Source: Pseudolabrys sp. (lineage in GTDB: Bacteria > Pseudomonadota > Alphaproteobacteria > Rhizobiales > Xanthobacteraceae). From it: DNA of 64,000 nt. The notes below the pieces were generated by a model. That model was not told the origin of the DNA and searched no databases. It was given only the letters and a program-made list of their open reading frames with translations. The stretch lies in the NCBI GenBank assembly GCA_030684935.1, contig JAUXXH010000011.1:1-64000 (forward strand). The letters are read 5' to 3'. Within the stretch, counting starts at the first letter, position 1, and each line of letters starts with the position of its first letter. The position numbers and the translations under genes are program-made. Shown piece by piece: positions 1-64,000 of the stretch.

Positions 1-344
1 TTGACGGAGCCCGCCGCGCGCCCACGGCCGGATCCCGGTTACCCGGGGCGACCGCTTCGGGGGCACGCGCCCCCATTGACGGAGGGGGCGGCGCCTCCCG
101 GCGCTCCACCGCGGCGCCATTGTCGGGCGCCGCTCCCGCCCCAGCGTGTCGAGACGCTGATCAGAACCCCTCGGCAGCAGGGGCGGGATGCGTGGACGTT
201 AAGCCCATTATAGGAATCATGTCAAGAGATTATTCTCCTACATTCAGCCGCCGCCTCATCCTGTGAGGAGCCGCGGCTTATGCTTCGAGACGCGCCCGGC
301 GCACGTTGCGCATTTAAGCGCAAAGCGTTGCTTTACTACGGCAA
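1..344. other. Upstream region without recognisable gene
   Basis: A GC-rich, proline/arginine-biased open frame of about 70 codons covers the first 213 bases, but I recognise no family in it and see no convincing ribosome binding site. The reverse strand shows only low-complexity translation. I treat this as intergenic, or the edge of something outside the window. Confidence 0.4.
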
Positions 345-373
345 TTGACACTAGCCGCCTTGATGCCGATCAT
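345..373 (+). promoter_or_regulatory. Candidate sigma-70-type promoter of the rfb operon
   Basis: A perfect TTGACA hexamer at 345-350 is followed after 17 bases by GATCAT at 368-373 (four of six matches to the -10 consensus). The start codon of the first rhamnose gene lies about 40 bases downstream. The match is seen directly; promoter activity is inferred. Confidence 0.45.
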
Positions 374-415
374 CGTTGTGTTTTCCTCGGCCTTCAATAG
401 ACAGCTCTCACACCC

Positions 416-979
416 ATGCAGACATTGGCGCTTTCCGTACCCGAGATCATGCTGTTGACGCCCAAGAAACACGGTGACCAGCGCGGCCATTTTGTCGAAA
501 CCTACAATCGGCGCGCGTTCGCTGAAGCCGGCATCGATTGCACCTTCGTCCAGGATAACCAGTCGCTCTCGACCCGCCGCGGCACCATTCGCGGATTGCA
601 TTTCCAAGCGCCGCCGCACACCCAGGCCAAACTCGTCCGCGTCTTGCACGGTTCTGTCTATGACGTTGCCGTCGATCTGCGCCGGGGCAGTCCGACCTAC
701 GGCCGCTGGTGCGGGACGACGCTGTCGGCCGAGGAAGGCCAGCAGCTTTTCGTGCCGGCAGGCTTTGCCCATGCCTTCTGCACGCTCGCGCCGGATACGG
801 TCGTCGCCTACAAGGTTGATGGCTATTACGCACGGGACTGCGAAGGCGGCCTGCGCTGGGACGATCCGGATCTCGCCATTGACTGGCCGGTCGCCGCCGC
901 GGACGTTCATGTATCGGACAAGGACGCGACGTTGCCGTACCTGCGCGACTTCACATCGCCCTTCGTGTTCCCGTCATGA
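416..979 (+). CDS. rfbC: dTDP-4-dehydrorhamnose 3,5-epimerase
   Basis: A 187-residue cupin enzyme that epimerises C3 and C5 of dTDP-4-keto-6-deoxyglucose, the third enzymatic step (rfbA, B, C, D) of dTDP-L-rhamnose synthesis. The catalytic signature is visible: His62 in RGLHFQ, Lys72 and the Tyr137/Tyr138 pair in GYYAR. Length is typical of RmlC. It opens a four-gene operon and overlaps rfbB by four bases (ATGA), so the genes are probably translationally coupled. The ribosome binding site is weak, but the N-terminus aligns with the family start. The product supplies L-rhamnose for O-antigen or exopolysaccharide. Confidence 0.95.
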
Positions 980-2046
980 GCGACGGCCGCCGCTTTCTGG
1001 TCACGGGCGGGGCCGGGTTTATCGGCTCGGCGGTGGCGCGCCATCTGATTGAGGCCACGGGACATCAGGTCTGCGTGCTCGACAAGCTGACCTATGCCGG
1101 CAATCTCGCCAATCTGGCGCCGGTCAAAGCCGATACGCGATTTTCATTCGAGCGCGTTGATATCTGCGATGCCGCGGCGGTGAACCGGGTCTACGACAGC
1201 TTCCGTCCCGACATCGTCATGCATCTGGCCGCCGAAAGCCATGTCGACCGGTCGATCGACGGGCCGGGACAATTCATCCAGACCAACATTGTCGGCACTT
1301 ATGTCCTGCTGGAAGCGGCCCGCCGCTACTGGAGCGGCCTGGGCGACGATAACAAGCATTTTCGCTTTCACCACATCTCAACGGATGAGGTGTTCGGCTC
1401 GCTGGAGAACGAAGGCTTTTTCCTCGAGACCAGTCCGTACCAACCGCGGTCGCCCTATTCGGCTTCCAAGGCCAGCGCCGACCACCTGGTCCGCGCCTGG
1501 CACCACACCTTCGGACTGCCGGTGGTGCTGTCCAACTGTTCGAACAATTACGGCCCCTATCATTTCCCGGAAAAGCTCATCCCGCTGGTCATCCTGAATG
1601 CCCTGGAAGGAAAGCCTCTGCCGGTCTACGGCGACGGCAAGAACGTGCGCGACTGGCTCTATGTCGAGGACCACGCGCGGGCGCTGGTGCTGATCGCGCA
1701 GTCCGGCGTGACCGGCGAGAGCTACAATGTCGGCGGCTGGAACGAGATGGCGAACATCGACGTCGTGCGTGAAATTTGTGCGCTGGTCGACGACATGGCG
1801 CCGGATGCGGCGATCGGACCGCGCGCCGGGCTCATCAAGTTCGTTGCCGACCGGCCGGGCCACGACCACCGCTATGCCATCGACGCCAGCAAGATCGAGC
1901 GCGAACTGGGTTGGAAGCCGGTCGAGACGTTTCAGACCGGCCTGCGCAAGACCGTGCGCTGGTATCTCGACAGACGCGACTGGTGGGAGCCCATCCGTTC
2001 CGGTACTTACGCCGGCGAGCGCCTCGGCCAGGCCCGCGGGCCATGA
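976..2046 (+). CDS. rfbB: dTDP-glucose 4,6-dehydratase
   Basis: A 356-residue extended short-chain dehydrogenase that converts dTDP-glucose to dTDP-4-keto-6-deoxyglucose with bound NAD. The nucleotide motif GGAGFIG is at 11-17, the catalytic triad Thr-Asp-Glu at 136-138 (STDEVFG), and the YxxxK pair at Tyr161/Lys165. Length and motif order are those of RmlB. The start overlaps the stop of rfbC and the stop overlaps the start of rfbD, giving a tightly packed operon. Confidence 0.97.
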
Positions 2047-3011
2047 GCGGGCCGATCCTCCTTTTCGGCGCGGCCGGCCAGGTCGGGCGCGAACTGACCG
2101 CGCTGGCGCAGGCGCGGGGAGTCAAACTGCGCGGCGTCACGCGCGACATTGCCGACATCACCGCCACCGACGCCGTCGCCGCGGCGGTGGCGGACGCCAA
2201 ACCGTGCCTGATCGTCAATGCCGCAGCCTATACCGCGGTTGATCGGGCCGAAAAGGAGCCGGATCTGGCCCACGCCGTCAATGCCGTGGGGGCGGAGAAC
2301 ATCGCCCGCGCCGCGGCGGGCGCGAAGGTGCCGCTGGTCCACCTCTCGACCGACTACGTCTTCGACGGCACCAAGACCGGCCCCTACATCGAGACCGACC
2401 CCCTCGCCCCGCTCGGCGTCTACGGCCGCAGCAAGGCCGAAGGCGAAGAATTGGTGCGAAAAGCCTGCCCAAACGCCATTATTCTGCGCACCGCGTGGGT
2501 TTACGGGCCCTACGGCGCCAATTTCCTCAAGACCATGCTGCGGCTGGCGGCGAGCCAGGAGCGGTTGCGGGTGGTGGCCGACCAGCACGGCAATCCCACC
2601 GCCACCGCCGACATCGCCGAGGCGATCCTGACGGTGGCGTCGGCGCTGACGGCGACGCCGACGTTGACGACATTGACGGACGGCATCACCGCCACCACCA
2701 ACACCACCGCCGTCACCACCGGCGGCACCTTCCACGTCGCCGGCACCGGCGTCACCACCTGGCACGGCTTTGCCGCAGCCATCGTCGATCACCAGGCGCG
2801 ATGGACCCATAAACGGCCGCCGGTCGACGCCATCGCCACCGCCGACTATCCGACGCCGGCGCGCCGGCCGGCCAACTCGGCGCTGGACTCCACGCTGTTT
2901 GCGCGCACATTCGGCTTCCGCGCCAAACCCTGGCCGGAGCGCATGCGCGAGACCATCGACATCCTGCTGGGCGGCCCCGCCGCCCGCGGCACACCGGAAG
3001 GGGCACCGTGA
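2043..3011 (+). CDS. rfbD: dTDP-4-dehydrorhamnose reductase with Thr-rich insertion
   Basis: A 322-residue NAD(P)H-dependent reductase that makes dTDP-L-rhamnose. The Rossmann motif GAAGQVG is at 9-15, STD at 102-104, and YxxxK at Tyr127/Lys131. I start it at the ATG overlapping the rfbB stop (ATGA), not further upstream, because the family N-terminus begins at MSGPILLFG. Residues about 201-228 are a Thr/Ala-rich low-complexity stretch between the substrate-loop region and the conserved TWHGFA segment. That is longer than usual for RmlD and may be a flexible loop. The stop overlaps the GTG start of rfbA. Confidence 0.94.
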
Positions 3012-3877
3012 AGGGAATCATTCTGGCCGGCGGCTCCGGCACGCGGCTGTATCCGCTGACGCTGGTGCAGTCGAAGCAGTTGCTGCCGGTCTACGACAAG
3101 CCGATGATCTATTACCCGCTGAGCACGCTGATGCTGGCGGGCATCCGCGACATATTGATCATCACCACGCCGCACGACAGCGCCGCCTTCCAGCGCCTGC
3201 TCGGCGACGGGGCGAGCTTCGGCGTGCGGCTGTCCTATGCGGTGCAGCCGGAACCGAACGGCCTGGCCGAGGCCTTCATCATCGGCCGCGATTTCGTCGG
3301 CCGCGACCCGGTGGCGCTGATCCTCGGCGACAACATCTATTATGGCCACGGCCTGCCCGAACTGCTGACGGCGGCGCAGGCGCGGCGTGAGGGCGCGACC
3401 GTGTTCGGCTACATGGTGTCGGACCCGCAGCGCTATGGCGTGGTCGAGATCGACGCGGCCGGGCGCGCGCTGTCGATCGAGGAGAAGCCGGCCGCGCCGC
3501 GCTCGAACCTCGCGGTGACCGGGCTTTATTTCTACGACAACGCCGTGCTGGACATCGCCGCCGCGATTCTGCCGTCGGCGCGCGGCGAGCTGGAGATCAC
3601 CGACGTCAACCGCGTCTACATGGAGCGCGGCCTGCTCCACGTCGCCATCATGGGCCGCGGCTTTGCCTGGCTCGACACCGGCACCCATGACAGCCTGCTG
3701 GAGGCGGCGACCTTCGTCGAAATCCTCGAACGCCGCCAGGGCCTGAAGATGTCGTGTCCCGAGGAGATCGCCTACCGGCAGGGCTTCATCGACGGCGACG
3801 GGCTGATGCGCGCGGCGGAGCGCTATGGCAAGTCGGGGTATGGGGCGTATTTGAGGAGGGTGGCGGGGGACGGCTGA
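3008..3877 (+). CDS. rfbA: Glucose-1-phosphate thymidylyltransferase
   Basis: A 289-residue nucleotidyltransferase that makes dTDP-glucose from glucose-1-phosphate and dTTP, the first and feedback-regulated step of rhamnose synthesis. The signature GGSGTRLYP lies at 8-16 and the metal-binding [10 protein letters not shown] around 110-119. Translation starts at a GTG whose last bases form the TGA stop of rfbD. It is the last gene of the rfbCBDA cluster. No clear hairpin terminator follows. Confidence 0.96.
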
Positions 3878-4073
3878 CGCCGCGAGGTGTTCCCGCATGC
3901 GCGGTCTGTGCGTACGATGCAGTCCATGCGGCGTCGGCGAAGGCCATCATTGCGTCGCGTGCGGGGCGGCGACTCGGTCGAAGGTGCCGCAGTGCAAAAG
4001 CGAGTGCGTTCCATTGGCCGCTGGAACAACTGGCCGCGCGGCGCATTACCCGGTTCTCAACAAGGAGTATCCC

Positions 4074-4277
4074 ATGGACTGGAACCGGGTTGAAGGAAAC
4101 TGGAAGCAGGTCAAAGGCAAGATCAAGGAAAAGTGGGGCGATCTCACGGACGATGATCTCGACAAGATCAATGGTCGGCGCGACCAGCTCGAGGGCAAGA
4201 TCCAGGAGCGGTATGGCAAGGCCAAGGATGAGGTGAAAAAGGACGTCGACGACTGGTATGGCAGCCAGAAATGGTAG
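4074..4277 (+). CDS. CsbD family stress-response protein
   Basis: A 67-residue, highly charged, helical protein beginning MDWNRVEGNWKQ and containing the repeated KGKIKEKWGDLTDDD pattern typical of CsbD/YjbJ. These abundant cytosolic proteins accumulate under general stress; their molecular role is unknown. The start is fixed by AAGGAG seven bases upstream (4062-4067). A longer upstream frame reads through but lacks family similarity. The gene stands alone and ends at a strong hairpin terminator. Confidence 0.93.
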   Translation: MDWNRVEGNWKQVKGKIKEKWGDLTDDDLDKINGRRDQLEGKIQERYGKAKDEVKKDVDDWYGSQKW

Positions 4278-4310
4278 CCACGACGCGCCGCTGACACCCA
4301 TAGCGCTGAA

Positions 4311-4337
4311 AGCCCCGGATTTCATCCGGGGCTTTTT
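4311..4337 (+). terminator. Rho-independent terminator after csbD-like gene
   Basis: A perfect 10-bp stem (AGCCCCGGAT / ATCCGGGGCT) with a three-base loop is followed by a run of T. It lies 33 bases after the CsbD stop. Confidence 0.9.
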
Positions 4338-4406
4338 GCTGTGCAAACCCGCCGTCTGCGAATTGGGCCCGAACTGACCTTATCGACAAGGCTCCAGGAC
4401 CAGCGG

Positions 4407-4440
4407 AATAATAAAGAGGCCCGGCAACCGCCGAGCCTCT
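4407..4440 (-). terminator. Rho-independent terminator for the membrane-protein gene
   Basis: On the reverse strand GAGGC-T-CGGC pairs with GCCG-G-GCCTC across a four-base loop (one mismatch), followed by TTTATTATT. It lies about 30 bases beyond the stop of the reverse-strand membrane protein, back to back with the forward terminator. Confidence 0.75.
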
Positions 4441-4470
4441 TCGTGCTTTGGCTTTCGTCCTTGGCTGGCG

Positions 4471-5295
4471 CTAGCGGCGCCAGATGTTTTCTTCACGTTC
4501 GTGACCGCCATAGCGCGCGCCGGCAAAGGCGCCGCCGGCCGCCAGCACCGACACGGCCCCGATCAGGAAGGCGAGCCATGCGGCCGCCTTGCGTGCGGCT
4601 TCCGCCGCCGCCTTGGCCTGCTCGATGGTCGCGTCCACCCGCTTGCGGGCTTCGTCCGGCGGGATCTTCGCCTCGGTGGCGACGATGCGAGCGACGTAGT
4701 TGCGGTCCTCTTCGGTGATGGTACCGCGCAACGCGCTGTTGCTCAGAACCCGGCCGACTTCAGCCTGCGGGTTCTCAACCTGCGCCGGCTCGGTGCCGGC
4801 CGGCCGCAGCATGTTGCTGACGATGCCGGAGGCCCGGTCCTGCGGCACGTTCTGCGCCGCGACCGAAGCCGCGCCGCCAGCCACGGAGCCAATGCCCTGC
4901 GCTGCGCCGGACGCCACCGCATAGGCGATGGCAACGCCGAACACGAAGCTCATCGCCCACATCAGCAGGCCGTGGGCACCGTCGCGGGCCTCACGCTCTT
5001 CCAGCGGCACGCTGCCGGAGCGGCGGCGGAACCGGCCGGTGAAGTAACCGCCGACAATGGCAGTGCCCATCATCACCAGCGAAAACCACGCCACGCCGAT
5101 GATCGAGAGCGTGGTCGCGGACGGATTGTTCCAGCTATAGGGCGAAAACGACGCGAAACCAGCCGCCGCGCCGAACGAGAGCAGGACCAGTCCCAGAACG
5201 GAGGCGAGCAGCGCTCCCCCGACAATGGCACCCCAGTCAAAGTTGGTCGTGGGTTGATCCGTTGGAATGGCAACCACTGTTGTTGTGTCGGTCAT
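4471..5295 (-). CDS. Four-helix membrane protein of unknown function (often named PhnA-like)
   Basis: A 274-residue protein with hydrophobic segments near residues 20-50, 62-85, 110-140 and 240-262. The helices carry Gly/Ala-rich packing motifs, and a soluble stretch (about 145-235) contains a charged, Lys/Ala-rich helix. Proteins like this in Hyphomicrobiales are usually labelled hypothetical or PhnA-like; I see no evidence for a phosphonate role. An excellent GGAG ribosome site overlaps the stop of the preceding 24-codon gene, so the two are co-transcribed. Its neighbour is a CsbD stress gene, which suggests an envelope-stress role by context only. Confidence 0.75.
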   Translation of the reverse strand: MTDTTTVVAIPTDQPTTNFDWGAIVGGALLASVLGLVLLSFGAAAGFASFSPYSWNNPSATTLSIIGVAWFSLVMMGTAIVGGYFTGRFRRRSGSVPLEEREARDGAHGLLMWAMSFVFGVAIAYAVASGAAQGIGSVAGGAASVAAQNVPQDRASGIVSNMLRPAGTEPAQVENPQAEVGRVLSNSALRGTITEEDRNYVARIVATEAKIPPDEARKRVDATIEQAKAAAEAARKAAAWLAFLIGAVSVLAAGGAFAGARYGGHEREENIWRR

Positions 5296-5305
5296 GCTTA
5301 TCTCC

Positions 5306-5380
5306 TTACCGAAGCCCCAAGAAACTCAGAATGAACATGATCACGACGATCAGACCGATGATGTAAATCACCGAATGCAT
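5306..5380 (-). CDS. 24-residue single-helix membrane peptide
   Basis: A 24-codon open frame encodes an almost wholly hydrophobic peptide (MHSVIYIIGLIVVIMF, then ILSFLGLR). AGGAGG lies five bases before the ATG, the best ribosome binding site in this region. Its stop codon sits at the ribosome site of the four-helix membrane protein downstream, so it is probably a translated first cistron of that operon. It should form one transmembrane helix with a C-terminal Arg. Function unknown; it could be a partner or stabiliser of the larger protein. Confidence 0.75.
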   Translation of the reverse strand: MHSVIYIIGLIVVIMFILSFLGLR

Positions 5381-5568
5381 CGACACCTCCTGCGCAGCAT
5401 TGAGTCCAGCCCAACGCCGGCGGCCCAAATAAGTTGCACTGTTGCCGCAAAGTGAGCGAACTTGCGGCAAGGATTGCCGGCCGAAGGCGAGCGTGAGGGA
5501 GTTGCGACGACAGCGGTGTCAAAGGCAGCAAACGTTGAGTGTCCCTGACAGCGAAGAGGCGTTGCCGG

Positions 5569-6816
5569 TCAAACCCCGGCCGGCTGCCGCGGCAGCACGG
5601 CGGTACGCCAGCGCAGGATGATCAGCGCGGTGAACATGAGGCCGGTCCCGCCATAGATCATCGCCGTCGCCGGGTAACCGATGGACTCGATCAGCACGCC
5701 GGCGGCCAGCATCCCCACCGGATTGCCGTAGATCGCCAGCATGCGCACACCCATGACACGGCCGCGATACTGCGGCTCCGCAGCGCGCAACAGCATCACC
5801 GCCAATGTCACCATGCTCACGCTCTGGGTGGTGCCGATGAGGAACAGACTGATCATGCCGACGCTCATGCTCTGCACCTGCCCGAACACCAGCAGCATTA
5901 CGTACCAGACGATCATCGACGCGATCATGATGCGCTCGACCCGCATCCGCTCACCGACGATGCTCAGGACGACCGAGCCAACGACAGCGCCGGCCGCAAC
6001 GCTTGCGACCAGGTAACCGAAGCCGGTTTGATCCGTGCCGTAAATATCCTTGGCCACATAGGGCAGAACGCCAGCCACCAGGGGAAAGGCACAAAGATTG
6101 ACCAGGAAAGCGAGCGCCATCCCGGCGAGCAGGCGCGGAGAATTCCAGATGTAAGCCATACCCAAAATCAGATCGCGCCATGGCGACGGGCGCACCGCGC
6201 CGTCGGATGACGGTTGCACCGCCTCCGGCCCCGATCCGAGCAGCAGCAGCGCGCCGGCGGCATAGAAGATCACGATCGCTACATAAGCCGGCCCCATGCC
6301 GAGAGCTGCGAACAATCCGGCACCGGCGAGCGCGCCCATGGCACGGGCGGAATCCGCAGTGATGCGGGAAATGCTCATGGCGCTGACCAGATAGTTCAAC
6401 GGCATGGTGGCGGCCACCAACGCGCTGCGGACCCCGATATCCGAGGGGCGCACCAAACCGGTGAACGCGGCAGCGACAAACACATACACCGGGGTCAAGT
6501 TACCGGTGAACGCGAGCGTCATGATAATGGCAGAGACGACCATGTAGCTGGTGCGGGTGCCGAACAGCACCATTCGGTGTCCGATCCGATCGCCGACCAC
6601 GCCGATCATCGGCGCCACCAGCGTGCCCAGGTAGAGCAGCGAGGCATAGAGTGTCAGCAGCAGCACCGATCCGGTCTCGACGAGAACGTACCAACCCAGA
6701 ATCAGCATCTCCATCTCGATCGCCCAGGACGTCAGCAGATCAGCGGGCCACTGGAAACGGAAACTGCGGACACGAAATGGTGCAAGCGCGGCAGGGAGCG
6801 GCATGGTCACCGGCAT
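5569..6816 (-). CDS. MFS transporter (EntS/DUF894-type exporter)
   Basis: A 415-residue major facilitator protein with about 12 hydrophobic segments. The loop after helix 2 carries the MFS signature region (GVVGDRIGHRMVLFG). The N-terminal FRSFRFQWPADLL-like opening resembles the enterobactin exporter/MFS_3 group, so efflux of a small molecule is likely but the substrate cannot be read from sequence. An in-frame ATG four codons downstream (6804) is preceded by a better GGTGA sequence and may be the true start. It stands alone between the stress genes and the nitrate cluster. Confidence 0.88.
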   Translation of the reverse strand: MPVTMPLPAALAPFRVRSFRFQWPADLLTSWAIEMEMLILGWYVLVETGSVLLLTLYASLLYLGTLVAPMIGVVGDRIGHRMVLFGTRTSYMVVSAIIMTLAFTGNLTPVYVFVAAAFTGLVRPSDIGVRSALVAATMPLNYLVSAMSISRITADSARAMGALAGAGLFAALGMGPAYVAIVIFYAAGALLLLGSGPEAVQPSSDGAVRPSPWRDLILGMAYIWNSPRLLAGMALAFLVNLCAFPLVAGVLPYVAKDIYGTDQTGFGYLVASVAAGAVVGSVVLSIVGERMRVERIMIASMIVWYVMLLVFGQVQSMSVGMISLFLIGTTQSVSMVTLAVMLLRAAEPQYRGRVMGVRMLAIYGNPVGMLAAGVLIESIGYPATAMIYGGTGLMFTALIILRWRTAVLPRQPAGV

Positions 6817-7074
6817 TGCGGGCGTAGAATGTCGTCATTCCGCCTCGCCCGGCCTCGAGGCGGAATGGGCGTCGGCTCGCACAAGCCGAACGTCTTGTTC
6901 TCTATACACAATATACGGTTCGAGGGATGGTGAACGGAAGAATCGCCGAGCGGCTTGCCTATCGCGGCGAGGATGCGGGTTTGAGTTCGTCAACGGCGGA
7001 CGCCGCCTGCGCACGCGATGCCGACAAAGAGCCTCTGCGTTGGCTGGCGGGGGTCGCCGCCACAACTTTGCCGG

Positions 7075-7791
7075 CTAGCAGCATGTTCCGGCAATCGGGG
7101 CGCCAAATGCTTCTATGGCATGCCGGCGCACGCCGCTGGTCGGCTCAGACGGTTGCCGCACGCGGTCGTCAATACTGACCAAAGCATCGCGTTCGGCGGT
7201 CGAGCCGATGGTGGGTCCGAGATCGCGCAGCAGGCCGTCATCGACGCCATAGATCCAGCCGTGCACGTGAAGCCTCTGCCCGCGGATCCAGGCATTCTCG
7301 ACGGTCGGGATCGAAGCAACGCGGCGAACCTGCATTTCGACGTTAAGTTCGCACATCCGGTTGACGCGGGCGTCGGCGTCGGCGATCGCGTCGAACAGCG
7401 GGCGGTGCTTGCGATACAACATGACGATCGGCTGCAGCCAGTGATCGACCAGAGCCGACCGGTCGTTGCCCAGCGCCCGTTGAATGCCGCCACATCCGTA
7501 ATGCCCGCAGACGATGATGTGCTCGACCTTGAGAATCTCGATGGCAAATTCCATCACCGCCAGCAGGTTCATGTCGCTGGTGTGCACGACATTGGCAATG
7601 TTCCGCTGAACGAAGACCTCGCCGGGGTCCAGGCCAAGCACGTCATTGGCCGTCACCCGGCTGTCCGAACAACCGATCCACAACAGCTTGGGCGCTTGAA
7701 TACCGGCCATGCGCGAAAAGAAATTCGGATCTTTGCGGGTCTTGGCCTGTGCCCAGGCCACGTTGCGATCGAACAGGTGATCGAGACTCAT
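7075..7791 (-). CDS. Beta-class carbonic anhydrase
   Basis: A 238-residue enzyme interconverting CO2 and bicarbonate. The zinc ligands are visible: Cys41 in CSDSR (with the Asp43/Arg45 dyad), His97 and Cys100 in HYGCGG. Length is slightly above the bacterial CynT/Can norm. AGGGG precedes the start. It is the last of ten co-directional genes in the nitrate respiration unit, 18 bases after the DUF2478 gene. It may balance bicarbonate and CO2 during anaerobic respiration, which is an inference from position. Confidence 0.95.
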   Translation of the reverse strand: MSLDHLFDRNVAWAQAKTRKDPNFFSRMAGIQAPKLLWIGCSDSRVTANDVLGLDPGEVFVQRNIANVVHTSDMNLLAVMEFAIEILKVEHIIVCGHYGCGGIQRALGNDRSALVDHWLQPIVMLYRKHRPLFDAIADADARVNRMCELNVEMQVRRVASIPTVENAWIRGQRLHVHGWIYGVDDGLLRDLGPTIGSTAERDALVSIDDRVRQPSEPTSGVRRHAIEAFGAPIAGTCC

Positions 7792-7809
7792 CGCCGGCCC
7801 CTTTTGATG

Positions 7810-8382
7810 CTAATGGGTGCTCGAAGCATGCGGCGTTTCGCTGGCATCCCGCTCGCCCCCACGCAGAAGATCGCGCGCAGCCAGCCAGTCGCGGATGCGC
7901 GGCGAGTCGACCGGACACTCCTCGGCCAATTCGCCGGCAAAGATGCGCCACTGATCGAGGTTGCGGAACGGCACGCCGACGACGATCGGCACGTCCAATT
8001 CGACGGCCTTGGCCAGCACGTCGCGCAGCCCCTCGCCTTCCGCCTCGATCTTGCCGAACTTGTTGAGGACGAGAATGTCGGGCTGTTGATCCAGCGCGGT
8101 CAGCAACAAACCCGCGGCTTGCGTCAGAATGCTGCGATCCAGCCGGCAGCCGCGCGCTTCCTTGCCGCGGTCTTCCGACAATTGCAGTACCGTTCCGGAA
8201 AACAGCTCCTCGACCGCCATGTCGCATTTGACCGGATCGCGTTCGAACGTGTTGAGCTGGACAAGGCCGGCGACGCTCAATCCGGCGTCGCGGAGCGCGT
8301 ATCCCCAGCCGGCGAGGAACTTGTCGGCCGCAAGCCCGTCGGTATAGACGACGGCCAGGATGTTCGACGATTGAGTCTGCAT
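7810..8382 (-). CDS. DUF2478 family protein (predicted nucleotide-binding)
   Basis: A 190-residue protein that I assign to DUF2478, a family found beside molybdate transport and molybdoenzyme genes. The fold resembles a small P-loop/THEP1-like NTPase, though no classical Walker A is obvious near the N-terminus (LAVVYTDGLAADKFLAGWG). I start it at MQTQSSN, preceded by a G-rich ribosome site, rather than at the longer upstream in-frame ATG that would run back into nnrS. Its place after narGHJI and nnrS suggests a role linked to the Mo-cofactor enzyme. Confidence 0.8.
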   Translation of the reverse strand: MQTQSSNILAVVYTDGLAADKFLAGWGYALRDAGLSVAGLVQLNTFERDPVKCDMAVEELFSGTVLQLSEDRGKEARGCRLDRSILTQAAGLLLTALDQQPDILVLNKFGKIEAEGEGLRDVLAKAVELDVPIVVGVPFRNLDQWRIFAGELAEECPVDSPRIRDWLAARDLLRGGERDASETPHASSTH

Positions 8383-8404
8383 TTCAACCCCCCGTTTTAG
8401 CGAA

Positions 8405-9595
8405 CTAGTGGCTCGCCGTCGTGCGTTTATGGCCCACCAGCAGCGGCCCGAATGACGCGGCGAAGCCGAAAAACGCGATGCACCACCCCAGCACAGTGAG
8501 TTGCAGAAGCGGCTCGCTCCAGGCCGGGAATAGCGAAGCGCCGATGCGCGCCAGCGCGGCGGCGACGACAGCCGCATAGATGATTTGCGTCATCACGGAA
8601 GCGACCAGCGCATTGCCGGTATGGCCGAGGCTGGCGCGCGTCATCACGGCCAGCGTCATCGTGCCGGCGGCGCCGACCGTCCAGGCATGATTACCGGCAC
8701 TCGCCGCGACGAGATCGAGCGCGGCCGCGCTCGACAGCAGAAAACCAAGGGGCACGAAGGCGTAGCCGACATGCAAAATGAGAACCAGGCGATCGCGCAC
8801 GGTGCGGTCCCCGGCCCAGCGCGACAACCGCAACAATTGCGCCAGGCCTGCGGCGCAGAGCACGGCGGCGGTCTCGGGCCCCACAGGTTGGATCAGCCAT
8901 AGCGCCAGGGCGGCGGCGCTGAACGCGATGACGCTCAGATCGATACTTCCCATTGGCGCCGGCAGCCGTCCGGGGTTTTCCCTCGCCAGCCAGTTGCGCG
9001 TAAAGCTCGGCACGATACGGCCGCCGATCACCGAGATCAGCAGCACCATGGCGGCGATGCCGATGCGGACGCCGTATTCGGCGCTGCCGTGGAAATGGGA
9101 TTCGAGATGAAAGGCGATGTTGCCGACAAGCAGCAGGCTCACCAGCCCGACGACTTTCAAGTTCCCCCAGTTTTTGCCGGTAAGAATCTCACGCGTGATC
9201 GCCGCGATCAGCAGCGCCAGAAAGCCGGTGTCAATGAGAGCCGCGGCGAGCCAGCCGATCTCAGCAGACAACGTGACCGCGATGCGGCCCGCCAGCCATA
9301 CCAGAACGAGCGTCAGGAGCGGCATGCCTTGAATGGGCAGCCGTCCCGTCCAATTGGGAATGGCCGTCAACAGAAAGCCGGTCACCACCGCCGGCAGATA
9401 GCCGTACAGCATTTCATGCACATGCCAGTCGATGGCGCCGAAGGCCGTGCGCAATTGCAGTTCGCCGTGGAAGATCGGCAGCCAGGCCAGCACCGCGAGT
9501 CCGGCGTAGATCGCGCCGAGCAGGAAGAACGGACGGAAACCGTAGGACAGCAAGACCGGGCCGGCGTAGGTCTTCAGGCGGGGAACGGCGTTCAT
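8405..9595 (-). CDS. nnrS: NnrS family heme-copper membrane protein
   Basis: A 396-residue, roughly 12-helix membrane protein of the NnrS family, which relieves nitric oxide and nitrosative stress during denitrification. The family opening, SYGFRPFFLLG, is at about residues 14-24, and WHVHEMLYGY around 58-67 contains candidate metal-ligand histidines. I start it at MNAVPRLK; a longer frame upstream runs into the preceding gene and is Arg/Pro-rich. It follows a 91-codon gene by 20 bases and precedes DUF2478 by 22, so it belongs to the nar unit and should be induced with it. Confidence 0.93.
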   Translation of the reverse strand: MNAVPRLKTYAGPVLLSYGFRPFFLLGAIYAGLAVLAWLPIFHGELQLRTAFGAIDWHVHEMLYGYLPAVVTGFLLTAIPNWTGRLPIQGMPLLTLVLVWLAGRIAVTLSAEIGWLAAALIDTGFLALLIAAITREILTGKNWGNLKVVGLVSLLLVGNIAFHLESHFHGSAEYGVRIGIAAMVLLISVIGGRIVPSFTRNWLARENPGRLPAPMGSIDLSVIAFSAAALALWLIQPVGPETAAVLCAAGLAQLLRLSRWAGDRTVRDRLVLILHVGYAFVPLGFLLSSAAALDLVAASAGNHAWTVGAAGTMTLAVMTRASLGHTGNALVASVMTQIIYAAVVAAALARIGASLFPAWSEPLLQLTVLGWCIAFFGFAASFGPLLVGHKRTTASH

Positions 9596-9615
9596 GGCAT
9601 TTCCGGGCAAACGGC

Positions 9616-9891
9616 TTACGGGCGCAGCGCGTGTTCGAAGGCGCGCTTGAGACACACCGCGCCGGGGTCGGGCGAGCGGTTGAGCAGGCCCATCAAGGTG
9701 ATCCACTCTTCGTCGGTGGCCTCGGAGGCGTAACGCCGCACCGTCCCGGCGACATAAGCCGGCAGGTCGAGACCGTCAGCCTTTGCCTGTTCACGCATCG
9801 CCGCCAGCATCGGCAGATCGTTGACGCTGAGAATGGCTTCGGTGGCGGCGGCTTCGTCGCCGAGTGAAGCCAAGAGATCACCGAGCATCAT
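9616..9891 (-). CDS. Small conserved protein of the nar cluster
   Basis: A 91-residue acidic helical protein (MMLGDLLASLGDEAAATEAIL...). I do not recognise a domain. It has no membrane segment or metal motif; its single Cys is near the C-terminus. It lies 11 bases after the PPIase gene and 20 before nnrS, so it is almost surely co-expressed with the nitrate reductase. A maturation or regulatory role is possible but unproven. Confidence 0.7.
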   Translation of the reverse strand: MMLGDLLASLGDEAAATEAILSVNDLPMLAAMREQAKADGLDLPAYVAGTVRRYASEATDEEWITLMGLLNRSPDPGAVCLKRAFEHALRP

Positions 9892-9902
9892 GGTGTTGAT
9901 CC

Positions 9903-10733
9903 CTAGTGAACGCGATGCGCATCGGCACCGGCAAGGTCGATGCCTTCGATCGTCGCAGCCGATACAAGCCGCGCGATGTATTGGGCGTCGGCGCGTCGGC
10001 GCACGCTTTCGTTCAGGTAGTCGGCGATGCGCCTGGCGACGAGATCGTAAGGCAGCAGCTTGCCGTCGTGTTTGCGGTCAAGCCGGATGATGTGGAAGCC
10101 GTAACGCGTCGCCACCGGTTCGGCGCAGAACTCACCGGGCGACAGCGCGACCAGCGCCTGCTCGAACTCCGGCGTGGTTTGCCCGGTCGTGATCTGTCCA
10201 AGATTACCGCCCTGCGCGGCCGACGCGCAGCCCGAATAGGCCTCGGCCATGGTCGCAAAGGATTCCGGCCGTTCGTCCAAGGCGGCCAGCACGCCTTCTG
10301 CGTCGGCGCGTGCCCGCGCGTAGGCTTCCTTGTCGGCGGGCAAAGCCGCAAACAGGATATGCGCGGCTTCGTAAATGTCGGGCGAGCGGAATTGGGCCTG
10401 ATGGCTTTCATAATAGCGCCGGCAGGTGGCGTCGTCGGCCCGGGGCACAACGACCTCATGATCGATCAGCCCGCGCATGATCGCTTCCTCGTCGGTCTCG
10501 CGGCGGCCATCCTCGGTGAGCGGCTGCGGCGCGATGCCGAGGCGGCGCGCTTCCTGCATCAAAAGCTCACGAATGACGAGGGCCCGCGCGGCCTGTTGCC
10601 AGGCCGCGATCGGCTTGCCGGCCGGATGGTGCTGCATCTCGCGTACGATCTCGTCGCGCGCGATGGCGATACCGTTGACCGTGACATTGACGGGCCGCCC
10701 GGTGGGCAGTTGTGCGTGAACCGAACAGCTCAT
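9903..10733 (-). CDS. PpiC-type peptidyl-prolyl isomerase (NifM-like)
   Basis: A 276-residue protein with a helical N-terminal chaperone part and a C-terminal parvulin (rotamase) domain at about 125-235 (AAHILF..., GGNLGQI, YGFHIIRL). No signal peptide, so it is cytoplasmic like NifM. The start overlaps the narI stop (ATGA). Parvulin-type isomerases are often encoded with narGHJI; here it probably helps fold or assemble the reductase. A longer upstream reading frame is the shadow of narI in another frame. Confidence 0.9.
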   Translation of the reverse strand: MSCSVHAQLPTGRPVNVTVNGIAIARDEIVREMQHHPAGKPIAAWQQAARALVIRELLMQEARRLGIAPQPLTEDGRRETDEEAIMRGLIDHEVVVPRADDATCRRYYESHQAQFRSPDIYEAAHILFAALPADKEAYARARADAEGVLAALDERPESFATMAEAYSGCASAAQGGNLGQITTGQTTPEFEQALVALSPGEFCAEPVATRYGFHIIRLDRKHDGKLLPYDLVARRIADYLNESVRRRADAQYIARLVSAATIEGIDLAGADAHRVH

Positions 10734-11488
10734 CGGGGATACTCCGCCGGGGTGGTCCGTGTGGATGGGCGACCTTGGCTTTCCGCGGCCGGCTGGCCCC
10801 GGCGCCCGGTGCTGCGCACGATCTGGTAGCCACTGCGCCCGAGATACCAGATCGGCGCACTCCAGATGTGCACGAGCCTGGTGAACGGCGTGATGAGGAA
10901 CAGCGTGAGCCCCAGCACAATGTGCAGCTTGTAGATGAAGTACGCGTCGAGGATCAGATCCGCGGCCCTCGGGTTGAGGCTGTAGAGGCCCTGCGCCCAA
11001 CCCATGAACTTCAACATTTCCGTGCCGTCGAGGTGGTCGATCGTCCAGACCGTCGTCATCAGCCCCAGGCCGATTTGCACCCACAGCAGCGCAAGGACCG
11101 CAAGATCGGCCCATGAGGACGTTTTTCGGATGCGCGGGTCGATCAGCCGGCGATGCAACAGCAGGGTGCAGCCGATGAACGCCATCACACCCGCTATGCC
11201 GCCGACAACCAGGGCCATGATCTGCTTGAAATCATGGGTGACGCCGAGCCCATCAAAGACCCCGATCGGCGTAAGCAGACCGATGAAATGCCCGACCAGC
11301 AAGACCAGAATGCCGACATGGAACAGGTTCGAGCCCCACATCATCTGCCGCCGGCGAAGAAACTGGCTCGATTTGGCCCGCCAGGAGTATTGCTCGCGGT
11401 CGAATCGGATGATGCTGCCGAGGATCAGTACGGTGATACAGACGTAAGGGTACCAGCCGAAAAGCAGGTAGTTGACGACTTCGCGCAT
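10730..11488 (-). CDS. narI: Respiratory nitrate reductase, gamma (cytochrome b) subunit
   Basis: A 252-residue integral membrane subunit that takes electrons from quinol and passes them through two b hemes to NarH. Five hydrophobic segments are visible. Candidate heme ligands are His57 and His67 (NLFHVGILVLLVGHFIG) and the later pair in YKLHIVLG and RLVHIW. I start at MREVVNYLLF, preceded by AAGGAGACGGTC; the ORF extends upstream into narJ. It is slightly longer than the E. coli protein at its C-terminus. Confidence 0.96.
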   Translation of the reverse strand: MREVVNYLLFGWYPYVCITVLILGSIIRFDREQYSWRAKSSQFLRRRQMMWGSNLFHVGILVLLVGHFIGLLTPIGVFDGLGVTHDFKQIMALVVGGIAGVMAFIGCTLLLHRRLIDPRIRKTSSWADLAVLALLWVQIGLGLMTTVWTIDHLDGTEMLKFMGWAQGLYSLNPRAADLILDAYFIYKLHIVLGLTLFLITPFTRLVHIWSAPIWYLGRSGYQIVRSTGRRGQPAAESQGRPSTRTTPAEYPR

Positions 11489-11498
11489 GACCGTCTCC

Positions 11499-12218
11499 TT
11501 ATTGGCGTGGCGGCGTGCGGGTGGACGACGGCATGCCGGGCGCGGGACGCAGCGCCCCGCGGACATGAGCCATCAGCCCATCCTTGCAGTTGTCGGCGGC
11601 GCCGGGTCCAAACTGGACCGGTTCGTCTTCCCAGGCGGCATCGAGCGCCGCGAGATCGAGCGGATCGGGATCGGGCAGCGCCAGCAGCGCGGACACCTCC
11701 TCGCCCTTAGGCTTGACCGACGAGAGCGCGACCAGCGCGCGCAGCACCGCTTCATAGGGTGACCCGCGCTTGCGCAGCCGTTCGGCGAGCGCCCCGAGAA
11801 TATGCGCCGGCTGGCCGAGCAGATCGCAGGCTTCGGCCTGCGGCAGCGTCGCGAGAAACTCAAGAAACAGCGGCAGATAGTCGGGCAGTTCGTTCTTGAC
11901 CGCCGCGAGCCCCTTGTCCTCGTACATGGCCAGCAGATCGACCATCGCCTGCCCGCGATCGCGGCTTTCGCCGTGCACGTGCTCGAACAGATGCAGCGAT
12001 AGCGAGCGGGTGCGGTCGAACAGCAGGACATAACGCTCCTGCAGATCGTAAATGTCGCCGCTGGCGATGTCGGCGATCAGCACGTCGAGCTGGCGGCGGA
12101 TCGCCGCCGGCACCAGCGCTTCGGTTGCGACGACGGCGCGCAGGTCGGCGGTCGCCTGTTGCAATTCGACCGACGGATAGCTCAACAGCGCCGAGAGGAC
12201 CTTGAAGGTCTTGGCCAT
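11499..12218 (-). CDS. narJ: Nitrate reductase assembly chaperone
   Basis: A 239-residue all-helical chaperone of the NarJ/TorD superfamily that keeps NarG-NarH in a state competent for Mo-cofactor insertion and membrane attachment to NarI. The N-terminal FKVLSALLSYPS and the FEHVHGESRDRGQAM segment are family hallmarks. Its ATG overlaps the narH stop by one base, indicating coupled translation, and narI follows after ten bases. Confidence 0.95.
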   Translation of the reverse strand: MAKTFKVLSALLSYPSVELQQATADLRAVVATEALVPAAIRRQLDVLIADIASGDIYDLQERYVLLFDRTRSLSLHLFEHVHGESRDRGQAMVDLLAMYEDKGLAAVKNELPDYLPLFLEFLATLPQAEACDLLGQPAHILGALAERLRKRGSPYEAVLRALVALSSVKPKGEEVSALLALPDPDPLDLAALDAAWEDEPVQFGPGAADNCKDGLMAHVRGALRPAPGMPSSTRTPPRQ

Positions 12219-13738
12219 TACACGATCTCCATCGGGTTCCGGGCGCGTTTATTCGAGCCGAACAGATTGGTTTCGGTGTTGCCGGTCGCGCAGCCGTTGC
12301 CGAAGGAGAAGCCGCACGAGCCGCGCAATTCGAGCGCGTCTTCGCTGGTTTCGCGGTGCGCGGTCGGGATGACGAAACGATCCTCGTAGTTGGCGATCGC
12401 CATGTATTTGTACATGTCCTCGATCGCCGCGCCGGTCAGGCCGACGCGCTGGGCGATCTTCTCGTCGATCAGGCCGTCGACCGTTTTCGCCCGCATATAG
12501 GCGCGCATGGCGAGCATGCGCTCCAGGCCGAGCGCGACCGGCTCTTCCTTGCCGGCGGTCAGCAGGTTGGCGAGATACCTGAGCGGGATGCGCAAAGAGC
12601 GCACGTCCGGCATTTCGCCGTCATGGCCGATCTTGCCGGCGGCGGCAGCCGATTGAATTGGCGACAGCGGCGGCACGTACCAGACCATCGGCAACGTGCG
12701 GTATTCCGGGTGCAGCGGGAACGCCACCTTCCATTCAATCGCCATCTTGTAGACCGGCGAGCGGCGGGCGCCTTCCAGCCAGCTATCGGCAATGCCGTCA
12801 CGGCGCGCCTGCTCGATGATGGCCGGATCGTGCGGATTGAGGAAGATGCCGAGCTGGGCCTCGTACAAATCCTGCTCGTCCGGCGTGCTGGCGGCTTCCT
12901 CGATGCGATCGGCATCATAGAGCACGACGCCGAGATAGCGGATGCGGCCGACGCAGGTCTCCGAACATACCGTCGGCTGGCCGGCTTCGATGCGCGGATA
13001 GCAGAAGATGCACTTCTCCGACTTGCCGCTCGACCAGTTGTAATAGATTTTCTTGTACGGGCAGCCGGACACGCACATCCGCCAGCCGCGGCATTTGTCC
13101 TGGTCGATCAGGACGATGCCGTCCTCCTCGCGCTTGTAGATGGCGCCGGAGGGGCAGGCGGCGACGCAGGTCGGGTTGAGGCAGTGTTCGCACAGCCGCG
13201 GCAGATACATCATGAAAGTGTTTTCGAACTCGCCATACATTTCCTTCTGCACGCCTTCGAAATTGTAGTCCTGCGAGCGCTTGGCGAATTCGCCGCCCAG
13301 GATTTCCTCCCAGTTCGGGCCCCACTCGATTTTCTCTATGCGTTCGCCGGAAACCAGCGAGCGGGGGCGCGCCGTCGGCATCGCCGTCATTTCGGGCGAT
13401 TTCTGCAGGTGCTCGTAGTCGAAGGTGAAGGGTTCGTAATAGTCGTCGATTTCCGGCAGATCGGGATTGGCGAAGATGTTGGCCAGCACCCGCCATTTCG
13501 AGCCGATACGCGGCTCGATCTTGCCGTTCTTCTTGCGCTTCCAGCCGCCGTTCCAGCGCTTCTGGTTTTCCCAGTCCTTCGGATAACCGATGCCGGGCTT
13601 GGTTTCGACGTTGTTGAACCAGGCGTATTCCATGCCTTCGCGGCTGGTCCACACGTTCTTGCAGGTGACCGAACAGGTGTGACAACCGATGCACTTGTCG
13701 AGATTGAGCACCATCGCGATTTGAGCGCGGATCTTCAT
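12218..13738 (-). CDS. narH: Respiratory nitrate reductase, beta (iron-sulfur) subunit
   Basis: A 506-residue electron-transfer subunit. Four cysteine clusters are visible: CIGCHTCSVTC at 16-26, CEHCLNPTCVAAC, CRGWRMCVSGC, where Trp replaces a Cys as in the [3Fe-4S] site, and CIFCYPR. The protein relays electrons from NarI hemes to NarG. I start at MKIRAQIAMV, whose ATG overlaps the narG stop by four bases; a much longer in-frame extension is the antisense-like shadow of narG. Confidence 0.97.
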   Translation of the reverse strand: MKIRAQIAMVLNLDKCIGCHTCSVTCKNVWTSREGMEYAWFNNVETKPGIGYPKDWENQKRWNGGWKRKKNGKIEPRIGSKWRVLANIFANPDLPEIDDYYEPFTFDYEHLQKSPEMTAMPTARPRSLVSGERIEKIEWGPNWEEILGGEFAKRSQDYNFEGVQKEMYGEFENTFMMYLPRLCEHCLNPTCVAACPSGAIYKREEDGIVLIDQDKCRGWRMCVSGCPYKKIYYNWSSGKSEKCIFCYPRIEAGQPTVCSETCVGRIRYLGVVLYDADRIEEAASTPDEQDLYEAQLGIFLNPHDPAIIEQARRDGIADSWLEGARRSPVYKMAIEWKVAFPLHPEYRTLPMVWYVPPLSPIQSAAAAGKIGHDGEMPDVRSLRIPLRYLANLLTAGKEEPVALGLERMLAMRAYMRAKTVDGLIDEKIAQRVGLTGAAIEDMYKYMAIANYEDRFVIPTAHRETSEDALELRGSCGFSFGNGCATGNTETNLFGSNKRARNPMEIV

Positions 13739-16700
13739 TCTGCGGCCTCCAAAGTGTTCGTGGTGTTGGTCGCGACGGGTAACTCTTCGGGTTGACCGGG
13801 GGTCGGCGTATCGAGCCAGTCGACTTTCGACATCTTGCGTACGATGACGAATTCGTCGCGGTTCGATCCGACGGTGCCGTAATAGTTGAAGCCCCAGGAC
13901 TGCTGCGCGTAACCGCCGATCATGTGGGTCGGCTTGAGCACGGCGCGGGTGACGGAGTTGTGGATGCCGCCGCGCTGGCCGGTCATCTCGGAGCCCGGCA
14001 CATTCACGATCTTCTCCTGTGCATGATACATCATGCACATGCCTTGCTTGACGCGTTGCGACACCACCGCGCGTGCGACCAGCGCGCCGTTGGCGTTGAA
14101 CGCCTCGATCCAGTCGTTGTCGACGATGCCGGCCTTTCTGGCATCGATCTCGCTGATCCACACGCAGGGGCCGCCGCGCGACAGCGTCAGCATCAGCAGA
14201 TTGTCGGTATAGGTGGAGTGGATGCCCCACTTCTGGTGCGGCGTGATGAAGTTCAGCACCACGGCGTCGTTGCCGTTCGGCTTGCGGTCGATCACCGGAT
14301 TGACCGACTTGGTGTCGATCGGCGGGCGATAGACGCAGAAGCCCTCGCCGAAGGCGCGCATCCACAGATGATCCTGATAGAGCTGCTGACGGCCGGTCAG
14401 CGTGCGCCACGGGATCAGTTCATGGACGTTGGTGTAGCCGGCGTTGTAGCAGACCTTTTCCGACTCCAACCCCGACCAGATCGGCGACGAGATGATCTTG
14501 CGCGGCTGCGCCACGACATCGCGAAAGCGGATCTTTTCGTCTTCCTTGGGGATCGCGAGATGGGTGTGCTCCAGACCGGTGAAGCCGCCGAGCGAAGCCC
14601 AGGCCTTGACCGCGACTTCGCCGTTGGTTTCCGGCGCCAGGCTGAGAATGACTTCGCAGGCGTCGATGTCGCTATCGATGCGGGCAAAGCCCTTGGTCGC
14701 CCCCTCCTCCAGCACGACACCGTTGAGCTGCTTCAGGAAGTCGACCTCATGCTCGGTGTTCCAGGCCATGCCCTTGCCGCCGTTGCCGAGCTTGGCCATC
14801 AGCGGCCCGAGCGAGGTGAAGCGCTTGTAGACGTTGGGATAGTCGCGCTCGACCACCGTGACCGCCGGCATGGTCTTGCCGGGGATCGGATCGATCTCGC
14901 CCATCTTCCAGTCCTTGACATCGACGGGCTGCGCAATCTCACCCGGCGTATCGTGCATGATCGGGGTCAGCACCACGTCCTTCTCGACGCCGAGCACTTC
15001 GGGCGCGACGGCAGAGAACGCCTTGGCGATGCCCTTGTAGATGTCCCAGTCGCTGCGCGATTCCCACACCGGGTCCACCGCCGACGTCAGCGGATGAATG
15101 AACGGGTGCATGTCGGAGGTGTTGAGGTCGTTCTTCTCGTACCAGCTCGCGGTCGGCAGAACGATGTCGGAGTACATGCAGGTGGTCGACATGCGGAAGT
15201 CGAGCGTGACCAGCAGGTCGAGTTTTCCTTCCGGCGCCTTGTCGTGCCAGACGACATCGGATGGCTTCTTCTTGCCGTCCTCGCCGAGATCCTTGCCCAT
15301 GACGCCATGCTTGGTGCCGAGCAGATGCTTGAGGAAATATTCGTGTCCCTTGCCGGACGCGCCGAGCAGATTGGAGCGCCAGATGAACATGTTGCGCGGC
15401 CAGTTGGCCGGATTGTCCGGGTCGTCGCAGGCGAGCTTCAGCTTGCCCGACTTCAGGTTCGCGGCGACGTAGTCCTTCGCTTCCATGCCCGCGGCGGCGG
15501 CGAGCTTGGACACCTCAAGCGGGTTGGTCTGCAACTGCGGCGCTGACGGCAGCCAGCCCATGCGCTCGGCGCGCACGTTGTAGTCGATCAGCGCGCCATC
15601 CCACGGACCCGCTGGCGCGGTCGGCGACAGCACTTCCGACACGTCGAGCGTTTCGTAACGCCACTGATCGGTGTGCGCGTAAAAGGCCGAGGTCGAATTC
15701 ATCTGGCGCGGCGGACGGCCCCAATCGAGACTGAAGGCGAGCGGCAGCCAGCCCGATTGCGGCCGCAGCTTTTCCTGGCCGACATAATGCGACCAGCCAC
15801 CACCGGACTTTCCGACGCAACCGCACATCACCAGCATGTTGATGATGCCGCGGTAGTTCATGTCCATGTGGTACCAGTGGTTCAGACCGGCGCCGACGAT
15901 CACCATCGAGCGGCCCTTGGTCTTCTCGGCGTTGAGCGCGAATTCGCGCGCGGTCATGATGATCTGGTCGCGCGGCACGCCCGTGATCTTTTCCGCCCAG
16001 GCCGGCGTATAAGGCTGCATGTCGTCATAGCTCTTGGCGAGATGCTCGCCGCCGAGACCGCAATCGACGCCGTAATTGGCGACGAACAGGTCATAGACCG
16101 ACGCCACCACGGCCTCGCCTTCGACCAGGTGCAGCTTCTTCATCGGCACATTGCGTACCAGCACGCTCGGATGATCGGTGCCCTGGAAATGGTCGTGCTC
16201 GCGATTGCCGAAATAGGGGAAGCCGACGGCGGCGATGCCGTCCTTCACGTCATTGAGCGACAGGCGGAGCTTCGTGTCTTGGCCGTCGGACGCCTGCTCC
16301 TGCAAATTCCACTTGCCCTTTTCGCCCCAGCGGAAGCCGACCGAACCCTTCGGCACCACCACGGCGCCGGTGGTTTCGTCATAGGCGACCGTCTTCCATT
16401 CCGGATTGTTGGCTTCGCCGCAGCCTTCGATGAAGTCGGAGGCGCGCAGGAAGCGCTCGGGCACGTAGTGATCGCCCTGCTTCACCAGACGCACCAGCAT
16501 CGGCATGTCGGTGTACTGCCGGGCATAGTCCTGGAAGTACTGCGCCTGCCGGTCGATGTGAAATTCGCGCAGGATGACGTGGCCCATGGCCATGCCGAGC
16601 GCGGCGTCGGTGCCCTGCTTCGGTGATATCCACAGGTCGGCGAATTTGGAGGCCTCGGAATAGTCCGGGCAGATCACGACGCTCTTGGTGCCCTTGTAGC

Positions 16701-17511
16701 GGACCTCCGTATAGAAGTGGGCGTCGGGCGTGCGCGTCTGCGGCACGTTCGAGCCCCACAGAATGAGGAACCCCGAATTGTACCAGTCGGCCGATTCCGG
16801 CACGTCGGTCTGCTCGCCCCAGGTCTGCGGCGACGCCGGCGGCAGATCGCAATACCAGTCGTAGAACGACATGCAGACGCCGCCGAGCAGCGACAGGTAG
16901 CGCGAGCCCGCGGCGTAACTCACCATCGACATCGCCGGGATCGGCGAGAAGCCGAAGATACGATCGGGGCCGTAGGTTTTGGCGGTATAGGCATTCGCCG
17001 CCGCGATCAGTTCATTGACCTCGTCCCAGGTCGAACGGACAAAACCGCCGAGGCCGCGCTTCTCGACATACGCCGCGCGCTTTTCCGGATTCTCGACGAT
17101 CGATTTCCAGGCGGCGACCGGCGTCATCAGGACGCGCGCCTCGCGCCACAGCTTGAGCAGCCGCGAGCGCACCAGAGGGTATTTCACGCGGTTGCCGGAG
17201 TAGAGGTACCAGCTGTAGCTGGCGCCCCGCGCGCAGCCGCGCGGTTCATGGTTCGGCAAATCGGGCCGCGTCCGCGGATAGTCGGTCTGCTGGGTTTCCC
17301 AGGTGACGATGCCGCCCTTGACGTAGATTTTCCACGAGCATGAGCCGGTGCAGTTCACGCCGTGCGTCGATCGCACGATCTTGTCGTGCTGCCAGCGCTT
17401 GCGGTAGCCCTCCTCCCAGCGCCGGTCTTCGCTGGTGGTGACGCCGTGACCGTCGGAGAACGGCTCGCTGGCGCGGCTGAAAAACGTCAAACGATCGAGA
17501 AAATGGCTCAT
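13735..17511 (-). CDS. narG: Respiratory nitrate reductase, alpha (molybdenum) subunit
   Basis: A 1258-residue catalytic subunit reducing nitrate to nitrite at a bis-MGD molybdenum centre on the cytoplasmic side. The unusual [4Fe-4S] FS0 ligands are intact: His50, Cys54, Cys58 and Cys93, the same numbers as in E. coli NarG. The Mo-Asp region ESADWYNSGF and the substrate-funnel motif WGSNVPQTRTPDAHF are present. Length is full. It begins 12 bases after narK and overlaps narH. Confidence 0.98.
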   Translation of the reverse strand: MSHFLDRLTFFSRASEPFSDGHGVTTSEDRRWEEGYRKRWQHDKIVRSTHGVNCTGSCSWKIYVKGGIVTWETQQTDYPRTRPDLPNHEPRGCARGASYSWYLYSGNRVKYPLVRSRLLKLWREARVLMTPVAAWKSIVENPEKRAAYVEKRGLGGFVRSTWDEVNELIAAANAYTAKTYGPDRIFGFSPIPAMSMVSYAAGSRYLSLLGGVCMSFYDWYCDLPPASPQTWGEQTDVPESADWYNSGFLILWGSNVPQTRTPDAHFYTEVRYKGTKSVVICPDYSEASKFADLWISPKQGTDAALGMAMGHVILREFHIDRQAQYFQDYARQYTDMPMLVRLVKQGDHYVPERFLRASDFIEGCGEANNPEWKTVAYDETTGAVVVPKGSVGFRWGEKGKWNLQEQASDGQDTKLRLSLNDVKDGIAAVGFPYFGNREHDHFQGTDHPSVLVRNVPMKKLHLVEGEAVVASVYDLFVANYGVDCGLGGEHLAKSYDDMQPYTPAWAEKITGVPRDQIIMTAREFALNAEKTKGRSMVIVGAGLNHWYHMDMNYRGIINMLVMCGCVGKSGGGWSHYVGQEKLRPQSGWLPLAFSLDWGRPPRQMNSTSAFYAHTDQWRYETLDVSEVLSPTAPAGPWDGALIDYNVRAERMGWLPSAPQLQTNPLEVSKLAAAAGMEAKDYVAANLKSGKLKLACDDPDNPANWPRNMFIWRSNLLGASGKGHEYFLKHLLGTKHGVMGKDLGEDGKKKPSDVVWHDKAPEGKLDLLVTLDFRMSTTCMYSDIVLPTASWYEKNDLNTSDMHPFIHPLTSAVDPVWESRSDWDIYKGIAKAFSAVAPEVLGVEKDVVLTPIMHDTPGEIAQPVDVKDWKMGEIDPIPGKTMPAVTVVERDYPNVYKRFTSLGPLMAKLGNGGKGMAWNTEHEVDFLKQLNGVVLEEGATKGFARIDSDIDACEVILSLAPETNGEVAVKAWASLGGFTGLEHTHLAIPKEDEKIRFRDVVAQPRKIISSPIWSGLESEKVCYNAGYTNVHELIPWRTLTGRQQLYQDHLWMRAFGEGFCVYRPPIDTKSVNPVIDRKPNGNDAVVLNFITPHQKWGIHSTYTDNLLMLTLSRGGPCVWISEIDARKAGIVDNDWIEAFNANGALVARAVVSQRVKQGMCMMYHAQEKIVNVPGSEMTGQRGGIHNSVTRAVLKPTHMIGGYAQQSWGFNYYGTVGSNRDEFVIVRKMSKVDWLDTPTPGQPEELPVATNTTNTLEAAE

Positions 17512-17523
17512 GTTTCCTGTCCC

Positions 17524-20265
17524 TTATTCGGCGGGTTGCATGGCGGCGGGCGGCAGCGAGCCACCACGCTCGATGTCGTGCAGCAGACCGCCGCGCCGGG
17601 TGTAGAACCACCAGGTGATGGCGATGCAGGTGACGTAGAAGCCCATGAAGCCCCACAGCGCCATCTCCGGTCCGCCCGTCAGCGAGATCGAGGTGCCGTA
17701 ACTCTTCGGGATGAAGAAGGCGCCGTAGGCCGCCACCGCGGAGGTGAAGCCGATGATCGCCGCCGATTCCATCTCGGCCTGCTTCTGGCGGACGCCGATG
17801 CTCATGCCCGGCTCGAGCCGGAGGAGCTCGGCGCGCATGATCGCCGGGATCATCTGGAAGGTCGACGCATTGCCGACGCCGGTGGCGAAGAACAACAGCA
17901 TGAACATCGCAAAGAAGCCCCAGAAGGCGTGCGGCTGATCCTTGATGCCGAGGAAGTACAGCACGCCGCCGACCGCCGCGATCATCAGCGTGAAGACCCA
18001 GAAGGTGACGCGGCCGCCGCCATAGCGATCCGACAGCCAGCCGGTCGCGGAGCGCGACAGCGCGCCGATCAACGGTCCGAGGAAGATGAACTTGAGCGAG
18101 TCGACCTGCGGAAACATGGTCTTGGCCAGCAGCGGGAAGCCCGCCGAGTAGCCGATGAACGAGCCGAAGGTGCCGGTGTAGAGCCAGCACATCAGCCAAT
18201 TGTGCTTGCGCTTGAAGATCACCGCCTGATCGGCGAACGACGCCCGCATGTCGGCGATGTCGTTCATGCCGAACCATGCCGCCGTGGCCGAGGCCGCGAT
18301 GAACGGCACCCAGATGAATCCGGCGTTCTGCACCCAGAGCCGGGTGCCGTCGTTCGCCACCTGCGGTTCGCCGCCGAGCCAGCCGAACACGCCGGCGACA
18401 ATGACCAGCGGGATCACGAATTGCACGACACTGACGCCGAGATTGCCGAGCCCGGCGTTGAGCGCCAATGCGTTGCCCTTCTCCGCCTTGGGGAAGAAGA
18501 AGCTGATATTGGCCATCGACGAGGCGAAATTGCCGCCGCCGAAGCCGCACAGCAGCGCCAGCGCCAGAAAGAAGATGTAGGGCGTATCCGGGCTCTGGAC
18601 CGCCAGACCGATACCGACCGCCGGGATCATCAGCGACCAAGTCGAGACCGAGGTCCACAGCCGGCCGCCGAAGATCGGCGGCATGAAGGAATAGAAGATG
18701 CGCAAGGTCGCGCCCGACAGGCCGGGTATGGCCGCCAGCCAGAACAACTGGTCGGTCGTGAATGTGAAGCCGACCGCCGGCAGCTTGGCGACGACCACCG
18801 ACCACACCATCCAGACCGCGAAGGCGAGCAGCAGAGCCGGGATCGAGATCCACAGATTGCGGCGCGCGATGGCGCGGCCTTTGCTCTCCCAGAACACCGG
18901 ATCCTCCGGCTTCCACTCCTCCAGCACATGACCGGAGAGTGCGCCGATGTGCTTCTCCTCGTGGATCGGCTGCATCTCCGGAAACTGCGGCAATTTGCTC
19001 AGGGCCGGTTCGAAGGCCTCGCGCTCCATGCGGCGGATGGCGACGTGCATCCAGGCCAGCGAGATTGCGGCGACCAGGAACAGGAGCATGAAGCAACTGG
19101 TCCAGATGCCGGTGAGGTCGTTCAGCACGCCGAACACGATCGGCAGGATGAAGCCACCGAGGCCGCCGATCATGCCGACCAGGCCGCCGACCGCGCCGAC
19201 GTTCTGCGGGTAATAGACCGGGATGTGCTTGTAGACCGCGGCTTTTCCCAGGCTCATGAAGAAACCGAGCACGAAGATCAGCGCGGTGAAGGTGACGACG
19301 CCGGTCGCCATATGGAAGGTGATCGGGCCCTTGATGCCCTCGACCGTGTAGGTGGTCGGCGGATAGGACAGGATGAAGGTGACCAGCACCGAGACGCCGA
19401 ACATCCAGTACATGATGCGGCGGGCGCCGTACTTGTCGGACAGATGACCGCCATAGGCGCGGAAAATGCTGGCGGGGATCGAATAGGCGGCGCCAATCAT
19501 GCCGGCGGTCGTCACGTCGAGCCCATAGACGCCGATCAGGTAGCGCGGCAGCCACAGCGCCAGCGCGACGAAGGCGCCAAAGGCGAAGAAATAATAAAGC
19601 GAAAAGCGCCAGACCTGAATGTTCTTGAGCGCATCGAGTTCGAGCCAGGCGCTGCGCGGGCGCTCGCCCTTGGCGCGGCGCGCCATCTCGACCGGGTCTT
19701 CCTTGGTGACGAACCAGAAGACGATGCCCATCAGCGCGATGGCCACGGCCCAGACCTGCGCGGTGACCTGCCAGCCATAGGCCACCATGACGAAGGGCGC
19801 GATGAACTTGGTCACCGCCGCGCCGACATTGCCGGCGCCGAAGATACCGAGCGCGGTGCCCTGCTTCTCCGGCGGGTACCAGCGCGACACATAGGCGATG
19901 CCGACTGCAAAAGAACCGCCGGCGATGCCGACGCCGAGCGCCGCAATCAGGAACTGGGTGTAGGTTTCCGCGTAGGTCAACAGGAAGGTAGCGAGCGCCG
20001 CCGCCAGCATGACCACGGTGTAGACGCGGCGGCCGCCATACTGGTCGGTCCAGATGCCGAGGAAGATGCGCACCAGCGAGCCGGTGAGGATGGGCGTGCC
20101 GACCAGAAGACCGAATTGCGTCTCGTTGAGTCCGAGATCCTCCTTGATCTGGATGCCGATGATCGCGAACAGCGTCCACACGGCAAAGCAGACGGTAAAG
20201 GCAATGGTGGACATCCAGAGCGCACGGCTTTGGCCCGCAACGCTGGCAACCGGGTGGTCTTGCAT
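17524..20265 (-). CDS. narK: Fused NarK1-NarK2 nitrate/nitrite transporter
   Basis: A 913-residue protein made of two complete MFS nitrate/nitrite-porter domains joined by a linker at about 435-490. The first half has a nitrate-signature-like GGSFAVGIAYVSRWYP (NarK1-type, usually proton-linked nitrate uptake). The second has the classical GFGGGNFASSMANISFFFP followed by ALNAGLGNLG (NarK2-type nitrate/nitrite exchange). The fusion is known from Paracoccus and relatives. It is first in the nar operon, 69 bases downstream of an FNR-type box. Confidence 0.96.
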   Translation of the reverse strand: MQDHPVASVAGQSRALWMSTIAFTVCFAVWTLFAIIGIQIKEDLGLNETQFGLLVGTPILTGSLVRIFLGIWTDQYGGRRVYTVVMLAAALATFLLTYAETYTQFLIAALGVGIAGGSFAVGIAYVSRWYPPEKQGTALGIFGAGNVGAAVTKFIAPFVMVAYGWQVTAQVWAVAIALMGIVFWFVTKEDPVEMARRAKGERPRSAWLELDALKNIQVWRFSLYYFFAFGAFVALALWLPRYLIGVYGLDVTTAGMIGAAYSIPASIFRAYGGHLSDKYGARRIMYWMFGVSVLVTFILSYPPTTYTVEGIKGPITFHMATGVVTFTALIFVLGFFMSLGKAAVYKHIPVYYPQNVGAVGGLVGMIGGLGGFILPIVFGVLNDLTGIWTSCFMLLFLVAAISLAWMHVAIRRMEREAFEPALSKLPQFPEMQPIHEEKHIGALSGHVLEEWKPEDPVFWESKGRAIARRNLWISIPALLLAFAVWMVWSVVVAKLPAVGFTFTTDQLFWLAAIPGLSGATLRIFYSFMPPIFGGRLWTSVSTWSLMIPAVGIGLAVQSPDTPYIFFLALALLCGFGGGNFASSMANISFFFPKAEKGNALALNAGLGNLGVSVVQFVIPLVIVAGVFGWLGGEPQVANDGTRLWVQNAGFIWVPFIAASATAAWFGMNDIADMRASFADQAVIFKRKHNWLMCWLYTGTFGSFIGYSAGFPLLAKTMFPQVDSLKFIFLGPLIGALSRSATGWLSDRYGGGRVTFWVFTLMIAAVGGVLYFLGIKDQPHAFWGFFAMFMLLFFATGVGNASTFQMIPAIMRAELLRLEPGMSIGVRQKQAEMESAAIIGFTSAVAAYGAFFIPKSYGTSISLTGGPEMALWGFMGFYVTCIAITWWFYTRRGGLLHDIERGGSLPPAAMQPAE

Positions 20266-20280
20266 GGTCGGCCCCTCGTC

Positions 20281-20296
20281 CCGTCCCCTGGGACGG
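20281..20296. repeat. 7-bp inverted repeat in the narK leader
   Basis: CCGTCCC-CT-GGGACGG is a perfect dyad just upstream of the narK start and close to the expected transcription start. It could be a leader hairpin or a second operator. Confidence 0.4.
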
Positions 20297-20333
20297 CGTG
20301 AGGCGACCTAAGCGCGTCGGCGGCCGCTCTGCT

Positions 20334-20347
20334 TTGAGATCGATCAA
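20334..20347 (-). promoter_or_regulatory. FNR-type box for the narK-nar operon
   Basis: TTGAG-ATCG-ATCAA matches the TTGAT-N4-ATCAA consensus with one mismatch. Its centre lies 75 bases upstream of the narK start. A weak -10 (TAGGTC, reverse strand, 20305-20310) lies at the distance expected for class II activation. Binding is inferred. Confidence 0.7.
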
Positions 20348-20444
20348 AACTGGTATTTAATTACTTGCGGATTCTATTTTATACTATAGCAACCCAAGTA
20401 TTGATTATTTGCAACTCATCTCTTTTCTATTGTTATTTGGGGGA

Positions 20445-20458
20445 TTGATTATTATCAA
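20445..20458 (+). promoter_or_regulatory. Perfect FNR-type box upstream of the Crp/Fnr gene
   Basis: TTGAT-TATT-ATCAA is a perfect dyad centred 66 bases before the start of the divergent Crp/Fnr gene. TACGAT at 20485-20490 is a plausible -10. It implies activation or autoregulation by an FNR/FixK/DNR-type protein. Confidence 0.8.
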
Positions 20459-20517
20459 TTGGCAGCGCAGGCGTGCGATTAAACTACGATACAGCTGCAT
20501 CTGGCCGGGGGTAGAAC

Positions 20518-21207
20518 ATGCGTCAGGCTGAATCCGATCTCGTCCGCGCGCTGCCGCTCTTCGAAAATGTCAGCGAGAAGCATTTCGACGAGTTGATGAG
20601 CACAGCATTCCTGCAGCGATTCCCCCGAGGCGTTACCCTGATCCGCGAAGGCGACCTGCCCGACTTCCTGCATATCGTCGTCGAGGGCACGGTCGAGCTA
20701 TTCGCCAGCCACGACTCGCACGAAACTGCGCTCGATATTCTCGAACCGGTAACGACATTCATCCTGGCTGCGGTGATCCGCGACGACGTTTACCTCAAAT
20801 CGGCGCGCACGCTGACGCCCGCGCAGATCCTGATGATCCCAGCCCCGGCGGTGCGCAACGCCTTCGACCGCGACGCCGCATTTGCGCGCGCGCTGGTGAA
20901 CGAACTGGCCGTTCGCTACCGTTGCGTCGTACGCTCGCTCAAGAACGAAAAGCTGCGCAATAGCGCCGAGCGGCTGGCGAACTGGCTGCTGCAGGAAGAA
21001 GCGCACCAGGGAAACAACCGCCGCGTCAGTCTGGAGATCGACAAGCGCACGCTGGCTTCACGTTTGGGAATGACACCGGAGAACCTCTCCCGCAACCTGG
21101 CTCAGCTCTCAAAGCATGGCGTCAGCAAGTCGGGAGCCGACCTGGCCATCGACGATATTGCCGCGCTTAGACAATTCGCCAAGCCGAACAGCCTCATCGA
21201 TCAATAG
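20518..21207 (+). CDS. Crp/Fnr family regulator of nitrate respiration (DNR/NarR-like)
   Basis: A 229-residue regulator with a cyclic-nucleotide-type beta-barrel (about 10-110), a long dimer helix and a C-terminal helix-turn-helix (177-202). The recognition helix carries Glu188, Ser191 and Arg192 (PENLSRNL), the ExxSR pattern that reads TTGAT half-sites. Only one Cys (136) is present, so it lacks the oxygen-sensing FNR iron-sulfur cluster and resembles DNR/NnrR/NarR proteins that sense NO or nitrite. It is divergent from narK and very probably activates it and itself through the two boxes between them. Confidence 0.92.
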   Translation: MRQAESDLVRALPLFENVSEKHFDELMSTAFLQRFPRGVTLIREGDLPDFLHIVVEGTVELFASHDSHETALDILEPVTTFILAAVIRDDVYLKSARTLTPAQILMIPAPAVRNAFDRDAAFARALVNELAVRYRCVVRSLKNEKLRNSAERLANWLLQEEAHQGNNRRVSLEIDKRTLASRLGMTPENLSRNLAQLSKHGVSKSGADLAIDDIAALRQFAKPNSLIDQ

Positions 21208-21471
21208 AAGTTCTTTCCCTTGGTACGCGCTAAAGTGAGATACGGCGCTTTCTAGCCGATGAGTTATCAAAGGATCCGGTCTTGTGAGTTATCCGCGCCA
21301 GAATAGATTTTGTTGATTTGGGGCAATCTGCTGAGAATAGTCATCCTCACGTCTGCGAAGACTTCTGCCCACGCTGCCCGTCTCCCCACGATTATATACG
21401 GCATCAACTGCGCAATATTGGGTTTGGCATCATCCTGATTAGAGGCCGGGTGCCCAATTTATGGGACTTGG

Positions 21472-23379
21472 TCATGAGCAACATCGGCAATTCATCGCCA
21501 TGGCGACGCGCTCTTCATCGGTCAGTTTTTCCATCGGCTCCGGGTGGGCATGGTCGTGCGGTTGCGGCGGCGGGACCAGGGCCTCGGAAATCGGCTGATC
21601 GACAGGAAGTCCCTGCTTGAGCATGTCCGTCCGCCGCACCGCCGTCGCCTTGGGATCGATAACGCCGTCCGCGGTGAATACCGCGCCATACACGTTCTCG
21701 GCGGAATCGCGGCTGACATAGCCGCAGCGCACGTCGCGCTCCAGTGAATCGAGACCGCGCTCCAGCGGCGAGCCGAAACCGCCGCCGCCGCCGGAACGCA
21801 GGATATAGGCGTCGCCGGACTTGAGCGTCTGGTTGAAGGCCTTGCCGTTCGGGAAGTGGGTTTCCTTGTCGGCGTTGAAGCGGTGCAGCGCTACCGAATT
21901 GCCGGCGCCGGAATGGCCGCCGAACAGACCCCACGGCTTGCACTTCACCCGGTCCATTTGCGAGGAGAAGCGGATGTCGTGCCGGGCCTGCACCACCTGT
22001 TCGGTGCCGAGGCCGCCGCGATAATGCCCGGCGCCGCCGGAATCCTGGCGCAACGTGTAGCGTTCAATCAGCAGCGGATATTTCGCCTCGACCTGCTCGG
22101 ATGGCCCGTTATGGGTGTCGCCATCGTTGATCGCGATGGTGGCGTTCATGCCGTCGCTGTTGTATTTCGCGCCCCAGCCGCCGCCGATCAGCCCGCCGGT
22201 ATATAGATAGAATGCATTGTCCTTCGGCTTGCGGCCGTTGATGCGCGCCACCACCAGATCGGCGTGGTGACCGGCGATCACCTGCTCCGGCAGCGCCGGC
22301 CCGAGCGCCTTGAAGATCGTGTCGACCACGGTCATCGGATAGGTCATCCACATCCGCATCGCCGCGGGCTTCACCGCGCTGACGACGCGACCGGGCGGCA
22401 GGATGATGTCGAGCGAGCGGAACTGGCCGTCATTGATCGGCAGGTCGAGCGGCGAGGTGATGCACTTGAACGCGACCTGGCAGCTCGAACGCCCTGCGGT
22501 TTCGCCGGAATTGTAGAAGCCGCCGACCTGCTTCGAGACTTCGGTCAGATCGACCGTCATGCGGTCGCCCCTGACCTCGACGCGGACGCGGATCGGAACC
22601 CTGGTGCCGACGCTGATGCCGTCGTCGTCCATGAAGGATTCCGCCTCATAGATTCCGTCCGGAATGTTGCGCACGCGCTCGCGGGTGATCGCCTCGCTCT
22701 GGTCCATGATCGCTTCGATGCTGCCGAGCACGTCGTCGCGGCCGTACTTCCGGATCATTTCGAGGAAGCGCTTTTCGCCGGTCTTGACCGCAGCGACCTG
22801 GGCACGGAAATCGCCCATCGCCCGCTCCGGCAGCCGCACGTTGGTCTTGATGATCGAGACCAGCTCCTCGTTGATCTCGCCTTTGCGATAGATCTTGACG
22901 ATCGGCATCTGCAGGCCTTCGGAGTAGATGTCCGTCGTCGATCCGTCGAGCGTGCCGCCCACATCGGGCCAGTGCGCCATGCAACAGGACAGCGCCACCA
23001 GTTCGCCGTCATGGAAGATCGGCACCGTGAAGGTCATGTGGTTGAGATGACTGCCGGTGATATAGGCGTCATTGGTCAGCAGGATATCGCCCGGCTCGAT
23101 GTTCTCTGGGCCGAAGTGCGCCAGCTTGGCCTTCACCGTGTCGCTCATGCCGCGGATGAACATCGGCAGGCCGAGGCCGATCGATACCGTGTTGCCCTGG
23201 GCATCGAACAGCCCGACGGTAAAGTCGAGCGCCTCGTAGATGATCATGTTGTAGGCGGTGCGCATCAGGTTGGTCTTCATCTCCTCGGTCACGGCGATGA
23301 GGCCATTGCGCACGATCTCGGTAACAACCGGGTTGATGGCGGAAGCCTGGGCCGCGCCCTTTTTGGTGATGGCGTCCAT
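21472..23379 (-). CDS. hyuB: Hydantoinase B / 5-oxoprolinase subunit B family protein
   Basis: A 635-residue HyuB-family protein, the second subunit of ATP-dependent hydantoinases, 5-oxoprolinases and acetone carboxylases. Family landmarks are visible: the DFTVGLFDAQGN and LLTNDAYITGSHLNHM segments in the N-terminal third and the GGGGFGSPLERG motif near residue 550. The C-terminus is Cys/His-rich (NCRCCS). It follows hyuA by two bases, so the pair is translated together. The substrate cannot be fixed from sequence. Confidence 0.93.
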   Translation of the reverse strand: MDAITKKGAAQASAINPVVTEIVRNGLIAVTEEMKTNLMRTAYNMIIYEALDFTVGLFDAQGNTVSIGLGLPMFIRGMSDTVKAKLAHFGPENIEPGDILLTNDAYITGSHLNHMTFTVPIFHDGELVALSCCMAHWPDVGGTLDGSTTDIYSEGLQMPIVKIYRKGEINEELVSIIKTNVRLPERAMGDFRAQVAAVKTGEKRFLEMIRKYGRDDVLGSIEAIMDQSEAITRERVRNIPDGIYEAESFMDDDGISVGTRVPIRVRVEVRGDRMTVDLTEVSKQVGGFYNSGETAGRSSCQVAFKCITSPLDLPINDGQFRSLDIILPPGRVVSAVKPAAMRMWMTYPMTVVDTIFKALGPALPEQVIAGHHADLVVARINGRKPKDNAFYLYTGGLIGGGWGAKYNSDGMNATIAINDGDTHNGPSEQVEAKYPLLIERYTLRQDSGGAGHYRGGLGTEQVVQARHDIRFSSQMDRVKCKPWGLFGGHSGAGNSVALHRFNADKETHFPNGKAFNQTLKSGDAYILRSGGGGGFGSPLERGLDSLERDVRCGYVSRDSAENVYGAVFTADGVIDPKATAVRRTDMLKQGLPVDQPISEALVPPPQPHDHAHPEPMEKLTDEERVAMAMNCRCCS

Positions 23380-23381
23380 GC

Positions 23382-25463
23382 TCAGTTCCTCCAGATGTCG
23401 ATATGCAGGTTGCCGAAGGCGTCGACCTCAAGAATATCCTTCGGATGCACCACGGTGGTCGAGGCATGCTCTTCGATCAGCGCCGGGCCTTCGATGCGGT
23501 TGCCGGCCTTGAGCAGCGTGCGGTCGTAAGTCGGCGTGTCGATGATGCCGCCGTCCGAGTAGTAGACCGGGCGCTTGCCGCGGAACGCGGCATCGGGCGA
23601 CGCCGAACCCCTCTCGACCGGCTCCAGCGACGGTTTGCGCATCAGGCCGATGGTGGCCGAACGCAGGCTGACGATTTCGGCCTTTTCCTTCGGCGCCGAA
23701 TAGCCGTAGCGCGTCTCGTGCACGGCATCGAAGCGCTGCTTGATGCCGTCGCGGTCCTGGGACTTGAACAGTTCGGTCGGAATTTCAACCGTCACCGCAT
23801 GTTCCTGGCCGACGTAGCGCATGTCGGCGCCCCGCTGAACGACAATGCCGACGGTCATTTCCTGACCGCGCACCAGATCATCCGCGCCCTGCTTTTCCAT
23901 CCGGCCATAAAGCGCCTCCATGTCCTCGAACGAGGCCTCGGCCAGCGGCTTGAACCAGGTGTTGACGAAATCGCGGCGCAGATCGGCAAACAGCATGCCG
24001 TAGGCCGAGAAATGGCCGGGCGCGTGCGGGATGATGACCTTGCCGATGCGCAGTTCGCGCGCGATCATCGCGGCGTGCAGCGGTCCTGCCCCGCCATAGG
24101 CGATCATGGCGAAGTCGGCGGCGTCGAGCCCGCGCTCGGTCGTCACCCAGCGCACCATATGCGCCATCTTGGTCGCGGCGATCCGCAGGATGCCGTCCGC
24201 CGCCTCGACCGCCGACAGCCCCAGCGGCGTCGCGATCTTGCTCTCGATCGCCGCCGTGGCCGCCGCCAGGTCGAGCTTCATCTCGCCGCCGAGAAAGCGG
24301 TCGGAGGCCAGCCGCCCGAGCAGCAAATTGCAGTCCGTCACGGTCGGTTGGGTGCCGCCCTGGCCGTAGCAGGCCGGCCCCGGTTGCGCGCCGGCGCTCT
24401 CCGGGCCGACACGCAGCGCGTTGCCGACTTCGAGATGGGCGATGCTGCCGCCGCCGGTGCCGACTTCCTGGATATCGATCATCGGTATCTGCAGCGGCAG
24501 GCCGGTGGCGTAGCCGCCGACCAGCGCGCCGCCGGTCATCAGCACCTCGCCCTCATAGATCACCCCGGCCTTGGCGGTGGTGCCGCCCATGTCAAAGGCG
24601 ATGGCGCTCTGAATGCCGATGTTGCTGCACAAAGTCTTGCTGCCGATGACGCCGGCCGCCGGCCCCGACTCCAGCATCCGGATGCAGGACGACTGCGCCT
24701 CCTCGATATCGAACAGGCCACCGGTTGACTGAACCACCAGGAAGCTGCCGTCGAAGCCGGTGTCCTTCAGATGGCTGTCCATCTCGGTGAGATAGGTCCG
24801 CACCCGCGGACCGACATAGGCATTGGCAGCCGTGGTCGAGGTGCGCTCATACTCGCGGTATTCCTGCGACAGTTCGTGTGAGGCCGTGACGAACAGGTCC
24901 GGGAACGCCTCCTCGACGATACGCTTGGCGCGGCGCTCGTGGTCCGGGTTGCGGTAGGAGTGCAGAAACAGAATGGCGATCGCCTTGACGCCGCGCTTGA
25001 CGGCGTCACCGGCCACGCGGCGGACCTCGTCGTCGTCGAGTGCAATCAGCACCTTGCCTTCCGCATCCATGCGCTCGCGGATTTCGAAGCGCAGGTCGCG
25101 GTCGATCAGCGGTTTGTGTTTCTGGAAGAACAGGTTGTAGGACTCCGGCCGGTTGACGCGGCCGATCTCGTAAATGTCGCGAAAGCCTTGCGTGGTCAGC
25201 AACGCGCAGCGCGCGCCGCTGCGCTCCAGGATGGTGTTGATCGCCACCGTCGTGCCATGCAGGAACAGTTGCGCGGCGCCGAAGCTGGCGCCGGCCTTGC
25301 CGACGCCGGTGTCGATGCCGGTGACCAGCCGCGCTGGCGTCGTCAGCGTCTTGCCGAGGCGCAGCCGACCGGTGCGCTCGTCGAAGGCGGCGACATCGGT
25401 AAAGGTGCCGCCAACGTCGGCCGACAGGCGCAACGGGCCCTGACTGGTATTGTTGATGTCCAC
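23382..25463 (-). CDS. hyuA: Hydantoinase A / 5-oxoprolinase subunit A family protein
   Basis: A 693-residue ATP-binding subunit that activates a lactam or hydantoin ring for hydrolysis. The actin/hexokinase-fold phosphate loop DVGGTFTD is near the N-terminus, and DMGGTTAK marks the second phosphate loop. I start it at GTG 25463 (VDINNTSQ) with GGAG eight bases upstream; GTG 25472 is an alternative. No ATG fits, and the longer frame overlaps the DUF1445 gene. It lies 32 bases after that gene, whose family includes D-glutamate cyclase, making 5-oxoproline a plausible substrate. Confidence 0.92.
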   Translation of the reverse strand: MDINNTSQGPLRLSADVGGTFTDVAAFDERTGRLRLGKTLTTPARLVTGIDTGVGKAGASFGAAQLFLHGTTVAINTILERSGARCALLTTQGFRDIYEIGRVNRPESYNLFFQKHKPLIDRDLRFEIRERMDAEGKVLIALDDDEVRRVAGDAVKRGVKAIAILFLHSYRNPDHERRAKRIVEEAFPDLFVTASHELSQEYREYERTSTTAANAYVGPRVRTYLTEMDSHLKDTGFDGSFLVVQSTGGLFDIEEAQSSCIRMLESGPAAGVIGSKTLCSNIGIQSAIAFDMGGTTAKAGVIYEGEVLMTGGALVGGYATGLPLQIPMIDIQEVGTGGGSIAHLEVGNALRVGPESAGAQPGPACYGQGGTQPTVTDCNLLLGRLASDRFLGGEMKLDLAAATAAIESKIATPLGLSAVEAADGILRIAATKMAHMVRWVTTERGLDAADFAMIAYGGAGPLHAAMIARELRIGKVIIPHAPGHFSAYGMLFADLRRDFVNTWFKPLAEASFEDMEALYGRMEKQGADDLVRGQEMTVGIVVQRGADMRYVGQEHAVTVEIPTELFKSQDRDGIKQRFDAVHETRYGYSAPKEKAEIVSLRSATIGLMRKPSLEPVERGSASPDAAFRGKRPVYYSDGGIIDTPTYDRTLLKAGNRIEGPALIEEHASTTVVHPKDILEVDAFGNLHIDIWRN

Positions 25464-25495
25464 TGAAGTCACTCCGTACTCTCTTGTCTGATTGA

Positions 25496-26272
25496 TCAGC
25501 CGGTCATCAGGCGATCGGCCGGCAGGTCGGTGATGAAGCTGTGGGCCGGCGCATGGGCGATGAACAGCGGCAGCCTGGCCTGCTCGGCCGCGGATTGCGG
25601 CGTGACCCCGCAGGCCCAGAATACCGCGGTCAGGCCCGCGGGCATTGCGGGCACCGCGCCGCCGAACAGCGGATGGGCCAGATCGGCGCCGATGCCGGCC
25701 GGATCGCCGATATGGATCGGGGCCCCGTGATTGAACGGAAACCGCGCCGACACCTGCACCGCGGTAATCGCCTGTTCCGGCGTCAGCCAGCGCATGGTGA
25801 CGATCAGGTCGCCGCGGAACGGCCCGGCCGGTTCGGTCGGACGGTCGGTGCGCAGCACCCAGCGATATTTGCCGGTCGGGACGCCGGCGCGCTCCAGCGG
25901 ACCGTCGAAGGTGATGCCGGAGCCGATCAGGAACGACACCAGATCGTCGTGCCACAAATGGCTGATGTTGGTAACGTCGTCCTGCCGCGCGCCATCGACA
26001 AAGACCGCATAGCGGGCGCAGTCGGTGCGCAGATCGGCGTTAGGCGCCAGTTTATGCGGCACCGGATCGCCCGGATCGGTCACTTCGAGCACCGGGCAGG
26101 CGCGCTGGTTGCGCTGGCAATACAGCATGAAATCGAACGCATAGGCCTTCGGCAGGATTGCCAGATTGCACTGGACAAAGCCATGCGCCACGCCGCGGCT
26201 GGACCCGGTATGGCGGCCGTCGCGGATTTCCTGACGGATGCGCTGGCTCTCGAGCATGCCGGACGCGTTCAT
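25496..26272 (-). CDS. D-glutamate cyclase family (DUF1445) putative hydro-lyase
   Basis: A 258-residue protein of the DUF1445/D-Glu_cyclase family. The signatures GVAHGFVQCNLAILP, ACPVLEVTDPGDP and the Cys-containing RTDCARYAVF and WACGVTPQ segments are present. The mammalian homologue converts D-glutamate to 5-oxo-D-proline; bacterial members are poorly characterised and often called putative hydro-lyases. It overlaps the beta-propeller gene upstream (ATGA) and precedes hyuAB, suggesting a shared pathway around glutamate lactam or related compounds. Confidence 0.9.
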   Translation of the reverse strand: MNASGMLESQRIRQEIRDGRHTGSSRGVAHGFVQCNLAILPKAYAFDFMLYCQRNQRACPVLEVTDPGDPVPHKLAPNADLRTDCARYAVFVDGARQDDVTNISHLWHDDLVSFLIGSGITFDGPLERAGVPTGKYRWVLRTDRPTEPAGPFRGDLIVTMRWLTPEQAITAVQVSARFPFNHGAPIHIGDPAGIGADLAHPLFGGAVPAMPAGLTAVFWACGVTPQSAAEQARLPLFIAHAPAHSFITDLPADRLMTG

Positions 26273-27357
26273 GCCGCCCCGCCTTCGAGTTCGACTTCAT
26301 AGATCTGGGCGTGGCCGCTGCGGTCGGAGGTGAACACCACGCGCGTGCCGTCGGGTGAAAACCGCGGGTGCGGATGGGTATGCTGGCGCGCTTCGACCGC
26401 GACCGGACCATTATTGTAGGGAAACGGCCCGGCCCAGTGCGCGCCTTCGGAGGTTGCCTCACTCGCGCCGATAAACATCGGCTCGCCGCCGACCTTGATC
26501 ACATGGAGCCCGCGATCCGGAAAATTGGTGTCGCAGACAAAGCGCCGTCCGTCGCGGTCCGGCGCCGCGTGCCAGGCCGGAAAGCGGTGCAGCCACTCGG
26601 CCTGTCCGGTGTCGATATCGATCAGCCGCATGCCGCGCGGCCAATCGACAAAGGCGATGGCACGCTGGCCCGGCAGCCAGACTTCGTGGGTGACCCACTG
26701 CTGATCGTCTTCGCGCCTGTAAACGCGGCGGTTGTTGCCGCCATCGCGGTCGACGCACCAGACCCGGTCGGTGAGAGGCCCGGCATACAGGATGAGGTTG
26801 CTGTCATCGGGGCAGAACTGCGGGTGACCGATGGTGTCGCGCTCGAGAATGACCCGGCTGATCTTCTCCTGGGTATCGATGACGATGAAGCGGCTGAGAT
26901 TGCCGGCCTTGACCGGGATCGCCCACCAGCGGCCGCAGGCGGACAGCGCCGTGGTGCCCATGGCAGCGCCGACCATTCCCTTCTCGCGCATCTCGACGCT
27001 GCCGAAATCCGCCAGTTGCGTTTCCGCGAAGTCATCGAGATTGACCCGCCATGCGCCGGTGCCGGCCGTGAAGTAGACGTAACGCCCGTCCGGCGACGGA
27101 TAGATCGACCATTCGGCGAGATCGCTGCGATCGGTGACCTGAACAAGTTCGCCGCTAGTCCTGTCCTCGAAGAAAATCTGCGGCGCGCCGGAGCGATGCG
27201 ACACAAACACCAGCCGTTTGCCGGCCTGGTCGTAGGCCGGCACGAAAAAGAACGGATGGTGGTGAATGCTCGGGTGGTCCGTCACCTGCCGGATACGCCG
27301 CGCCGATCGCGGGTCCGTCAAGACGCGGCCTTCCGGCCTGTGCCGTTCTCCCTTCAC
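26269..27357 (-). CDS. PL22 oligogalacturonate-lyase-like beta-propeller protein
   Basis: A 362-residue protein with repeated TolB/WD40-like blades (FSPDGTRVVFTSDRSGHAQIYE, YPSPDGRYVYFTAG and others). The whole-chain pattern resembles oligogalacturonate lyase (PL22), and the QHTHPHPRFSPDG segment near residue 330 matches the metal-binding Q-x2-H-x-H region of that family. No signal peptide, so it is cytoplasmic. It starts with GTG overlapping the TRAP stop. In this operon the substrate is probably not pectin; such propellers occur beside TAXI transporters with unknown roles. Confidence 0.75.
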   Translation of the reverse strand: MKGERHRPEGRVLTDPRSARRIRQVTDHPSIHHHPFFFVPAYDQAGKRLVFVSHRSGAPQIFFEDRTSGELVQVTDRSDLAEWSIYPSPDGRYVYFTAGTGAWRVNLDDFAETQLADFGSVEMREKGMVGAAMGTTALSACGRWWAIPVKAGNLSRFIVIDTQEKISRVILERDTIGHPQFCPDDSNLILYAGPLTDRVWCVDRDGGNNRRVYRREDDQQWVTHEVWLPGQRAIAFVDWPRGMRLIDIDTGQAEWLHRFPAWHAAPDRDGRRFVCDTNFPDRGLHVIKVGGEPMFIGASEATSEGAHWAGPFPYNNGPVAVEARQHTHPHPRFSPDGTRVVFTSDRSGHAQIYEVELEGGAA

Positions 27358-29273
27358 GGACGCTCACCGCTGGACTTGGCGATGCGCGCCGCTCCGCCGG
27401 GGACCAGAACGCCCAGGCTGAAGGCTGGAAACCGCCAGTTCATCGCCAGAAACAGGACGCCAACGCCGTTGCCAAGCAACCAGTAAGTCGAGGCGGTTGG
27501 CGACACGATCGCCACCGCGCCGCAGGCCATCAGCAAAATGCGATCCGGCCAGCTCAGATCGCGCCGGAGGAACCCAGTAATCCCGACCGCCCACAGGCCG
27601 GTGGGAATGAACAGGCCGAGCGACGCGATCAGAACGCCGAGTAGCGGCCCCTGGAACAGCAGCGCCGGGTCGACCACAAAGGCGAACGGGATCATGAACG
27701 CGACAAAGCTCATTTTGAAGGCGATCCAGCCCGTCGTCCAAGGACTGGTGCGCGCCAGTCCGGCGGCCGCATAGGCCGCCAGCGCCACCGGCGGCGTCAC
27801 CATCGACAGCACGCAATAATACATCACGAAGAAATGCGCGCTGAGTTGCGGCACGCCGAGCTTCTGAAGCGCCGGCGCATAAAGCACTGCGCCGATAATG
27901 TAGGCCGCCACCGTCGGCAGGCCCATGCCCATGATGATGCAGCCAATGATGATCAGGATCAGCGAGCCCGCCAGCGTGCCGCCGCCCATCGAAATCAGCC
28001 CCGACGAAAACTTCAGCGCCAGGTTCGACTGGATGGCGATGGCGATGATGATGCCGATGGCGCCGATCGGCACAGCGATTTCCGAGGCTTGCCGGCCGGT
28101 GTCGCGGATCATCTGCAGCACGCGGCCCGGCCCGAACCAGTCGGCCTTGCGCAAGAACGCCACCGGAAAGCAGGCAATCGTCGCGTACATCGCCGCGGTC
28201 TGGGCGGAGTAATTGAGCATCAGGCAGACGACCAGAAGGATCGGCGGCAGCAGCAGATGCAGCCGCGGTAACAACGGATCCACAACGTCGACCGCCTGCG
28301 CCGGCAGCGTGCCGGTGCCGGTCTTGCGGGCATTGAGATCGACGAGAATGTAGAGCGCCACATAGTAAGCGAGCGCCGGAATGACGCCGGCCAGGGCGAT
28401 CTGCGCATAGGGGACGCCCAGCAGTTCGGCCATGACGAAGGCGGCAACGCCCATCACCGGCGGCATCAGTTGCCCGCCGGTCGATGCGATCGCCTCGGTC
28501 GCCGCTGCCCGTTCCGGCGGCACCCCGGACTGCTTCATCAGCGGAATGGTGAACACACCGACCGCCGCCACGTTGGCGACGGCGCTGCCGGTGATCGTTC
28601 CCATCAGGCTCGAGCCGATAACCGCGACTTTCTGGCTGCCACCCGTCGCGCGCCCCACCAGCTTGATCGACAGATCGATAAACAACCGGCCGCCTCCGAT
28701 CGCGGCATAGACCACGCCGAAGGCGATGAAATAGAAGACGAAGGAGACGGAGGTTTCCGTGGTGACGCCGAAAATGCCGCTGGTCGTCATCACCAGGATC
28801 TCGACATATTCCTCCAGCCCGAAGCCGCGGAAGCCGCCGACCGGCAGCAGGAAGCCCAGCCAGCCATAGACAAGAAACGCGAGGATCACCCAGACCAGGA
28901 TCCAGCCGGTGGTGCGGCGAACGGCCTCAAGCAGCAGCAGCACGAAAATGATGCCGAAGATCACGTCCTGGCTGAAGACCGGTGAGACGTTTTCGATCCG
29001 CTCTTCGATCCGCGGCAGTGTCTGCCAGTAATAGACCGCAAAACCAATCACACCGGCGTAGATGGCCGCGTCAATGGCGCGGCACAGCCACTGCGGCAGC
29101 TTGGCGCTCTGCAGCGGATTCCACAGAAAGACCAGCAGCAGCGCGAGAATGAGATGGATCGGCCGCGCCACCAGCGGCGGCTGCGGATGCGTTAAAATGT
29201 AATACTGGAAAACGACCAGCGCCAAGCCGGCCCAAAGCCGGATGTCGCGCAGTAACCGAAAATCCAAGGGCAT
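27354..29273 (-). CDS. TRAP transporter fused permease (DctQM type, TAXI system)
   Basis: A 639-residue membrane protein fusing the small (4-helix) and large (12-helix) TRAP permease subunits. The conserved core GSVANVAAVGVFTIPLMKQSG and the STGGQLMPPVMG motif identify the fused TAXI subfamily. Such carriers use sodium or proton gradients with an extracytoplasmic binding protein, here the adjacent TAXI gene 60 bases upstream. It imports the substrate for the hydantoinase-like enzymes, probably an organic acid. Confidence 0.95.
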   Translation of the reverse strand: MPLDFRLLRDIRLWAGLALVVFQYYILTHPQPPLVARPIHLILALLLVFLWNPLQSAKLPQWLCRAIDAAIYAGVIGFAVYYWQTLPRIEERIENVSPVFSQDVIFGIIFVLLLLEAVRRTTGWILVWVILAFLVYGWLGFLLPVGGFRGFGLEEYVEILVMTTSGIFGVTTETSVSFVFYFIAFGVVYAAIGGGRLFIDLSIKLVGRATGGSQKVAVIGSSLMGTITGSAVANVAAVGVFTIPLMKQSGVPPERAAATEAIASTGGQLMPPVMGVAAFVMAELLGVPYAQIALAGVIPALAYYVALYILVDLNARKTGTGTLPAQAVDVVDPLLPRLHLLLPPILLVVCLMLNYSAQTAAMYATIACFPVAFLRKADWFGPGRVLQMIRDTGRQASEIAVPIGAIGIIIAIAIQSNLALKFSSGLISMGGGTLAGSLILIIIGCIIMGMGLPTVAAYIIGAVLYAPALQKLGVPQLSAHFFVMYYCVLSMVTPPVALAAYAAAGLARTSPWTTGWIAFKMSFVAFMIPFAFVVDPALLFQGPLLGVLIASLGLFIPTGLWAVGITGFLRRDLSWPDRILLMACGAVAIVSPTASTYWLLGNGVGVLFLAMNWRFPAFSLGVLVPGGAARIAKSSGERP

Positions 29274-29333
29274 CGCCGCTCACCACAAAGAGAGGGTGGC
29301 GGGCAGCCGGATGGCCGCCCGCCGCGCCGCCGC

Positions 29334-30323
29334 CTACATCATCTTTTGCTCTTTGTAGTACTTGGCCGCGCCCGGATGCATCGGGATGCCGTTGTTTTCC
29401 GGCTTGGCGGCTTCTTTCGGATCGAAGGCGCCGAAGGCAGGATAGGCCTTCACCAGATCCGCGCGCTTCTCCATGAAAGTCTTGACGATGGCGTAAGCGA
29501 CATCGTCCGGCACGTCGGCGCGCGCGATCAGATGCGTACCGAAATCGGCGCCCCAGGTCGGACCGTTCTGGCCCTTGAACCACTGAGGAAACTGCGATGG
29601 CTTGACGCCGTTCTTGCCGAGCGCAGCGCGCGCTTTTTCCGACAGGTCAACGAAGCTGATGTCACCGGTCAGCGACACCTCGGTGATCATCGGGTGACCT
29701 TTCAGCACCGTATCCAGCAGGATGTCGGCGCGGCCCTCGCGGATCACGTCCGGGATCTGCGCGGTATCTACCTGGATGATTTCGCCGCCGTTGGCTCTGA
29801 TCTTGGCGCGATCGAGGCCGTAGGCTTCGAGGATCATGTCGACGGTCGGCGGCACGTTCGAGCCTTGCGGCTTCATGACGATGCGCAGCGGCTTCCCGGA
29901 CGTGAAAATCTTGTCCATGGTGTCGAGGCCGGACTTCTTGATGAAGTCGTTGCGGACCAGCATCGCCATGTACACCGGATTAAGACCGCCGATCAGCGAC
30001 CGGATATTGCTCGCCTTCTTGCCGGCATAGAGCGCCTGACCATTCATTGCCCAAACCGACGTGGCGACGTTGGACATGGCGATCTCCGCCTTGCCCTGCT
30101 CCACCACCATCGGATTGGCGACACCGCCGCCGCGGGCGATGACTTCAACATTGCGGCCGCCGAGCGCAGGCTTGAGCACCTGCTCCATCGCCGCCGCGGC
30201 CACGTACCAGCCGGAGCCTACCGGCATCGCGCCGATACGCAGGGTTTCCGACGCGGTTGCGCCGCCGGCAAAGGCCAGGGACACGGCGATCGTGCCCAGG
30301 CCGATCCACTTGTTCATTCCCAT
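29334..30323 (-). CDS. TAXI family TRAP transporter solute-binding protein
   Basis: A 329-residue periplasmic protein. A signal peptide ends near residue 25 (GGATAS-ETLRIG). The mature start LRIGAMPVGSGWYVAAAAM and the GGGVANPMVVEQGKAEIAMSN segment are typical of TAXI proteins. GGAGG lies six bases before the first ATG; a second ATG two codons on is possible. It feeds the fused permease encoded next. Confidence 0.94.
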   Translation of the reverse strand: MGMNKWIGLGTIAVSLAFAGGATASETLRIGAMPVGSGWYVAAAAMEQVLKPALGGRNVEVIARGGGVANPMVVEQGKAEIAMSNVATSVWAMNGQALYAGKKASNIRSLIGGLNPVYMAMLVRNDFIKKSGLDTMDKIFTSGKPLRIVMKPQGSNVPPTVDMILEAYGLDRAKIRANGGEIIQVDTAQIPDVIREGRADILLDTVLKGHPMITEVSLTGDISFVDLSEKARAALGKNGVKPSQFPQWFKGQNGPTWGADFGTHLIARADVPDDVAYAIVKTFMEKRADLVKAYPAFGAFDPKEAAKPENNGIPMHPGAAKYYKEQKMM

Positions 30324-30363
30324 TTGCTTCCTCCAGTTTTTGAGTTTTTAGTTTTCGTCGCTC

Positions 30364-31269
30364 TTACGCTGTCGCAGAGACGGTTCCGCTCGCCTGAATG
30401 GCGCGCGCAATATCCTTGGCCGCGCGAAGCACCGGCTCGAGTGCGCGTGCCTTGAACTCCTTTGCCGGCATACGTACTGCCGGTGCCGCCACGCTGACCG
30501 CGGCCACCGGATAATTGTCGATGTCGAGCACCGGGGCGGACAGCACCCGGAGGCCGCTGCCGAAATAGGAATCACGCAAGGCGTAGCCGTGCGCACGCAC
30601 ATCGGCAAGATCGCGTTTGATCTCCTCCTTGCTCATGGGCTTGGTCGGCAGATGTCCGGCGCGCGGCGGAAGCGCCAGCAGCCGGGCCAGTTCGGCCGGC
30701 GGCAGATAGGCCAAGATGGCCTGGCCTATGGCGCTGCAATAGGCCGGGATCGTGGTGCCGATACGGATATCGACGCCCATACGGGTCAGGCCGGCGCGAA
30801 CCCGATCGATGTAAAGCACATCGCTGCCGTCGAGCACGCCGAGGCTGGCGGCTTCGTTGAGCTCGCCAACCATGGAGCGCAGGATCGGACGCGCGGTCTC
30901 GCGCAAGTCGGCGCGGCCGATGGCGTGAAGTCCGAGATCGGTGACCTTGAGCGTGAGGCGGAAACGCCGGCTGTCGGGCACGCGGCTGACATAGCCCAGC
31001 ATCACCAGGGTATTGAGCATGCGAAAGGCAGTGCCCGGATCAAGATTCGCCAGGGCGCCGACTTCCGTCAGCGTCAATTCGGATCGCTCCGCCGTGAAAG
31101 CTTCCAGCACGCGGAAGCCCTTGGCCAGTGAATTCACGATGTTGCGGGAGTCGTCGTCGGGCTCGGCTACGGCGGACAGCGCCACAGCACGGCCGGCGCG
31201 CTTCGGCGCGCCGCTGGCGGCGCTTTTGCTGGTGACCCGGCTTGTCGTCATCGTCCCTATCGCTTCCAA
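30364..31269 (-). CDS. IclR family transcriptional regulator
   Basis: A 301-residue regulator with an N-terminal winged helix (about 43-105: VNSLAKGFRVLEAF...LTEVGALANLDPGTAFRML) and an IclR effector-binding domain. Its C-terminal SAPVLDIDNYPVAAVSVAAP is a family hallmark. An internal ATG at 31251 (MTTSRV) could be the start. It is the first gene before the TAXI-TRAP-hyuAB unit, 40 bases away on the same strand, and most likely represses that operon in the absence of its substrate. Confidence 0.93.
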   Translation of the reverse strand: MEAIGTMTTSRVTSKSAASGAPKRAGRAVALSAVAEPDDDSRNIVNSLAKGFRVLEAFTAERSELTLTEVGALANLDPGTAFRMLNTLVMLGYVSRVPDSRRFRLTLKVTDLGLHAIGRADLRETARPILRSMVGELNEAASLGVLDGSDVLYIDRVRAGLTRMGVDIRIGTTIPAYCSAIGQAILAYLPPAELARLLALPPRAGHLPTKPMSKEEIKRDLADVRAHGYALRDSYFGSGLRVLSAPVLDIDNYPVAAVSVAAPAVRMPAKEFKARALEPVLRAAKDIARAIQASGTVSATA

Positions 31270-31686
31270 ATATTTTTTCGGATTGCGAAGTTTATTTGCA
31301 ACAAATTAGACGGCAGACGCAGACCACCGTCAACTGCGATTTTCATCGCAGACAGCGGAAGACTTTTCGGCAAGGTGAAAACAGGACTGTGTCCCGGCTC
31401 GGAGAGCCAAAGGCGACGGCGCGCCTTCAGCGGCTGGCGCCGCGCGCGGCGGTCGCGTTCAATCGATCAATGAAAGTGCGGGCGATGGCCACCTCCCGCA
31501 ATCCGACACACATTTCGCAGAACAGGCCGCCTGCCCCGCGCGCTGATCGGCAGACTCGTGCAGGGTATTCTCGACGGATTGGCGGCCGAATTGCCGGTGT
31601 TGCCGCCTGGCACCTGGGTCGGCCCGCAAGCGAGTTGACAATCGGCCGGTCGAAGTTGCGGGGCCGGACTCACCTGATCCCGCTAT
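31270..31686. other. Intergenic region, no gene seen
   Basis: An AT-rich stretch just before the IclR start (around 31262-31310) probably holds its promoter. The rest shows only short frames without family resemblance or ribosome sites. Confidence 0.5.
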
Positions 31687-32583
31687 TCAGGGACCGAGCC
31701 TGGCGATGCGAGCTGCCTTCATGACATTCTTGATGGCGGCGGAGCGCTCATCGCGCCGGCAGGCGAGCCCGATATAAGAACGCGGCGCGTCTTCCTCGAT
31801 ATCGACATACTTCACTCCGGCAAATGTAATGTTGCTGAACGAACGCGGAAGGATCGAGATCCCGAAACCCGCAGCCACCAGGGGGATGATCGTCAGCATC
31901 GTCGGGACTTCCTGTTCGAGCTTGGGAGTGAATCCTGCCGCGCGAAATGCAAGAAATATCGAATCATAGGTCGCAGGGCTGAAAGTGCGGTGAAAGCTAA
32001 CGAATTTTTCTTTGGCGAGGCTCGCCAGCGGCGCAGATGCCGCATTGGCCAAAGCGTGATCGTGCGGCAACACCATCACACAATCCTCGTCGACAATCGG
32101 CTCGATCGCAATCCCTTCACTGTCTTCAATCGGGATCGAGAGGATGCACGCGTCGATCCGCCCGGTCCGAAGCCACGCAAGAAGCAATGAAGTATTGCTC
32201 ACAGCCACTTCCGTAGCGATCGCAATGTTGGGATAACGTATTTTGCCCTCGTGAAGAACCCGCATGACCCGCGGGTGAAAATAAGCCCCGCTGATGCCGA
32301 CGATAACGCGCCCTGTCTCACCGCGACCGCGACGCCGCACCCCAAGAGCAGCCTCCTCGACCTGTTTGAGGATGATGCGGGCTTGTTCCAGCAAGAGCTT
32401 TCCCGCATCGGTGAGCTCGGCGCCGCGCGCCAGCCGCCGAAACAGTTGGGTACCTAGCTCTTTTTCCAGGTGCCGAATCTGGGCGCTCAGCGGCGGCTGA
32501 TTGATACCCAACTTGGTGGCCGCGCGCGTGAAGTTCAGTTCTTCAGCTACCGCGACAAAGTATCGGAGGTGGCGCAATTCCAT
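31687..32583 (-). CDS. LysR family transcriptional regulator
   Basis: A 298-residue LysR-type regulator: winged helix at 1-60 (MELRHLRYFVAVAEELNFTR, then INQPPLSAQIRHLEKELG) and a periplasmic-binding-protein-like effector domain. I start it at MELRHL because GGGAG lies just upstream and this is the family start; an in-frame ATG 13 codons earlier exists. The closest style is the CatR/BenM-like aromatic-pathway group, but no target operon is adjacent. The nearest divergent gene is a small helical protein at 32874. Confidence 0.93.
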   Translation of the reverse strand: MELRHLRYFVAVAEELNFTRAATKLGINQPPLSAQIRHLEKELGTQLFRRLARGAELTDAGKLLLEQARIILKQVEEAALGVRRRGRGETGRVIVGISGAYFHPRVMRVLHEGKIRYPNIAIATEVAVSNTSLLLAWLRTGRIDACILSIPIEDSEGIAIEPIVDEDCVMVLPHDHALANAASAPLASLAKEKFVSFHRTFSPATYDSIFLAFRAAGFTPKLEQEVPTMLTIIPLVAAGFGISILPRSFSNITFAGVKYVDIEEDAPRSYIGLACRRDERSAAIKNVMKAARIARLGP

Positions 32584-32873
32584 CGATCGTCTCCCGCCAA
32601 GAGATCGATTAGAGGTCATCATCGTCGCGACGATGGTAGCCTACCTCGCAGCCATACGCAAAAGATACCGCAATGGCCGCATCGAGATATTGGACAAGTG
32701 CGCCGCCGTTCGCCATCTCCCGACCACAGGGATGCTTGGAACGGAATCGTATCGGCAATGTGCTTCAAAATGGTTTTGGCAACAGCAGGTTGGCGAACCG
32801 ACGCCAAGGTCGCTGGAAACGTATCTTCGTCACAAGCCGGATATTTTCCAATGCCCACTTCAGTTGTCATGCC

Positions 32874-33245
32874 ATGACAAGTTCAACCGAAACTCGGTTG
32901 CAGAAAGAGAACGATGAGCTGCGCAAGCTGACCGTCCGGTTAGGCATCGCCATTCTGCGGGCCGTCCGCGAAAGTACGATGTTGCTGCGGACCGTCCTTG
33001 AAAGAGAGTCTTTGCGGGTGCTCCCCAGCGTAGCGGCTTCACCAGTGCCAGAGGACGTCGCCCCAGACGAGATGGCTCTGCTCCTATGTGACGCAGCGAT
33101 GCTGTGTGCGCACCTAAGCCGCGCCTCTAACGACGGTCGCTTGGGACAGGAATTTGAGAATCTCAGCGTCGAGCTTGCGGACGCGGCTCAGCACCTGAAG
33201 ACCCTGTTCGACGATCCCGTTACGTTTCAGCAAACAAACCAATGA
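32874..33245 (+). CDS. Small helical protein of unknown function
   Basis: A 123-residue protein starting MTSSTETRLQKENDELRKL, with an N-terminal heptad-like coiled coil and a conserved-looking LGIAILRAVRESTMLLR stretch. I recognise no characterised domain. Its stop overlaps the start of the following Crp/Fnr gene (ATGA), so the two are probably co-transcribed. The longer upstream frame looks non-coding. Confidence 0.6.
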   Translation: MTSSTETRLQKENDELRKLTVRLGIAILRAVRESTMLLRTVLERESLRVLPSVAASPVPEDVAPDEMALLLCDAAMLCAHLSRASNDGRLGQEFENLSVELADAAQHLKTLFDDPVTFQQTNQ

Positions 33246-33980
33246 ATGCCCAATCCGCGCCTTCGCACGGAAACCCTCGCTGGTGCATTCCGGAGAGCAC
33301 GTGCAGATTTTGTATCGCGTTTGAACCCAGTTTATGCGATGCGGCCGCTGACGAACCAAAAGGCCCACGGCAGTCCGGCCATGTAGTGCCGGCGCGGCAC
33401 ATTCTCTGGCGTGAACGGGATCTGCACGACGTCGTCCCATTCATTTGCAGCGGCTGGGGCACAACTTTCCTGTCTCTGTCGAACGGCCGCCGCCAGATCA
33501 CTTCATTCCTGCTCCCCGGCGATATCATTTCGGCGGCATTTCTGATTGATTCGCAGCCCAATTGCCGAATCGAAGCTATTGCAGATGTTTATTACCGCGT
33601 TTTCAACCGTGTCGAATTTCGAGCGCGGCTTTGCAAGCAACCCAACTTACTAGAGCTTTTCTAAGACTTGGGCTGACGAAAAGGTACGGGCCGACGAACT
33701 CATCGCTGATCTCGGTCGCCGTACGGCAGAGGAACGCATTGCGCGCATGATCTTCAACCTGGTCGACCGCCTCGCAAGACGGGGATTGGTGCGCGGCGAA
33801 CCCGTTGAGATCGACTTTCCATTACGCCAGCACCATATCGCCGATGCGACTGGCCTCACGCCGGTGCATGTCAGCACGGTGCTCAGGGAATTTCGCCGCG
33901 GTGGTCTCATCACCATCAGCAACCGCTCACTAACGCTGCTCGATCAGGACGGACTAAGACGCATCGCAGATATGCGCTAG
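33242..33980 (+). pseudogene. Crp/Fnr family regulator disrupted by a frameshift
   Basis: The first frame (33242-33664, 140 codons) encodes the sensory barrel: IRCSGWGTTFLSLSNGRRQ-like strands and FLLPGDIISAAFLID. It ends at TAA inside CTTTTCTAAG. A different frame resumes immediately (KTWADEKVRADELIADLGRR, then TAEERIARMIFNLVDRL) and carries the dimer helix and helix-turn-helix through 33980. Skipping one base at about 33662 restores a normal Crp/Fnr protein. The N-terminus has Cys15, 21, 24 and 32. It may be a decayed gene, a real frameshift or a sequencing error. Confidence 0.75.
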
Positions 33981-34004
33981 GCTATGCGGGGGAAAGCCCC
34001 ACCC

Positions 34005-34505
34005 TCACGCCTTCTCCTTTTTCGATCGTAGACCTCGGACGATGGACAGAACAGCAGGAACGAGCAGGTGCTCGGCTGCCGTGTCCAACGGGCGATGCAC
34101 GAAACCCGAGATGGTATCCTTGGTTTGCCGGATCTGCTCGCCGAACAAATCGACGGTGCCTTTGATGTCGCGGGCATCTGCTTGAATGGCGTCAAGGGCC
34201 ATTTTGCGAACATCGAAGGCAAGCTCGATCTCCGGCCCCGGCCGAATGCTCCTGCCCAGGAACACGATGATCAGCGCGATGATCAGATCGGCGACGGCAA
34301 CAATCGCTGCCGCCCAAACAGGCCCCCAGGATTGCTGCAATCCATAGAAGCCCGCCACATTGGCCATGCCGAGGCCAAACACCCCAACCAGGCCCGCAAG
34401 CGCGAACAGCCCGAACCGGCGTGCCATGACATTGAGCCAGATTCTCCCGATCAGGGAGTCCGCCTTGCCGAGTACCTGGAGATCACGGACAATATTGTCG
34501 ATCAT
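34005..34505 (-). CDS. YqjE/holin-superfamily membrane protein
   Basis: A 166-residue protein with two hydrophobic helices at about 32-60 and 65-85 in a hairpin, followed by an amphipathic, charged C-terminal half. This layout and its position after a YqjD-like gene match the YqjE (Holin-X, PF07332-like) proteins of the yqjCDEK stress locus. The assignment is by architecture and context. It lies 30 bases after the YqjD-like gene. Confidence 0.65.
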   Translation of the reverse strand: MIDNIVRDLQVLGKADSLIGRIWLNVMARRFGLFALAGLVGVFGLGMANVAGFYGLQQSWGPVWAAAIVAVADLIIALIIVFLGRSIRPGPEIELAFDVRKMALDAIQADARDIKGTVDLFGEQIRQTKDTISGFVHRPLDTAAEHLLVPAVLSIVRGLRSKKEKA

Positions 34506-34535
34506 GCAATAGCTCCTGATGTATTCCCGTTGCCG

Positions 34536-34871
34536 CTAGCGACGTGCGAGCAAGCTGCCGATTACTATTCCCAAGAGTATGGCGCCTACGATGCTCATAG
34601 CGGGATGGGCCGATATGTTCTCCTCCGCCTCGTCGACGAAATCGGTGATCTCCTTGATGAGATCTTGGAGTTGGCTGTGCGTCTCTTGGGCGGTGGCAGA
34701 CTCCTCCGGCCGGCCATTGGCGGCGGCGGTCGCCGCTGCGCCCGCCGCTGTCCCTGTCACCGTCCCTGATTCTGCGGGCCTGTCCGCGGATGGCGCGGGA
34801 CGCTGCCGCTGCGCCGTTGCAAGCTCCTCGTGGAGCGACTTCAGCTCGCGCGACAATACCAAGTCTGGCAC
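34536..34871 (-). CDS. DUF883/ElaB-YqjD-type membrane-anchored protein
   Basis: A 111-residue protein with an N-terminal helix, an Ala/Thr-rich linker, an acidic helix (DLIKEITDFVDEAEENISAH) and a C-terminal membrane anchor (SIVGAILLGIVIGSLLARR). This is the layout of ElaB/YqjD/YgaM proteins, inner-membrane-anchored stationary-phase proteins that bind ribosomes in E. coli. It precedes the YqjE-like gene. Confidence 0.8.
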   Translation of the reverse strand: MPDLVLSRELKSLHEELATAQRQRPAPSADRPAESGTVTGTAAGAAATAAANGRPEESATAQETHSQLQDLIKEITDFVDEAEENISAHPAMSIVGAILLGIVIGSLLARR

Positions 34872-34894
34872 GACGTTCTCCCGCTCGATTGTGG

Positions 34895-34951
34895 TTTGCG
34901 ATCGCGAGACGAAACCCGAAGCGTTCGGGAGACTCGCGACGCGATCGCAAA
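34895..34951. terminator. Nested inverted repeats between two reverse-strand genes
   Basis: The outer arms TTTGCGATCGCG (34895-34906) and CGCGATCGCAAA (34940-34951) are a perfect 12-bp dyad. Inside it CCCGAA-GCG-TTCGGG (34915-34929) forms a tight hairpin followed, on the reverse strand, by TTTCGTC. It begins five bases beyond the stop of the coiled-coil gene and probably ends that transcript. Confidence 0.55.
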
Positions 34952-34955
34952 ACGG

Positions 34956-35576
34956 TTATTGGGCCTGACTGGTGCTGGTGGCTTTCTTGAACGCTTCCCG
35001 CGCAGCCTGATTGGCGCGGTCGAAGTTGGCGCGCGTTTCAGTCAAAGCGGCGTTGAGGGCGGACCAGGACTCCGTTCCCGCACGGGCGAGGTCTTGCAGT
35101 TTTTTCTCGGCAACGACAGCGTCGGCCATCATGCGCGAGACGGTCGCGTCGATTTCGCGCCGGCGCTCGATGGCGAATTCCTTTCCGGCAGCACTGAGCT
35201 TGTCCGCGGTTTCGCGCCACGCATTGAGCTGAGCAGTCACCTGGCTTTGGAAGACAGCCTGCTGTTGCTCGAGCCCCTTGCCGAACGTCTCAAGGTATTT
35301 CCCGGTCTCGACCTGGAAGCCTTTCAACTCGGTTTCCAAACGCTCCTTGGCGCTGTCCCAGGCGCCCTCGCCGGCCTCGGCCTGTGCCTTGACGGTGCTT
35401 TCGAATTCGTTCCGCTTCTTTTTCATCTCGGCAATACATTTATCGGCCTTGACGCGGGTCTCAGCCTGCATTTGGGCGGACTTGTTTTCAAGCGACGCCA
35501 AGGTGGCATCCATCTCGTCGATCCGCTCCTTGGCCCAACTGAGAAAAAAGTGAGCGCTGCTGGTTTGAGTAGGCAT
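34956..35576 (-). CDS. Cytoplasmic coiled-coil protein (paralogue of the 36726 gene)
   Basis: A 206-residue, almost entirely helical protein rich in Ala, Glu, Lys and Gln, resembling apolipoprotein/phasin-like coiled coils. AAGGAC lies before the ATG (MPTQTSSAHFFLSW). There is no signal peptide. It shares DEMDATLASLE near the N-terminus and a SWSALNAALTETRANFDRAN tail with the secreted protein at 36726, so the two are paralogues. A perfect FNR-type box (35688) and a GTTCG-N4-CGAAC dyad (35643) lie upstream. Confidence 0.75.
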   Translation of the reverse strand: MPTQTSSAHFFLSWAKERIDEMDATLASLENKSAQMQAETRVKADKCIAEMKKKRNEFESTVKAQAEAGEGAWDSAKERLETELKGFQVETGKYLETFGKGLEQQQAVFQSQVTAQLNAWRETADKLSAAGKEFAIERRREIDATVSRMMADAVVAEKKLQDLARAGTESWSALNAALTETRANFDRANQAAREAFKKATSTSQAQ

Positions 35577-35642
35577 GACAGGTCCTTTCCAATGTGATTC
35601 TTTACCGTGGCTTGTTTCTGCCAGCCCGACGCGCCCCGTTCT

Positions 35643-35656
35643 GTTCGATTTCGAAC
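35643..35656 (-). promoter_or_regulatory. GTTCG-N4-CGAAC dyad, copy 1
   Basis: GTTCGAAATCGAAC on the reverse strand, followed by AG, 67 bases upstream of the coiled-coil gene. The perfect copy of a motif found before three other units of this block (36627, 40106, 41041). It is also in the leader of the Crp/Fnr gene at 35875. Confidence 0.6.
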
Positions 35657-35687
35657 CATCGGTGCCGGGTCGAAGGAGACCGCCCTT

Positions 35688-35701
35688 TTGATGTACATCA
35701 A
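35688..35701. promoter_or_regulatory. Perfect FNR-type box in the stress block
   Basis: TTGAT-GTAC-ATCAA is a perfect dyad in the divergent region between the coiled-coil gene (start 35576) and a Crp/Fnr gene (start 35875). Either gene could be controlled by oxygen or NO through an FNR/FixK-type protein. Confidence 0.75.
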
Positions 35702-35874
35702 TGAATAACCTGATACCGTATGCACCTTTGCTTTGTGCAGTTAGCTGATCGGAGTGCCTTCGATCCCAGTGAAGTACGTTCATTGGGAAAAGACGGTGTC
35801 TGCAATGCATCTCTTACAGGTGGGAATATTACGCAGCGACGAACCGATAGTCAGTTTGTCAAAGGTATGCCGCC

Positions 35875-36666
35875 ATGCACGTGCCCTCTATCGGTTCGGT
35901 CCAGCCGCTCCACGAGCGCAAAGGCATCAATAATCGTCTTCTGCTTGCACTGCCGCCCGCAACATTGGATCGGATACTGCGGGTCTCCGAACCAGTGAGT
36001 CTAGTCCGCGGGCAGCGGATCGACTGTGCCGACCAGCCCATCAAGCACATACATTTCATCAATCGAGGACTGGTCTGTATTGCCAAGACTGTGGAGGACG
36101 GGCGCACGGTTGAAATTGGCGCCGTTGGCATTGAAGGTGTTGCCAACCTGCTGCCGTTTGTTGGCATCCAGAAGACTATTCTGGACGTGATCGTGCAAAT
36201 TCCGGGAACGGCTCTTCGCATGGGATGTGACGTTCTGAGGCGCGACCTGGAGAATGACACCGCCTTTCGCCAAGTGGTGCAAGATTACGCGCGCTTCAGC
36301 CTGAGCGAACTTGCCCGGCATATTGCGTGTGGTCGGCTGCATCATATCGAGCAGCGGTGCTGCCACTGGCTGTTGATCGCGCATGACAACGCCCTGTCGG
36401 ATGATTTTCCCGTGACCCATGAGTTCCTTGCCATGATGCTCGGCTACCAGCGCGCCGGCGTTTCGATCGCCATGCATTCGCTCGTGAAAGCCGGATTGAT
36501 TGAGCACAAGCGAGGGGCCGTGACCGTTGTCAACCGGCCAGGCCTCGAAGCTGCAGTCTGCGACTGTTACCGCGAGATGCGAAACGAACTCGATGAATTC
36601 CTCCCACCCGCCAAAACGGCGCGAGTGTTCGGATTCAAACAGAACAAAATTGCCGGCCGACGCTAG
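35875..36666 (+). CDS. Crp/Fnr family transcriptional regulator
   Basis: A 263-residue regulator: cyclic-nucleotide-type barrel (about 25-140), dimer helix (QDYARFSLSELARHIACG) and C-terminal helix-turn-helix (about 183-215: THEFLAMMLGYQRAGVSIAMHSL). The recognition helix differs from the ExxSR of FNR proteins, so it should read another site; the GTTCG-N4-CRAAC dyads around it are candidates. Several Cys are scattered (including RCCHW), not in the FNR pattern. It sits between the two coiled-coil paralogues and is likely the local regulator. Confidence 0.92.
   Translation: MHVPSIGSVQPLHERKGINNRLLLALPPATLDRILRVSEPVSLVRGQRIDCADQPIKHIHFINRGLVCIAKTVEDGRTVEIGAVGIEGVANLLPFVGIQKTILDVIVQIPGTALRMGCDVLRRDLENDTAFRQVVQDYARFSLSELARHIACGRLHHIEQRCCHWLLIAHDNALSDDFPVTHEFLAMMLGYQRAGVSIAMHSLVKAGLIEHKRGAVTVVNRPGLEAAVCDCYREMRNELDEFLPPAKTARVFGFKQNKIAGRR
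36627..36640 (+). promoter_or_regulatory. GTTCG-N4-CAAAC dyad, copy 2
   Basis: GTTCGGATTCAAAC followed by AG, 86 bases before the secreted coiled-coil gene and inside the 3' end of the Crp/Fnr gene. Confidence 0.5.
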
Positions 36667-36725
36667 CGTTACCCTTATTGAGGCAGAAGAGGCTCGCATT
36701 CGGGGCCTTCCTCATGGAGGGTGCC

Positions 36726-37427
36726 ATGAAGTTTTCTCATCTTTTTCTGCTGGGCTCCACGCTTTTGATTGCGCCACTGGTTGCGCAGGCTCAGGTCGCG
36801 GGTCCTGTCACGAGCGGAAGCGGCGTTGCAGCACGCAGCAGCGCCCACCTTTCTATTGACTGGGCGAAGTCGCGCCTCGATGAGATGGACGCCACTTTGG
36901 CGTCGCTGGAGAAGAAGCTCGGCGATCTGAAATCGGAGAGCCAGGTCAAGGCTGAGCGCGCCATCGCGGAGATGCGTGATCATCGCGAGGCGTTGAAGAC
37001 CGTCATCGAAGAGAAACGGCAATCGAGCGAAGCCGAGTGGCAACAGGCCAAGGCAACGGTCGCGTCCCGCTGGACCGCATTCGAGGCCGCCGTTCAGAAC
37101 CGGGTGGACGCAACCGGCGACCGTGTTGCAGACCAGAACGAGATGTTCGTCGCTCGCGCCGAGGCCCAACTCAAGGCCTGGCAGGACATGATCGACAAAC
37201 TGGAAGCTTCGGCGAAAGGCGTCGCCGCAGACCGCAAGCGCGAGATCGACACCGCCATCGCGGGTATTCGCGCCGATGCGGAAGTCACCAAGGCCACGCT
37301 GGAGGCATTGAAGCGGTCAGGAAGGGAATCGTGGACGGCCCTGACCGGAGCACTGGCCGAATCCCGCGCCGCCTTCGACCGCGCCAGTCAGACTGCCTCC
37401 GATGCGTTCAAGCGCGCGATCAACTGA
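36726..37427 (+). CDS. Secreted coiled-coil protein
   Basis: A 233-residue protein with a clear signal peptide (MKFSHLFLLGSTLLIAPLVA-QAQ) and a mature chain that is one long, charged, helical coiled coil. GGAGG precedes this ATG; a longer frame starts 16 codons earlier but has no ribosome site. The shared motif DEMDATLASLE and the FDRASQTASDAFKRAIN tail make it a paralogue of the cytoplasmic protein at 34956. It is probably periplasmic. HdeD follows after 37 bases, suggesting one transcript. Confidence 0.8.
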   Translation: MKFSHLFLLGSTLLIAPLVAQAQVAGPVTSGSGVAARSSAHLSIDWAKSRLDEMDATLASLEKKLGDLKSESQVKAERAIAEMRDHREALKTVIEEKRQSSEAEWQQAKATVASRWTAFEAAVQNRVDATGDRVADQNEMFVARAEAQLKAWQDMIDKLEASAKGVAADRKREIDTAIAGIRADAEVTKATLEALKRSGRESWTALTGALAESRAAFDRASQTASDAFKRAIN

Positions 37428-37464
37428 GCCCTCTTCCCTCACGCAGAGCACAAGGAGACTTCCG

Positions 37465-38061
37465 ATGAGTACCTCGACACCAAGTGACATACAGAACGCC
37501 TTCACCGAGACCTTGCGGTCCTACTGGGTTTTATTCCTGGTCCAGGGCGCGATCATGATGATCCTCGGCGTCCTCGCCGTCCTATGGCCTCAGATCTCGA
37601 CTGTCGCCGCCGATATCTTTATTGGCTGGTTATTCTTGCTCAGCGGAATCGTGGGGCTTGTCACGATGTTCTGGGCACCGAGCATACCTGCGTTTCTCTG
37701 GTCACTTCTTACCGCAGCCCTCTCGTTGATCGTCGGCGTCCTGCTTCTCTGGCACCCAGTCGCGGGCGTCGTCTCGCTGACGCTGGCGCTTATTGCCCTC
37801 TTCATCGTCGAAGGAATCTTTCAGATCGCGGCTGCGATACGATATCGCGACACGTTCCCTGAGTCATGGGGATGGATGGTGATGAGCGGGATCGCCGACT
37901 TGGCTCTCGCCGCCCTCATCATCAGCGGCTGGCCGGGCACCGCGAGCTGGGCTCTCGGACTGATTGTCGGCGTCAACCTCATCACCTCGGGCTTGGCGAT
38001 CACGATGGCGGCACTCGCCGGGCGTGGCCTCGTCAACGGTGTGGCAAGCGCGACGCGCTGA
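37465..38061 (+). CDS. HdeD family acid-resistance membrane protein
   Basis: A 198-residue protein with six hydrophobic helices in three DUF308 pairs, as in HdeD. The opening SYWVLFLVQGAIMMILGVLA is typical. HdeD contributes to acid and heat tolerance at high cell density. AAGGAG lies eight bases before the ATG. The gene follows the secreted coiled-coil gene and is followed by a DUF1269 gene. Confidence 0.92.
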   Translation: MSTSTPSDIQNAFTETLRSYWVLFLVQGAIMMILGVLAVLWPQISTVAADIFIGWLFLLSGIVGLVTMFWAPSIPAFLWSLLTAALSLIVGVLLLWHPVAGVVSLTLALIALFIVEGIFQIAAAIRYRDTFPESWGWMVMSGIADLALAALIISGWPGTASWALGLIVGVNLITSGLAITMAALAGRGLVNGVASATR

Positions 38062-38178
38062 CAATTCCCGGAATTCGACGCAGCCGAACGATGTCGTAAT
38101 GCCTGACGGATGAAAAAAAATCGCCATCGCTGCTGCTTACTGAGTGTGGAAAATGCAACCAGGAAATGGAGTGTTGAT

Positions 38179-38748
38179 ATGTCAAATCTCGTCGTTATCG
38201 GTTTTAAGAACGAGTCGTTTCGCGCCTCGCAGGTTCTCGACAAGCTGGTCGCACTGGACGACAGCTGGATCGTCGATCTCAAAGACGCGGTCGCTGTTTA
38301 CCGAGATTATCGCGGCGAACTAAGGCTCGATCAGAGCTTTCAGATGACCACTGGCGAAGGCGCCGGCTTGGGTCTCTTCTGGGGGTCCATGATCGGGGCA
38401 CTGTTGGCGATTCCCTTTACCGCCGGGGCGAGCGCGGCGGCAGCGGGGGGCGCGCTGGCGGCCGGCGCCTTGACGGGCGGCACACTCGGTGCAGTCGGCG
38501 GAGCGATCGATGCCGACTGGTGGAAGGACGAGTTCGGAATTTCCGAAACCTTCGTCCGCGACGTGGGTCGGATGATCGGGACCGGCGATTCCGCCATCTT
38601 CATGCTGCTCCGTTCCGCCGAGCCCGAATACGTGGCTCAGCAGTTGGCTCCCTACGGCGGCAAAGTGCTCTGGGCGACGCTGACCAGTGAGCAAAAAGCC
38701 AAGCTGCAGGCAATTCTCGACAGGCCGGGATTCAAGCGAGTCGCTTGA
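38179..38748 (+). CDS. DUF1269 family protein with glycine-zipper helix
   Basis: A 189-residue DUF1269 protein. The N-terminus (SNLVVIGFKNESFRASQVLD) and the Gly/Ala-rich membrane-inserting stretch (about 58-112) are characteristic. The family is linked to membrane stress, function unknown. I start it at MSNLVV with GGAG upstream; a frame 23 codons longer lacks support. It is followed by a large inverted repeat. Confidence 0.88.
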   Translation: MSNLVVIGFKNESFRASQVLDKLVALDDSWIVDLKDAVAVYRDYRGELRLDQSFQMTTGEGAGLGLFWGSMIGALLAIPFTAGASAAAAGGALAAGALTGGTLGAVGGAIDADWWKDEFGISETFVRDVGRMIGTGDSAIFMLLRSAEPEYVAQQLAPYGGKVLWATLTSEQKAKLQAILDRPGFKRVA

Positions 38749-38767
38749 TCTCGCCGCTCCTGCGAAT

Positions 38768-38808
38768 GACGCCCGGCGCCCCCTGCATTCAGCGTGACGC
38801 CGGGCGTC
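38768..38808 (+). terminator. Inverted repeat, probable terminator
   Basis: GACGCCCGGCG (38768-38778) and CGCCGGGCGTC (38798-38808) are perfect 11-bp arms 20 bases after the DUF1269 stop. There is no T run, so termination may be weak or the element may act otherwise. Confidence 0.4.
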
Positions 38809-38928
38809 CTGTGTGAACTCTCAACTCGTTCCAGGTCATCTCCAAGAGAGCAAGCGTACGATGGGGCCGGCTGACCAGTTGAGAAATCTCACCACCAGAA
38901 ACAAGGCGGCAACAGTCAGCGTGCTTCG

Positions 38929-40005
38929 ATGAGCATGGGCACACATCAGCGAGAGAGTGGCGTTCTGGCGTTCATGCTGGTGGCGATATCGGTTGCGTTC
39001 GGCTGGATCATGTGGCCGTTCGCCGGCGCGATACTCTGGGGCGTGCTGCTTTCGATCATCTTCGCTCCGCTGTACCGGCTGCTGCTGACGTGGATGCCGC
39101 GATGGCCGAACGCTGCATCCGCCGCGACGGTGTTGCTGATCGCGCTCCTGGTCGTGCTTCCGATGACGCTGGTTGCGGCCGTATTGGTCCAGGAGGTATC
39201 CGGTCTGGTGGGGCGATTGCAGTCGGGAGAGTTGGATGTGCGGCAGCCGCTCGCCGATGTCCGAACCTCTCTGCCGGAATGGGCGGCGAACCTGCTGACG
39301 CAGTTCGAGACGACCGGCATCGCCGCCCTGCGGGACAAGTTCTCGACGGCCTTCATGGAAGGCGGCAAACTCGTTGCGCGCCAGATATTGAGCTTCGGCC
39401 AGGTGACGGTGGAATTCCTTCTCGGCGTCTTCGTCATGCTCTACCTGCTGTTCTACCTGCTGCGCGACGGGAATGCGCTGCTCACATATAGCCAGCGCGC
39501 CATTCCGCTGCCGCCGGAGCAGCGGCAGGTCCTGGCCAGCAGCTTTACGGATACGGTTCGTGGTGTGCTCAAGGGCGATCTCGTTGTCGGTCTGGTCCAG
39601 GGCTCATTGGGCGGTCTGATTTTCTGGGTATTGGGCCTGGGCACGCCGGTGCTGTGGGGCGCGGTGATGGCGGTGCTGTCTCTGCTGCCCGCGTTCGGCA
39701 CTGGTTTGGTCTGGGCTCCTGCAGGGATCTATCTGCTTCTGACGGGGTCCGTATGGAAAGGCCTCATTCTCCTGGCCTTTGGCACGCTGGTGATCAGCAC
39801 GATCGATAATGTCTTGCGACCGGCCTTGGTCGGCAAAGACGTCAAGATGCCGAGCTATGTGGTGCTGGTGTCGACGCTTGGCGGCCTCGCCGTTTTCGGG
39901 GTCAACGGTTTCGTGATCGGACCATTGCTGGCGGCCCTCTTCCTGACGGCCTGGGAGATGTATCTGCAGACCGGTGGCGGACAACAGGATGGCGCCTCTC
40001 CCTGA
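38929..40005 (+). CDS. AI-2E (PerM) family transporter
   Basis: A 358-residue membrane protein with about eight hydrophobic segments and the conserved C-terminal half (LPAFGTGLVWAPAGIYLL, then VLRPALVG, GVNGFVIGPLLAALFLTAWEMY) of the AI-2E/PerM family. Members export AI-2 or other small molecules or act as sodium/proton antiporters; substrate unknown here. Two start codons are close together (38929 and 38935), neither with a clear ribosome site. It follows the DUF1269 gene by 180 bases. Confidence 0.9.
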   Translation: MSMGTHQRESGVLAFMLVAISVAFGWIMWPFAGAILWGVLLSIIFAPLYRLLLTWMPRWPNAASAATVLLIALLVVLPMTLVAAVLVQEVSGLVGRLQSGELDVRQPLADVRTSLPEWAANLLTQFETTGIAALRDKFSTAFMEGGKLVARQILSFGQVTVEFLLGVFVMLYLLFYLLRDGNALLTYSQRAIPLPPEQRQVLASSFTDTVRGVLKGDLVVGLVQGSLGGLIFWVLGLGTPVLWGAVMAVLSLLPAFGTGLVWAPAGIYLLLTGSVWKGLILLAFGTLVISTIDNVLRPALVGKDVKMPSYVVLVSTLGGLAVFGVNGFVIGPLLAALFLTAWEMYLQTGGGQQDGASP

Positions 40006-40105
40006 TTGGAGACGGCGTCCGCCGCAGCTTGGGAACGCAGCGGGGGTGGGCCGTTTCCCAATGCGGCCGCTGGCCTCTTTTTCGACCAGGAGAATGACTT
40101 GGGGT

Positions 40106-40119
40106 GTTCGGAATCAAAC
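40106..40119 (+). promoter_or_regulatory. GTTCG-N4-CAAAC dyad, copy 3
   Basis: GTTCGGAATCAAAC followed by AGTAC, 116 bases before the rhomboid gene, in non-coding sequence. Confidence 0.55.
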
Positions 40120-40234
40120 AGTACGCGCCACCACAGGGGTGCAACTTCTGCCCTGCAATGTGTGGCTCAGTCCCTGGTCTGGACAGGTTCTGAAGCCACG
40201 GTCCTGTCCCACACACCGGTCAGACGGTCGCCTC

Positions 40235-40957
40235 ATGTTTCCGCTCTCCGATGACAATCCTCGCCACAGAGTGCCGGTCGTTACGCTGACCATCATAGGC
40301 ATTTGCATTTCGGTCTTCATTTGGCAGGTTTCGGTGACAGGCCAGACCGGTGACGCAGCGGTTCTCTCCCTAGGAATGATTCCGGCGCGGCTGTTCGGTG
40401 ACTTTGGTTTGCCTGCGGGTGTCATTGCCATCCCGGCCTGGCTGACAATCTTCACTTCACTCTTTCTGCACGGTGGGTGGCTCCATCTTGGCGGCAATAT
40501 GCTGTTCCTATGGATATTTGGCGACAATGTCGAAGACGCGATGGGCCGCCCTCGTTTCATCGTCTTCTATCTCGCCTGCGGAGTGGCTGCCGCTCTGGCC
40601 CAGGCGGCGGCTAACCCATCTGCCACCGCGCCTATGATCGGCGCGAGTGGAGCGATAGCCGGTGTTCTGGGCGGTTACATTTTGCTCTACCCGCACGCCA
40701 ACGTGCGTACGCTCGTCTTCCTCGGCTTTTTCGTAACGGTTCTTCGAATCCCCGCCGCGATCGTCCTCGGCATTTGGTTTCTCCTTCAGTTTTTGAATGC
40801 GCTCGGCCCCGGCACTACGGAAGCCGAGGGCGTCGCCGTCTGGGCGCATGTCGGGGGCTTCGTCGCCGGCCTGGCTTTGGTGGCGTTCTTCAAGCGATCA
40901 GAGATCCAACTATTGCAGCCGCCGCGGTCCCGACCGTTCACACGCGAGGCGTCCTGA
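40235..40957 (+). CDS. Rhomboid family intramembrane serine protease
   Basis: A 240-residue six-helix protein. The catalytic dyad is visible: Ser138 in GASGAIAGVLGGY and His205 in WAHVGGFVAG, with Asn88 in HLGGNMLFLWIFGDN supporting the oxyanion hole. It should cleave membrane proteins near their transmembrane helices. I start at MFPLSDDNPR, the usual family opening; the longer upstream frame is rich in Arg/Pro and non-conserved. Its substrate may be one of the anchored proteins of this block, an inference. Confidence 0.93.
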   Translation: MFPLSDDNPRHRVPVVTLTIIGICISVFIWQVSVTGQTGDAAVLSLGMIPARLFGDFGLPAGVIAIPAWLTIFTSLFLHGGWLHLGGNMLFLWIFGDNVEDAMGRPRFIVFYLACGVAAALAQAAANPSATAPMIGASGAIAGVLGGYILLYPHANVRTLVFLGFFVTVLRIPAAIVLGIWFLLQFLNALGPGTTEAEGVAVWAHVGGFVAGLALVAFFKRSEIQLLQPPRSRPFTREAS

Positions 40958-41040
40958 GTAGAGAGGCAGGGCATCTGAGCCAGCGCTACATGGACGCCGT
41001 GACGTTGAGCGCAGGAAGGCGAGAAATAATGGCCGCAACT

Positions 41041-41054
41041 GTTCGAAATCAAAC
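41041..41054 (+). promoter_or_regulatory. GTTCG-N4-CAAAC dyad, copy 4
   Basis: GTTCGAAATCAAAC followed by AGTGTG, 112 bases before the first of the tandem DUF1269 genes. Over 18 bases it differs from copy 3 at one position. Confidence 0.6.
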
Positions 41055-41165
41055 AGTGTGAAGGTCGGATGCAACGATAGATGGATCAAGTTGATACGCG
41101 ACGCCCGATCGCATCATGCGCCAACCATCGCGGAAGGCGCCAAACACCAAACAGGAGTGCCTTCC

Positions 41166-41966
41166 ATGAACAAGATGCTGGTTGCAGTATTCGATACCGA
41201 GACCGCCGCCTTCGAGGGTCTTGACGCCCTGAGAGAGCTGCACAAGAACGGCGACGTCACGCTGTATGCATCGGCCGTCATCGTCAAAGACAAGACGGGA
41301 AACTTCAGCATCAAGCAGACCGCCGACGACGGTCCTGTTGGCACCGCGCTCGGACTTCTCACGGGCGGCATGATCGGCATCCTCGGAGGGCCGGCCGGCG
41401 TGGCCATAGGCGCCACACTCGGCGGCTTTACCGGCTTCTTGTTCGACATGGACGAGAGCGGCATCGGCGCGGCGTTTCTTGATGATGTGTCGAAAACGCT
41501 GACGGCCGGCAAGGCGGCCGTGCTGGCGGACATGGAGGAAAGCTGGACGACACCTGTCGATACCCGATTGCATGCGCTTAACGGGATTGTCTTCAGGCGG
41601 CTTCGCTCGGAGGTCGTCGAAGATCAAATTGTTCGCGAAAGCGCCGCCTTCGAAGCGGATCTGAAAGCGCTCCAGGACGATCTGAAGCAAGGGGTCGCGG
41701 AGGACCGGGCAGCGATCCAGAAGGACATCGAGCAGGTGAAGAAGCAAATCAAGGCGACCCAAGACCAGGCCAAAGCGCGGCTTGATCAGGCCAAGGCCGA
41801 AATGGAGGCCAAGGTTAAGGCGCTCCAGGATCAGGCCAAAGACGCGACCGGCCGCGCCAAGGCGCGCATCGAGAAACGCATTGCTGACACCAAGGCGGAT
41901 TTCGAGGTGCGGTCAAAGAAGCTCAACCAGGCCTGGGCACTCACCAAGGAAGCGCTGGCCGCGTGA
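41166..41966 (+). CDS. DUF1269/coiled-coil protein, tandem copy A
   Basis: A 266-residue protein in two parts. The N-terminal DUF1269 domain (1-160) holds a glycine-zipper membrane segment (LGLLTGGMIGILGGPAG). The C-terminal 100-residue amphipathic helix has Lys/Gln/Ala-rich 11-residue-like repeats (KATQDQAKARLDQAKAEMEA), like apolipoprotein or LEA proteins. The start is the ATG preceded by AGGAG, not the longer frame. A near-equal-length copy follows 39 bases later. A role in binding or protecting membranes under stress is inferred from the architecture. Confidence 0.85.
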   Translation: MNKMLVAVFDTETAAFEGLDALRELHKNGDVTLYASAVIVKDKTGNFSIKQTADDGPVGTALGLLTGGMIGILGGPAGVAIGATLGGFTGFLFDMDESGIGAAFLDDVSKTLTAGKAAVLADMEESWTTPVDTRLHALNGIVFRRLRSEVVEDQIVRESAAFEADLKALQDDLKQGVAEDRAAIQKDIEQVKKQIKATQDQAKARLDQAKAEMEAKVKALQDQAKDATGRAKARIEKRIADTKADFEVRSKKLNQAWALTKEALAA

Positions 41967-42005
41967 CCGCCGTCAGCGGCAAGTCGTCGAAAAGGAAAGC
42001 GGTTC

Positions 42006-42806
42006 ATGAACCAGATGCTGGTTGCCGTTTTTGATACCGAGATGGCAGCATTCGAGGCGCTGAGCACCTTGAGAGAGCTGCACAAGCAAGGCAGCATCTC
42101 ACTCTACGCATCGGCTGTCGTCGTAAAGGACAAGGCAGGGCGGGTCCGCGTCAAACAGGAAGCCGAGTACGGGCCCGCCGGCACAGCGCTGGGACTGCTC
42201 ACGGGTAGTATCCTCGGTATCTTGGGAGGGCCCGCTGGCTTGGCAGCGGGCGCCTCGCTCGGGGGCATCACTGGCTTTCTGTTTGACCTGGACAAGATTG
42301 TTGTTGGCGCAACGCTTCTCGACGATACGTCGAAAACCCTCACTGCCGGCAAGGCCGCCGTGCTAGCGGAAGTGCAGGAGAGCTGGACGAGCCTGGTGGA
42401 CGAGCGGTTGCGCAAGCAGGGCGGCACGGTCTTCAGGCAGTTCCGCGTCGATGTCGTCGAAGATCAACTAGTCCGTGAAGGAATTGCTCTCGAAGCGAGC
42501 CTTAGAGGCCTCCGGGACGAACTTAGTCATGCGATGGCCCAGGATAGGGCAGCAATCCAACGCGATATCGATCAGACGAAGGCGCGCCTGAAAGCGACGC
42601 AAGATCAAGCCATAGCCAGGCTTGATCAGGCCAGGGCCGAAATGGATGCGAGGGTAACTGCGCTGCGGGACCAAGCCAAAGCCGCAAGCGAACGCGCCAG
42701 GGAGCGGATCGCGAAACGCATTGCCGACGCCAAGACAGATTTTGGATTGCGCTCGAAGAAACTCAACCAGGCCTGGGCTTTGACCAAGGAAGCGTTGGCC
42801 GCCTAG
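42006..42806 (+). CDS. DUF1269/coiled-coil protein, tandem copy B
   Basis: A 266-residue protein with the same length and layout as copy A, about two-thirds identical by eye, ending in the same KLNQAWALTKEALAA. AAAGGAAAG precedes the ATG. It clearly arose by tandem duplication and has diverged mainly around residues 45-55 and 95-105 and in charged positions of the C-terminal helix. Co-transcribed with copy A. Confidence 0.85.
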   Translation: MNQMLVAVFDTEMAAFEALSTLRELHKQGSISLYASAVVVKDKAGRVRVKQEAEYGPAGTALGLLTGSILGILGGPAGLAAGASLGGITGFLFDLDKIVVGATLLDDTSKTLTAGKAAVLAEVQESWTSLVDERLRKQGGTVFRQFRVDVVEDQLVREGIALEASLRGLRDELSHAMAQDRAAIQRDIDQTKARLKATQDQAIARLDQARAEMDARVTALRDQAKAASERARERIAKRIADAKTDFGLRSKKLNQAWALTKEALAA

Positions 42807-42846
42807 CCCATCTGTTCATTTTTTCGCCACGCGTTGGAGTTTGGGC

Positions 42847-43710
42847 ATGGACTTATTTAGCACACTCTTTCTCTTATTTCTGGTCGTGTCCACTCTGCAA
42901 CCCATGTTGCAGGTCCGACATCAGGCGATGCAGCGCGCACGGCAGATTGCCGTAATCGAGAAAGAGCGCGGGTCGCGCGTCATCACCATGATTCATCGGC
43001 AGGAAACGAGGCGATTCTTCAGCATTCCCGTTTCACGTATGATCGATCTTGAAGACGCGCAGGTGATCATACCTGCCATTCAGCAAACGCCACCGGACAA
43101 GCCCATTGACCTGGTCCTGCACACGCCAGGCGGCATGCTGCTCGCAGCAATGCAGATCGCGCGCGCACTGAAAGCCCATCCCGCGAAAGTCACCGTTTAT
43201 GTCCCAGTATACGCGATGTCCGGTGGCACTCTGCTCGCGCTTGCCGCCGACGAGATCGTGATGGAGGACTTTTCGGTATTAGGACCGATCGATCCTCAGA
43301 TTATTGGCCTTCCTGCCACCGGCCTTATCGAAGTCAAGAATCTAAAGCCGATCGCCGAGATCAATGATCTGACGCTGATTTTTGCTAGCCTCAGCGAAAA
43401 GGCACTGAAGCAAGTGAAATCGGGTGCGCTAGAGCTGATCGGAGACGATCTGCCACCCGAGAAAGCCGCAACACTGGTAGACAAGCTCGCCGGTGGCCAA
43501 TGGACGCACGATTATGCATTGACGGCAAAGGAAGCGATCGAACTTGGGCTCCCCGTAAAGAGCGGCATACCCGGGTCGATCATGAAACTGATGCAGCTTT
43601 ACCCTCAGCCGGTACGGCTACTGCCGTCGATTGAGTTCCTGCCGGCGACCCCGTCTCGCCGGGCCGCCATGGCCGAAACGGCCGCACTTTTCATAGGAAA
43701 AACGCTGTAA
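42847..43710 (+). CDS. ClpP-like SDH family membrane serine protease
   Basis: A 287-residue protein with one N-terminal helix (1-22) and a ClpP/crotonase-fold protease domain of the serine dehydrogenase proteinase (SDH) family. The oxyanion segment HTPGGMLLAAMQIAR is at about 92-106 and the nucleophile Ser125 in YAMSGGTLLALAADEI. LGPIDPQIIG is a family hallmark. I start at ATG 42847 with GGAG seven bases upstream; a TTG two codons earlier is possible. Its partner proteins are often stomatin-like; none is here. Confidence 0.88.
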   Translation: MDLFSTLFLLFLVVSTLQPMLQVRHQAMQRARQIAVIEKERGSRVITMIHRQETRRFFSIPVSRMIDLEDAQVIIPAIQQTPPDKPIDLVLHTPGGMLLAAMQIARALKAHPAKVTVYVPVYAMSGGTLLALAADEIVMEDFSVLGPIDPQIIGLPATGLIEVKNLKPIAEINDLTLIFASLSEKALKQVKSGALELIGDDLPPEKAATLVDKLAGGQWTHDYALTAKEAIELGLPVKSGIPGSIMKLMQLYPQPVRLLPSIEFLPATPSRRAAMAETAALFIGKTL

Positions 43711-43812
43711 TCGCCGCATGCAATCGGCGGACCGTTGCGCGTCCAGTAATACTTCTGATGGACTGCCTCGCCGGTTCGATCGACACCGCACGCACGTCGG
43801 CTGTTATTCGGC

Positions 43813-44223
43813 GTGCAAATTTTCTCCCTAACGGGAGGTTATCGGCGTCCACAATCGACCCCCGCCATTCGGCCTGATGCGGCTCGCTTTGAATCAAAGC
43901 GGGCGGTGGGGGATGCTGTTGCGGCTTTGCTCCCGGCTGCCCCAGACACCGTTGCGGCCTATCTGGCATACGAAGCCGCCCGCGGTACAAAGCCCTCGAC
44001 CATCGGCCGCCGCTGCGCGGCGATCCGCTACGTGCACAGCCTGGGCGGCCACCTCAACCCGACGGCAGACGAACAGGTCAACCCCAAGGTGCGCCGTAAC
44101 GGCATGACGGTATCTCATCCTGACGGTACACGACGGTACCGCGACTTGTACCTTCAGTATCGCTGGATGCCCAATGGACCGACGTGGACCACGCCGGACA
44201 AATTGGCTTATTTTTCAAGATAA
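43813..44223 (+). pseudogene. Tyrosine recombinase remnant beside tRNA-Phe
   Basis: An open frame of 136 codons whose middle (about residues 38-90: APDTVAAYLAYEAARGTKPS, then TIGRRCAAIRYVHSLGG) resembles the N-terminal SAM-like core-binding domain of phage-type integrases. The similarity stops after ADEQV and no catalytic domain follows, so the gene is truncated. It lies 44 bases from the 3' end of tRNA-Phe, the classical site for island integration. Assignment is by pattern only. Confidence 0.6.
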
Positions 44224-44266
44224 TAGCAGAGACGAAAGATCGTGCTGGACGGGGGTGGACAGTAAA

Positions 44267-44342
44267 TGGTGCCCAGGGCCGGAATCGAACCAGCGACACT
44301 GCGATTTTCAATCGCATGCTCTACCAACTGAGCTACCTGGGC
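44267..44342 (-). tRNA. tRNA-Phe (GAA)
   Basis: A 76-base cloverleaf on the reverse strand: acceptor GCCCAGG/CCTGGGC, D-arm AGCTCAGTTGGTAGAGC, anticodon arm TGCGA-TTGAAAA-TCGCA with anticodon GAA, T-arm GGTTCGATTCC, and encoded CCA. In relatives a tRNA-Phe follows yacG, as it roughly does here. Its 3' end faces the integrase remnant. Confidence 0.97.
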
Positions 44343-44550
44343 GCCGAGTGACGAGCGGCATGCCGCTCGCAACCTTCACGCGGTCCCGTTGGTGGGGCGC
44401 GTCCCGGACCGCGCCGCCCCCGAGGGGACGGCCGGTCCAAGTGCCGCGCGTTATAAAGGGTCGATTCCGGGCTGTCCAGAACGCGCAACGGCTTCAATAA
44501 ATTGGCCGTTTCGGGCCGGGCGGCGGCGGAACCCGGCCCAGCCGCCGCGC

Positions 44551-45141
44551 TCAGGCGTCGAGGCCCAGGGCGGCGCGGAATCGCTGCTTGAGCGCCACGC
44601 CGTCGCGCAGCGGCAGCACCCGCGGCGGCTCGTCGGCGGCGATCTGCACCCGGGCAAACAGCATCTCGCCGAAACAGGTCAGCCGCCCGGCGAGATCGGC
44701 AAGGCCGGTCTCGTCACGCACATCGAGGCAGGTGCCGAAGCCGCAGGCGGCGGCGACGCCGATCAGGTCGGCGCTGGACTGCGTATGGCTCGGCTGCATG
44801 CCGGTTTCGCCATACACGCCGTTGTCGAACACGATGATGGCGAGGTTGGCCGGCTTCTGCAGGCCGATGGTGGCGAGCGCGCCGAGGCCCATCAGCATCT
44901 CGCCATCGCCGGCAATGACGGCGACGCGTTTGGTGGGCTGCGCCAGCGCCAGCCCGAGCCCGATCATGGCGGCGCCGCCCATGGCGCCCCACAGATAGAA
45001 ATTGCGGTCATTGTCCCCCGCGGCGGCCAGATCCCAGGCGGTCGAGCCAAGGCCCGGCACCACCAGCAGGTCGTCGCCGCGGCCGGCGAGCAGCGACGCC
45101 ATCGCGGCGCGGCGTTCGAGCTTGGGGGTGGACTCGCTCAT
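44551..45141 (-). CDS. TPP-dependent sulfopyruvate/phosphonopyruvate decarboxylase, beta subunit
   Basis: A 196-residue thiamine-diphosphate-binding half of a split decarboxylase. The GDG...N motif (AGDGEMLMGLGALATIG, then VFDNGVYGETGMQ) is visible. It pairs with the alpha subunit gene upstream, overlapping it by four bases. Similar pairs act as sulfopyruvate decarboxylase (ComDE) or phosphonopyruvate decarboxylase; which substrate applies cannot be told, and no coenzyme M or phosphonate genes are adjacent. Confidence 0.85.
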   Translation of the reverse strand: MSESTPKLERRAAMASLLAGRGDDLLVVPGLGSTAWDLAAAGDNDRNFYLWGAMGGAAMIGLGLALAQPTKRVAVIAGDGEMLMGLGALATIGLQKPANLAIIVFDNGVYGETGMQPSHTQSSADLIGVAAACGFGTCLDVRDETGLADLAGRLTCFGEMLFARVQIAADEPPRVLPLRDGVALKQRFRAALGLDA

Positions 45142-45665
45142 TTGGTCCACACCTTCTTGCCGATCAGCTCCTGCGACAAAATCAGCGCCACGATGCGCTC
45201 GTCGCCGAAGGCCTGCTGCACGGCGCGTTCGGCGAGGCCCTCCACCTCGTCCGGCGTGCGGGCGCGGTAGATCTCGGCCTCGCAGAGCTTCAGCACCGGC
45301 TCGACGATCGAACCCATCGGCTCCTGCCAGGGATTGAACTCTTCCCACTCGCCACGCATCGTGACCAGCATCAGCATCGGAAACCGGCAGGTGCGCGGCA
45401 GCGACAGCATGTTGATGCAGTTGCCGACGCCGCTCGACTGCATCAGCAGCGCGGCGCGCTCGCCGCCGAGCCAGGCGCCGGCGGCCAGCGCCACGCCCTC
45501 CTCCTCGGTGGTCAGCACCACGTCGCGAATGTCGGGGTCGGCGCGGCAGCGGTCGATCAGCCGGGCATGGCCGGCATCGGGCACATAGCCGACCTGGCGA
45601 ATGCCGGCGCGCTTGAAGGTGTCGAACAGTTGGTCGGGCCATGCGGGCAAGGCAGAGGCGTTCAC
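45138..45665 (-). CDS. TPP-dependent sulfopyruvate/phosphonopyruvate decarboxylase, alpha subunit
   Basis: A 175-residue PYR-domain subunit. The catalytic Glu lies in the TEEEGVALAAGAWLGG segment, followed by the family motif LLMQSSGVGNCINML. It starts at GTG, which overlaps the yacG stop (GTGA), and its stop overlaps the beta subunit start. The pair is thus coupled to yacG, unusual for a metabolic enzyme. Confidence 0.85.
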   Translation of the reverse strand: MNASALPAWPDQLFDTFKRAGIRQVGYVPDAGHARLIDRCRADPDIRDVVLTTEEEGVALAAGAWLGGERAALLMQSSGVGNCINMLSLPRTCRFPMLMLVTMRGEWEEFNPWQEPMGSIVEPVLKLCEAEIYRARTPDEVEGLAERAVQQAFGDERIVALILSQELIGKKVWTK

Positions 45666-45871
45666 GAGCGGTCGCCCTCGCCCGGCTCGGCCGGGCGCTC
45701 GCCGTCCTCGTCTTCGTCCTCCGTCACCGGCACCGCATAGACGCCGGACAGCCAGCGGTTGAGGTCGATGTCGGCGCAGCGCTTGGAGCAGAACGGCTTA
45801 AACGCCGCGTCCATCGGCTTGCGGCAAATCGGACAGGGCGCGGCGGAAATTCTGCGGTCGATCTCGTTCAT
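45662..45871 (-). CDS. yacG: DNA gyrase inhibitor YacG (zinc-binding)
   Basis: A 69-residue protein with the four-Cys zinc knuckle CPIC at 13-16 and CSKRC at 28-32, and an acidic tail (TEDEDEDGE). YacG binds gyrase and blocks DNA binding. I start at MNEIDRR, where the family begins; the longer frame upstream is not conserved. In relatives it usually follows maf directly; here maf lies 7.2 kb away. Confidence 0.93.
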   Translation of the reverse strand: MNEIDRRISAAPCPICRKPMDAAFKPFCSKRCADIDLNRWLSGVYAVPVTEDEDEDGERPAEPGEGDRS

Positions 45872-46037
45872 GGCGGACCCGTTGTGCCGGCGCAGGCAGA
45901 CGACAAATCCATAACGCAGCCGCGCCGTGCCGCCAAACCGGCGGCGCGGAACCCCACTTGACTCCTGAGTTGCGTGATCTTTATTCTCAATCACAGGTAG
46001 CATTTTCGTCTCCCATGCAGCCGCAGAGGTCGCTGCC

Positions 46038-47450
46038 ATGCCCGGCCCCATCAGCCGCTTCGTTACCGCATTCGGCGCCGTCCTCGCCCTGACCGGCGCC
46101 GCCGCCGCGCAGGACATCAAGGGCCGGCAATACACGCCGCCGAATTATGTCTTCAGCCCCTTCGTGCCCAAGGACATCGTCACGCACGATGTCGGCGCCA
46201 TCGGCTTCCAGCCCTTCGTCGACATCCTGGCGTGGGAGACCTTCATCGCGTTGAACTGGCCGGTGCCGAGCCCGATCGTGCAGCGCGGCGTGCCCGATCC
46301 GCAGAACATCATCGGCGGCTTTCTCACCGGCGGCGGCGAAGGCGGCAAGCCGTCGTCGATGCCGGCCGGGCCGGTGGTGTGGGAAACCTTCAAGGACACC
46401 AACGACATCTATCTCAATCCGCCGGTGCGGCCGACGCCGTTCGACACACCGGAGTCGATCCCGCCGGCCTGCAAGGGCCTCGCGGCGGCGAACCCGGCGG
46501 CGGCGCGGCGCACGCTGGCCCTTACATCGAAATTCGGCGAGATCGTCAGCAGCGTCATCCAGGCCGACGGCAACCGGCTGGTCGACCAGAACCGCATGAA
46601 CGTCTGGTACGAGATCAAGCTCAACCGCGTCTATTACGACTACGTGGTGGCGAACGGCTTCTACAACAGCGCCAACCAGAAGGGCAAAACCATCGCCTTC
46701 CCGGTTTCGTCGAACAGCACGGGGCGCGACGCCACCATCAAGGTCAAGGCGGCGTGGAAAGTCATCGGCCTGCCCGGCAGCCGCCAGCCCGACGATCCGG
46801 CGAAGTTCTACACCACCGAGGCGCTGGCGCTCGATCCCACCACCGGCCAATGCAGCAAGCAGTTGCTCGGCCTCGTCGGCCTGCACATCGTAATGAAGAC
46901 GGCGCAATTGCCGCAATGGCTGTGGGCGACGTTCGAGCATGTCGACAACGCGCCCGATCAGGCGACCGGGCCGCTCTCCGGCAAGACGTACAATTTCTTC
47001 GGCGCCGACTGCGCCGGCTGCCCGCTCAACCAGCCTCCCGGCAAAGGCAGCCAGTTTCCGACCCAGGTGGTGCGGGTGATCCCGGTCAACAATGTCGCGG
47101 CATCCAATAACACGCTGTACCAGACCGCGCTGAAGACGCTGCGGCCCGACAATGTCTGGCAGTATTATCAACTGGTCGACGCGCAATGGGGCGCGTCGCC
47201 GACGCCGATCGGCCAGCCGAACCAGCCGAAATTCCTCGCCAATACCACGCTGGAAACCTATCTGCAGCAGCCGGTCGCGCCGAACGGCTGCATCAACTGC
47301 CACGGCATGTATGCCGCCGCGACCGATCTCGATTTCCAGATGCAAAGCGCCTATCCGCAAGGCGCCAATACGATGAAGGGGCTGGCCGCGATCTTCCGGC
47401 TGGACGGCGTCGGCACGCCGCGCCCCGCGCCGCCGGCGAAAGGCAAGTGA
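46038..47450 (+). CDS. Exported protein with C-terminal heme c motif
   Basis: A 470-residue protein with a signal peptide (cleavage near AAA-QD, residue 24). A single CxxCH heme-attachment site, CINCH, is at 418-422. A CAGC pair near residue 318 might form a disulfide or bind metal. The N-terminal two-thirds match no domain I recognise (landmark WETFIALNWP). It is divergent from yacG and converges exactly, stop to stop, on the TRAP permease gene. It is presumably a periplasmic electron-transfer or oxidoreductase protein. Confidence 0.75.
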   Translation: MPGPISRFVTAFGAVLALTGAAAAQDIKGRQYTPPNYVFSPFVPKDIVTHDVGAIGFQPFVDILAWETFIALNWPVPSPIVQRGVPDPQNIIGGFLTGGGEGGKPSSMPAGPVVWETFKDTNDIYLNPPVRPTPFDTPESIPPACKGLAAANPAAARRTLALTSKFGEIVSSVIQADGNRLVDQNRMNVWYEIKLNRVYYDYVVANGFYNSANQKGKTIAFPVSSNSTGRDATIKVKAAWKVIGLPGSRQPDDPAKFYTTEALALDPTTGQCSKQLLGLVGLHIVMKTAQLPQWLWATFEHVDNAPDQATGPLSGKTYNFFGADCAGCPLNQPPGKGSQFPTQVVRVIPVNNVAASNNTLYQTALKTLRPDNVWQYYQLVDAQWGASPTPIGQPNQPKFLANTTLETYLQQPVAPNGCINCHGMYAAATDLDFQMQSAYPQGANTMKGLAAIFRLDGVGTPRPAPPAKGK

Positions 47451-49409
47451 TCAGGCGTTTGGCGTTGACGTTGAAGCGCCGATAGCCGCCGGCGCCGACG
47501 ATCTGGCGGCGGCCCGTGCGTCCCGGGTGGTCAGGAACCGCCACACCACCAGCCCCGCGCCGGCGAGCAGGCCGATGATGTCGGTCCAGAGGGCGGCGGC
47601 AAAGGCATTGGCGGGGATCAGACTCATGATCCCGGTGACGATGAACAGCGCCCGCAGCAGCCAGCCGACATGGCCGAGGAAATAGCCGGCCATGCCGACG
47701 GAGACCAGCCAGACGCCGATGACCGCGGTGGTCACGGCGGCGACGATGTGCATCGGCTCGCCCTTCATCAGCAGGCTCGGCGAGGCCACGAACAGGAACG
47801 GAATGATGAAGGCGGTCCAGCCGAACTTCATCGCCGCGAAGCCGGTGCGCATCGGTTCGGCGCCGGCGATGGCCGCGGCGGCGAAGGCGGCGATCGCCAC
47901 CGGCGGCGTGATCATCGACATCATGCCGAAATACAGCACGTAGAGATGCGCCGCGAGCTTGTCGATGCCCAGTTCGACCATGGCCGGCGCAATCAGCGTC
48001 GCCAGCAGCACGTAGACGCCGAGCGTCGGCATGCCCATGCCGAGAATAATCGACACGATCGCGCACAGGACCAGCAGCACGACAATATTGCCGCCGCCGA
48101 TGGTGATCAGCGCATAGGTCAGGTTGAAGCTCAGTCCGGTAATGGAGAGAACGCCGATGACGATGCCGGCGGCGCCGGAGATCAGTAGAATTTCTACCAC
48201 GCCGTAGCCGGTGGACACCACGGCCTGCCACAGCGCCGCCAGCGTCGGCCGCGCCTTGCCGTAACCGAACACAATCGAGGAGACGACGATGACCAGGCTG
48301 GCCAGATAGGCCGCGCGGTCCGGCAGCCAGTTGAACGAAAACAGCGCGACGATCAGCACCGCGAAGGCGATGACGAAATGAAACCCGGTCAGCACCATGC
48401 GCGGCGCCGGGAATTCCTCGCGCGGCACCGGCTTCAGGCCGAGCTTGCCGGCTTCGAGGTCGGCCTGAATGAAGAGTGCGAGATAATAGAGGAGGCCGGG
48501 CACCAGCGCCGCCAGCGCCACGGTGACATAGGAAAGTTGCAGGAATTCCGCCATCAGGAACGCGGCCGCGCCCATCACCGGCGGCATCAACTGCCCGCCG
48601 GTGGAGGCGACCGACTCGATGGCTGCCGCCTTGTGCGCGGGATAGCCGCCGCGTTTCATCATCGGAATGCTGATGACGCCGGTCGCCACCACATTGGCGA
48701 CGGCGCTGCCCGAGATCGAGCCGAACAGCATCGATGCCACCACCGAGATCTTCATCGGGCCGCCGCGGAAACGGCCCATGCCGAGCACCGCGGCATCGGT
48801 GAAGAATTGCGAACCGCGTGTGGCGACCAGCAGGTTGCCGAAGAAAATGAAGGCCACCACCACGGTAGAGGCGATTGCCAGCGGCGTTCCCAATATGCCG
48901 TTGCCGTCGAAGGCCAGATAGGCCGCCAGCCGGTCCCAGGCCTGGGCGCGGGCGGCGAAGGCGCCGGGCATGAAGTTTCCCAGCAGGCCGTAGAGCAGGA
49001 ACACCGCGATGATGATGGTGAGCGCCGGACCGGCTGCCCGCCGCGTCGCCTCGAACAGCAGCACCACCAGAACGAGGCCGGGGATCAGCACCTCCGGCGG
49101 GCGCATCAGATTGAGGTTGATCAGGTCCGGAAAACGGACCCCCATGTACCAGCCGACCGCGAGCGCGGCGGCGGCGGCGAGCACGTCATACCAGCCGATG
49201 CCCGGCCGCTTGCGGCCGCGCAGCGGCGGCATGGTGAGGAAGGCGATCGCAATCGCCGTGCCCAGCAGCGGCGCGATGAACTGCTCGGTATAGAACGCCC
49301 GCCCGAGCATCTGCGGCACGTCGAGCGACCAGAGCAGCGCCATCGTGGTCAGGATGGTCGCCAGCACGCTGGCGGCCATCCTGCCGTGAGAATCCTGCAA
49401 TCGCATCAC
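47451..49409 (-). CDS. TRAP transporter fused permease, second TAXI system
   Basis: A 652-residue fused DctQM-type permease, homologous to that at 27354, with GSISGSAVANVVATGVISIP and STGGQLMPPVMGAAAF motifs. It works with the TAXI binding protein encoded 34 bases upstream. Nearby genes for an extradiol dioxygenase and a CoA ligase suggest import of an aromatic or other organic acid, an inference. Confidence 0.94.
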   Translation of the reverse strand: MMRLQDSHGRMAASVLATILTTMALLWSLDVPQMLGRAFYTEQFIAPLLGTAIAIAFLTMPPLRGRKRPGIGWYDVLAAAAALAVGWYMGVRFPDLINLNLMRPPEVLIPGLVLVVLLFEATRRAAGPALTIIIAVFLLYGLLGNFMPGAFAARAQAWDRLAAYLAFDGNGILGTPLAIASTVVVAFIFFGNLLVATRGSQFFTDAAVLGMGRFRGGPMKISVVASMLFGSISGSAVANVVATGVISIPMMKRGGYPAHKAAAIESVASTGGQLMPPVMGAAAFLMAEFLQLSYVTVALAALVPGLLYYLALFIQADLEAGKLGLKPVPREEFPAPRMVLTGFHFVIAFAVLIVALFSFNWLPDRAAYLASLVIVVSSIVFGYGKARPTLAALWQAVVSTGYGVVEILLISGAAGIVIGVLSITGLSFNLTYALITIGGGNIVVLLVLCAIVSIILGMGMPTLGVYVLLATLIAPAMVELGIDKLAAHLYVLYFGMMSMITPPVAIAAFAAAAIAGAEPMRTGFAAMKFGWTAFIIPFLFVASPSLLMKGEPMHIVAAVTTAVIGVWLVSVGMAGYFLGHVGWLLRALFIVTGIMSLIPANAFAAALWTDIIGLLAGAGLVVWRFLTTRDARAAARSSAPAAIGASTSTPNA

Positions 49410-49443
49410 AACCGGAGTCTCCGCTGCCTGAGAGGCAATGCGA

Positions 49444-50412
49444 TTACTTGATCAGGCCCCTCTCCTTGTAGAACTTGATCGCACCGGGGTGATACTGGAC
49501 CGGGCCGGCATCGGCATACATCTTGGCCGGATCGAACGCAGCGAACGGCGCGAAGATCTTCTGCATGCCGTCCTTGTTCTCGGCCAGCACCTTGGTCAGC
49601 TTGTAGACCACCTCGTCCGAGGTCTTGGCGCTGGTGAACACCACGGCCGGATAGGCCAGCACGTTGGTTGGCTCCAGAATCCCCGGCGCCGCCGGGCCCG
49701 GCATCTGCTCGAAGAAATAGGCGGCCGGGAAGTGTTCGCGCATCGCCGCCAGCGTCTTCGGATTGTTCTCCAGCGGCAGGCTGCGCAAGCCGCCCACCGC
49801 GGCGTCGACTTCACGCACCTTGGCGGCACCAACCGCGAACACGAATGACTCGACCTTGCCCGACGCCAGCGCGTCGGCGGCGGCAACCACGGAGGGGACC
49901 GGGACTTCGCGGATGTCATCGGTGGTCATGCCGGCGGTGGCCAGCACCGCCTTGAGCACCTGATACACCGTCTTCTGCGCGGTATAGCCCGAGGCGACAG
50001 GTTTGCCCTTGAGATCGGCCACGGTCTTGTACGGCGAATCCTTGCGCACCCAGACGCCGTTCTTCAAGGGAAACAGCACGCCCAGCATCCGCAGGTCCGG
50101 ACTGGCGCGGCCGGCGAAAAACGATTCGCCCAGCGTGGCCTCGCGCAGTTCCTGAAGGTTGCAGAGGCCAATCTCGATGTCGCCGGTGCCGACCACCGGA
50201 AGATATTGCGTCGGCGCCGTCGCCGGCTGAATGGTCGTTTTCAGCCCGGCCTCGTTGGCGACCTTGGCCACCGCGGTGCCGATGCTGTGATAAAGCGAGC
50301 CGGGATTGCTGACGGCGATGCCGATGTTCTGGGCCTGCGCGGCGGTGGCGAGGCAGGCCGCGCCGATGGCGAGTGTCAGTGTGCGAAGCACGAAAGCCGA
50401 TGTGCGAAGCAT
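49444..50412 (-). CDS. TAXI family TRAP solute-binding protein, second system
   Basis: A 322-residue periplasmic protein. The signal peptide ends near residue 27 (ATAAQA-QNIGIAV). GGGAGGA lies six bases before the chosen ATG (MLRTSAF); upstream in-frame ATGs lack this. Typical TAXI segments are SNPGSLYHSIGTAVAKVAN and VQYHPGAIKFYKERG at the C-terminus. It serves the downstream fused permease. Confidence 0.94.
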   Translation of the reverse strand: MLRTSAFVLRTLTLAIGAACLATAAQAQNIGIAVSNPGSLYHSIGTAVAKVANEAGLKTTIQPATAPTQYLPVVGTGDIEIGLCNLQELREATLGESFFAGRASPDLRMLGVLFPLKNGVWVRKDSPYKTVADLKGKPVASGYTAQKTVYQVLKAVLATAGMTTDDIREVPVPSVVAAADALASGKVESFVFAVGAAKVREVDAAVGGLRSLPLENNPKTLAAMREHFPAAYFFEQMPGPAAPGILEPTNVLAYPAVVFTSAKTSDEVVYKLTKVLAENKDGMQKIFAPFAAFDPAKMYADAGPVQYHPGAIKFYKERGLIK

Positions 50413-50479
50413 GAGTATCCTCCCTGGATGAAACATTGTTATTGCGAAAGCTTTTTGCTTCGCTTCTTGAGGCCGGCGA

Positions 50480-51472
50480 CTATTTCCAGACGGCAAAACC
50501 CATGCCGCAGCCGGTGCCGGCCGCCGAACGATAACACGGGACGTAATCCTGCCAATCCGATTTTAGGTGGGCGGCGGCGCCGGCCACGGTGATCCAGTTG
50601 CGGATTTCCGACGAGCCGGAATTGAGCTTTTCGACCGGAATCGAACACAGCGCCTCGCCGTCGTTGCGCTTGCAGGCGTCGAGCACAGCGCGATCGAGGT
50701 CCTCGTCAACGGTGAAGTGGCTCAAGCCGCCGGAGGCGAGAATGCCGACCCGGGCGTCGCCATCGGCCCCGCGCACCGCGGCGCGGATGGCCTTGCCCAA
50801 CGCATAGCAGCGGCTTGGGCGCGGCTGATTGGGCGGAAAATACGTATTGAGCGCCACCGGCACGATCGGGATGATGGTGTCGTCGGTCATCATGCGCTGG
50901 TGCACGAAGCCGAAGGCATGGCCTTCGCCGTGCTCCTTGGAAAGCCGCTTCGACTGGCTGATATCGAAGCCCTGGTCGATCAACCGTTCGATCAGATGCA
51001 GGCCCAGTTTGGCGTCGACCGGATAATCGCGCGATTGGGCCGCGACATGATACTGCGAGCGGGCCTTGCGCCAGAATTGCGGCGCATCCTCATCCATGTG
51101 CAGCGGGTTGTTCTCGATCTTGTCGCCCCAGTAGATCAGGATCGCCGGCATGTTGTCGTCGAAGAACTGCTCGTGCTGGTCGTCGCCGATGACAATCAGC
51201 GCGTCGAGCCTGGCGTCGGCCAGTTCGCGCGACAGCCGCGCGATGTTGGCGGTGCATTGCGCCGCACGTTGCTCCAGCACCGCCGGCTCGATCTGGGCCT
51301 TGATCGACGGATCGGCCTTTTCCAGCAGTTCGCCATAGGTGCAGGGGCGGCCGTTCCTGTCGAGCAGCTTGCGGCCGGCGGCGTCGATTGCGGCATGCTT
51401 GGGATAGTCCTCGGCCGGGCTGTTGAGCAGCGGGCTGTGCGACGTTCCGATCCCCAGGACGATGTCGGCCAT
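50480..51472 (-). CDS. LigB-type extradiol ring-cleavage dioxygenase
   Basis: A 330-residue class III (type II) extradiol dioxygenase of the LigB/gallate/protocatechuate 4,5-dioxygenase superfamily, which opens catechol-type rings with Fe(II). The metal ligand His12 (GTSHSP) and a second candidate (GDDQHEQFF) are visible, as is SGGLSHF near the C-terminus. No LigA-like small subunit gene is adjacent. It follows the CoA ligase gene on the same strand by about 60 bases. Confidence 0.87.
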   Translation of the reverse strand: MADIVLGIGTSHSPLLNSPAEDYPKHAAIDAAGRKLLDRNGRPCTYGELLEKADPSIKAQIEPAVLEQRAAQCTANIARLSRELADARLDALIVIGDDQHEQFFDDNMPAILIYWGDKIENNPLHMDEDAPQFWRKARSQYHVAAQSRDYPVDAKLGLHLIERLIDQGFDISQSKRLSKEHGEGHAFGFVHQRMMTDDTIIPIVPVALNTYFPPNQPRPSRCYALGKAIRAAVRGADGDARVGILASGGLSHFTVDEDLDRAVLDACKRNDGEALCSIPVEKLNSGSSEIRNWITVAGAAAHLKSDWQDYVPCYRSAAGTGCGMGFAVWK

Positions 51473-51532
51473 GTCGGCACGCTCCTTGGTTCATATTTAT
51501 GACCTTATCCATAGGCCACCGCGCAGCGCCCA

Positions 51533-53050
51533 TCAACCCCTAATTGCATGACGCGCGTCGGCGGCCCGCAATTCCGTTTTCAGAATCTTTCCGTAATTGT
51601 TCTTCGGCAGCGCATCAACAAACACATAATCTTTCGGCCGCTTGAAGCGCGCGATGCGCTCGAGGCACAGCGCGTCAAGCTCAGGGGCGCTGGCCTCGCC
51701 CACGACATAGGCCACCACGACCTCGCCCCACTCGCGGTCCGGCCGGCCGATGACCGACACCTCGCGCACGCCAGTGTGGGTCAACAGCACCTCCTCGACC
51801 TCGCGCGGATAGATGTTGGCGCCGCCGGAGATGATCAGGTCCTTGGAGCGGTCCTTGAGATGCAGGTAGCCGTCGGCGTCGAAGGCGCCGACGTCGCCGG
51901 TGTGCAGCCAGCCGTTGCGCAAGGCCACCGCGCTGGCGTCCTCATTGCGCCAGTAACCCGGCATCACCACATTGCCGCGGCACAAAATCTCGCCGGCCTC
52001 GCCGGGATCGAGCGCCCGGTCCTCGCTGTCGGCCACCATCACCTCGACACTGGCGAAAGGCCGGCCGGCGGACGCCAGACGCGCGCGCCACTGCGGATGG
52101 TCGCGGTCGGCGATATCCTGCTTCGACAGCGTCGAGATCGTCATCGGCGCTTCGCCCTGCCCGTAGATCTGCGCCAGCCGCGGCCCGAAACGATCGAGCG
52201 CGGCCAGCGCGTCCTCGACATACATCGGCGCGCCGCCCCAGATCAGCGTGCGGATATTCTCGGCGGCGCAGTCGGCCGGGCATTCGACCAGCCGTTTGAT
52301 CATGGTCGGCGCCGCGAACATCGACGCGCGCGGCCAGGCCCTGAACAGGCCGAACACTTCGTCGGGCTCGAAGCCGCCCGACTCCGGCACCACCTGCACG
52401 CCGAGCCGCGCCACATGCGCCATGATGTAGAGGCCCGAGCCATGGCTCATCGGGGCGGCATGGATGATGGCGTCACCGGGATCGATCGGATCGACTTCCG
52501 ACGCATAGGCAAAACTCGCAGCGGCAAGATTACGATGGGTGAGCATCGCCCCTTTCGGCCGGCCGGTAGTGCCCGAGGTGTAGAACAGCCAGGCCAGATC
52601 GTCCGGCGCGCGCGGCGTCACGGCGATGGCGTCGGCGCTGAACAACGCATCATACTCGGCGCTGCCGATCGCAGTCAGCCGCTCGAGGCTTGCCGGGGCA
52701 TGCGGCGCGATGTCGGCGTCGAGACCGGGCGAGGCAAAGCAGACGCGCGCGCCGGAATGCTCGAGGATGTAGCCCAGCTCAGCGCCGTGCAGCTTGGCAT
52801 TTGCCGGCACGGCGGCAAGCCCGGCATGCCAGATGCCGTACAACAGCGCGAGGTAGTCGGGGGCGTTCCTGGCGACGATGGCGACGCGGTCGCCGGGCTG
52901 GAGCTTCAGCCGGTTACGCAATCCGCCCGCCAGGCGCGCAGCGCGTTCCGCCAGATCGCCATAGCGCGCCACCACGTGCGGGCCCGACGCCACTGCCGCG
53001 AGCCCCGGATGGCTGAGCCCGGCCCGGTGCAGCCACAGCGCCAGGTTCAT
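51533..53050 (-). CDS. AMP-dependent acyl-CoA synthetase/ligase
   Basis: A 505-residue ANL-superfamily enzyme that adenylates a carboxylic acid and transfers it to CoA. The phosphate loop YTSGTTGRPKG, the YGQGE A5-like motif, TGDVG and the C-terminal catalytic Lys in LPKNNYGKILK are all present. I start at MNLALWLHRAG; the longer frame is the shadow of maf. It lies 17 bases after maf, on the same strand, and probably activates the acid imported or produced by its neighbours. Confidence 0.92.
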   Translation of the reverse strand: MNLALWLHRAGLSHPGLAAVASGPHVVARYGDLAERAARLAGGLRNRLKLQPGDRVAIVARNAPDYLALLYGIWHAGLAAVPANAKLHGAELGYILEHSGARVCFASPGLDADIAPHAPASLERLTAIGSAEYDALFSADAIAVTPRAPDDLAWLFYTSGTTGRPKGAMLTHRNLAAASFAYASEVDPIDPGDAIIHAAPMSHGSGLYIMAHVARLGVQVVPESGGFEPDEVFGLFRAWPRASMFAAPTMIKRLVECPADCAAENIRTLIWGGAPMYVEDALAALDRFGPRLAQIYGQGEAPMTISTLSKQDIADRDHPQWRARLASAGRPFASVEVMVADSEDRALDPGEAGEILCRGNVVMPGYWRNEDASAVALRNGWLHTGDVGAFDADGYLHLKDRSKDLIISGGANIYPREVEEVLLTHTGVREVSVIGRPDREWGEVVVAYVVGEASAPELDALCLERIARFKRPKDYVFVDALPKNNYGKILKTELRAADARHAIRG

Positions 53051-53067
53051 GGGCGCCTCGCCTGGTT

Positions 53068-53691
53068 TTAGACCGCGTTCAGCCAGCCGAAACGGATCGG
53101 ATAGCCCTCGCCGTCCAGCAGACTCATGGTCTCGTAGAGCGGCAGGCCGACAACGTTGGAATAGGAGCCGACCATCTTGACGATGAAGGTACCGGCAATG
53201 CCCTGGGCGGCGTAGCCGCCGGCCTTGCCGCGCCATTCGCCGGAGGCGAGATAGGCCTCGACGTCTTCGGTCGACAGCCGCTTGAAGCGCACGCGGGTCT
53301 CCACCAGCCGCTGGCGGAAGGCCTCGCGCGGCGTCACGAGGCAGATGGACGTGTAGACGCGGTGATTGCGGCCGGACAGCAGGCGCAGGCACTGCGCCGC
53401 CTCGTCCAGCAGTTCGGCCTTGGGCAGAATGCGGCGGCCGACCGCCACCACGGTATCGGCGGCCAGGATATAGGCGCCGCGCAATTCGTCGTCGAGCTTG
53501 ACGTTCTCCAGCGCCGCCTCGGCCTTGGAGCGCGCCAGCCGGTTGGCATAGGCGCGCGGAATCTCGCCCCGGCGCGGGGTTTCATCCAGGTCGGCGGGCT
53601 TGAGCGCGTCGGGCTCGATGCCGGCCTGGTTGATCAAGGCCAGCCGTCGCGGCGAACCGGAGGCGAGCACGAACTTGGAGCGGCCGATCAT
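53068..53691 (-). CDS. maf: Maf-like nucleotide pyrophosphatase
   Basis: A 207-residue Maf protein that hydrolyses canonical or modified nucleoside triphosphates. The signature [17 protein letters not shown] is at about 9-25; the catalytic Asp lies in [11 protein letters not shown]. Length is typical. In related genomes it is next to yacG; here a catabolic block separates them. Confidence 0.95.
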
Positions 53692-53782
53692 CTGTTGGCG
53701 GTACCGCGATCGAGAAATCGAATAAGCGAATGGGCGCGGAAACTAGCGGAACGGCGGTGCTTTCGCAAACTCTGCCCCCCGC

Positions 53783-54259
53783 TCACTCGTTGCCGCCCCC
53801 GCCACCCTTACCGAACCGCTCGCGGATCCGCGCCAGCAACTGGTCGCGAACTTCGCGGTAGGCATCCAGCCGCTGCTCGCGGCTGCCTTCGATCGCGGTC
53901 GGATCCATGGTCGGCCAGTACTCGACATCGGCGGCGATGGTGCGGGTCAGTTCCAGCGCCTTGTGATGCGCGGGCGGCGCCAGCGTCACGATCAGATCGA
54001 AGTTGAGCCCTTCGACGTCTTCCAGCTCTTCGAAATCGATCGGCTTGTGGCCGGCGATATCGATACCAATTTCCTCCAGAACCGCGACCGCGAACGGGTC
54101 GAGCTCGCCCTTCTGCACGCCGGCCGAGCCGACATACATCGACTTGCCGAGGAACTGCCGCAACAGGCCGGCCGCCATCGGCGAGCGCACCGAATTCAGA
54201 CCGCAGGCAAACAGCACCGCCTGCGGGCGCGAGCGGCGCTCGGGCGGGTCGACCACCAC
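53783..54259 (-). CDS. Low-molecular-weight phosphatase / arsenate-reductase-like protein
   Basis: A 158-residue LMW-PTP-fold protein with the P-loop C19-GLNSV-R25-S (Cx5R) and later Asp residues (DPTAIEGS) that can serve as general acid. The C-terminus has a poly-Gly tail. It is part of the conserved hisD-UPF0262-LMWP string. It is one base from the UPF0262 stop. A true arsenate role is not indicated; no ars genes are nearby. Confidence 0.88.
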   Translation of the reverse strand: MVVDPPERRSRPQAVLFACGLNSVRSPMAAGLLRQFLGKSMYVGSAGVQKGELDPFAVAVLEEIGIDIAGHKPIDFEELEDVEGLNFDLIVTLAPPAHHKALELTRTIAADVEYWPTMDPTAIEGSREQRLDAYREVRDQLLARIRERFGKGGGGGNE

Positions 54260-54260
54260 C

Positions 54261-54758
54261 CTAGCCTTTCCAGTGCAGCACGCAGATCAGCGTGAACAGC
54301 CGCCGCGCGGTGTCCATGTCAACCGTGACCTTGTCCTTTAACCGCTCCATCAGAATGCGCGAACCGTCGTTGTGGATGCCGCGCCGGCCCATGTCGATCG
54401 CCTCGATCTTGTCCGGCGTGGCGGTGCGGATGGCCTGATAGTAGCTGTCGCAGATCATGTAGTAGTCCTTGACGATCCGGCGCAGCGGCGACAGCGAGAA
54501 CAGATGCGCCATCACCGGCGTGCCATCCTCGAGGCGGATGTCGAACACCAGCCGGTTGCCGTTGACGCTCAGGTGCAAGGCATAGGGACCGCCGTCATGA
54601 TTGACCGGCGCGAACGTATTCATCTCCAGTAGGTCGTAGATCGCGACCGCGCGCTCGTGTTCGATGTCGGGGTTGGAGCGGCCGATCGACGCCTCGTCGA
54701 GCTCGACGGAAACCAGTCGCCGCTTGTTGCCGGCAGGCCCTGATTTGCCGGGGCTCAT
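54261..54758 (-). CDS. UPF0262 family protein
   Basis: A 165-residue protein of the alphaproteobacterial UPF0262 family, function unknown. The segments [22 protein letters not shown] and [21 protein letters not shown] are characteristic. I start at MSPGKSG, whose ATG overlaps the hisD stop (ATGA). A longer frame is the shadow of hisD. Confidence 0.93.
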
Positions 54759-56050
54759 GGCAGGTTGAGGCGGATGGCCACGGAGCGGGCGTGGGCGGTC
54801 AGGCCCTCGGCCTCGCCCAAGGCGATGGCAGCGGGACCGAGCGCGCGCAACTGATCGGGCCCGCATTTGAGCAAGGACGTGCGCTTCATGAAGTCCAGGA
54901 CGCCAAGGCCCGACGAGAAGCGCGCCGACCGCGCCGTCGGCAGCACGTGGTTGGAACCGGCGACATAATCGCCGATCGCTTCCGGCGTATGCGCGCCGAT
55001 GAAGATGGCGCCGGCATTGCGGATGCGCGCCACCAGCCGCTCCGGATCGGCGGCGGCGATTTCCAGATGCTCGGGCGCCAGCCTGTCGACCAGCGGCACG
55101 GCATCGTCCAGCGACGGCACGAGAATGATGGCGCCGAAGTCGCGCCAGGAGGCCGCAGCAATGTCGGCGCGCGGCAGCGTCTTGAGCTGGGAGGCGACCG
55201 CCGCCTCGACCGCGTCCGCCAGTTCTGTGTCATCGGTGATAAGGATCGACTGCGCGCTGACATCATGCTCGGCCTGCGCCAGCAGATCGGCGGCGATCCA
55301 GTTGGCATTGCCGGTGCTGTCGGCCAGAATGAGGACTTCGGACGGCCCGGCGATCATGTCGATGCCGACCTGCCCGAACACCAGCCGCTTGGCCGCCGCC
55401 ACATAGGCGTTGCCGGGACCGACGATCTTGGCGACCGGCGCGATGCTCTCGGTGCCATAGGCCAGCGCCGCCACCGCCTGCGCGCCGCCGATGCGGTAGA
55501 CCTCGTCGACGCCGGCGAGCTTCGCCGCCGCCAGCACCAGCGGCTCCAGTTTGCCGTCGGGCGCCGGCACCACCATGACAAGGCGTTCGCAGCCGGCGAC
55601 CTTGGCCGGCACGGCATTCATCAGCACGGACGAGGGATAGGCGGCGGTGCCGCCGGGGACGTAGAGACCGACTGCCTCGATCGCGGTCCAGCGCGAGCCC
55701 ATCTCGACGCCGAGGTCGTCGGTAAAGCGGTCGTCGCGCGGCAACTGGCGGCGGTGATAGGCCTCGATGCGGTCGCGGGCGAGCTTGAGAGCATCGAGCG
55801 CCTTGGGATCGCTGGCGGCGGCTGCGGCGTCAAGTTCAGCCGCGGTCACCCGCATCCCGGTCTTGGCCGGATCGATGCGGTCGAACCGGGCGGTGTATTC
55901 GGACAGCGCGGCGTCGCCGCGCGCCCGCACCTGGGCGATGATATCGCGCACGATCTGCTCGACATCGGCCGCGGCCTCGCGCTTGACGCCGAGAAAGGCG
56001 CGAAAACGCTGGTCAAAATCGGCGCCTAGGCGGTCCAGTCGAAGCGGCAT
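54755..56050 (-). CDS. hisD: Histidinol dehydrogenase
   Basis: A 431-residue zinc enzyme that oxidises L-histidinol to L-histidine in two NAD-linked steps. The family signature is visible ([14 protein letters not shown], then QAEHDVSAQ), together with [22 protein letters not shown] and the C-terminal [16 protein letters not shown]. Length is normal. It is followed by UPF0262 with a four-base overlap; other his genes are not in the window. Confidence 0.97.
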
Positions 56051-56093
56051 GACCGTTCAATGGGTGATGCGCGCCGTGGCGTCAACCCGGCGC

Positions 56094-56594
56094 TTACCGG
56101 GGCGGCGATTTCCCGGTTTCGGCGGGGACGACCGGCACCGCAACTTCGTCGACGATGTGGGACGGGCACTGGGTGGCGGTCCAGGTCGGGCCGAGGTCGA
56201 CCAGTTCGGCCTCCAGGCATTCGACCTCCAGGCGCAGCGCGGCGCCGCCGGAAAAAATCAGGGTGACGACGCCGGCCGGGGCTTCGGCCTCGGCAAATTC
56301 GACGGCCAGCAGATTCAGGACGGCGTCCTTGCCGGCCGGATTGACGTCCTTGCACTTGCAGGCGAGGACCCGTTCGAAGCGCAGGGCCGAGCGGCGGCGG
56401 CGGTATTGGGGGTCGCTGAGCTGGGCCCCCTCCCAGTCGAACCGGTTGAGCGCCACGATCAGACGCTTCTCCTGTGGCCGCCATATCACGTCGGCGACCT
56501 TGACCACGGCGTCCTGGAGGTGGGCCGAAACGACCTCCAGATCCTCATCGTCGAGGACCACGAATTTCAGCTTATCCAGTTTTTGCTTATCCAT
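56094..56594 (-). CDS. DUF2948 family protein
   Basis: A 166-residue protein starting MDKQKLDKLKFVVLDDEDLEVVSAHLQDA, the hallmark of DUF2948. These alphaproteobacterial proteins of unknown function are usually encoded next to murA and hisD, as they nearly are here. It is 43 bases upstream of hisD. Confidence 0.92.
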   Translation of the reverse strand: MDKQKLDKLKFVVLDDEDLEVVSAHLQDAVVKVADVIWRPQEKRLIVALNRFDWEGAQLSDPQYRRRRSALRFERVLACKCKDVNPAGKDAVLNLLAVEFAEAEAPAGVVTLIFSGGAALRLEVECLEAELVDLGPTWTATQCPSHIVDEVAVPVVPAETGKSPPR

Positions 56595-56647
56595 GGCATC
56601 GCTCCCGTCCCGCCGTACCTAGGCAAGCCGGTGCAGCCTCGCAAGGG

Positions 56648-57349
56648 TCAGAATGCCGGTTCCAGTCCGGCCGCCTGCCAGCGGTCGCGGGTGGCGGGAT
56701 CGGTCAGCGCGCGCAACAGCGCCCTCGCCCCGTCCGGATTGGCGCTGCCGGCATGGACGGCGGCAGTATAAGTATTCGTGTAGTGCAGGTCGCCCGGCAG
56801 CGGACCAACGATGGTGAGGCCTTTCACCGGCAAGGCCTCGCTGATGAAGGTGGTGCCGAGTTCGGCGCGGCCTTCGGCGACCGCGGCCGAGACGTCGAAG
56901 CCGCCTTTGCACAGCACGGCCTTCTTGTTGACCGCATCGGCAATGCCAAGCCTGTCCAGCAGGCCGACGAACATGATGCCGCCGGAGCCGCCGGCCTTCG
57001 GGTCGGTATAGGCCACCGAGGACGCATCGAGCAGCGCCTGCTTGAAGGCGGCGGGCGTGGAAATGTCCGGCGCTGCGGCGCCCTCGCGCACGATCACGCC
57101 GGTAACGGTGCGGCCGAGATCGGTGATGCTGCCGGAGACGACGAGCCCCCGCTTGTCGAGCGCGGCGATCAGCGATTCCGACAGGATGACCAGATCGGCC
57201 ACCTCACCGTTTTCGATCCGCTCGCGCAGCGAACCGGCGGTGTTGAAAACGAGATCGAGCTTGCCACCGCCGGCGCGTTCGAATTCCGCGCCCAAAGCCG
57301 CCACCATCGCCTTGACGGCACCGGCGCTCAGAACCTTGATGTCAGACAC
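56648..57349 (-). CDS. ModA-like substrate-binding protein without signal peptide
   Basis: A 233-residue periplasmic-binding-protein-fold protein of the molybdate-binding (SBP_bac_11) type: IKVLSAGAVKAMVAALGAEFE, then FNTAGSLRERIENGEVADLVIL. No leader peptide is seen and none could fit, because the permease gene ends just upstream. It begins with GTG; GGAG lies eight bases before GTG 57349, while GTG 57355 is too close. It may be a cytoplasmic sensor or binding protein rather than a transporter part. No ABC permease or ATPase is adjacent. Confidence 0.8.
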   Translation of the reverse strand: MSDIKVLSAGAVKAMVAALGAEFERAGGGKLDLVFNTAGSLRERIENGEVADLVILSESLIAALDKRGLVVSGSITDLGRTVTGVIVREGAAAPDISTPAAFKQALLDASSVAYTDPKAGGSGGIMFVGLLDRLGIADAVNKKAVLCKGGFDVSAAVAEGRAELGTTFISEALPVKGLTIVGPLPGDLHYTNTYTAAVHAGSANPDGARALLRALTDPATRDRWQAAGLEPAF

Positions 57350-57364
57350 TGGCACTTCTCCGCA

Positions 57365-58705
57365 TTATTCCGCAGGCACGACGCGCTTGGGCCGTTGCCT
57401 AAGCGCATAGGCCACGAACGGCACGCCGACCAGCAGCACCCCGACGCCGACGAAGGCGCCCGCGCCGGTGTACACCAGGCTCGAATACAGCAGGTACGCG
57501 CAGATCAGGCAGAACAGGACCGGTGCGAGCGGATAGAGCGGCACCTTGAACGGCCGGTCGCGGCCTGGATCGCGCTGGCGCAACACGATCGCCGACACAC
57601 CGACCAGCAACAGGAAGCTCCAGAACACCGGTGCGGTGTATTCGACCATCGCGGTGAAGCCGTCGCGCGCCAAGGCGCCCAGGATCACCAGGCCGAACGC
57701 GATCGCGCTCTGCATCAATATGGCGTTGCGCGGATTGTTGCCGGTGTCGCTCCAGCTGCTCAGCTTCGACAAGGCCAGGTCGTCGCCCAGCGCATGATAA
57801 AGCCGCGCGCCGGTGAAGATGCTGGCATTGATGGTGCTCAGCGCGGCGACACAGACAATCAGGCTGACCACCGTCGCGGCGCTGTCGCCAAGTCCCATGC
57901 GCATCACGTCGGCGGCGATGGCGCTGGACTTGCGCAGGCCGTCGAGACCGAGGACGTGCAGAAAGGCGAGATTGATCACCACATAGAGCACGGTCACGAT
58001 TGCGGTGCCCAGCATCAGAATCCGGAACATGTCGCGCCGCACGTCGCGGACGTCGGCGGACAGGTACGCCGCTTCATTCCAGCCGCCATAGGTCAGGAGC
58101 ACGAACACCATGGCCAGACCGAAGGCGCCACCAGCGCCGGAACCAGCCGCCACCGGCGCAGTGCCGGGTCCGCCGAAAATGAAGCCGACCGCGATGATCG
58201 CCACGAGACAGCCGATCAGCACAAAGCTGAACAGGTTCTGCGCGGTCTTGCTTTGATAGGTGCCGTAGATATTGACGGCGGTCAGTACCAGCAATCCGAT
58301 GGCCGCGTAAATCGCCGGCCCGTAATCGCCAAGTGAAAACAGCGACTGCGCATAGTCGCCGAGCACGAAGGCGACGGCGGCGATGGCGCCGGTCTGAATG
58401 ACGGTGGTGCGCGCCCAGGCAAACAGCAAGGCCACCGGCCGGCCCAGCGCGCGCTCAAGAAACCGGTACTCGCCGCCCGTGCTGGGATAGGCGGCCGCGA
58501 GTTCGGCATAGACCAGCGCGCCGATCAGCGTGGCGACACCGCCGAGGACCCAGGCGAGGACGAAGGCGGTTTCGCTGCCGACATTCAACGCCACCAGTTG
58601 CGGGGTCCGGAAAATTCCGATGCCGATGATGATGCCGACCATCATCAAAGCGCCGTCCATGACAGAAAGGCTGGCGCGAGGCGTCTTAGAGGCGGCGGTT
58701 GTCAT
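57365..58705 (-). CDS. APC family amino acid permease
   Basis: A 446-residue, 12-helix permease of the amino acid-polyamine-organocation family. The unwound helix 1 motif GIIIGIGIFRTP and the YPSTGGEYRFLERALG segment are diagnostic. I start at MTTAASKTPR; the longer frame upstream is not hydrophobic or conserved. Substrate unknown. It precedes the ModA-like gene by 15 bases. Confidence 0.92.
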   Translation of the reverse strand: MTTAASKTPRASLSVMDGALMMVGIIIGIGIFRTPQLVALNVGSETAFVLAWVLGGVATLIGALVYAELAAAYPSTGGEYRFLERALGRPVALLFAWARTTVIQTGAIAAVAFVLGDYAQSLFSLGDYGPAIYAAIGLLVLTAVNIYGTYQSKTAQNLFSFVLIGCLVAIIAVGFIFGGPGTAPVAAGSGAGGAFGLAMVFVLLTYGGWNEAAYLSADVRDVRRDMFRILMLGTAIVTVLYVVINLAFLHVLGLDGLRKSSAIAADVMRMGLGDSAATVVSLIVCVAALSTINASIFTGARLYHALGDDLALSKLSSWSDTGNNPRNAILMQSAIAFGLVILGALARDGFTAMVEYTAPVFWSFLLLVGVSAIVLRQRDPGRDRPFKVPLYPLAPVLFCLICAYLLYSSLVYTGAGAFVGVGVLLVGVPFVAYALRQRPKRVVPAE

Positions 58706-58792
58706 GGATTTTTGATCTCGGATGGACCTCCCGACTGGAGGACTGATGAAAACCAATACAAAGGCTGACCTTCGCACAGCCTGTGGCACGTG

Positions 58793-58823
58793 AAAACCGG
58801 CCCCGGCGACAAGCACCGGAGCC
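58793..58823 (-). terminator. Probable terminator of the exported methyltransferase gene
   Basis: On the reverse strand GGCTCCGG pairs with CCGGGGCC (one G-U pair) across a nine-base loop, followed by GGTTTTC, about 47 bases beyond the methyltransferase stop. Confidence 0.5.
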
Positions 58824-58869
58824 GTTAGTTGCGAACGATATCAGACCATCGCGGTCGCGCCAGCGGCCG

Positions 58870-59655
58870 TTAGGCCTTGGTCGCGCTCCAGCCTGAACCC
58901 TTGACCTCGTTGCCTTCAACGGTGCCCTTGAGTTCCTGCTTCTTGCCATCGATGTCGACGGTCAGGGTAATGGCCTTGCCCCTCAGGCGGCCGCTGACCT
59001 CAGCCGGCTTGCCGTTGATGGTGGCCTTGCCCGAGACCATCTGGAAGCTCTGGGTCAGTTCAAGCGTCATCGGCTGCTCGCCCTTGACGTCCCACTTGCC
59101 CTGTACCTTGGCCGGCACGTGCCAGAGATAGACCTGCTTGCCGTCAACCACCTCTTCGACGTCCGGCTTCCACTCGCCCATATTGAAGGCATGCGACACG
59201 ACGCGCGAACCGGGTTTCATTTCGTCGAGAATTTTCGGCCGCAGGCGCAAATTGAGCTCGGTGAGTAGGTACATCGTGATCACGTCGGAGTTGGCCACCG
59301 ACTCGTCGAACAGGTTGCCGACCTTGAAGGTCACCTTGTCGGTGACTCCGGCCTTCTTGGCATTTTCGTTGGCTTCGTTGATCCGGACCGGATTGATGTC
59401 CACGCCGAATCCCTTGGCACCGTATGTCTTCGCCGCGGTGACGATCATGCGGCCGTCGCCGCAACCCAGATCGATCACGGAATCTGTGCTCTTCACTTCA
59501 GCCAGTTCCAGCATGCGATCCACCACCGCCTGCGGGGTCGGCACGTAGATCACGTCGAGCTTGGGCTCCTGCGCCAGAGCGGGCATGGCGCTGAAGCTGA
59601 CGGCGGCGATCAGGGCGCAGGCCGCGCGACGGGTGTACACGAGTTGCGACATCAT
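58870..59655 (-). CDS. SAM-dependent methyltransferase with signal peptide
   Basis: A 261-residue protein with an N-terminal signal sequence (MMSQLVYTRRAACALIAAV, cleavage near ALA-Q29) followed by a class I methyltransferase core. The SAM motif is DLGCGDG at 62-68 and the acidic loop GVDINPVRI. After about residue 180 comes a beta-rich, Lys-rich domain that does not look like a methyltransferase. I start at ATG 59655 with AAAGGA nine bases upstream; earlier in-frame ATGs lack a ribosome site. An exported SAM enzyme is unusual because SAM is cytosolic. Confidence 0.8.
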   Translation of the reverse strand: MMSQLVYTRRAACALIAAVSFSAMPALAQEPKLDVIYVPTPQAVVDRMLELAEVKSTDSVIDLGCGDGRMIVTAAKTYGAKGFGVDINPVRINEANENAKKAGVTDKVTFKVGNLFDESVANSDVITMYLLTELNLRLRPKILDEMKPGSRVVSHAFNMGEWKPDVEEVVDGKQVYLWHVPAKVQGKWDVKGEQPMTLELTQSFQMVSGKATINGKPAEVSGRLRGKAITLTVDIDGKKQELKGTVEGNEVKGSGWSATKA

Positions 59656-59839
59656 ACTGGGGATTCCTTTGATGGTCTTCATGATGAAATATTTGGCAGA
59701 GCTGGCCCGGCGGCCAACGGCAGTACCCACCTGCGAGGAGGCACACCTTTAGACAAACAAATGTGGACCGTATTTTGTTCGGGTCCGGGAACTGAAATAT
59801 AGCCGATGAAATCGGGCGCCGAAAGCGGGGTCGCTCCGC

Positions 59840-61129
59840 TCAGGAACTCAGGCGCTCTATTGCCGCACCGCAACGTGACAGTTTTTCTTCAAGCCGCTCG
59901 AAGCCGCGATCAAGGTGATAGACGCGATTGACCATGGTCTCGCCCTCGGCCGCCAGCGCGGCGATCACCAGCGACACCGAGGCGCGCAGGTCGGTCGCCA
60001 TCACCGGCGCGCCTTTTAGCCGCGCCACCCCCTCAATGGTTGCGGTCTCGCCACTGAGCTGGATGCGCGCGCCGAGCCGCGCCAGTTCCTGCACATGCAT
60101 GAAGCGGTTTTCGAAGATGGTCTCGGTGATATGCGAGGTGCCCTTGGCCCGCGTCATCAGCGCCATCAATTGCGCCTGCAGATCGGTCGGGAAGCCGGGG
60201 AATGGCGCGGTGGTGACGTCGACCGGTTCCAGTCCGCTGCCATTGCGGGCAATGCGAATGCCCTCGTTGGTCGGTGTCACGGTGACGCCGGCCTGCACCA
60301 GAACATCGAGCGCGGCCTGCAACAGTTCCGGCCGGGCATTGGCCAGCAGCACGTCGCCGCCGGTCATCGCCGCCGCCATCGCATAGGTGCCGGTCTCGAT
60401 CCGGTCCGGCAGCACCGTGTGGCGCGCGCCATGCAGGCTGGTGACGCCCTCGATGACAATGCGCGAGGTGCCGGCGCCGGTGATATTGGCGCCCATCTTG
60501 TTCAGACAGTCGGCGACATCGCCGATCTCCGGCTCGCGCGCGGCATTGTCGATCACCGTGGTGCCGCGGGCCAGCACCGCCGCCATCAGCGCGGTATGGG
60601 TGCCGCCGACGGTCACCTTCGGGAATTTGATCTGGCCGCCGCGCAGGCCGTTTTTGGCGCGGGCCAGCACATAGCCGGCCTCGATTTCGATGTCGGCGCC
60701 GAGCGCTTCCAGCGCCATGATCAGCAGGTCGACCGGCCGCGTGCCGATGGCGCAGCCGCCCGGCAGCGAGACCTTGGCCTCGCCCATGCGGCCGAGCAGC
60801 GGCGCGATGACCCAGAAGCTCGCGCGCATCTTCGACACCAGTTCATAGGGCGCGGTGGTGTCGACGATGCGCTTGGCGGAAATGTGCAGGGTGCGGCCGC
60901 TGTTGGGGTCGTCGCCCTCGCGCCTGCCGGCGATCATGATGTCGACGCCCTGGTTGCCGAGGATGCGCTGGAGCTGGATGACGTCCGCCAGCCGCGGCAC
61001 GTTATCGAGAATCAGCGTTTCATCGCTCAACAGGCCGGCAATCATCAGCGGCAAAGCGGCGTTCTTGGCCCCCGAAATCGGAATCGTGCCGTTCAGGCGC
61101 TGGCCGCCGACAATCCGTATCCGATCCAT
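59840..61129 (-). CDS. murA: UDP-N-acetylglucosamine 1-carboxyvinyltransferase
   Basis: A 429-residue EPSP-synthase-fold enzyme for the first committed step of peptidoglycan synthesis. The catalytic Cys lies in [15 protein letters not shown] (fosfomycin target), and the N-terminal [20 protein letters not shown] is typical. Full length. It is separated from DUF2948/hisD by three accessory genes, unlike in many relatives. Confidence 0.97.
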
Positions 61130-61258
61130 GGAGCCCCGCCCGTCCGCGATTCAAGAGGTCGGCCGATCTATGGACCGGCGCCACCCAACCTGCAAATCCC
61201 GAAACCGGTCAGGGTGAACAACCTTCGCCGTCCGAATGCGGCAAAAGTCGGACGCCGG

Positions 61259-61438
61259 TTACGGCTCCTTTTCGGCGACCGGTTCGGGCCGGGTCGCGGT
61301 TCCATCGCCGGGCCCGGTGTCCCGGCCGCGCACCTGGGCCTTGCGGCGGCGCAGATTGGCCCGCAGCGCCGCCGCCAGCCGCGCCTCGCGCGCCGCGACT
61401 TTCCGGGATTTGGGGCCGTCCGCGTCCTTGGTCGTCAT
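61259..61438 (-). CDS. Small basic protein near murA
   Basis: A 59-codon frame (MTTKDADGPKSRKVAAREAR, then LAAALRANLRRRKAQVRG) encodes a basic helical peptide ending in an acidic Pro/Glu tail. Small Arg/Lys-rich proteins of this kind are often encoded upstream of murA in Hyphomicrobiales, from my recollection. No strong ribosome site is seen. A different frame over the same bases encodes only Gly/Arg/Pro-rich sequence and is rejected. Confidence 0.65.
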   Translation of the reverse strand: MTTKDADGPKSRKVAAREARLAAALRANLRRRKAQVRGRDTGPGDGTATRPEPVAEKEP

Positions 61439-61560
61439 GGCCGTTCATATCGGGCCGAATACAGGCTTCGCAAGGTCACGCATTGCCTTGCACTGCGGGA
61501 GCCCCTATGGCAGTTTCCGCCGCGTTCGCCCCGGCCCGCCTCAGGGCCGCTTGCGTTCTC

Positions 61561-61635
61561 GCTGCCGTAGCTCAGTGGTAGAGCACCTCATTGGTAATGA
61601 GGAGGTCCACAGTTCGATCCTGTGTGGCAGCACCA
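61561..61635 (+). tRNA. tRNA-Thr (GGT)
   Basis: A 75-base cloverleaf: acceptor GCTGCCG/TGGCAGC, D-arm AGCTCAGTGGTAGAGC, anticodon arm CCTCA-TTGGTAA-TGAGG with anticodon GGT, T-arm AGTTCGATCCT, and encoded CCA. Confidence 0.97.
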
Positions 61636-61673
61636 TTCAACCTCATGGACCGCCAGAACTGCCCGGCCTCGCC

Positions 61674-62747
61674 CTACCCGAGGCTGTGCTGAACGAAGAA
61701 ACGCACCATCTCGCTGCTGGCGTCGGGGCCGCGCGGGTCGGTGTAGGATCCCGCCGGATCGCCGCCAAACCAGGCATGGCCGGCGCCATGCACCACCCAC
61801 TGCTCCAGCACCACTCGCCCCGCGGCATCGGTCTGGATCGAGCGCGTAAAGCGCAGCCCGCCCGCCTCCGATCGCGTCGCCACATCGAGCTCACCGGCTG
61901 CGGCCTGCGCCACGATGCGATCGCCATTGACGTGATGCACGGTGGGGTCGCTGTCGCCGTGAAACACGATGGTCGGGACCGATCGCCCGCGGCGGCTTGC
62001 ACCGGCCGGTCCGCCCTGGCGCATCGCGGTGAAGGCCGATGCGACGTCGCGCGCGGCGCCGCAGGCCAGTCCCGAATGCACGCCGACCGCGGCGTAGAGG
62101 TCCGGATAGGCATCGGCCATCACCGCCGCCGCCGCGCCGCCGGCCGACAGACCGGCGACATAAATGCGCGCGGTGTCGATACGGACGTCGCCGGCGATCT
62201 GCCGCGTGAGGCCGGCGACGATCGACGGCTCGCCGCGATCGCGCTGCTGGTCGGCCGGGTTGAACCAATTCCAGCAACCGGATGAATTGGCGGCGCGGGT
62301 CTGCGCCGGATAGGCAACGACAAAGCTGTGCCGCTCGGCGAGAGCGTTCATCCGCGTTCCAACGGCAAAGTCATCGGGCGACTGTGTGCAGCCGTGCAGC
62401 ATCACGACCAGCGGCACCGCCTGCCCGGTGTAGCCGCCCGGGATGTAGAGCTTGTAGCTCCGGCTGCCGTGTTCATTGGCGTAATTGCGCGTTTCGAATC
62501 GTGCGCCGTCCGGCACACGAACGACCGGCGATGGTGCCGCGCCAGGCAATCGCGCGCCGGCTGCCATTGCGCGCTCCAGAAAACCGCGTGCCACATCCGG
62601 CATATGCGGCTGCTTGAACGCTTCCGCCGCATTGCCAGCGCGCCCGCCGAGGCCGATGCCGCGCAAGGCCGCCATCGCCTCCTTGAATTGGCCCGCGCGC
62701 GACAGGCGCGCCACCGCCAGGAAATCGGGCCTCAATCGCTCGTTCAT
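61674..62747 (-). CDS. PHB-depolymerase family esterase
   Basis: A 357-residue alpha/beta-hydrolase of the LpqC/PhaZ esterase family. The nucleophile Ser201 lies in AGLSAGGAA, the oxyanion motif HGC at 118-120, the acid near Asp265/Asp267 ([10 protein letters not shown]) and His324 (GAGHAW). The first 75 residues form a helical extension with no signal peptide, so it probably acts inside the cell on polyhydroxyalkanoate oligomers or other esters. It lies 15 bases after the RHH gene. Confidence 0.9.
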
Positions 62748-62762
62748 GTCGGCCTTCCTGTG

Positions 62763-63182
62763 TCAGCGGATGCGGTCATGCAACACGGCTTTCACCGCAG
62801 CGCTGGCCTGCAGCGCGCCGAGGACGTGGATCGATGAAATGGTGGCGCGCGCCAGATCGGCCGGCACGTCCGGCGCGATCACCGCCAGCCCCAGCACCTG
62901 GAGGTGCAGCGTCTCGCCGGCGCGCTGCGCCGCCTCGAGTTCGGCCCGCGTCACCGTGCGCAGGCCGAGTTCAAGCCGGTGACGCGCCAGCGACTGATCG
63001 ATGGCGTCGGCGTGCCGGTCGAGACGATTGCGGATGGCGGTGCGGATGAAGTCGGTGCGGTTGGCGTAAAAGCCGTCCTGCACCAGGAGGTCGATATGGC
63101 CGAGATCGACAAAGCCGAGATTGATCGTGATTTTCTCGTTGTCGGCCGTGCGGGCCGGTAGCCGTTCGGTTCTCGCCGTCAT
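62763..63182 (-). CDS. Ribbon-helix-helix (CopG-type) regulator
   Basis: A 139-residue protein whose N-terminal third (KITINLGFVDLGHIDLLVQD, then GFYANRTDFIRTAIRNRLD) is a ribbon-helix-helix DNA-binding fold. The C-terminal two-thirds are helical and hydrophobic, perhaps a sensory or dimerising part. I start at MTARTERL; ATG 63191 is an alternative. CCATCC half-sites overlap its start, suggesting autoregulation of this gene and the esterase. Confidence 0.8.
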   Translation of the reverse strand: MTARTERLPARTADNEKITINLGFVDLGHIDLLVQDGFYANRTDFIRTAIRNRLDRHADAIDQSLARHRLELGLRTVTRAELEAAQRAGETLHLQVLGLAVIAPDVPADLARATISSIHVLGALQASAAVKAVLHDRIR

Positions 63183-63187
63183 ATCCA

Positions 63188-63214
63188 CCATCCATAAACC
63201 ATCCAGATGGATGG
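63188..63214. promoter_or_regulatory. CCATCC operator-like repeats
   Basis: CCATCC occurs at 63188-63193 and 63199-63204, 11 bases apart, followed by the inverted copy GGATGG at 63209-63214. The last two form a perfect 6-bp dyad with a 4-base spacer. Short repeats one helical turn apart over the start of an RHH gene fit an autoregulatory operator. Confidence 0.55.
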
Positions 63215-63298
63215 TATATGGAGGGCAAGGGCGGGACTGCAAGAGCCGGGAGTTATTTTCCGGATGACCACCCTAAACCTTGTTCCCTACAAGAAACG

Positions 63299-64000
63299 TC
63301 AGCCAGCCACGACCTTGAGGGTGCGCGCCGGAGCGGCCCGGCCGACCATCGCGGCATAATCGGCAATCGGCATCGGCCGGCCGATCAGGTAGCCTTGGAT
63401 TTCGCCGCAATGCTCCCTGGCCAGGAAATTGAGCTGCTCCTGGGTTTCGACGCCTTCCGCGATCACCGGCAGATCGAGGCCGCGGCCGAGCGCGATGACC
63501 GCGCGGACGATGGTCGCCGCCTGCTGGCTATGGCCAAGATTGGCGATGAAGGTGCGATCGATCTTGATTTTGTCGAACGGGAACGACTGCAGGTAGGACA
63601 GCGACGAGTAGCCGGTGCCGAAGTCGTCCATGGCGATGCGCAGACCGAAATTTTTCAGACGGCGCAGGATCGCCACCGCGCGGTTGAAGTCGCCGATCAG
63701 GACGCCTTCGGTGATTTCCAGTTCCAGGCGCGACGGCGACAGCCCTGTCTCCAGCAGCACCTCATGGACCAGTTGCGGCAGGTCGCCGTGCTGGAATTGC
63801 ACCGGCGACAGGTTGATGGCGATGTTCAGCGGCCGCGGCCACGATGCCGCTTCCCGGCACGCCGCGCGCAACACCCATTCGCCCAGCGCGGTGATAATGC
63901 CGCTCTCTTCCGCCAGCGGAATGAAGGTCGAGGGCGGCACCAGGCCATGGCGCGGGTGATGCCAGCGCACCAGCGCCTCGAAGCCGGTGATGCTGCCGTC
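63299..64000 (-). CDS. EAL domain protein (c-di-GMP phosphodiesterase), partial
   Basis: The 3' 233 codons of a larger gene that runs off the window. The EAL domain is almost complete and looks active: FEALVRW, NLSPVQ, the ELEITEG Glu, the DDFGTGYSSL metal loop, the KIDRTF Lys, and AEGVET. It hydrolyses cyclic di-GMP. The missing N-terminal part may contain GGDEF or sensor domains. Confidence 0.95.
   Translation of the reverse strand, partial: DGSITGFEALVRWHHPRHGLVPPSTFIPLAEESGIITALGEWVLRAACREAASWPRPLNIAINLSPVQFQHGDLPQLVHEVLLETGLSPSRLELEITEGVLIGDFNRAVAILRRLKNFGLRIAMDDFGTGYSSLSYLQSFPFDKIKIDRTFIANLGHSQQAATIVRAVIALGRGLDLPVIAEGVETQEQLNFLAREHCGEIQGYLIGRPMPIADYAAMVGRAAPARTLKVVAG

Follow-up and report, generated by a model that had tools for sequence, protein, structure and literature searches.

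Four short inverted repeats of one pattern stand before four units of one stress block, and the question is which protein reads them and how the block came to share them. The DNA considered here, called the window, is the whole 64-kb stretch that was analysed. An earlier note on it described a 14-bp dyad, GTTCG-N4-CRAAC, read it as a Crp/Fnr operator, and proposed as reader the product of the Crp/Fnr-family gene at 35875 (hereafter crp).

Dyad copies in the stress block and in the genome

All four copies were recovered, at 35643-35656, 36627-36640, 40106-40119 and 41041-41054, each facing the gene assigned to it in the earlier note and directly followed by AG; the gaps to the start codons (Table 1) are slightly offset from the 67-116 bases given there. 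Copy 1 is a full palindrome and therefore matches on both strands, the gene that it faces being on the minus strand. The window holds five strand-matches (four sites), whereas 100 dinucleotide shuffles gave 0.31 on average and never more than 4. Copy 2 sits within the 3' end of the crp coding sequence, a fact missed earlier. The two coiled-coil proteins are paralogues (41% identity), and the HdeD-like gene, devoid of a dyad of its own, is probably transcribed from copy 2. A second exact copy of the tRNA-Phe 3' end (at least 16 nt), looked for within the window as an island border, was not found.

Table 1. Coordinates of the features discussed (positions in the window; gaps are counted from the core dyad to the start codon).
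Feature	Coordinates	Strand	Remarks
FtrB-type Crp/Fnr activator	20518..21207	+	NF006901 317.4 bits, cut-off 211
Coiled-coil protein 1, sll1863 stress family	34956..35576	-	NF052504 72.2 bits, cut-off 35
Dyad copy 1	35641..35657	-	17-mer GGTTCGAAATCGAACAG; 66 nt to coiled-coil gene 1 (start 35576, minus)
FixK/FNR-type box TTGATGTACATCAA	35688..35701		between crp and coiled-coil gene 1
Crp/Fnr-family regulator (crp), putative reader of the dyad	35875..36666	+	PF13545 50.1 bits, cut-off 27
Dyad copy 2	36626..36642	+	85 nt to coiled-coil gene 2 (start 36726)
Coiled-coil protein 2, sll1863 stress family	36726..37427	+	NF052504 76.0 bits, cut-off 35; apparent signal peptide by eye
DUF308/HdeD-like membrane protein	37465..38061	+	PF03729 75 bits
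DUF1269 protein	38179..38748	+	PF06897 63.8 bits
AI-2E family transporter	38929..40005	+	PF01594 175.8 bits
Dyad copy 3	40105..40121	+	115 nt to rhomboid gene (start 40235)
Rhomboid protease	40235..40957	+	PF01694 118.6 bits
Dyad copy 4	41040..41056	+	111 nt to DUF1269/coiled-coil pair (start 41166)
DUF1269 + coiled coil, first of pair	41166..41966	+	PF06897 34.1 bits
DUF1269 + coiled coil, second of pair	42006..42806	+	PF06897 30.4 bits; 68% identical to first
SDH-type Clp-fold serine protease, block end	42841..43710	+	NF047768 346.8 bits, cut-off 250; TTG start as listed

A scan of the window's own assembly (3.67 Mb, 89.6% complete) shows that GTTCG-N4-CRAAC, the short form, also occurs elsewhere: 29 distinct sites were found, 25 of them outside the block, that is about 0.44 per 64 kb, and in 15 of these 25 the spacer contains three or four G/C. 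The chance expectation of 0.2 put forward in the earlier note was thus right in order of magnitude but too low in value. Across the genome, and not in the block alone, it shows some enrichment (47 strand-matches for the short form, versus 12 for a reversed-pattern control). By contrast, perfect matches to the extended form, KGTTYGRWWTCRAACAG, are confined to the block, with one off-block site at one mismatch. Dyads with at most one mismatch are located in the block for 3/3 distinct sites in the genome carrying homologous locus L066, 3/4 in that of L064 and 3/6 in that of L067.

The exact extended pattern was also scanned in 60 genomes, the window's own and 59 relatives. It was met in eight relatives (nine loci) with no homologous block visible by eye, and these occurrences were treated as chance. 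Fourteen of the 15 off-block loci overlap an open frame of at least 100 codons, L145 being the exception; L126, one of the 15, is not centred on its site and its row says little. A perfect dyad is also present in G1153, a genome without a homologue at E ≤ 1e-35, and a one-mismatch dyad lies away from crp in L151, where the regulator is 36% identical. The sequence TTGTTCGAAATCAA occurs upstream of bll5026 in B. diazoefficiens.

Co-occurrence of the dyad with the regulator gene

We found the extended dyad (0-2 mismatches) at the crp 3' end in 9 of the 10 homologous loci outside the window, whose regulators share 42-79% protein identity, versus 1/1402 background windows. One orthologue of the 35875 protein belongs to Bosea sp. 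AAP35, an environmental strain. The locus without it, L086 (regulator 50% identical), has a best match at five mismatches. Among some 19 distinct distant paralogues (23-36% identity; 22 loci, three of which repeat genes already counted), the best dyad had four mismatches downstream and three upstream, and six plasmid homologues (34-39% identity), examined out of 281 matching records, had no dyad at the crp stop. In L064, L066 and L067 the dyads of copies 1 and 4 are kept before the orthologous genes; in L066 and L067 the gene following the crp-3'-end dyad is the HdeD-like gene. No rhomboid homologue was found in L064-L071, and copy 3 is without comparative support. Upstream of 34 sll1863-type stress genes whose fetched flanks contain no crp, the dyad match was never better than four mismatches.

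As a held-out test, a matrix trained only on the four window sites was applied to the other loci. It ranked the crp-adjacent site first in L079-L084, narrowly so in L084 (15.6 against 15.4), and in L064, L066 and L067 its three highest scores fell on the three sites of the block; the best scores in five stress loci without crp in the fetched DNA were clearly lower (7.7-11.5). Binomial values for this test take no account of how the loci are related and serve as description only. Among the operator codons that specify conserved residues, 6/6 are unchanged in L064, 3/3 in L067 and 2/2 in L079, compared with 60%, 61% and 48% elsewhere in the respective crp genes; L066 offered no informative codon. 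In the comparison with the 34 crp-unlinked stress genes, 7/1186 background windows held a dyad with up to two mismatches, and six further block dyads plus one off-promoter match in L064, L066 and L067 would explain them.

The conserved dyad at the crp 3' end supports the Crp/Fnr operator reading, with the 35875 product as candidate reader, and on this comparative evidence a block-encoded Crp/Fnr-type regulator probably binds the dyad. The protein has a Crp-type C-terminal helix-turn-helix (Table 1); its N-terminal cyclic-nucleotide-type domain scores 21.2 bits with PF00027, under the cut-off of 27.5, and no NCBIfam model reaches its own cut-off. An E-x-x-S-R recognition helix is of FNR/FixK type. 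This motif of the FNR/FixK/DNR subfamily is absent from the 35875 protein, where q-r-a-g-v-s-i aligns with Q-P-E-T-F-S-R of DNR (3dkw, E 0.0025). A structure model (pLDDT 40, four-row alignment) was too poor for use.

FixK/FNR-type boxes at crp and at related promoters

A strict FixK/FNR-type box lies in the spacer between crp and coiled-coil gene 1 in all four loci with this arrangement (window, L064, L066 and L067). In the window it is one of two strict boxes, where simulations gave 0.1 on average and at most 2. The other, at 20445-20458, is near ftrB, which stands beside nitrate-respiration genes (narG, 13738-17511), and FtrB is a candidate owner of such boxes. Between 31 and 45 kb, boxes of the TTG(A/C)-N6-(T/G)CAA type were found only at 34182 and 35688, none of them at the targets starting at 36726, 40235 and 41166. 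Upstream of crp, a first-tier box is present in 7/11 loci, the window and 6 of the 10 others, and none was found in L081, L083, L084 and L086. L080 (4 boxes in 19.5 kb) and L082 (6 in 14 kb) are box-rich, which makes their crp-upstream boxes less telling.

At the related stress promoters unlinked to crp, 33/34 carry a FixK-type box 47-78 bp before the start (32 distinct sequences; background 19/1473 windows), the strict form accounting for only 19/34. In the four crp-linked loci, the dyad occupies this usual slot, and the FixK/FNR-type box lies 41-45 bp further up, towards crp (centre spacings of 45, 42, 41 and 44 bp). Among the crp-unlinked loci, L070 and L173 have a homologue elsewhere in the genome; L068 and L069 are short contigs. 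Both the conserved spacer box and the contrast with related promoters had escaped the earlier note. With a FixK/FNR-type box in the dyad's place where crp is unlinked, crp has the look of an intermediate step added to a direct circuit. The swap pattern at coiled-coil gene 1 is visible in these positions; its direction we infer.

Proposed circuit and alternative readings

We consider it likely that the 35875 protein uses the dyad as its operator and activates the block, crp having been relayed below a FixK/FNR-type regulator and the operators replaced. The dyad, TGTTYGRWWTCRAACA(G), would be bound by this protein as a dimer centred near -41.5/-42.5, activating at least four transcription units: those of the two sll1863-family coiled-coil proteins, with the HdeD-like one, of the rhomboid and of the DUF1269 pair. 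Regulator and own sites would form a local regulon, in which the site in the crp 3' end drives the next gene. crp itself would probably be switched by a FixK/FNR-type regulator through the spacer box, a probable input either to crp or, jointly, to coiled-coil gene 1. Under such control, oxygen limitation or nitrogen oxides would act on the block by an indirect route.

The predicted position comes from a -10-like hexamer downstream of the pooled sites, at an offset of 38/39 counted from the first T, which would place the dyad as in class II activation. Permutation gives p = 0.002 with all 19 sites and p = 0.004 with the 14 sites free of crp stop codon overlap. Taken by themselves, the four window sites show no significant signal (p = 0.58), and the five distal sites show a weak one (p(max) = 0.11). 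For copy 1, the hexamer would fall at about 35614-35620.

Other Crp/Fnr-type helix-turn-helix proteins are encoded in the window, and co-conservation is not binding; the dyad might thus be read by the split Crp-like gene (33242-33980) or by FtrB. We hold this to be improbable, as the split gene is frame-broken in the window and its halves, looked for in the homologous loci, were not found where the 35875 homologue is present, while the E-x-x-S-R-type recognition helix of FtrB better fits TTGAT boxes. The distance of about four helical turns between the spacer box and the dyad in four loci would suit a second activator site, an FNR-type and a Crp-type protein acting jointly on coiled-coil gene 1 rather than the box switching crp. 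This seems rather unlikely, since in L079, L080 and L082 the box is upstream of crp although the fetched region has no coiled-coil gene 1, L080 and L082 being however box-rich.

An inverted repeat upstream of genes could also work in RNA, as the hairpin of an attenuator or terminator, and a full 6-bp stem is possible in 7/19 copies. The stem is mismatched in the other 12, position 12 is divided between A (10 copies) and G (9) whereas 18 copies have C at position 5, and no T-run follows the dyad in the sites displayed, all of which makes a hairpin very improbable. Hardest of all to credit is an origin of the copies by chance or by duplication of one promoter: the coiled-coil genes are paralogous, but no repeat of at least 18 nt includes the dyad sites, their flanks look unrelated, the sites persist where regulators are only 42-63% identical, and the crp-3'-end conservation and held-out ranking already contradict it.

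Returning to the relay through crp, a wider history may tentatively be drawn, in which a Crp/Fnr paralogue on a mobile-looking island came to stand, as a relay, between the host's low-oxygen regulator of FixK/FNR type and older stress genes that it had controlled directly, operators of altered specificity replacing the former ones at the same positions and one evolving inside the regulator's coding sequence. The takeover of a regulon by a paralogous transcription factor, in which every target promoter has to change, has long been a question in regulatory evolution. In the loci compared, the two states seem to coexist today, the FixK-type box without linked regulator versus the new dyad beside the new regulator. 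If true, this would be an example from nature of operators being switched in concert by a paralogue, and one that can be followed by comparing extant genomes. The defined operator, candidate protein, 42-79% identical homologues and predicted starts make specificity and intermediates testable. The analysis also gives a candidate operator and input for a Crp/Fnr group on which nothing appeared among the matches listed, and for sll1863/HdeD/DUF1269 stress blocks. Titles and abstract starts among the matches listed, obtained in part under a phrasing that probably misses 'Crp/Fnr', mention neither such a dyad operator nor the regulation of such a block.

The E. coli CRP operator is TGTGA-N6-TCACA. 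The dyad resembles it in its 16-bp extent, outer TGT...ACA and predicted class II geometry, and differs in its inner bases (TGTTCG) and in the sub-threshold cNMP-binding domain of the 35875 protein. Another parallel is the FixLJ-FixK2-NnrR cascade of Bradyrhizobium diazoefficiens, where, according to PMC6710368, FixK2 stands above NnrR and connects low oxygen with part of the targets, and the one known NnrR site resembles the FixK2 box. One Crp/Fnr-type protein would likewise stand above another here. Unlike in that cascade, the operator of the second tier is clearly of another type, the targets adjoin the regulator, and for at least one target, relatives without the linked regulator bear FixK-type boxes. 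According to PMC5582078, FixK2 activates directly via TTG(A/C)-N6-(T/G)CAA, the nosR start site being 40.5 bp from the axis. The predicted class II placement and the boxes before 33/34 related stress genes are alike; in contrast, the window's four targets bear TGTTYG...CRAACA, with a FixK-type box only in the crp/gene-1 spacer. No report on the regulation of alphaproteobacterial sll1863 members appeared among the matches listed. A table of PMC6789579, in a passage that lacks the column heads, lists Synechocystis sll1863 itself as unknown protein and marks it with plus signs, and both coiled-coil targets match the sll1863 stress family model (NF052504) above its cut-off.

Dyad copies in the window and in its own assembly

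A sequence check bore out the four copies of the dyad GTTCG-N4-CRAAC which the earlier note had placed in one stress block, with respect to position, target gene and the AG following each copy. The distance to the start codon, given there as 67-116 bases, came out as 66-115 nt. Coordinates and distances are summarized in the Table.

Features of the stress block and its surroundings in the window
Feature	Position	Strand	Remark
Dyad copy 1	35643-35656	reverse	66 nt before start codon 35576 (minus)
Dyad copy 2	36627-36640		85 nt before start codon 36726; inside crp coding sequence
Dyad copy 3	40106-40119		115 nt before start codon 40235 (rhomboid)
Dyad copy 4	41041-41054		111 nt before start codon 41166 (DUF1269/coiled-coil pair)
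Coiled-coil gene 1	34956-35576	-	sll1863 stress family
crp	35875-36666	+	Crp/Fnr-family regulator (35875 protein)
Coiled-coil gene 2	36726-37427	+	sll1863 stress family
FixK/FNR-type box TTGATGTACATCAA	35688-35701		strict; crp/gene-1 spacer
FixK/FNR-type box	20445-20458		strict; divergent spacer
narG, NarK-type transporter, FtrB-type activator	13738-21207		adjacent to each other
Split Crp/Fnr-type gene	33242-33980		N-terminal part 33242-33664, HTH part 33747-33980, differing frames
tRNA-Phe and integrase remnant	43813-44342		side by side
tRNA-Phe	44267-44342		near end of block

Five strand-matches of this short form were found in the window, against a mean of 0.31 and a maximum of 4 in 100 shuffles. 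In the own assembly (3.67 Mb, 89.6% complete), the short form has 29 distinct sites (47 strand-matches against 12 for the reversed pattern; about 0.44 per 64 kb outside the block), and is therefore insufficient for the argument by itself. Flanking bases prolong the match among the copies to about 17 bp, and perfect matches to KGTTYGRWWTCRAACAG were restricted to the four block sites, with a lone single-mismatch match elsewhere in the assembly.

In the crp product, a Crp-type HTH passes its threshold (50.1 bits, cut-off 27), and the cNMP domain match stays below its own. As predicted targets or as neighbours, the block also encodes two sll1863 stress family proteins, the DUF1269/coiled-coil pair, a rhomboid, a DUF308/HdeD-like protein, a further DUF1269 protein, an AI-2E transporter and an SDH-type protease. 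The split Crp/Fnr-type gene is either decayed or an assembly error.

Conservation of the dyad beside crp

A scan with coiled-coil protein 2 returned eight homologous loci, three of them with regulator orthologues: L064 from Bosea sp. AAP35 (79%), L066 from a Rhizobiaceae bacterium (73%) and L067 from Bradyrhizobium sp. AUGA SZCCT0283 (66%). Comparison of orthologous promoters, a check proposed in the earlier note, found the dyad kept in all three, with three copies per locus (0-1 mismatch): one ahead of coiled-coil gene 1, one at the crp 3' end and one ahead of the DUF1269/coiled-coil gene. In L066 and L067, crp is followed by an HdeD-like gene instead of coiled-coil gene 2. The fetched DNA of L065 and L068-L071 (L068 and L069 being short contigs) held no regulator homologue and no dyad at up to three mismatches.

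Regulator searches over 391, 397 and 385 genomes added seven remoter loci (L079-L084 and L086, 42-63% identity). Outside the window, a dyad with 0-2 mismatches lies within -60 to +150 of the crp end in 9 of 10 loci, compared with 1 of 1402 background windows; the exception near the crp end is L086 (50% identity), with five mismatches at best. Some 19 distinct paralogues (23-36% identity) gave at best four mismatches at the crp end and three upstream. A matrix made from the four window sites only ranked these sites first, or 1-3, in 9/9 loci, the crp-adjacent site of L084 leading by a narrow margin (15.6 vs 15.4). Operator codons for conserved residues in crp were identical in 6/6 (L064), 3/3 (L067) and 2/2 (L079) cases, against 60%, 61% and 48% elsewhere in the gene, numbers that are small and to which L066 contributed no countable codon. 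Genome-wide, at most one mismatch being allowed, 3 of 3 distinct sites fall in the block for the L066 genome, 3 of 4 for L064 and 3 of 6 for L067.

In an alignment of 19 dyad sites from ten loci, an excess of TATAAT-like hexamers was seen at offset 38/39, counted from the dyad's first T (permutation p = 0.002); the dyad would accordingly be centred at -41.5 or -42.5. Removal of five sites, at which the crp stop codon coincides with the hexamer position, left p = 0.004 (best offset 38 among the remaining 14 sites). Taken on their own, the window's four sites did not reach significance (p = 0.58), and a set of five distal sites gave p(max) = 0.11. An AG-A-N-C extension on one side of the dyad would overlap a weak -35 region, in keeping with class II activation.

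Related sequences were also seen elsewhere. L126, from the genome of L068, has a perfect extended dyad, and no regulator homologue was found in that genome at E <= 1e-35. L151, from Cupriavidus sp. EM10, has a dyad with one mismatch at 5981-5997, some 1.25 kb downstream from the gene for a regulator with 36% identity. Other palindrome-like sequences, TGTTCACTTGTGAACAC and TGTTCACTAGTGCACAT, precede paralogous crp genes in L101 and L106, and are perhaps the own operators of those paralogues. In the distant loci L080, L081, L082 and L086, crp is followed by a gene for a small helical protein, judged by eye to be of the NIRHYRxLL...LLxEEExKL type. The putative box TTGTTCGAAATCAA at -83 of B. diazoefficiens bll5026 (hppA) resembles part of the dyad; the first fold value in its table row is -7.0, column heads lacking in the passage (PMC6710368).

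FixK-type boxes and an apparent operator exchange

Alignment of the crp/gene-1 spacers of the window, L064, L066 and L067 brought out a second conserved box, which reads TTGATGTACATCAA in the window and is of FixK/FNR type, the FixK2 consensus being given as TTG(A/C)-N6-(T/G)CAA in PMC5582078. It is one of two strict boxes across the window, against a mean of 0.1 and a maximum of 2 in simulations; the other one precedes an FtrB-type activator gene that adjoins nitrate reductase genes. In 7 of 11 loci, such a box lies upstream of crp, at most about 260 bp from where the homology begins; L081, L083, L084 and L086 lack one in that interval. Those of L080 and L082 weigh less because both loci are rich in such boxes.

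Coiled-coil protein 1 matched in 53 of 391 genomes (own included, eight genera). Among the matches listed, the 29 top-scoring loci outside the own genome (L153-L181) were combined with the five from the coiled-coil protein 2 scan into a set of 34 loci (32 distinct upstream sequences) with no crp in the fetched flanks. In all except L178 (33/34), a FixK-type box lies 47-78 bp ahead of the start, against 19/1473 background windows; for strict boxes, the counts are 19/34 and 5/1473. The dyad was found upstream of none of the 34 genes (at least four mismatches). Where crp is linked (four loci), the distance from the dyad's end to the start is 60-68 bp and that from the end of the FixK-type box 105-112 bp; the centres of the two are 41-45 bp apart. 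At coiled-coil gene 1, upstream sequences show a swap pattern between FixK-type box and dyad.

A swap is also suggested at the HdeD-like gene, which in L070 has a FixK-type box; the comparison covers these two genes. The DUF1269/coiled-coil gene of L070 has no FixK-type box of its own within 250 bp. By shared coordinates, the L070 genome is G295, hence also that of L084. Both this genome and that of L173 (G530) have a regulator homologue elsewhere, so that the swap tracks linkage and not mere presence of the regulator. Among the loci seen, the FixK-type state is far commoner than the dyad state, a count that does not fix the ancestral one.

Predicted regulatory chain and probable island context

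Alignment to DNR (structure 3dkw) indicates that two residues of the FNR-type recognition helix, E and R, have been lost in the 35875 protein. These residues read TTGAT, and their loss fits an altered operator. Most likely, the 35875 protein activates the block from the dyads, and its own gene is under the control of a FixK/FNR-type regulator, for which FtrB is a candidate. A chain would then run from low oxygen or nitrogen oxides by way of this first-tier regulator to crp, and from crp to the stress block. The architecture is similar to that of FixK2-NnrR, for which PMC6710368 describes the single known NnrR site as similar to the FixK2 box. Distinct operator, local regulon and apparent operator replacement are new relative to FixK2-NnrR, and no description of them was found among the titles and abstract starts listed by literature searches.

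The block is probably an accessory genomic island. Its G+C content is lower (0.58-0.62 at 32-44 kb vs mostly 0.62-0.69 outside), the integrase remnant beside the tRNA gene is a weak, sub-threshold match (E = 0.12), and no other member of the genus had the regulator at E <= 1e-60 among 391 genomes searched. In L064, the block is followed by ORFs (12799-19695) that by eye resemble genes for a coupling protein and a relaxase of conjugative type, and the block may therefore be mobile.
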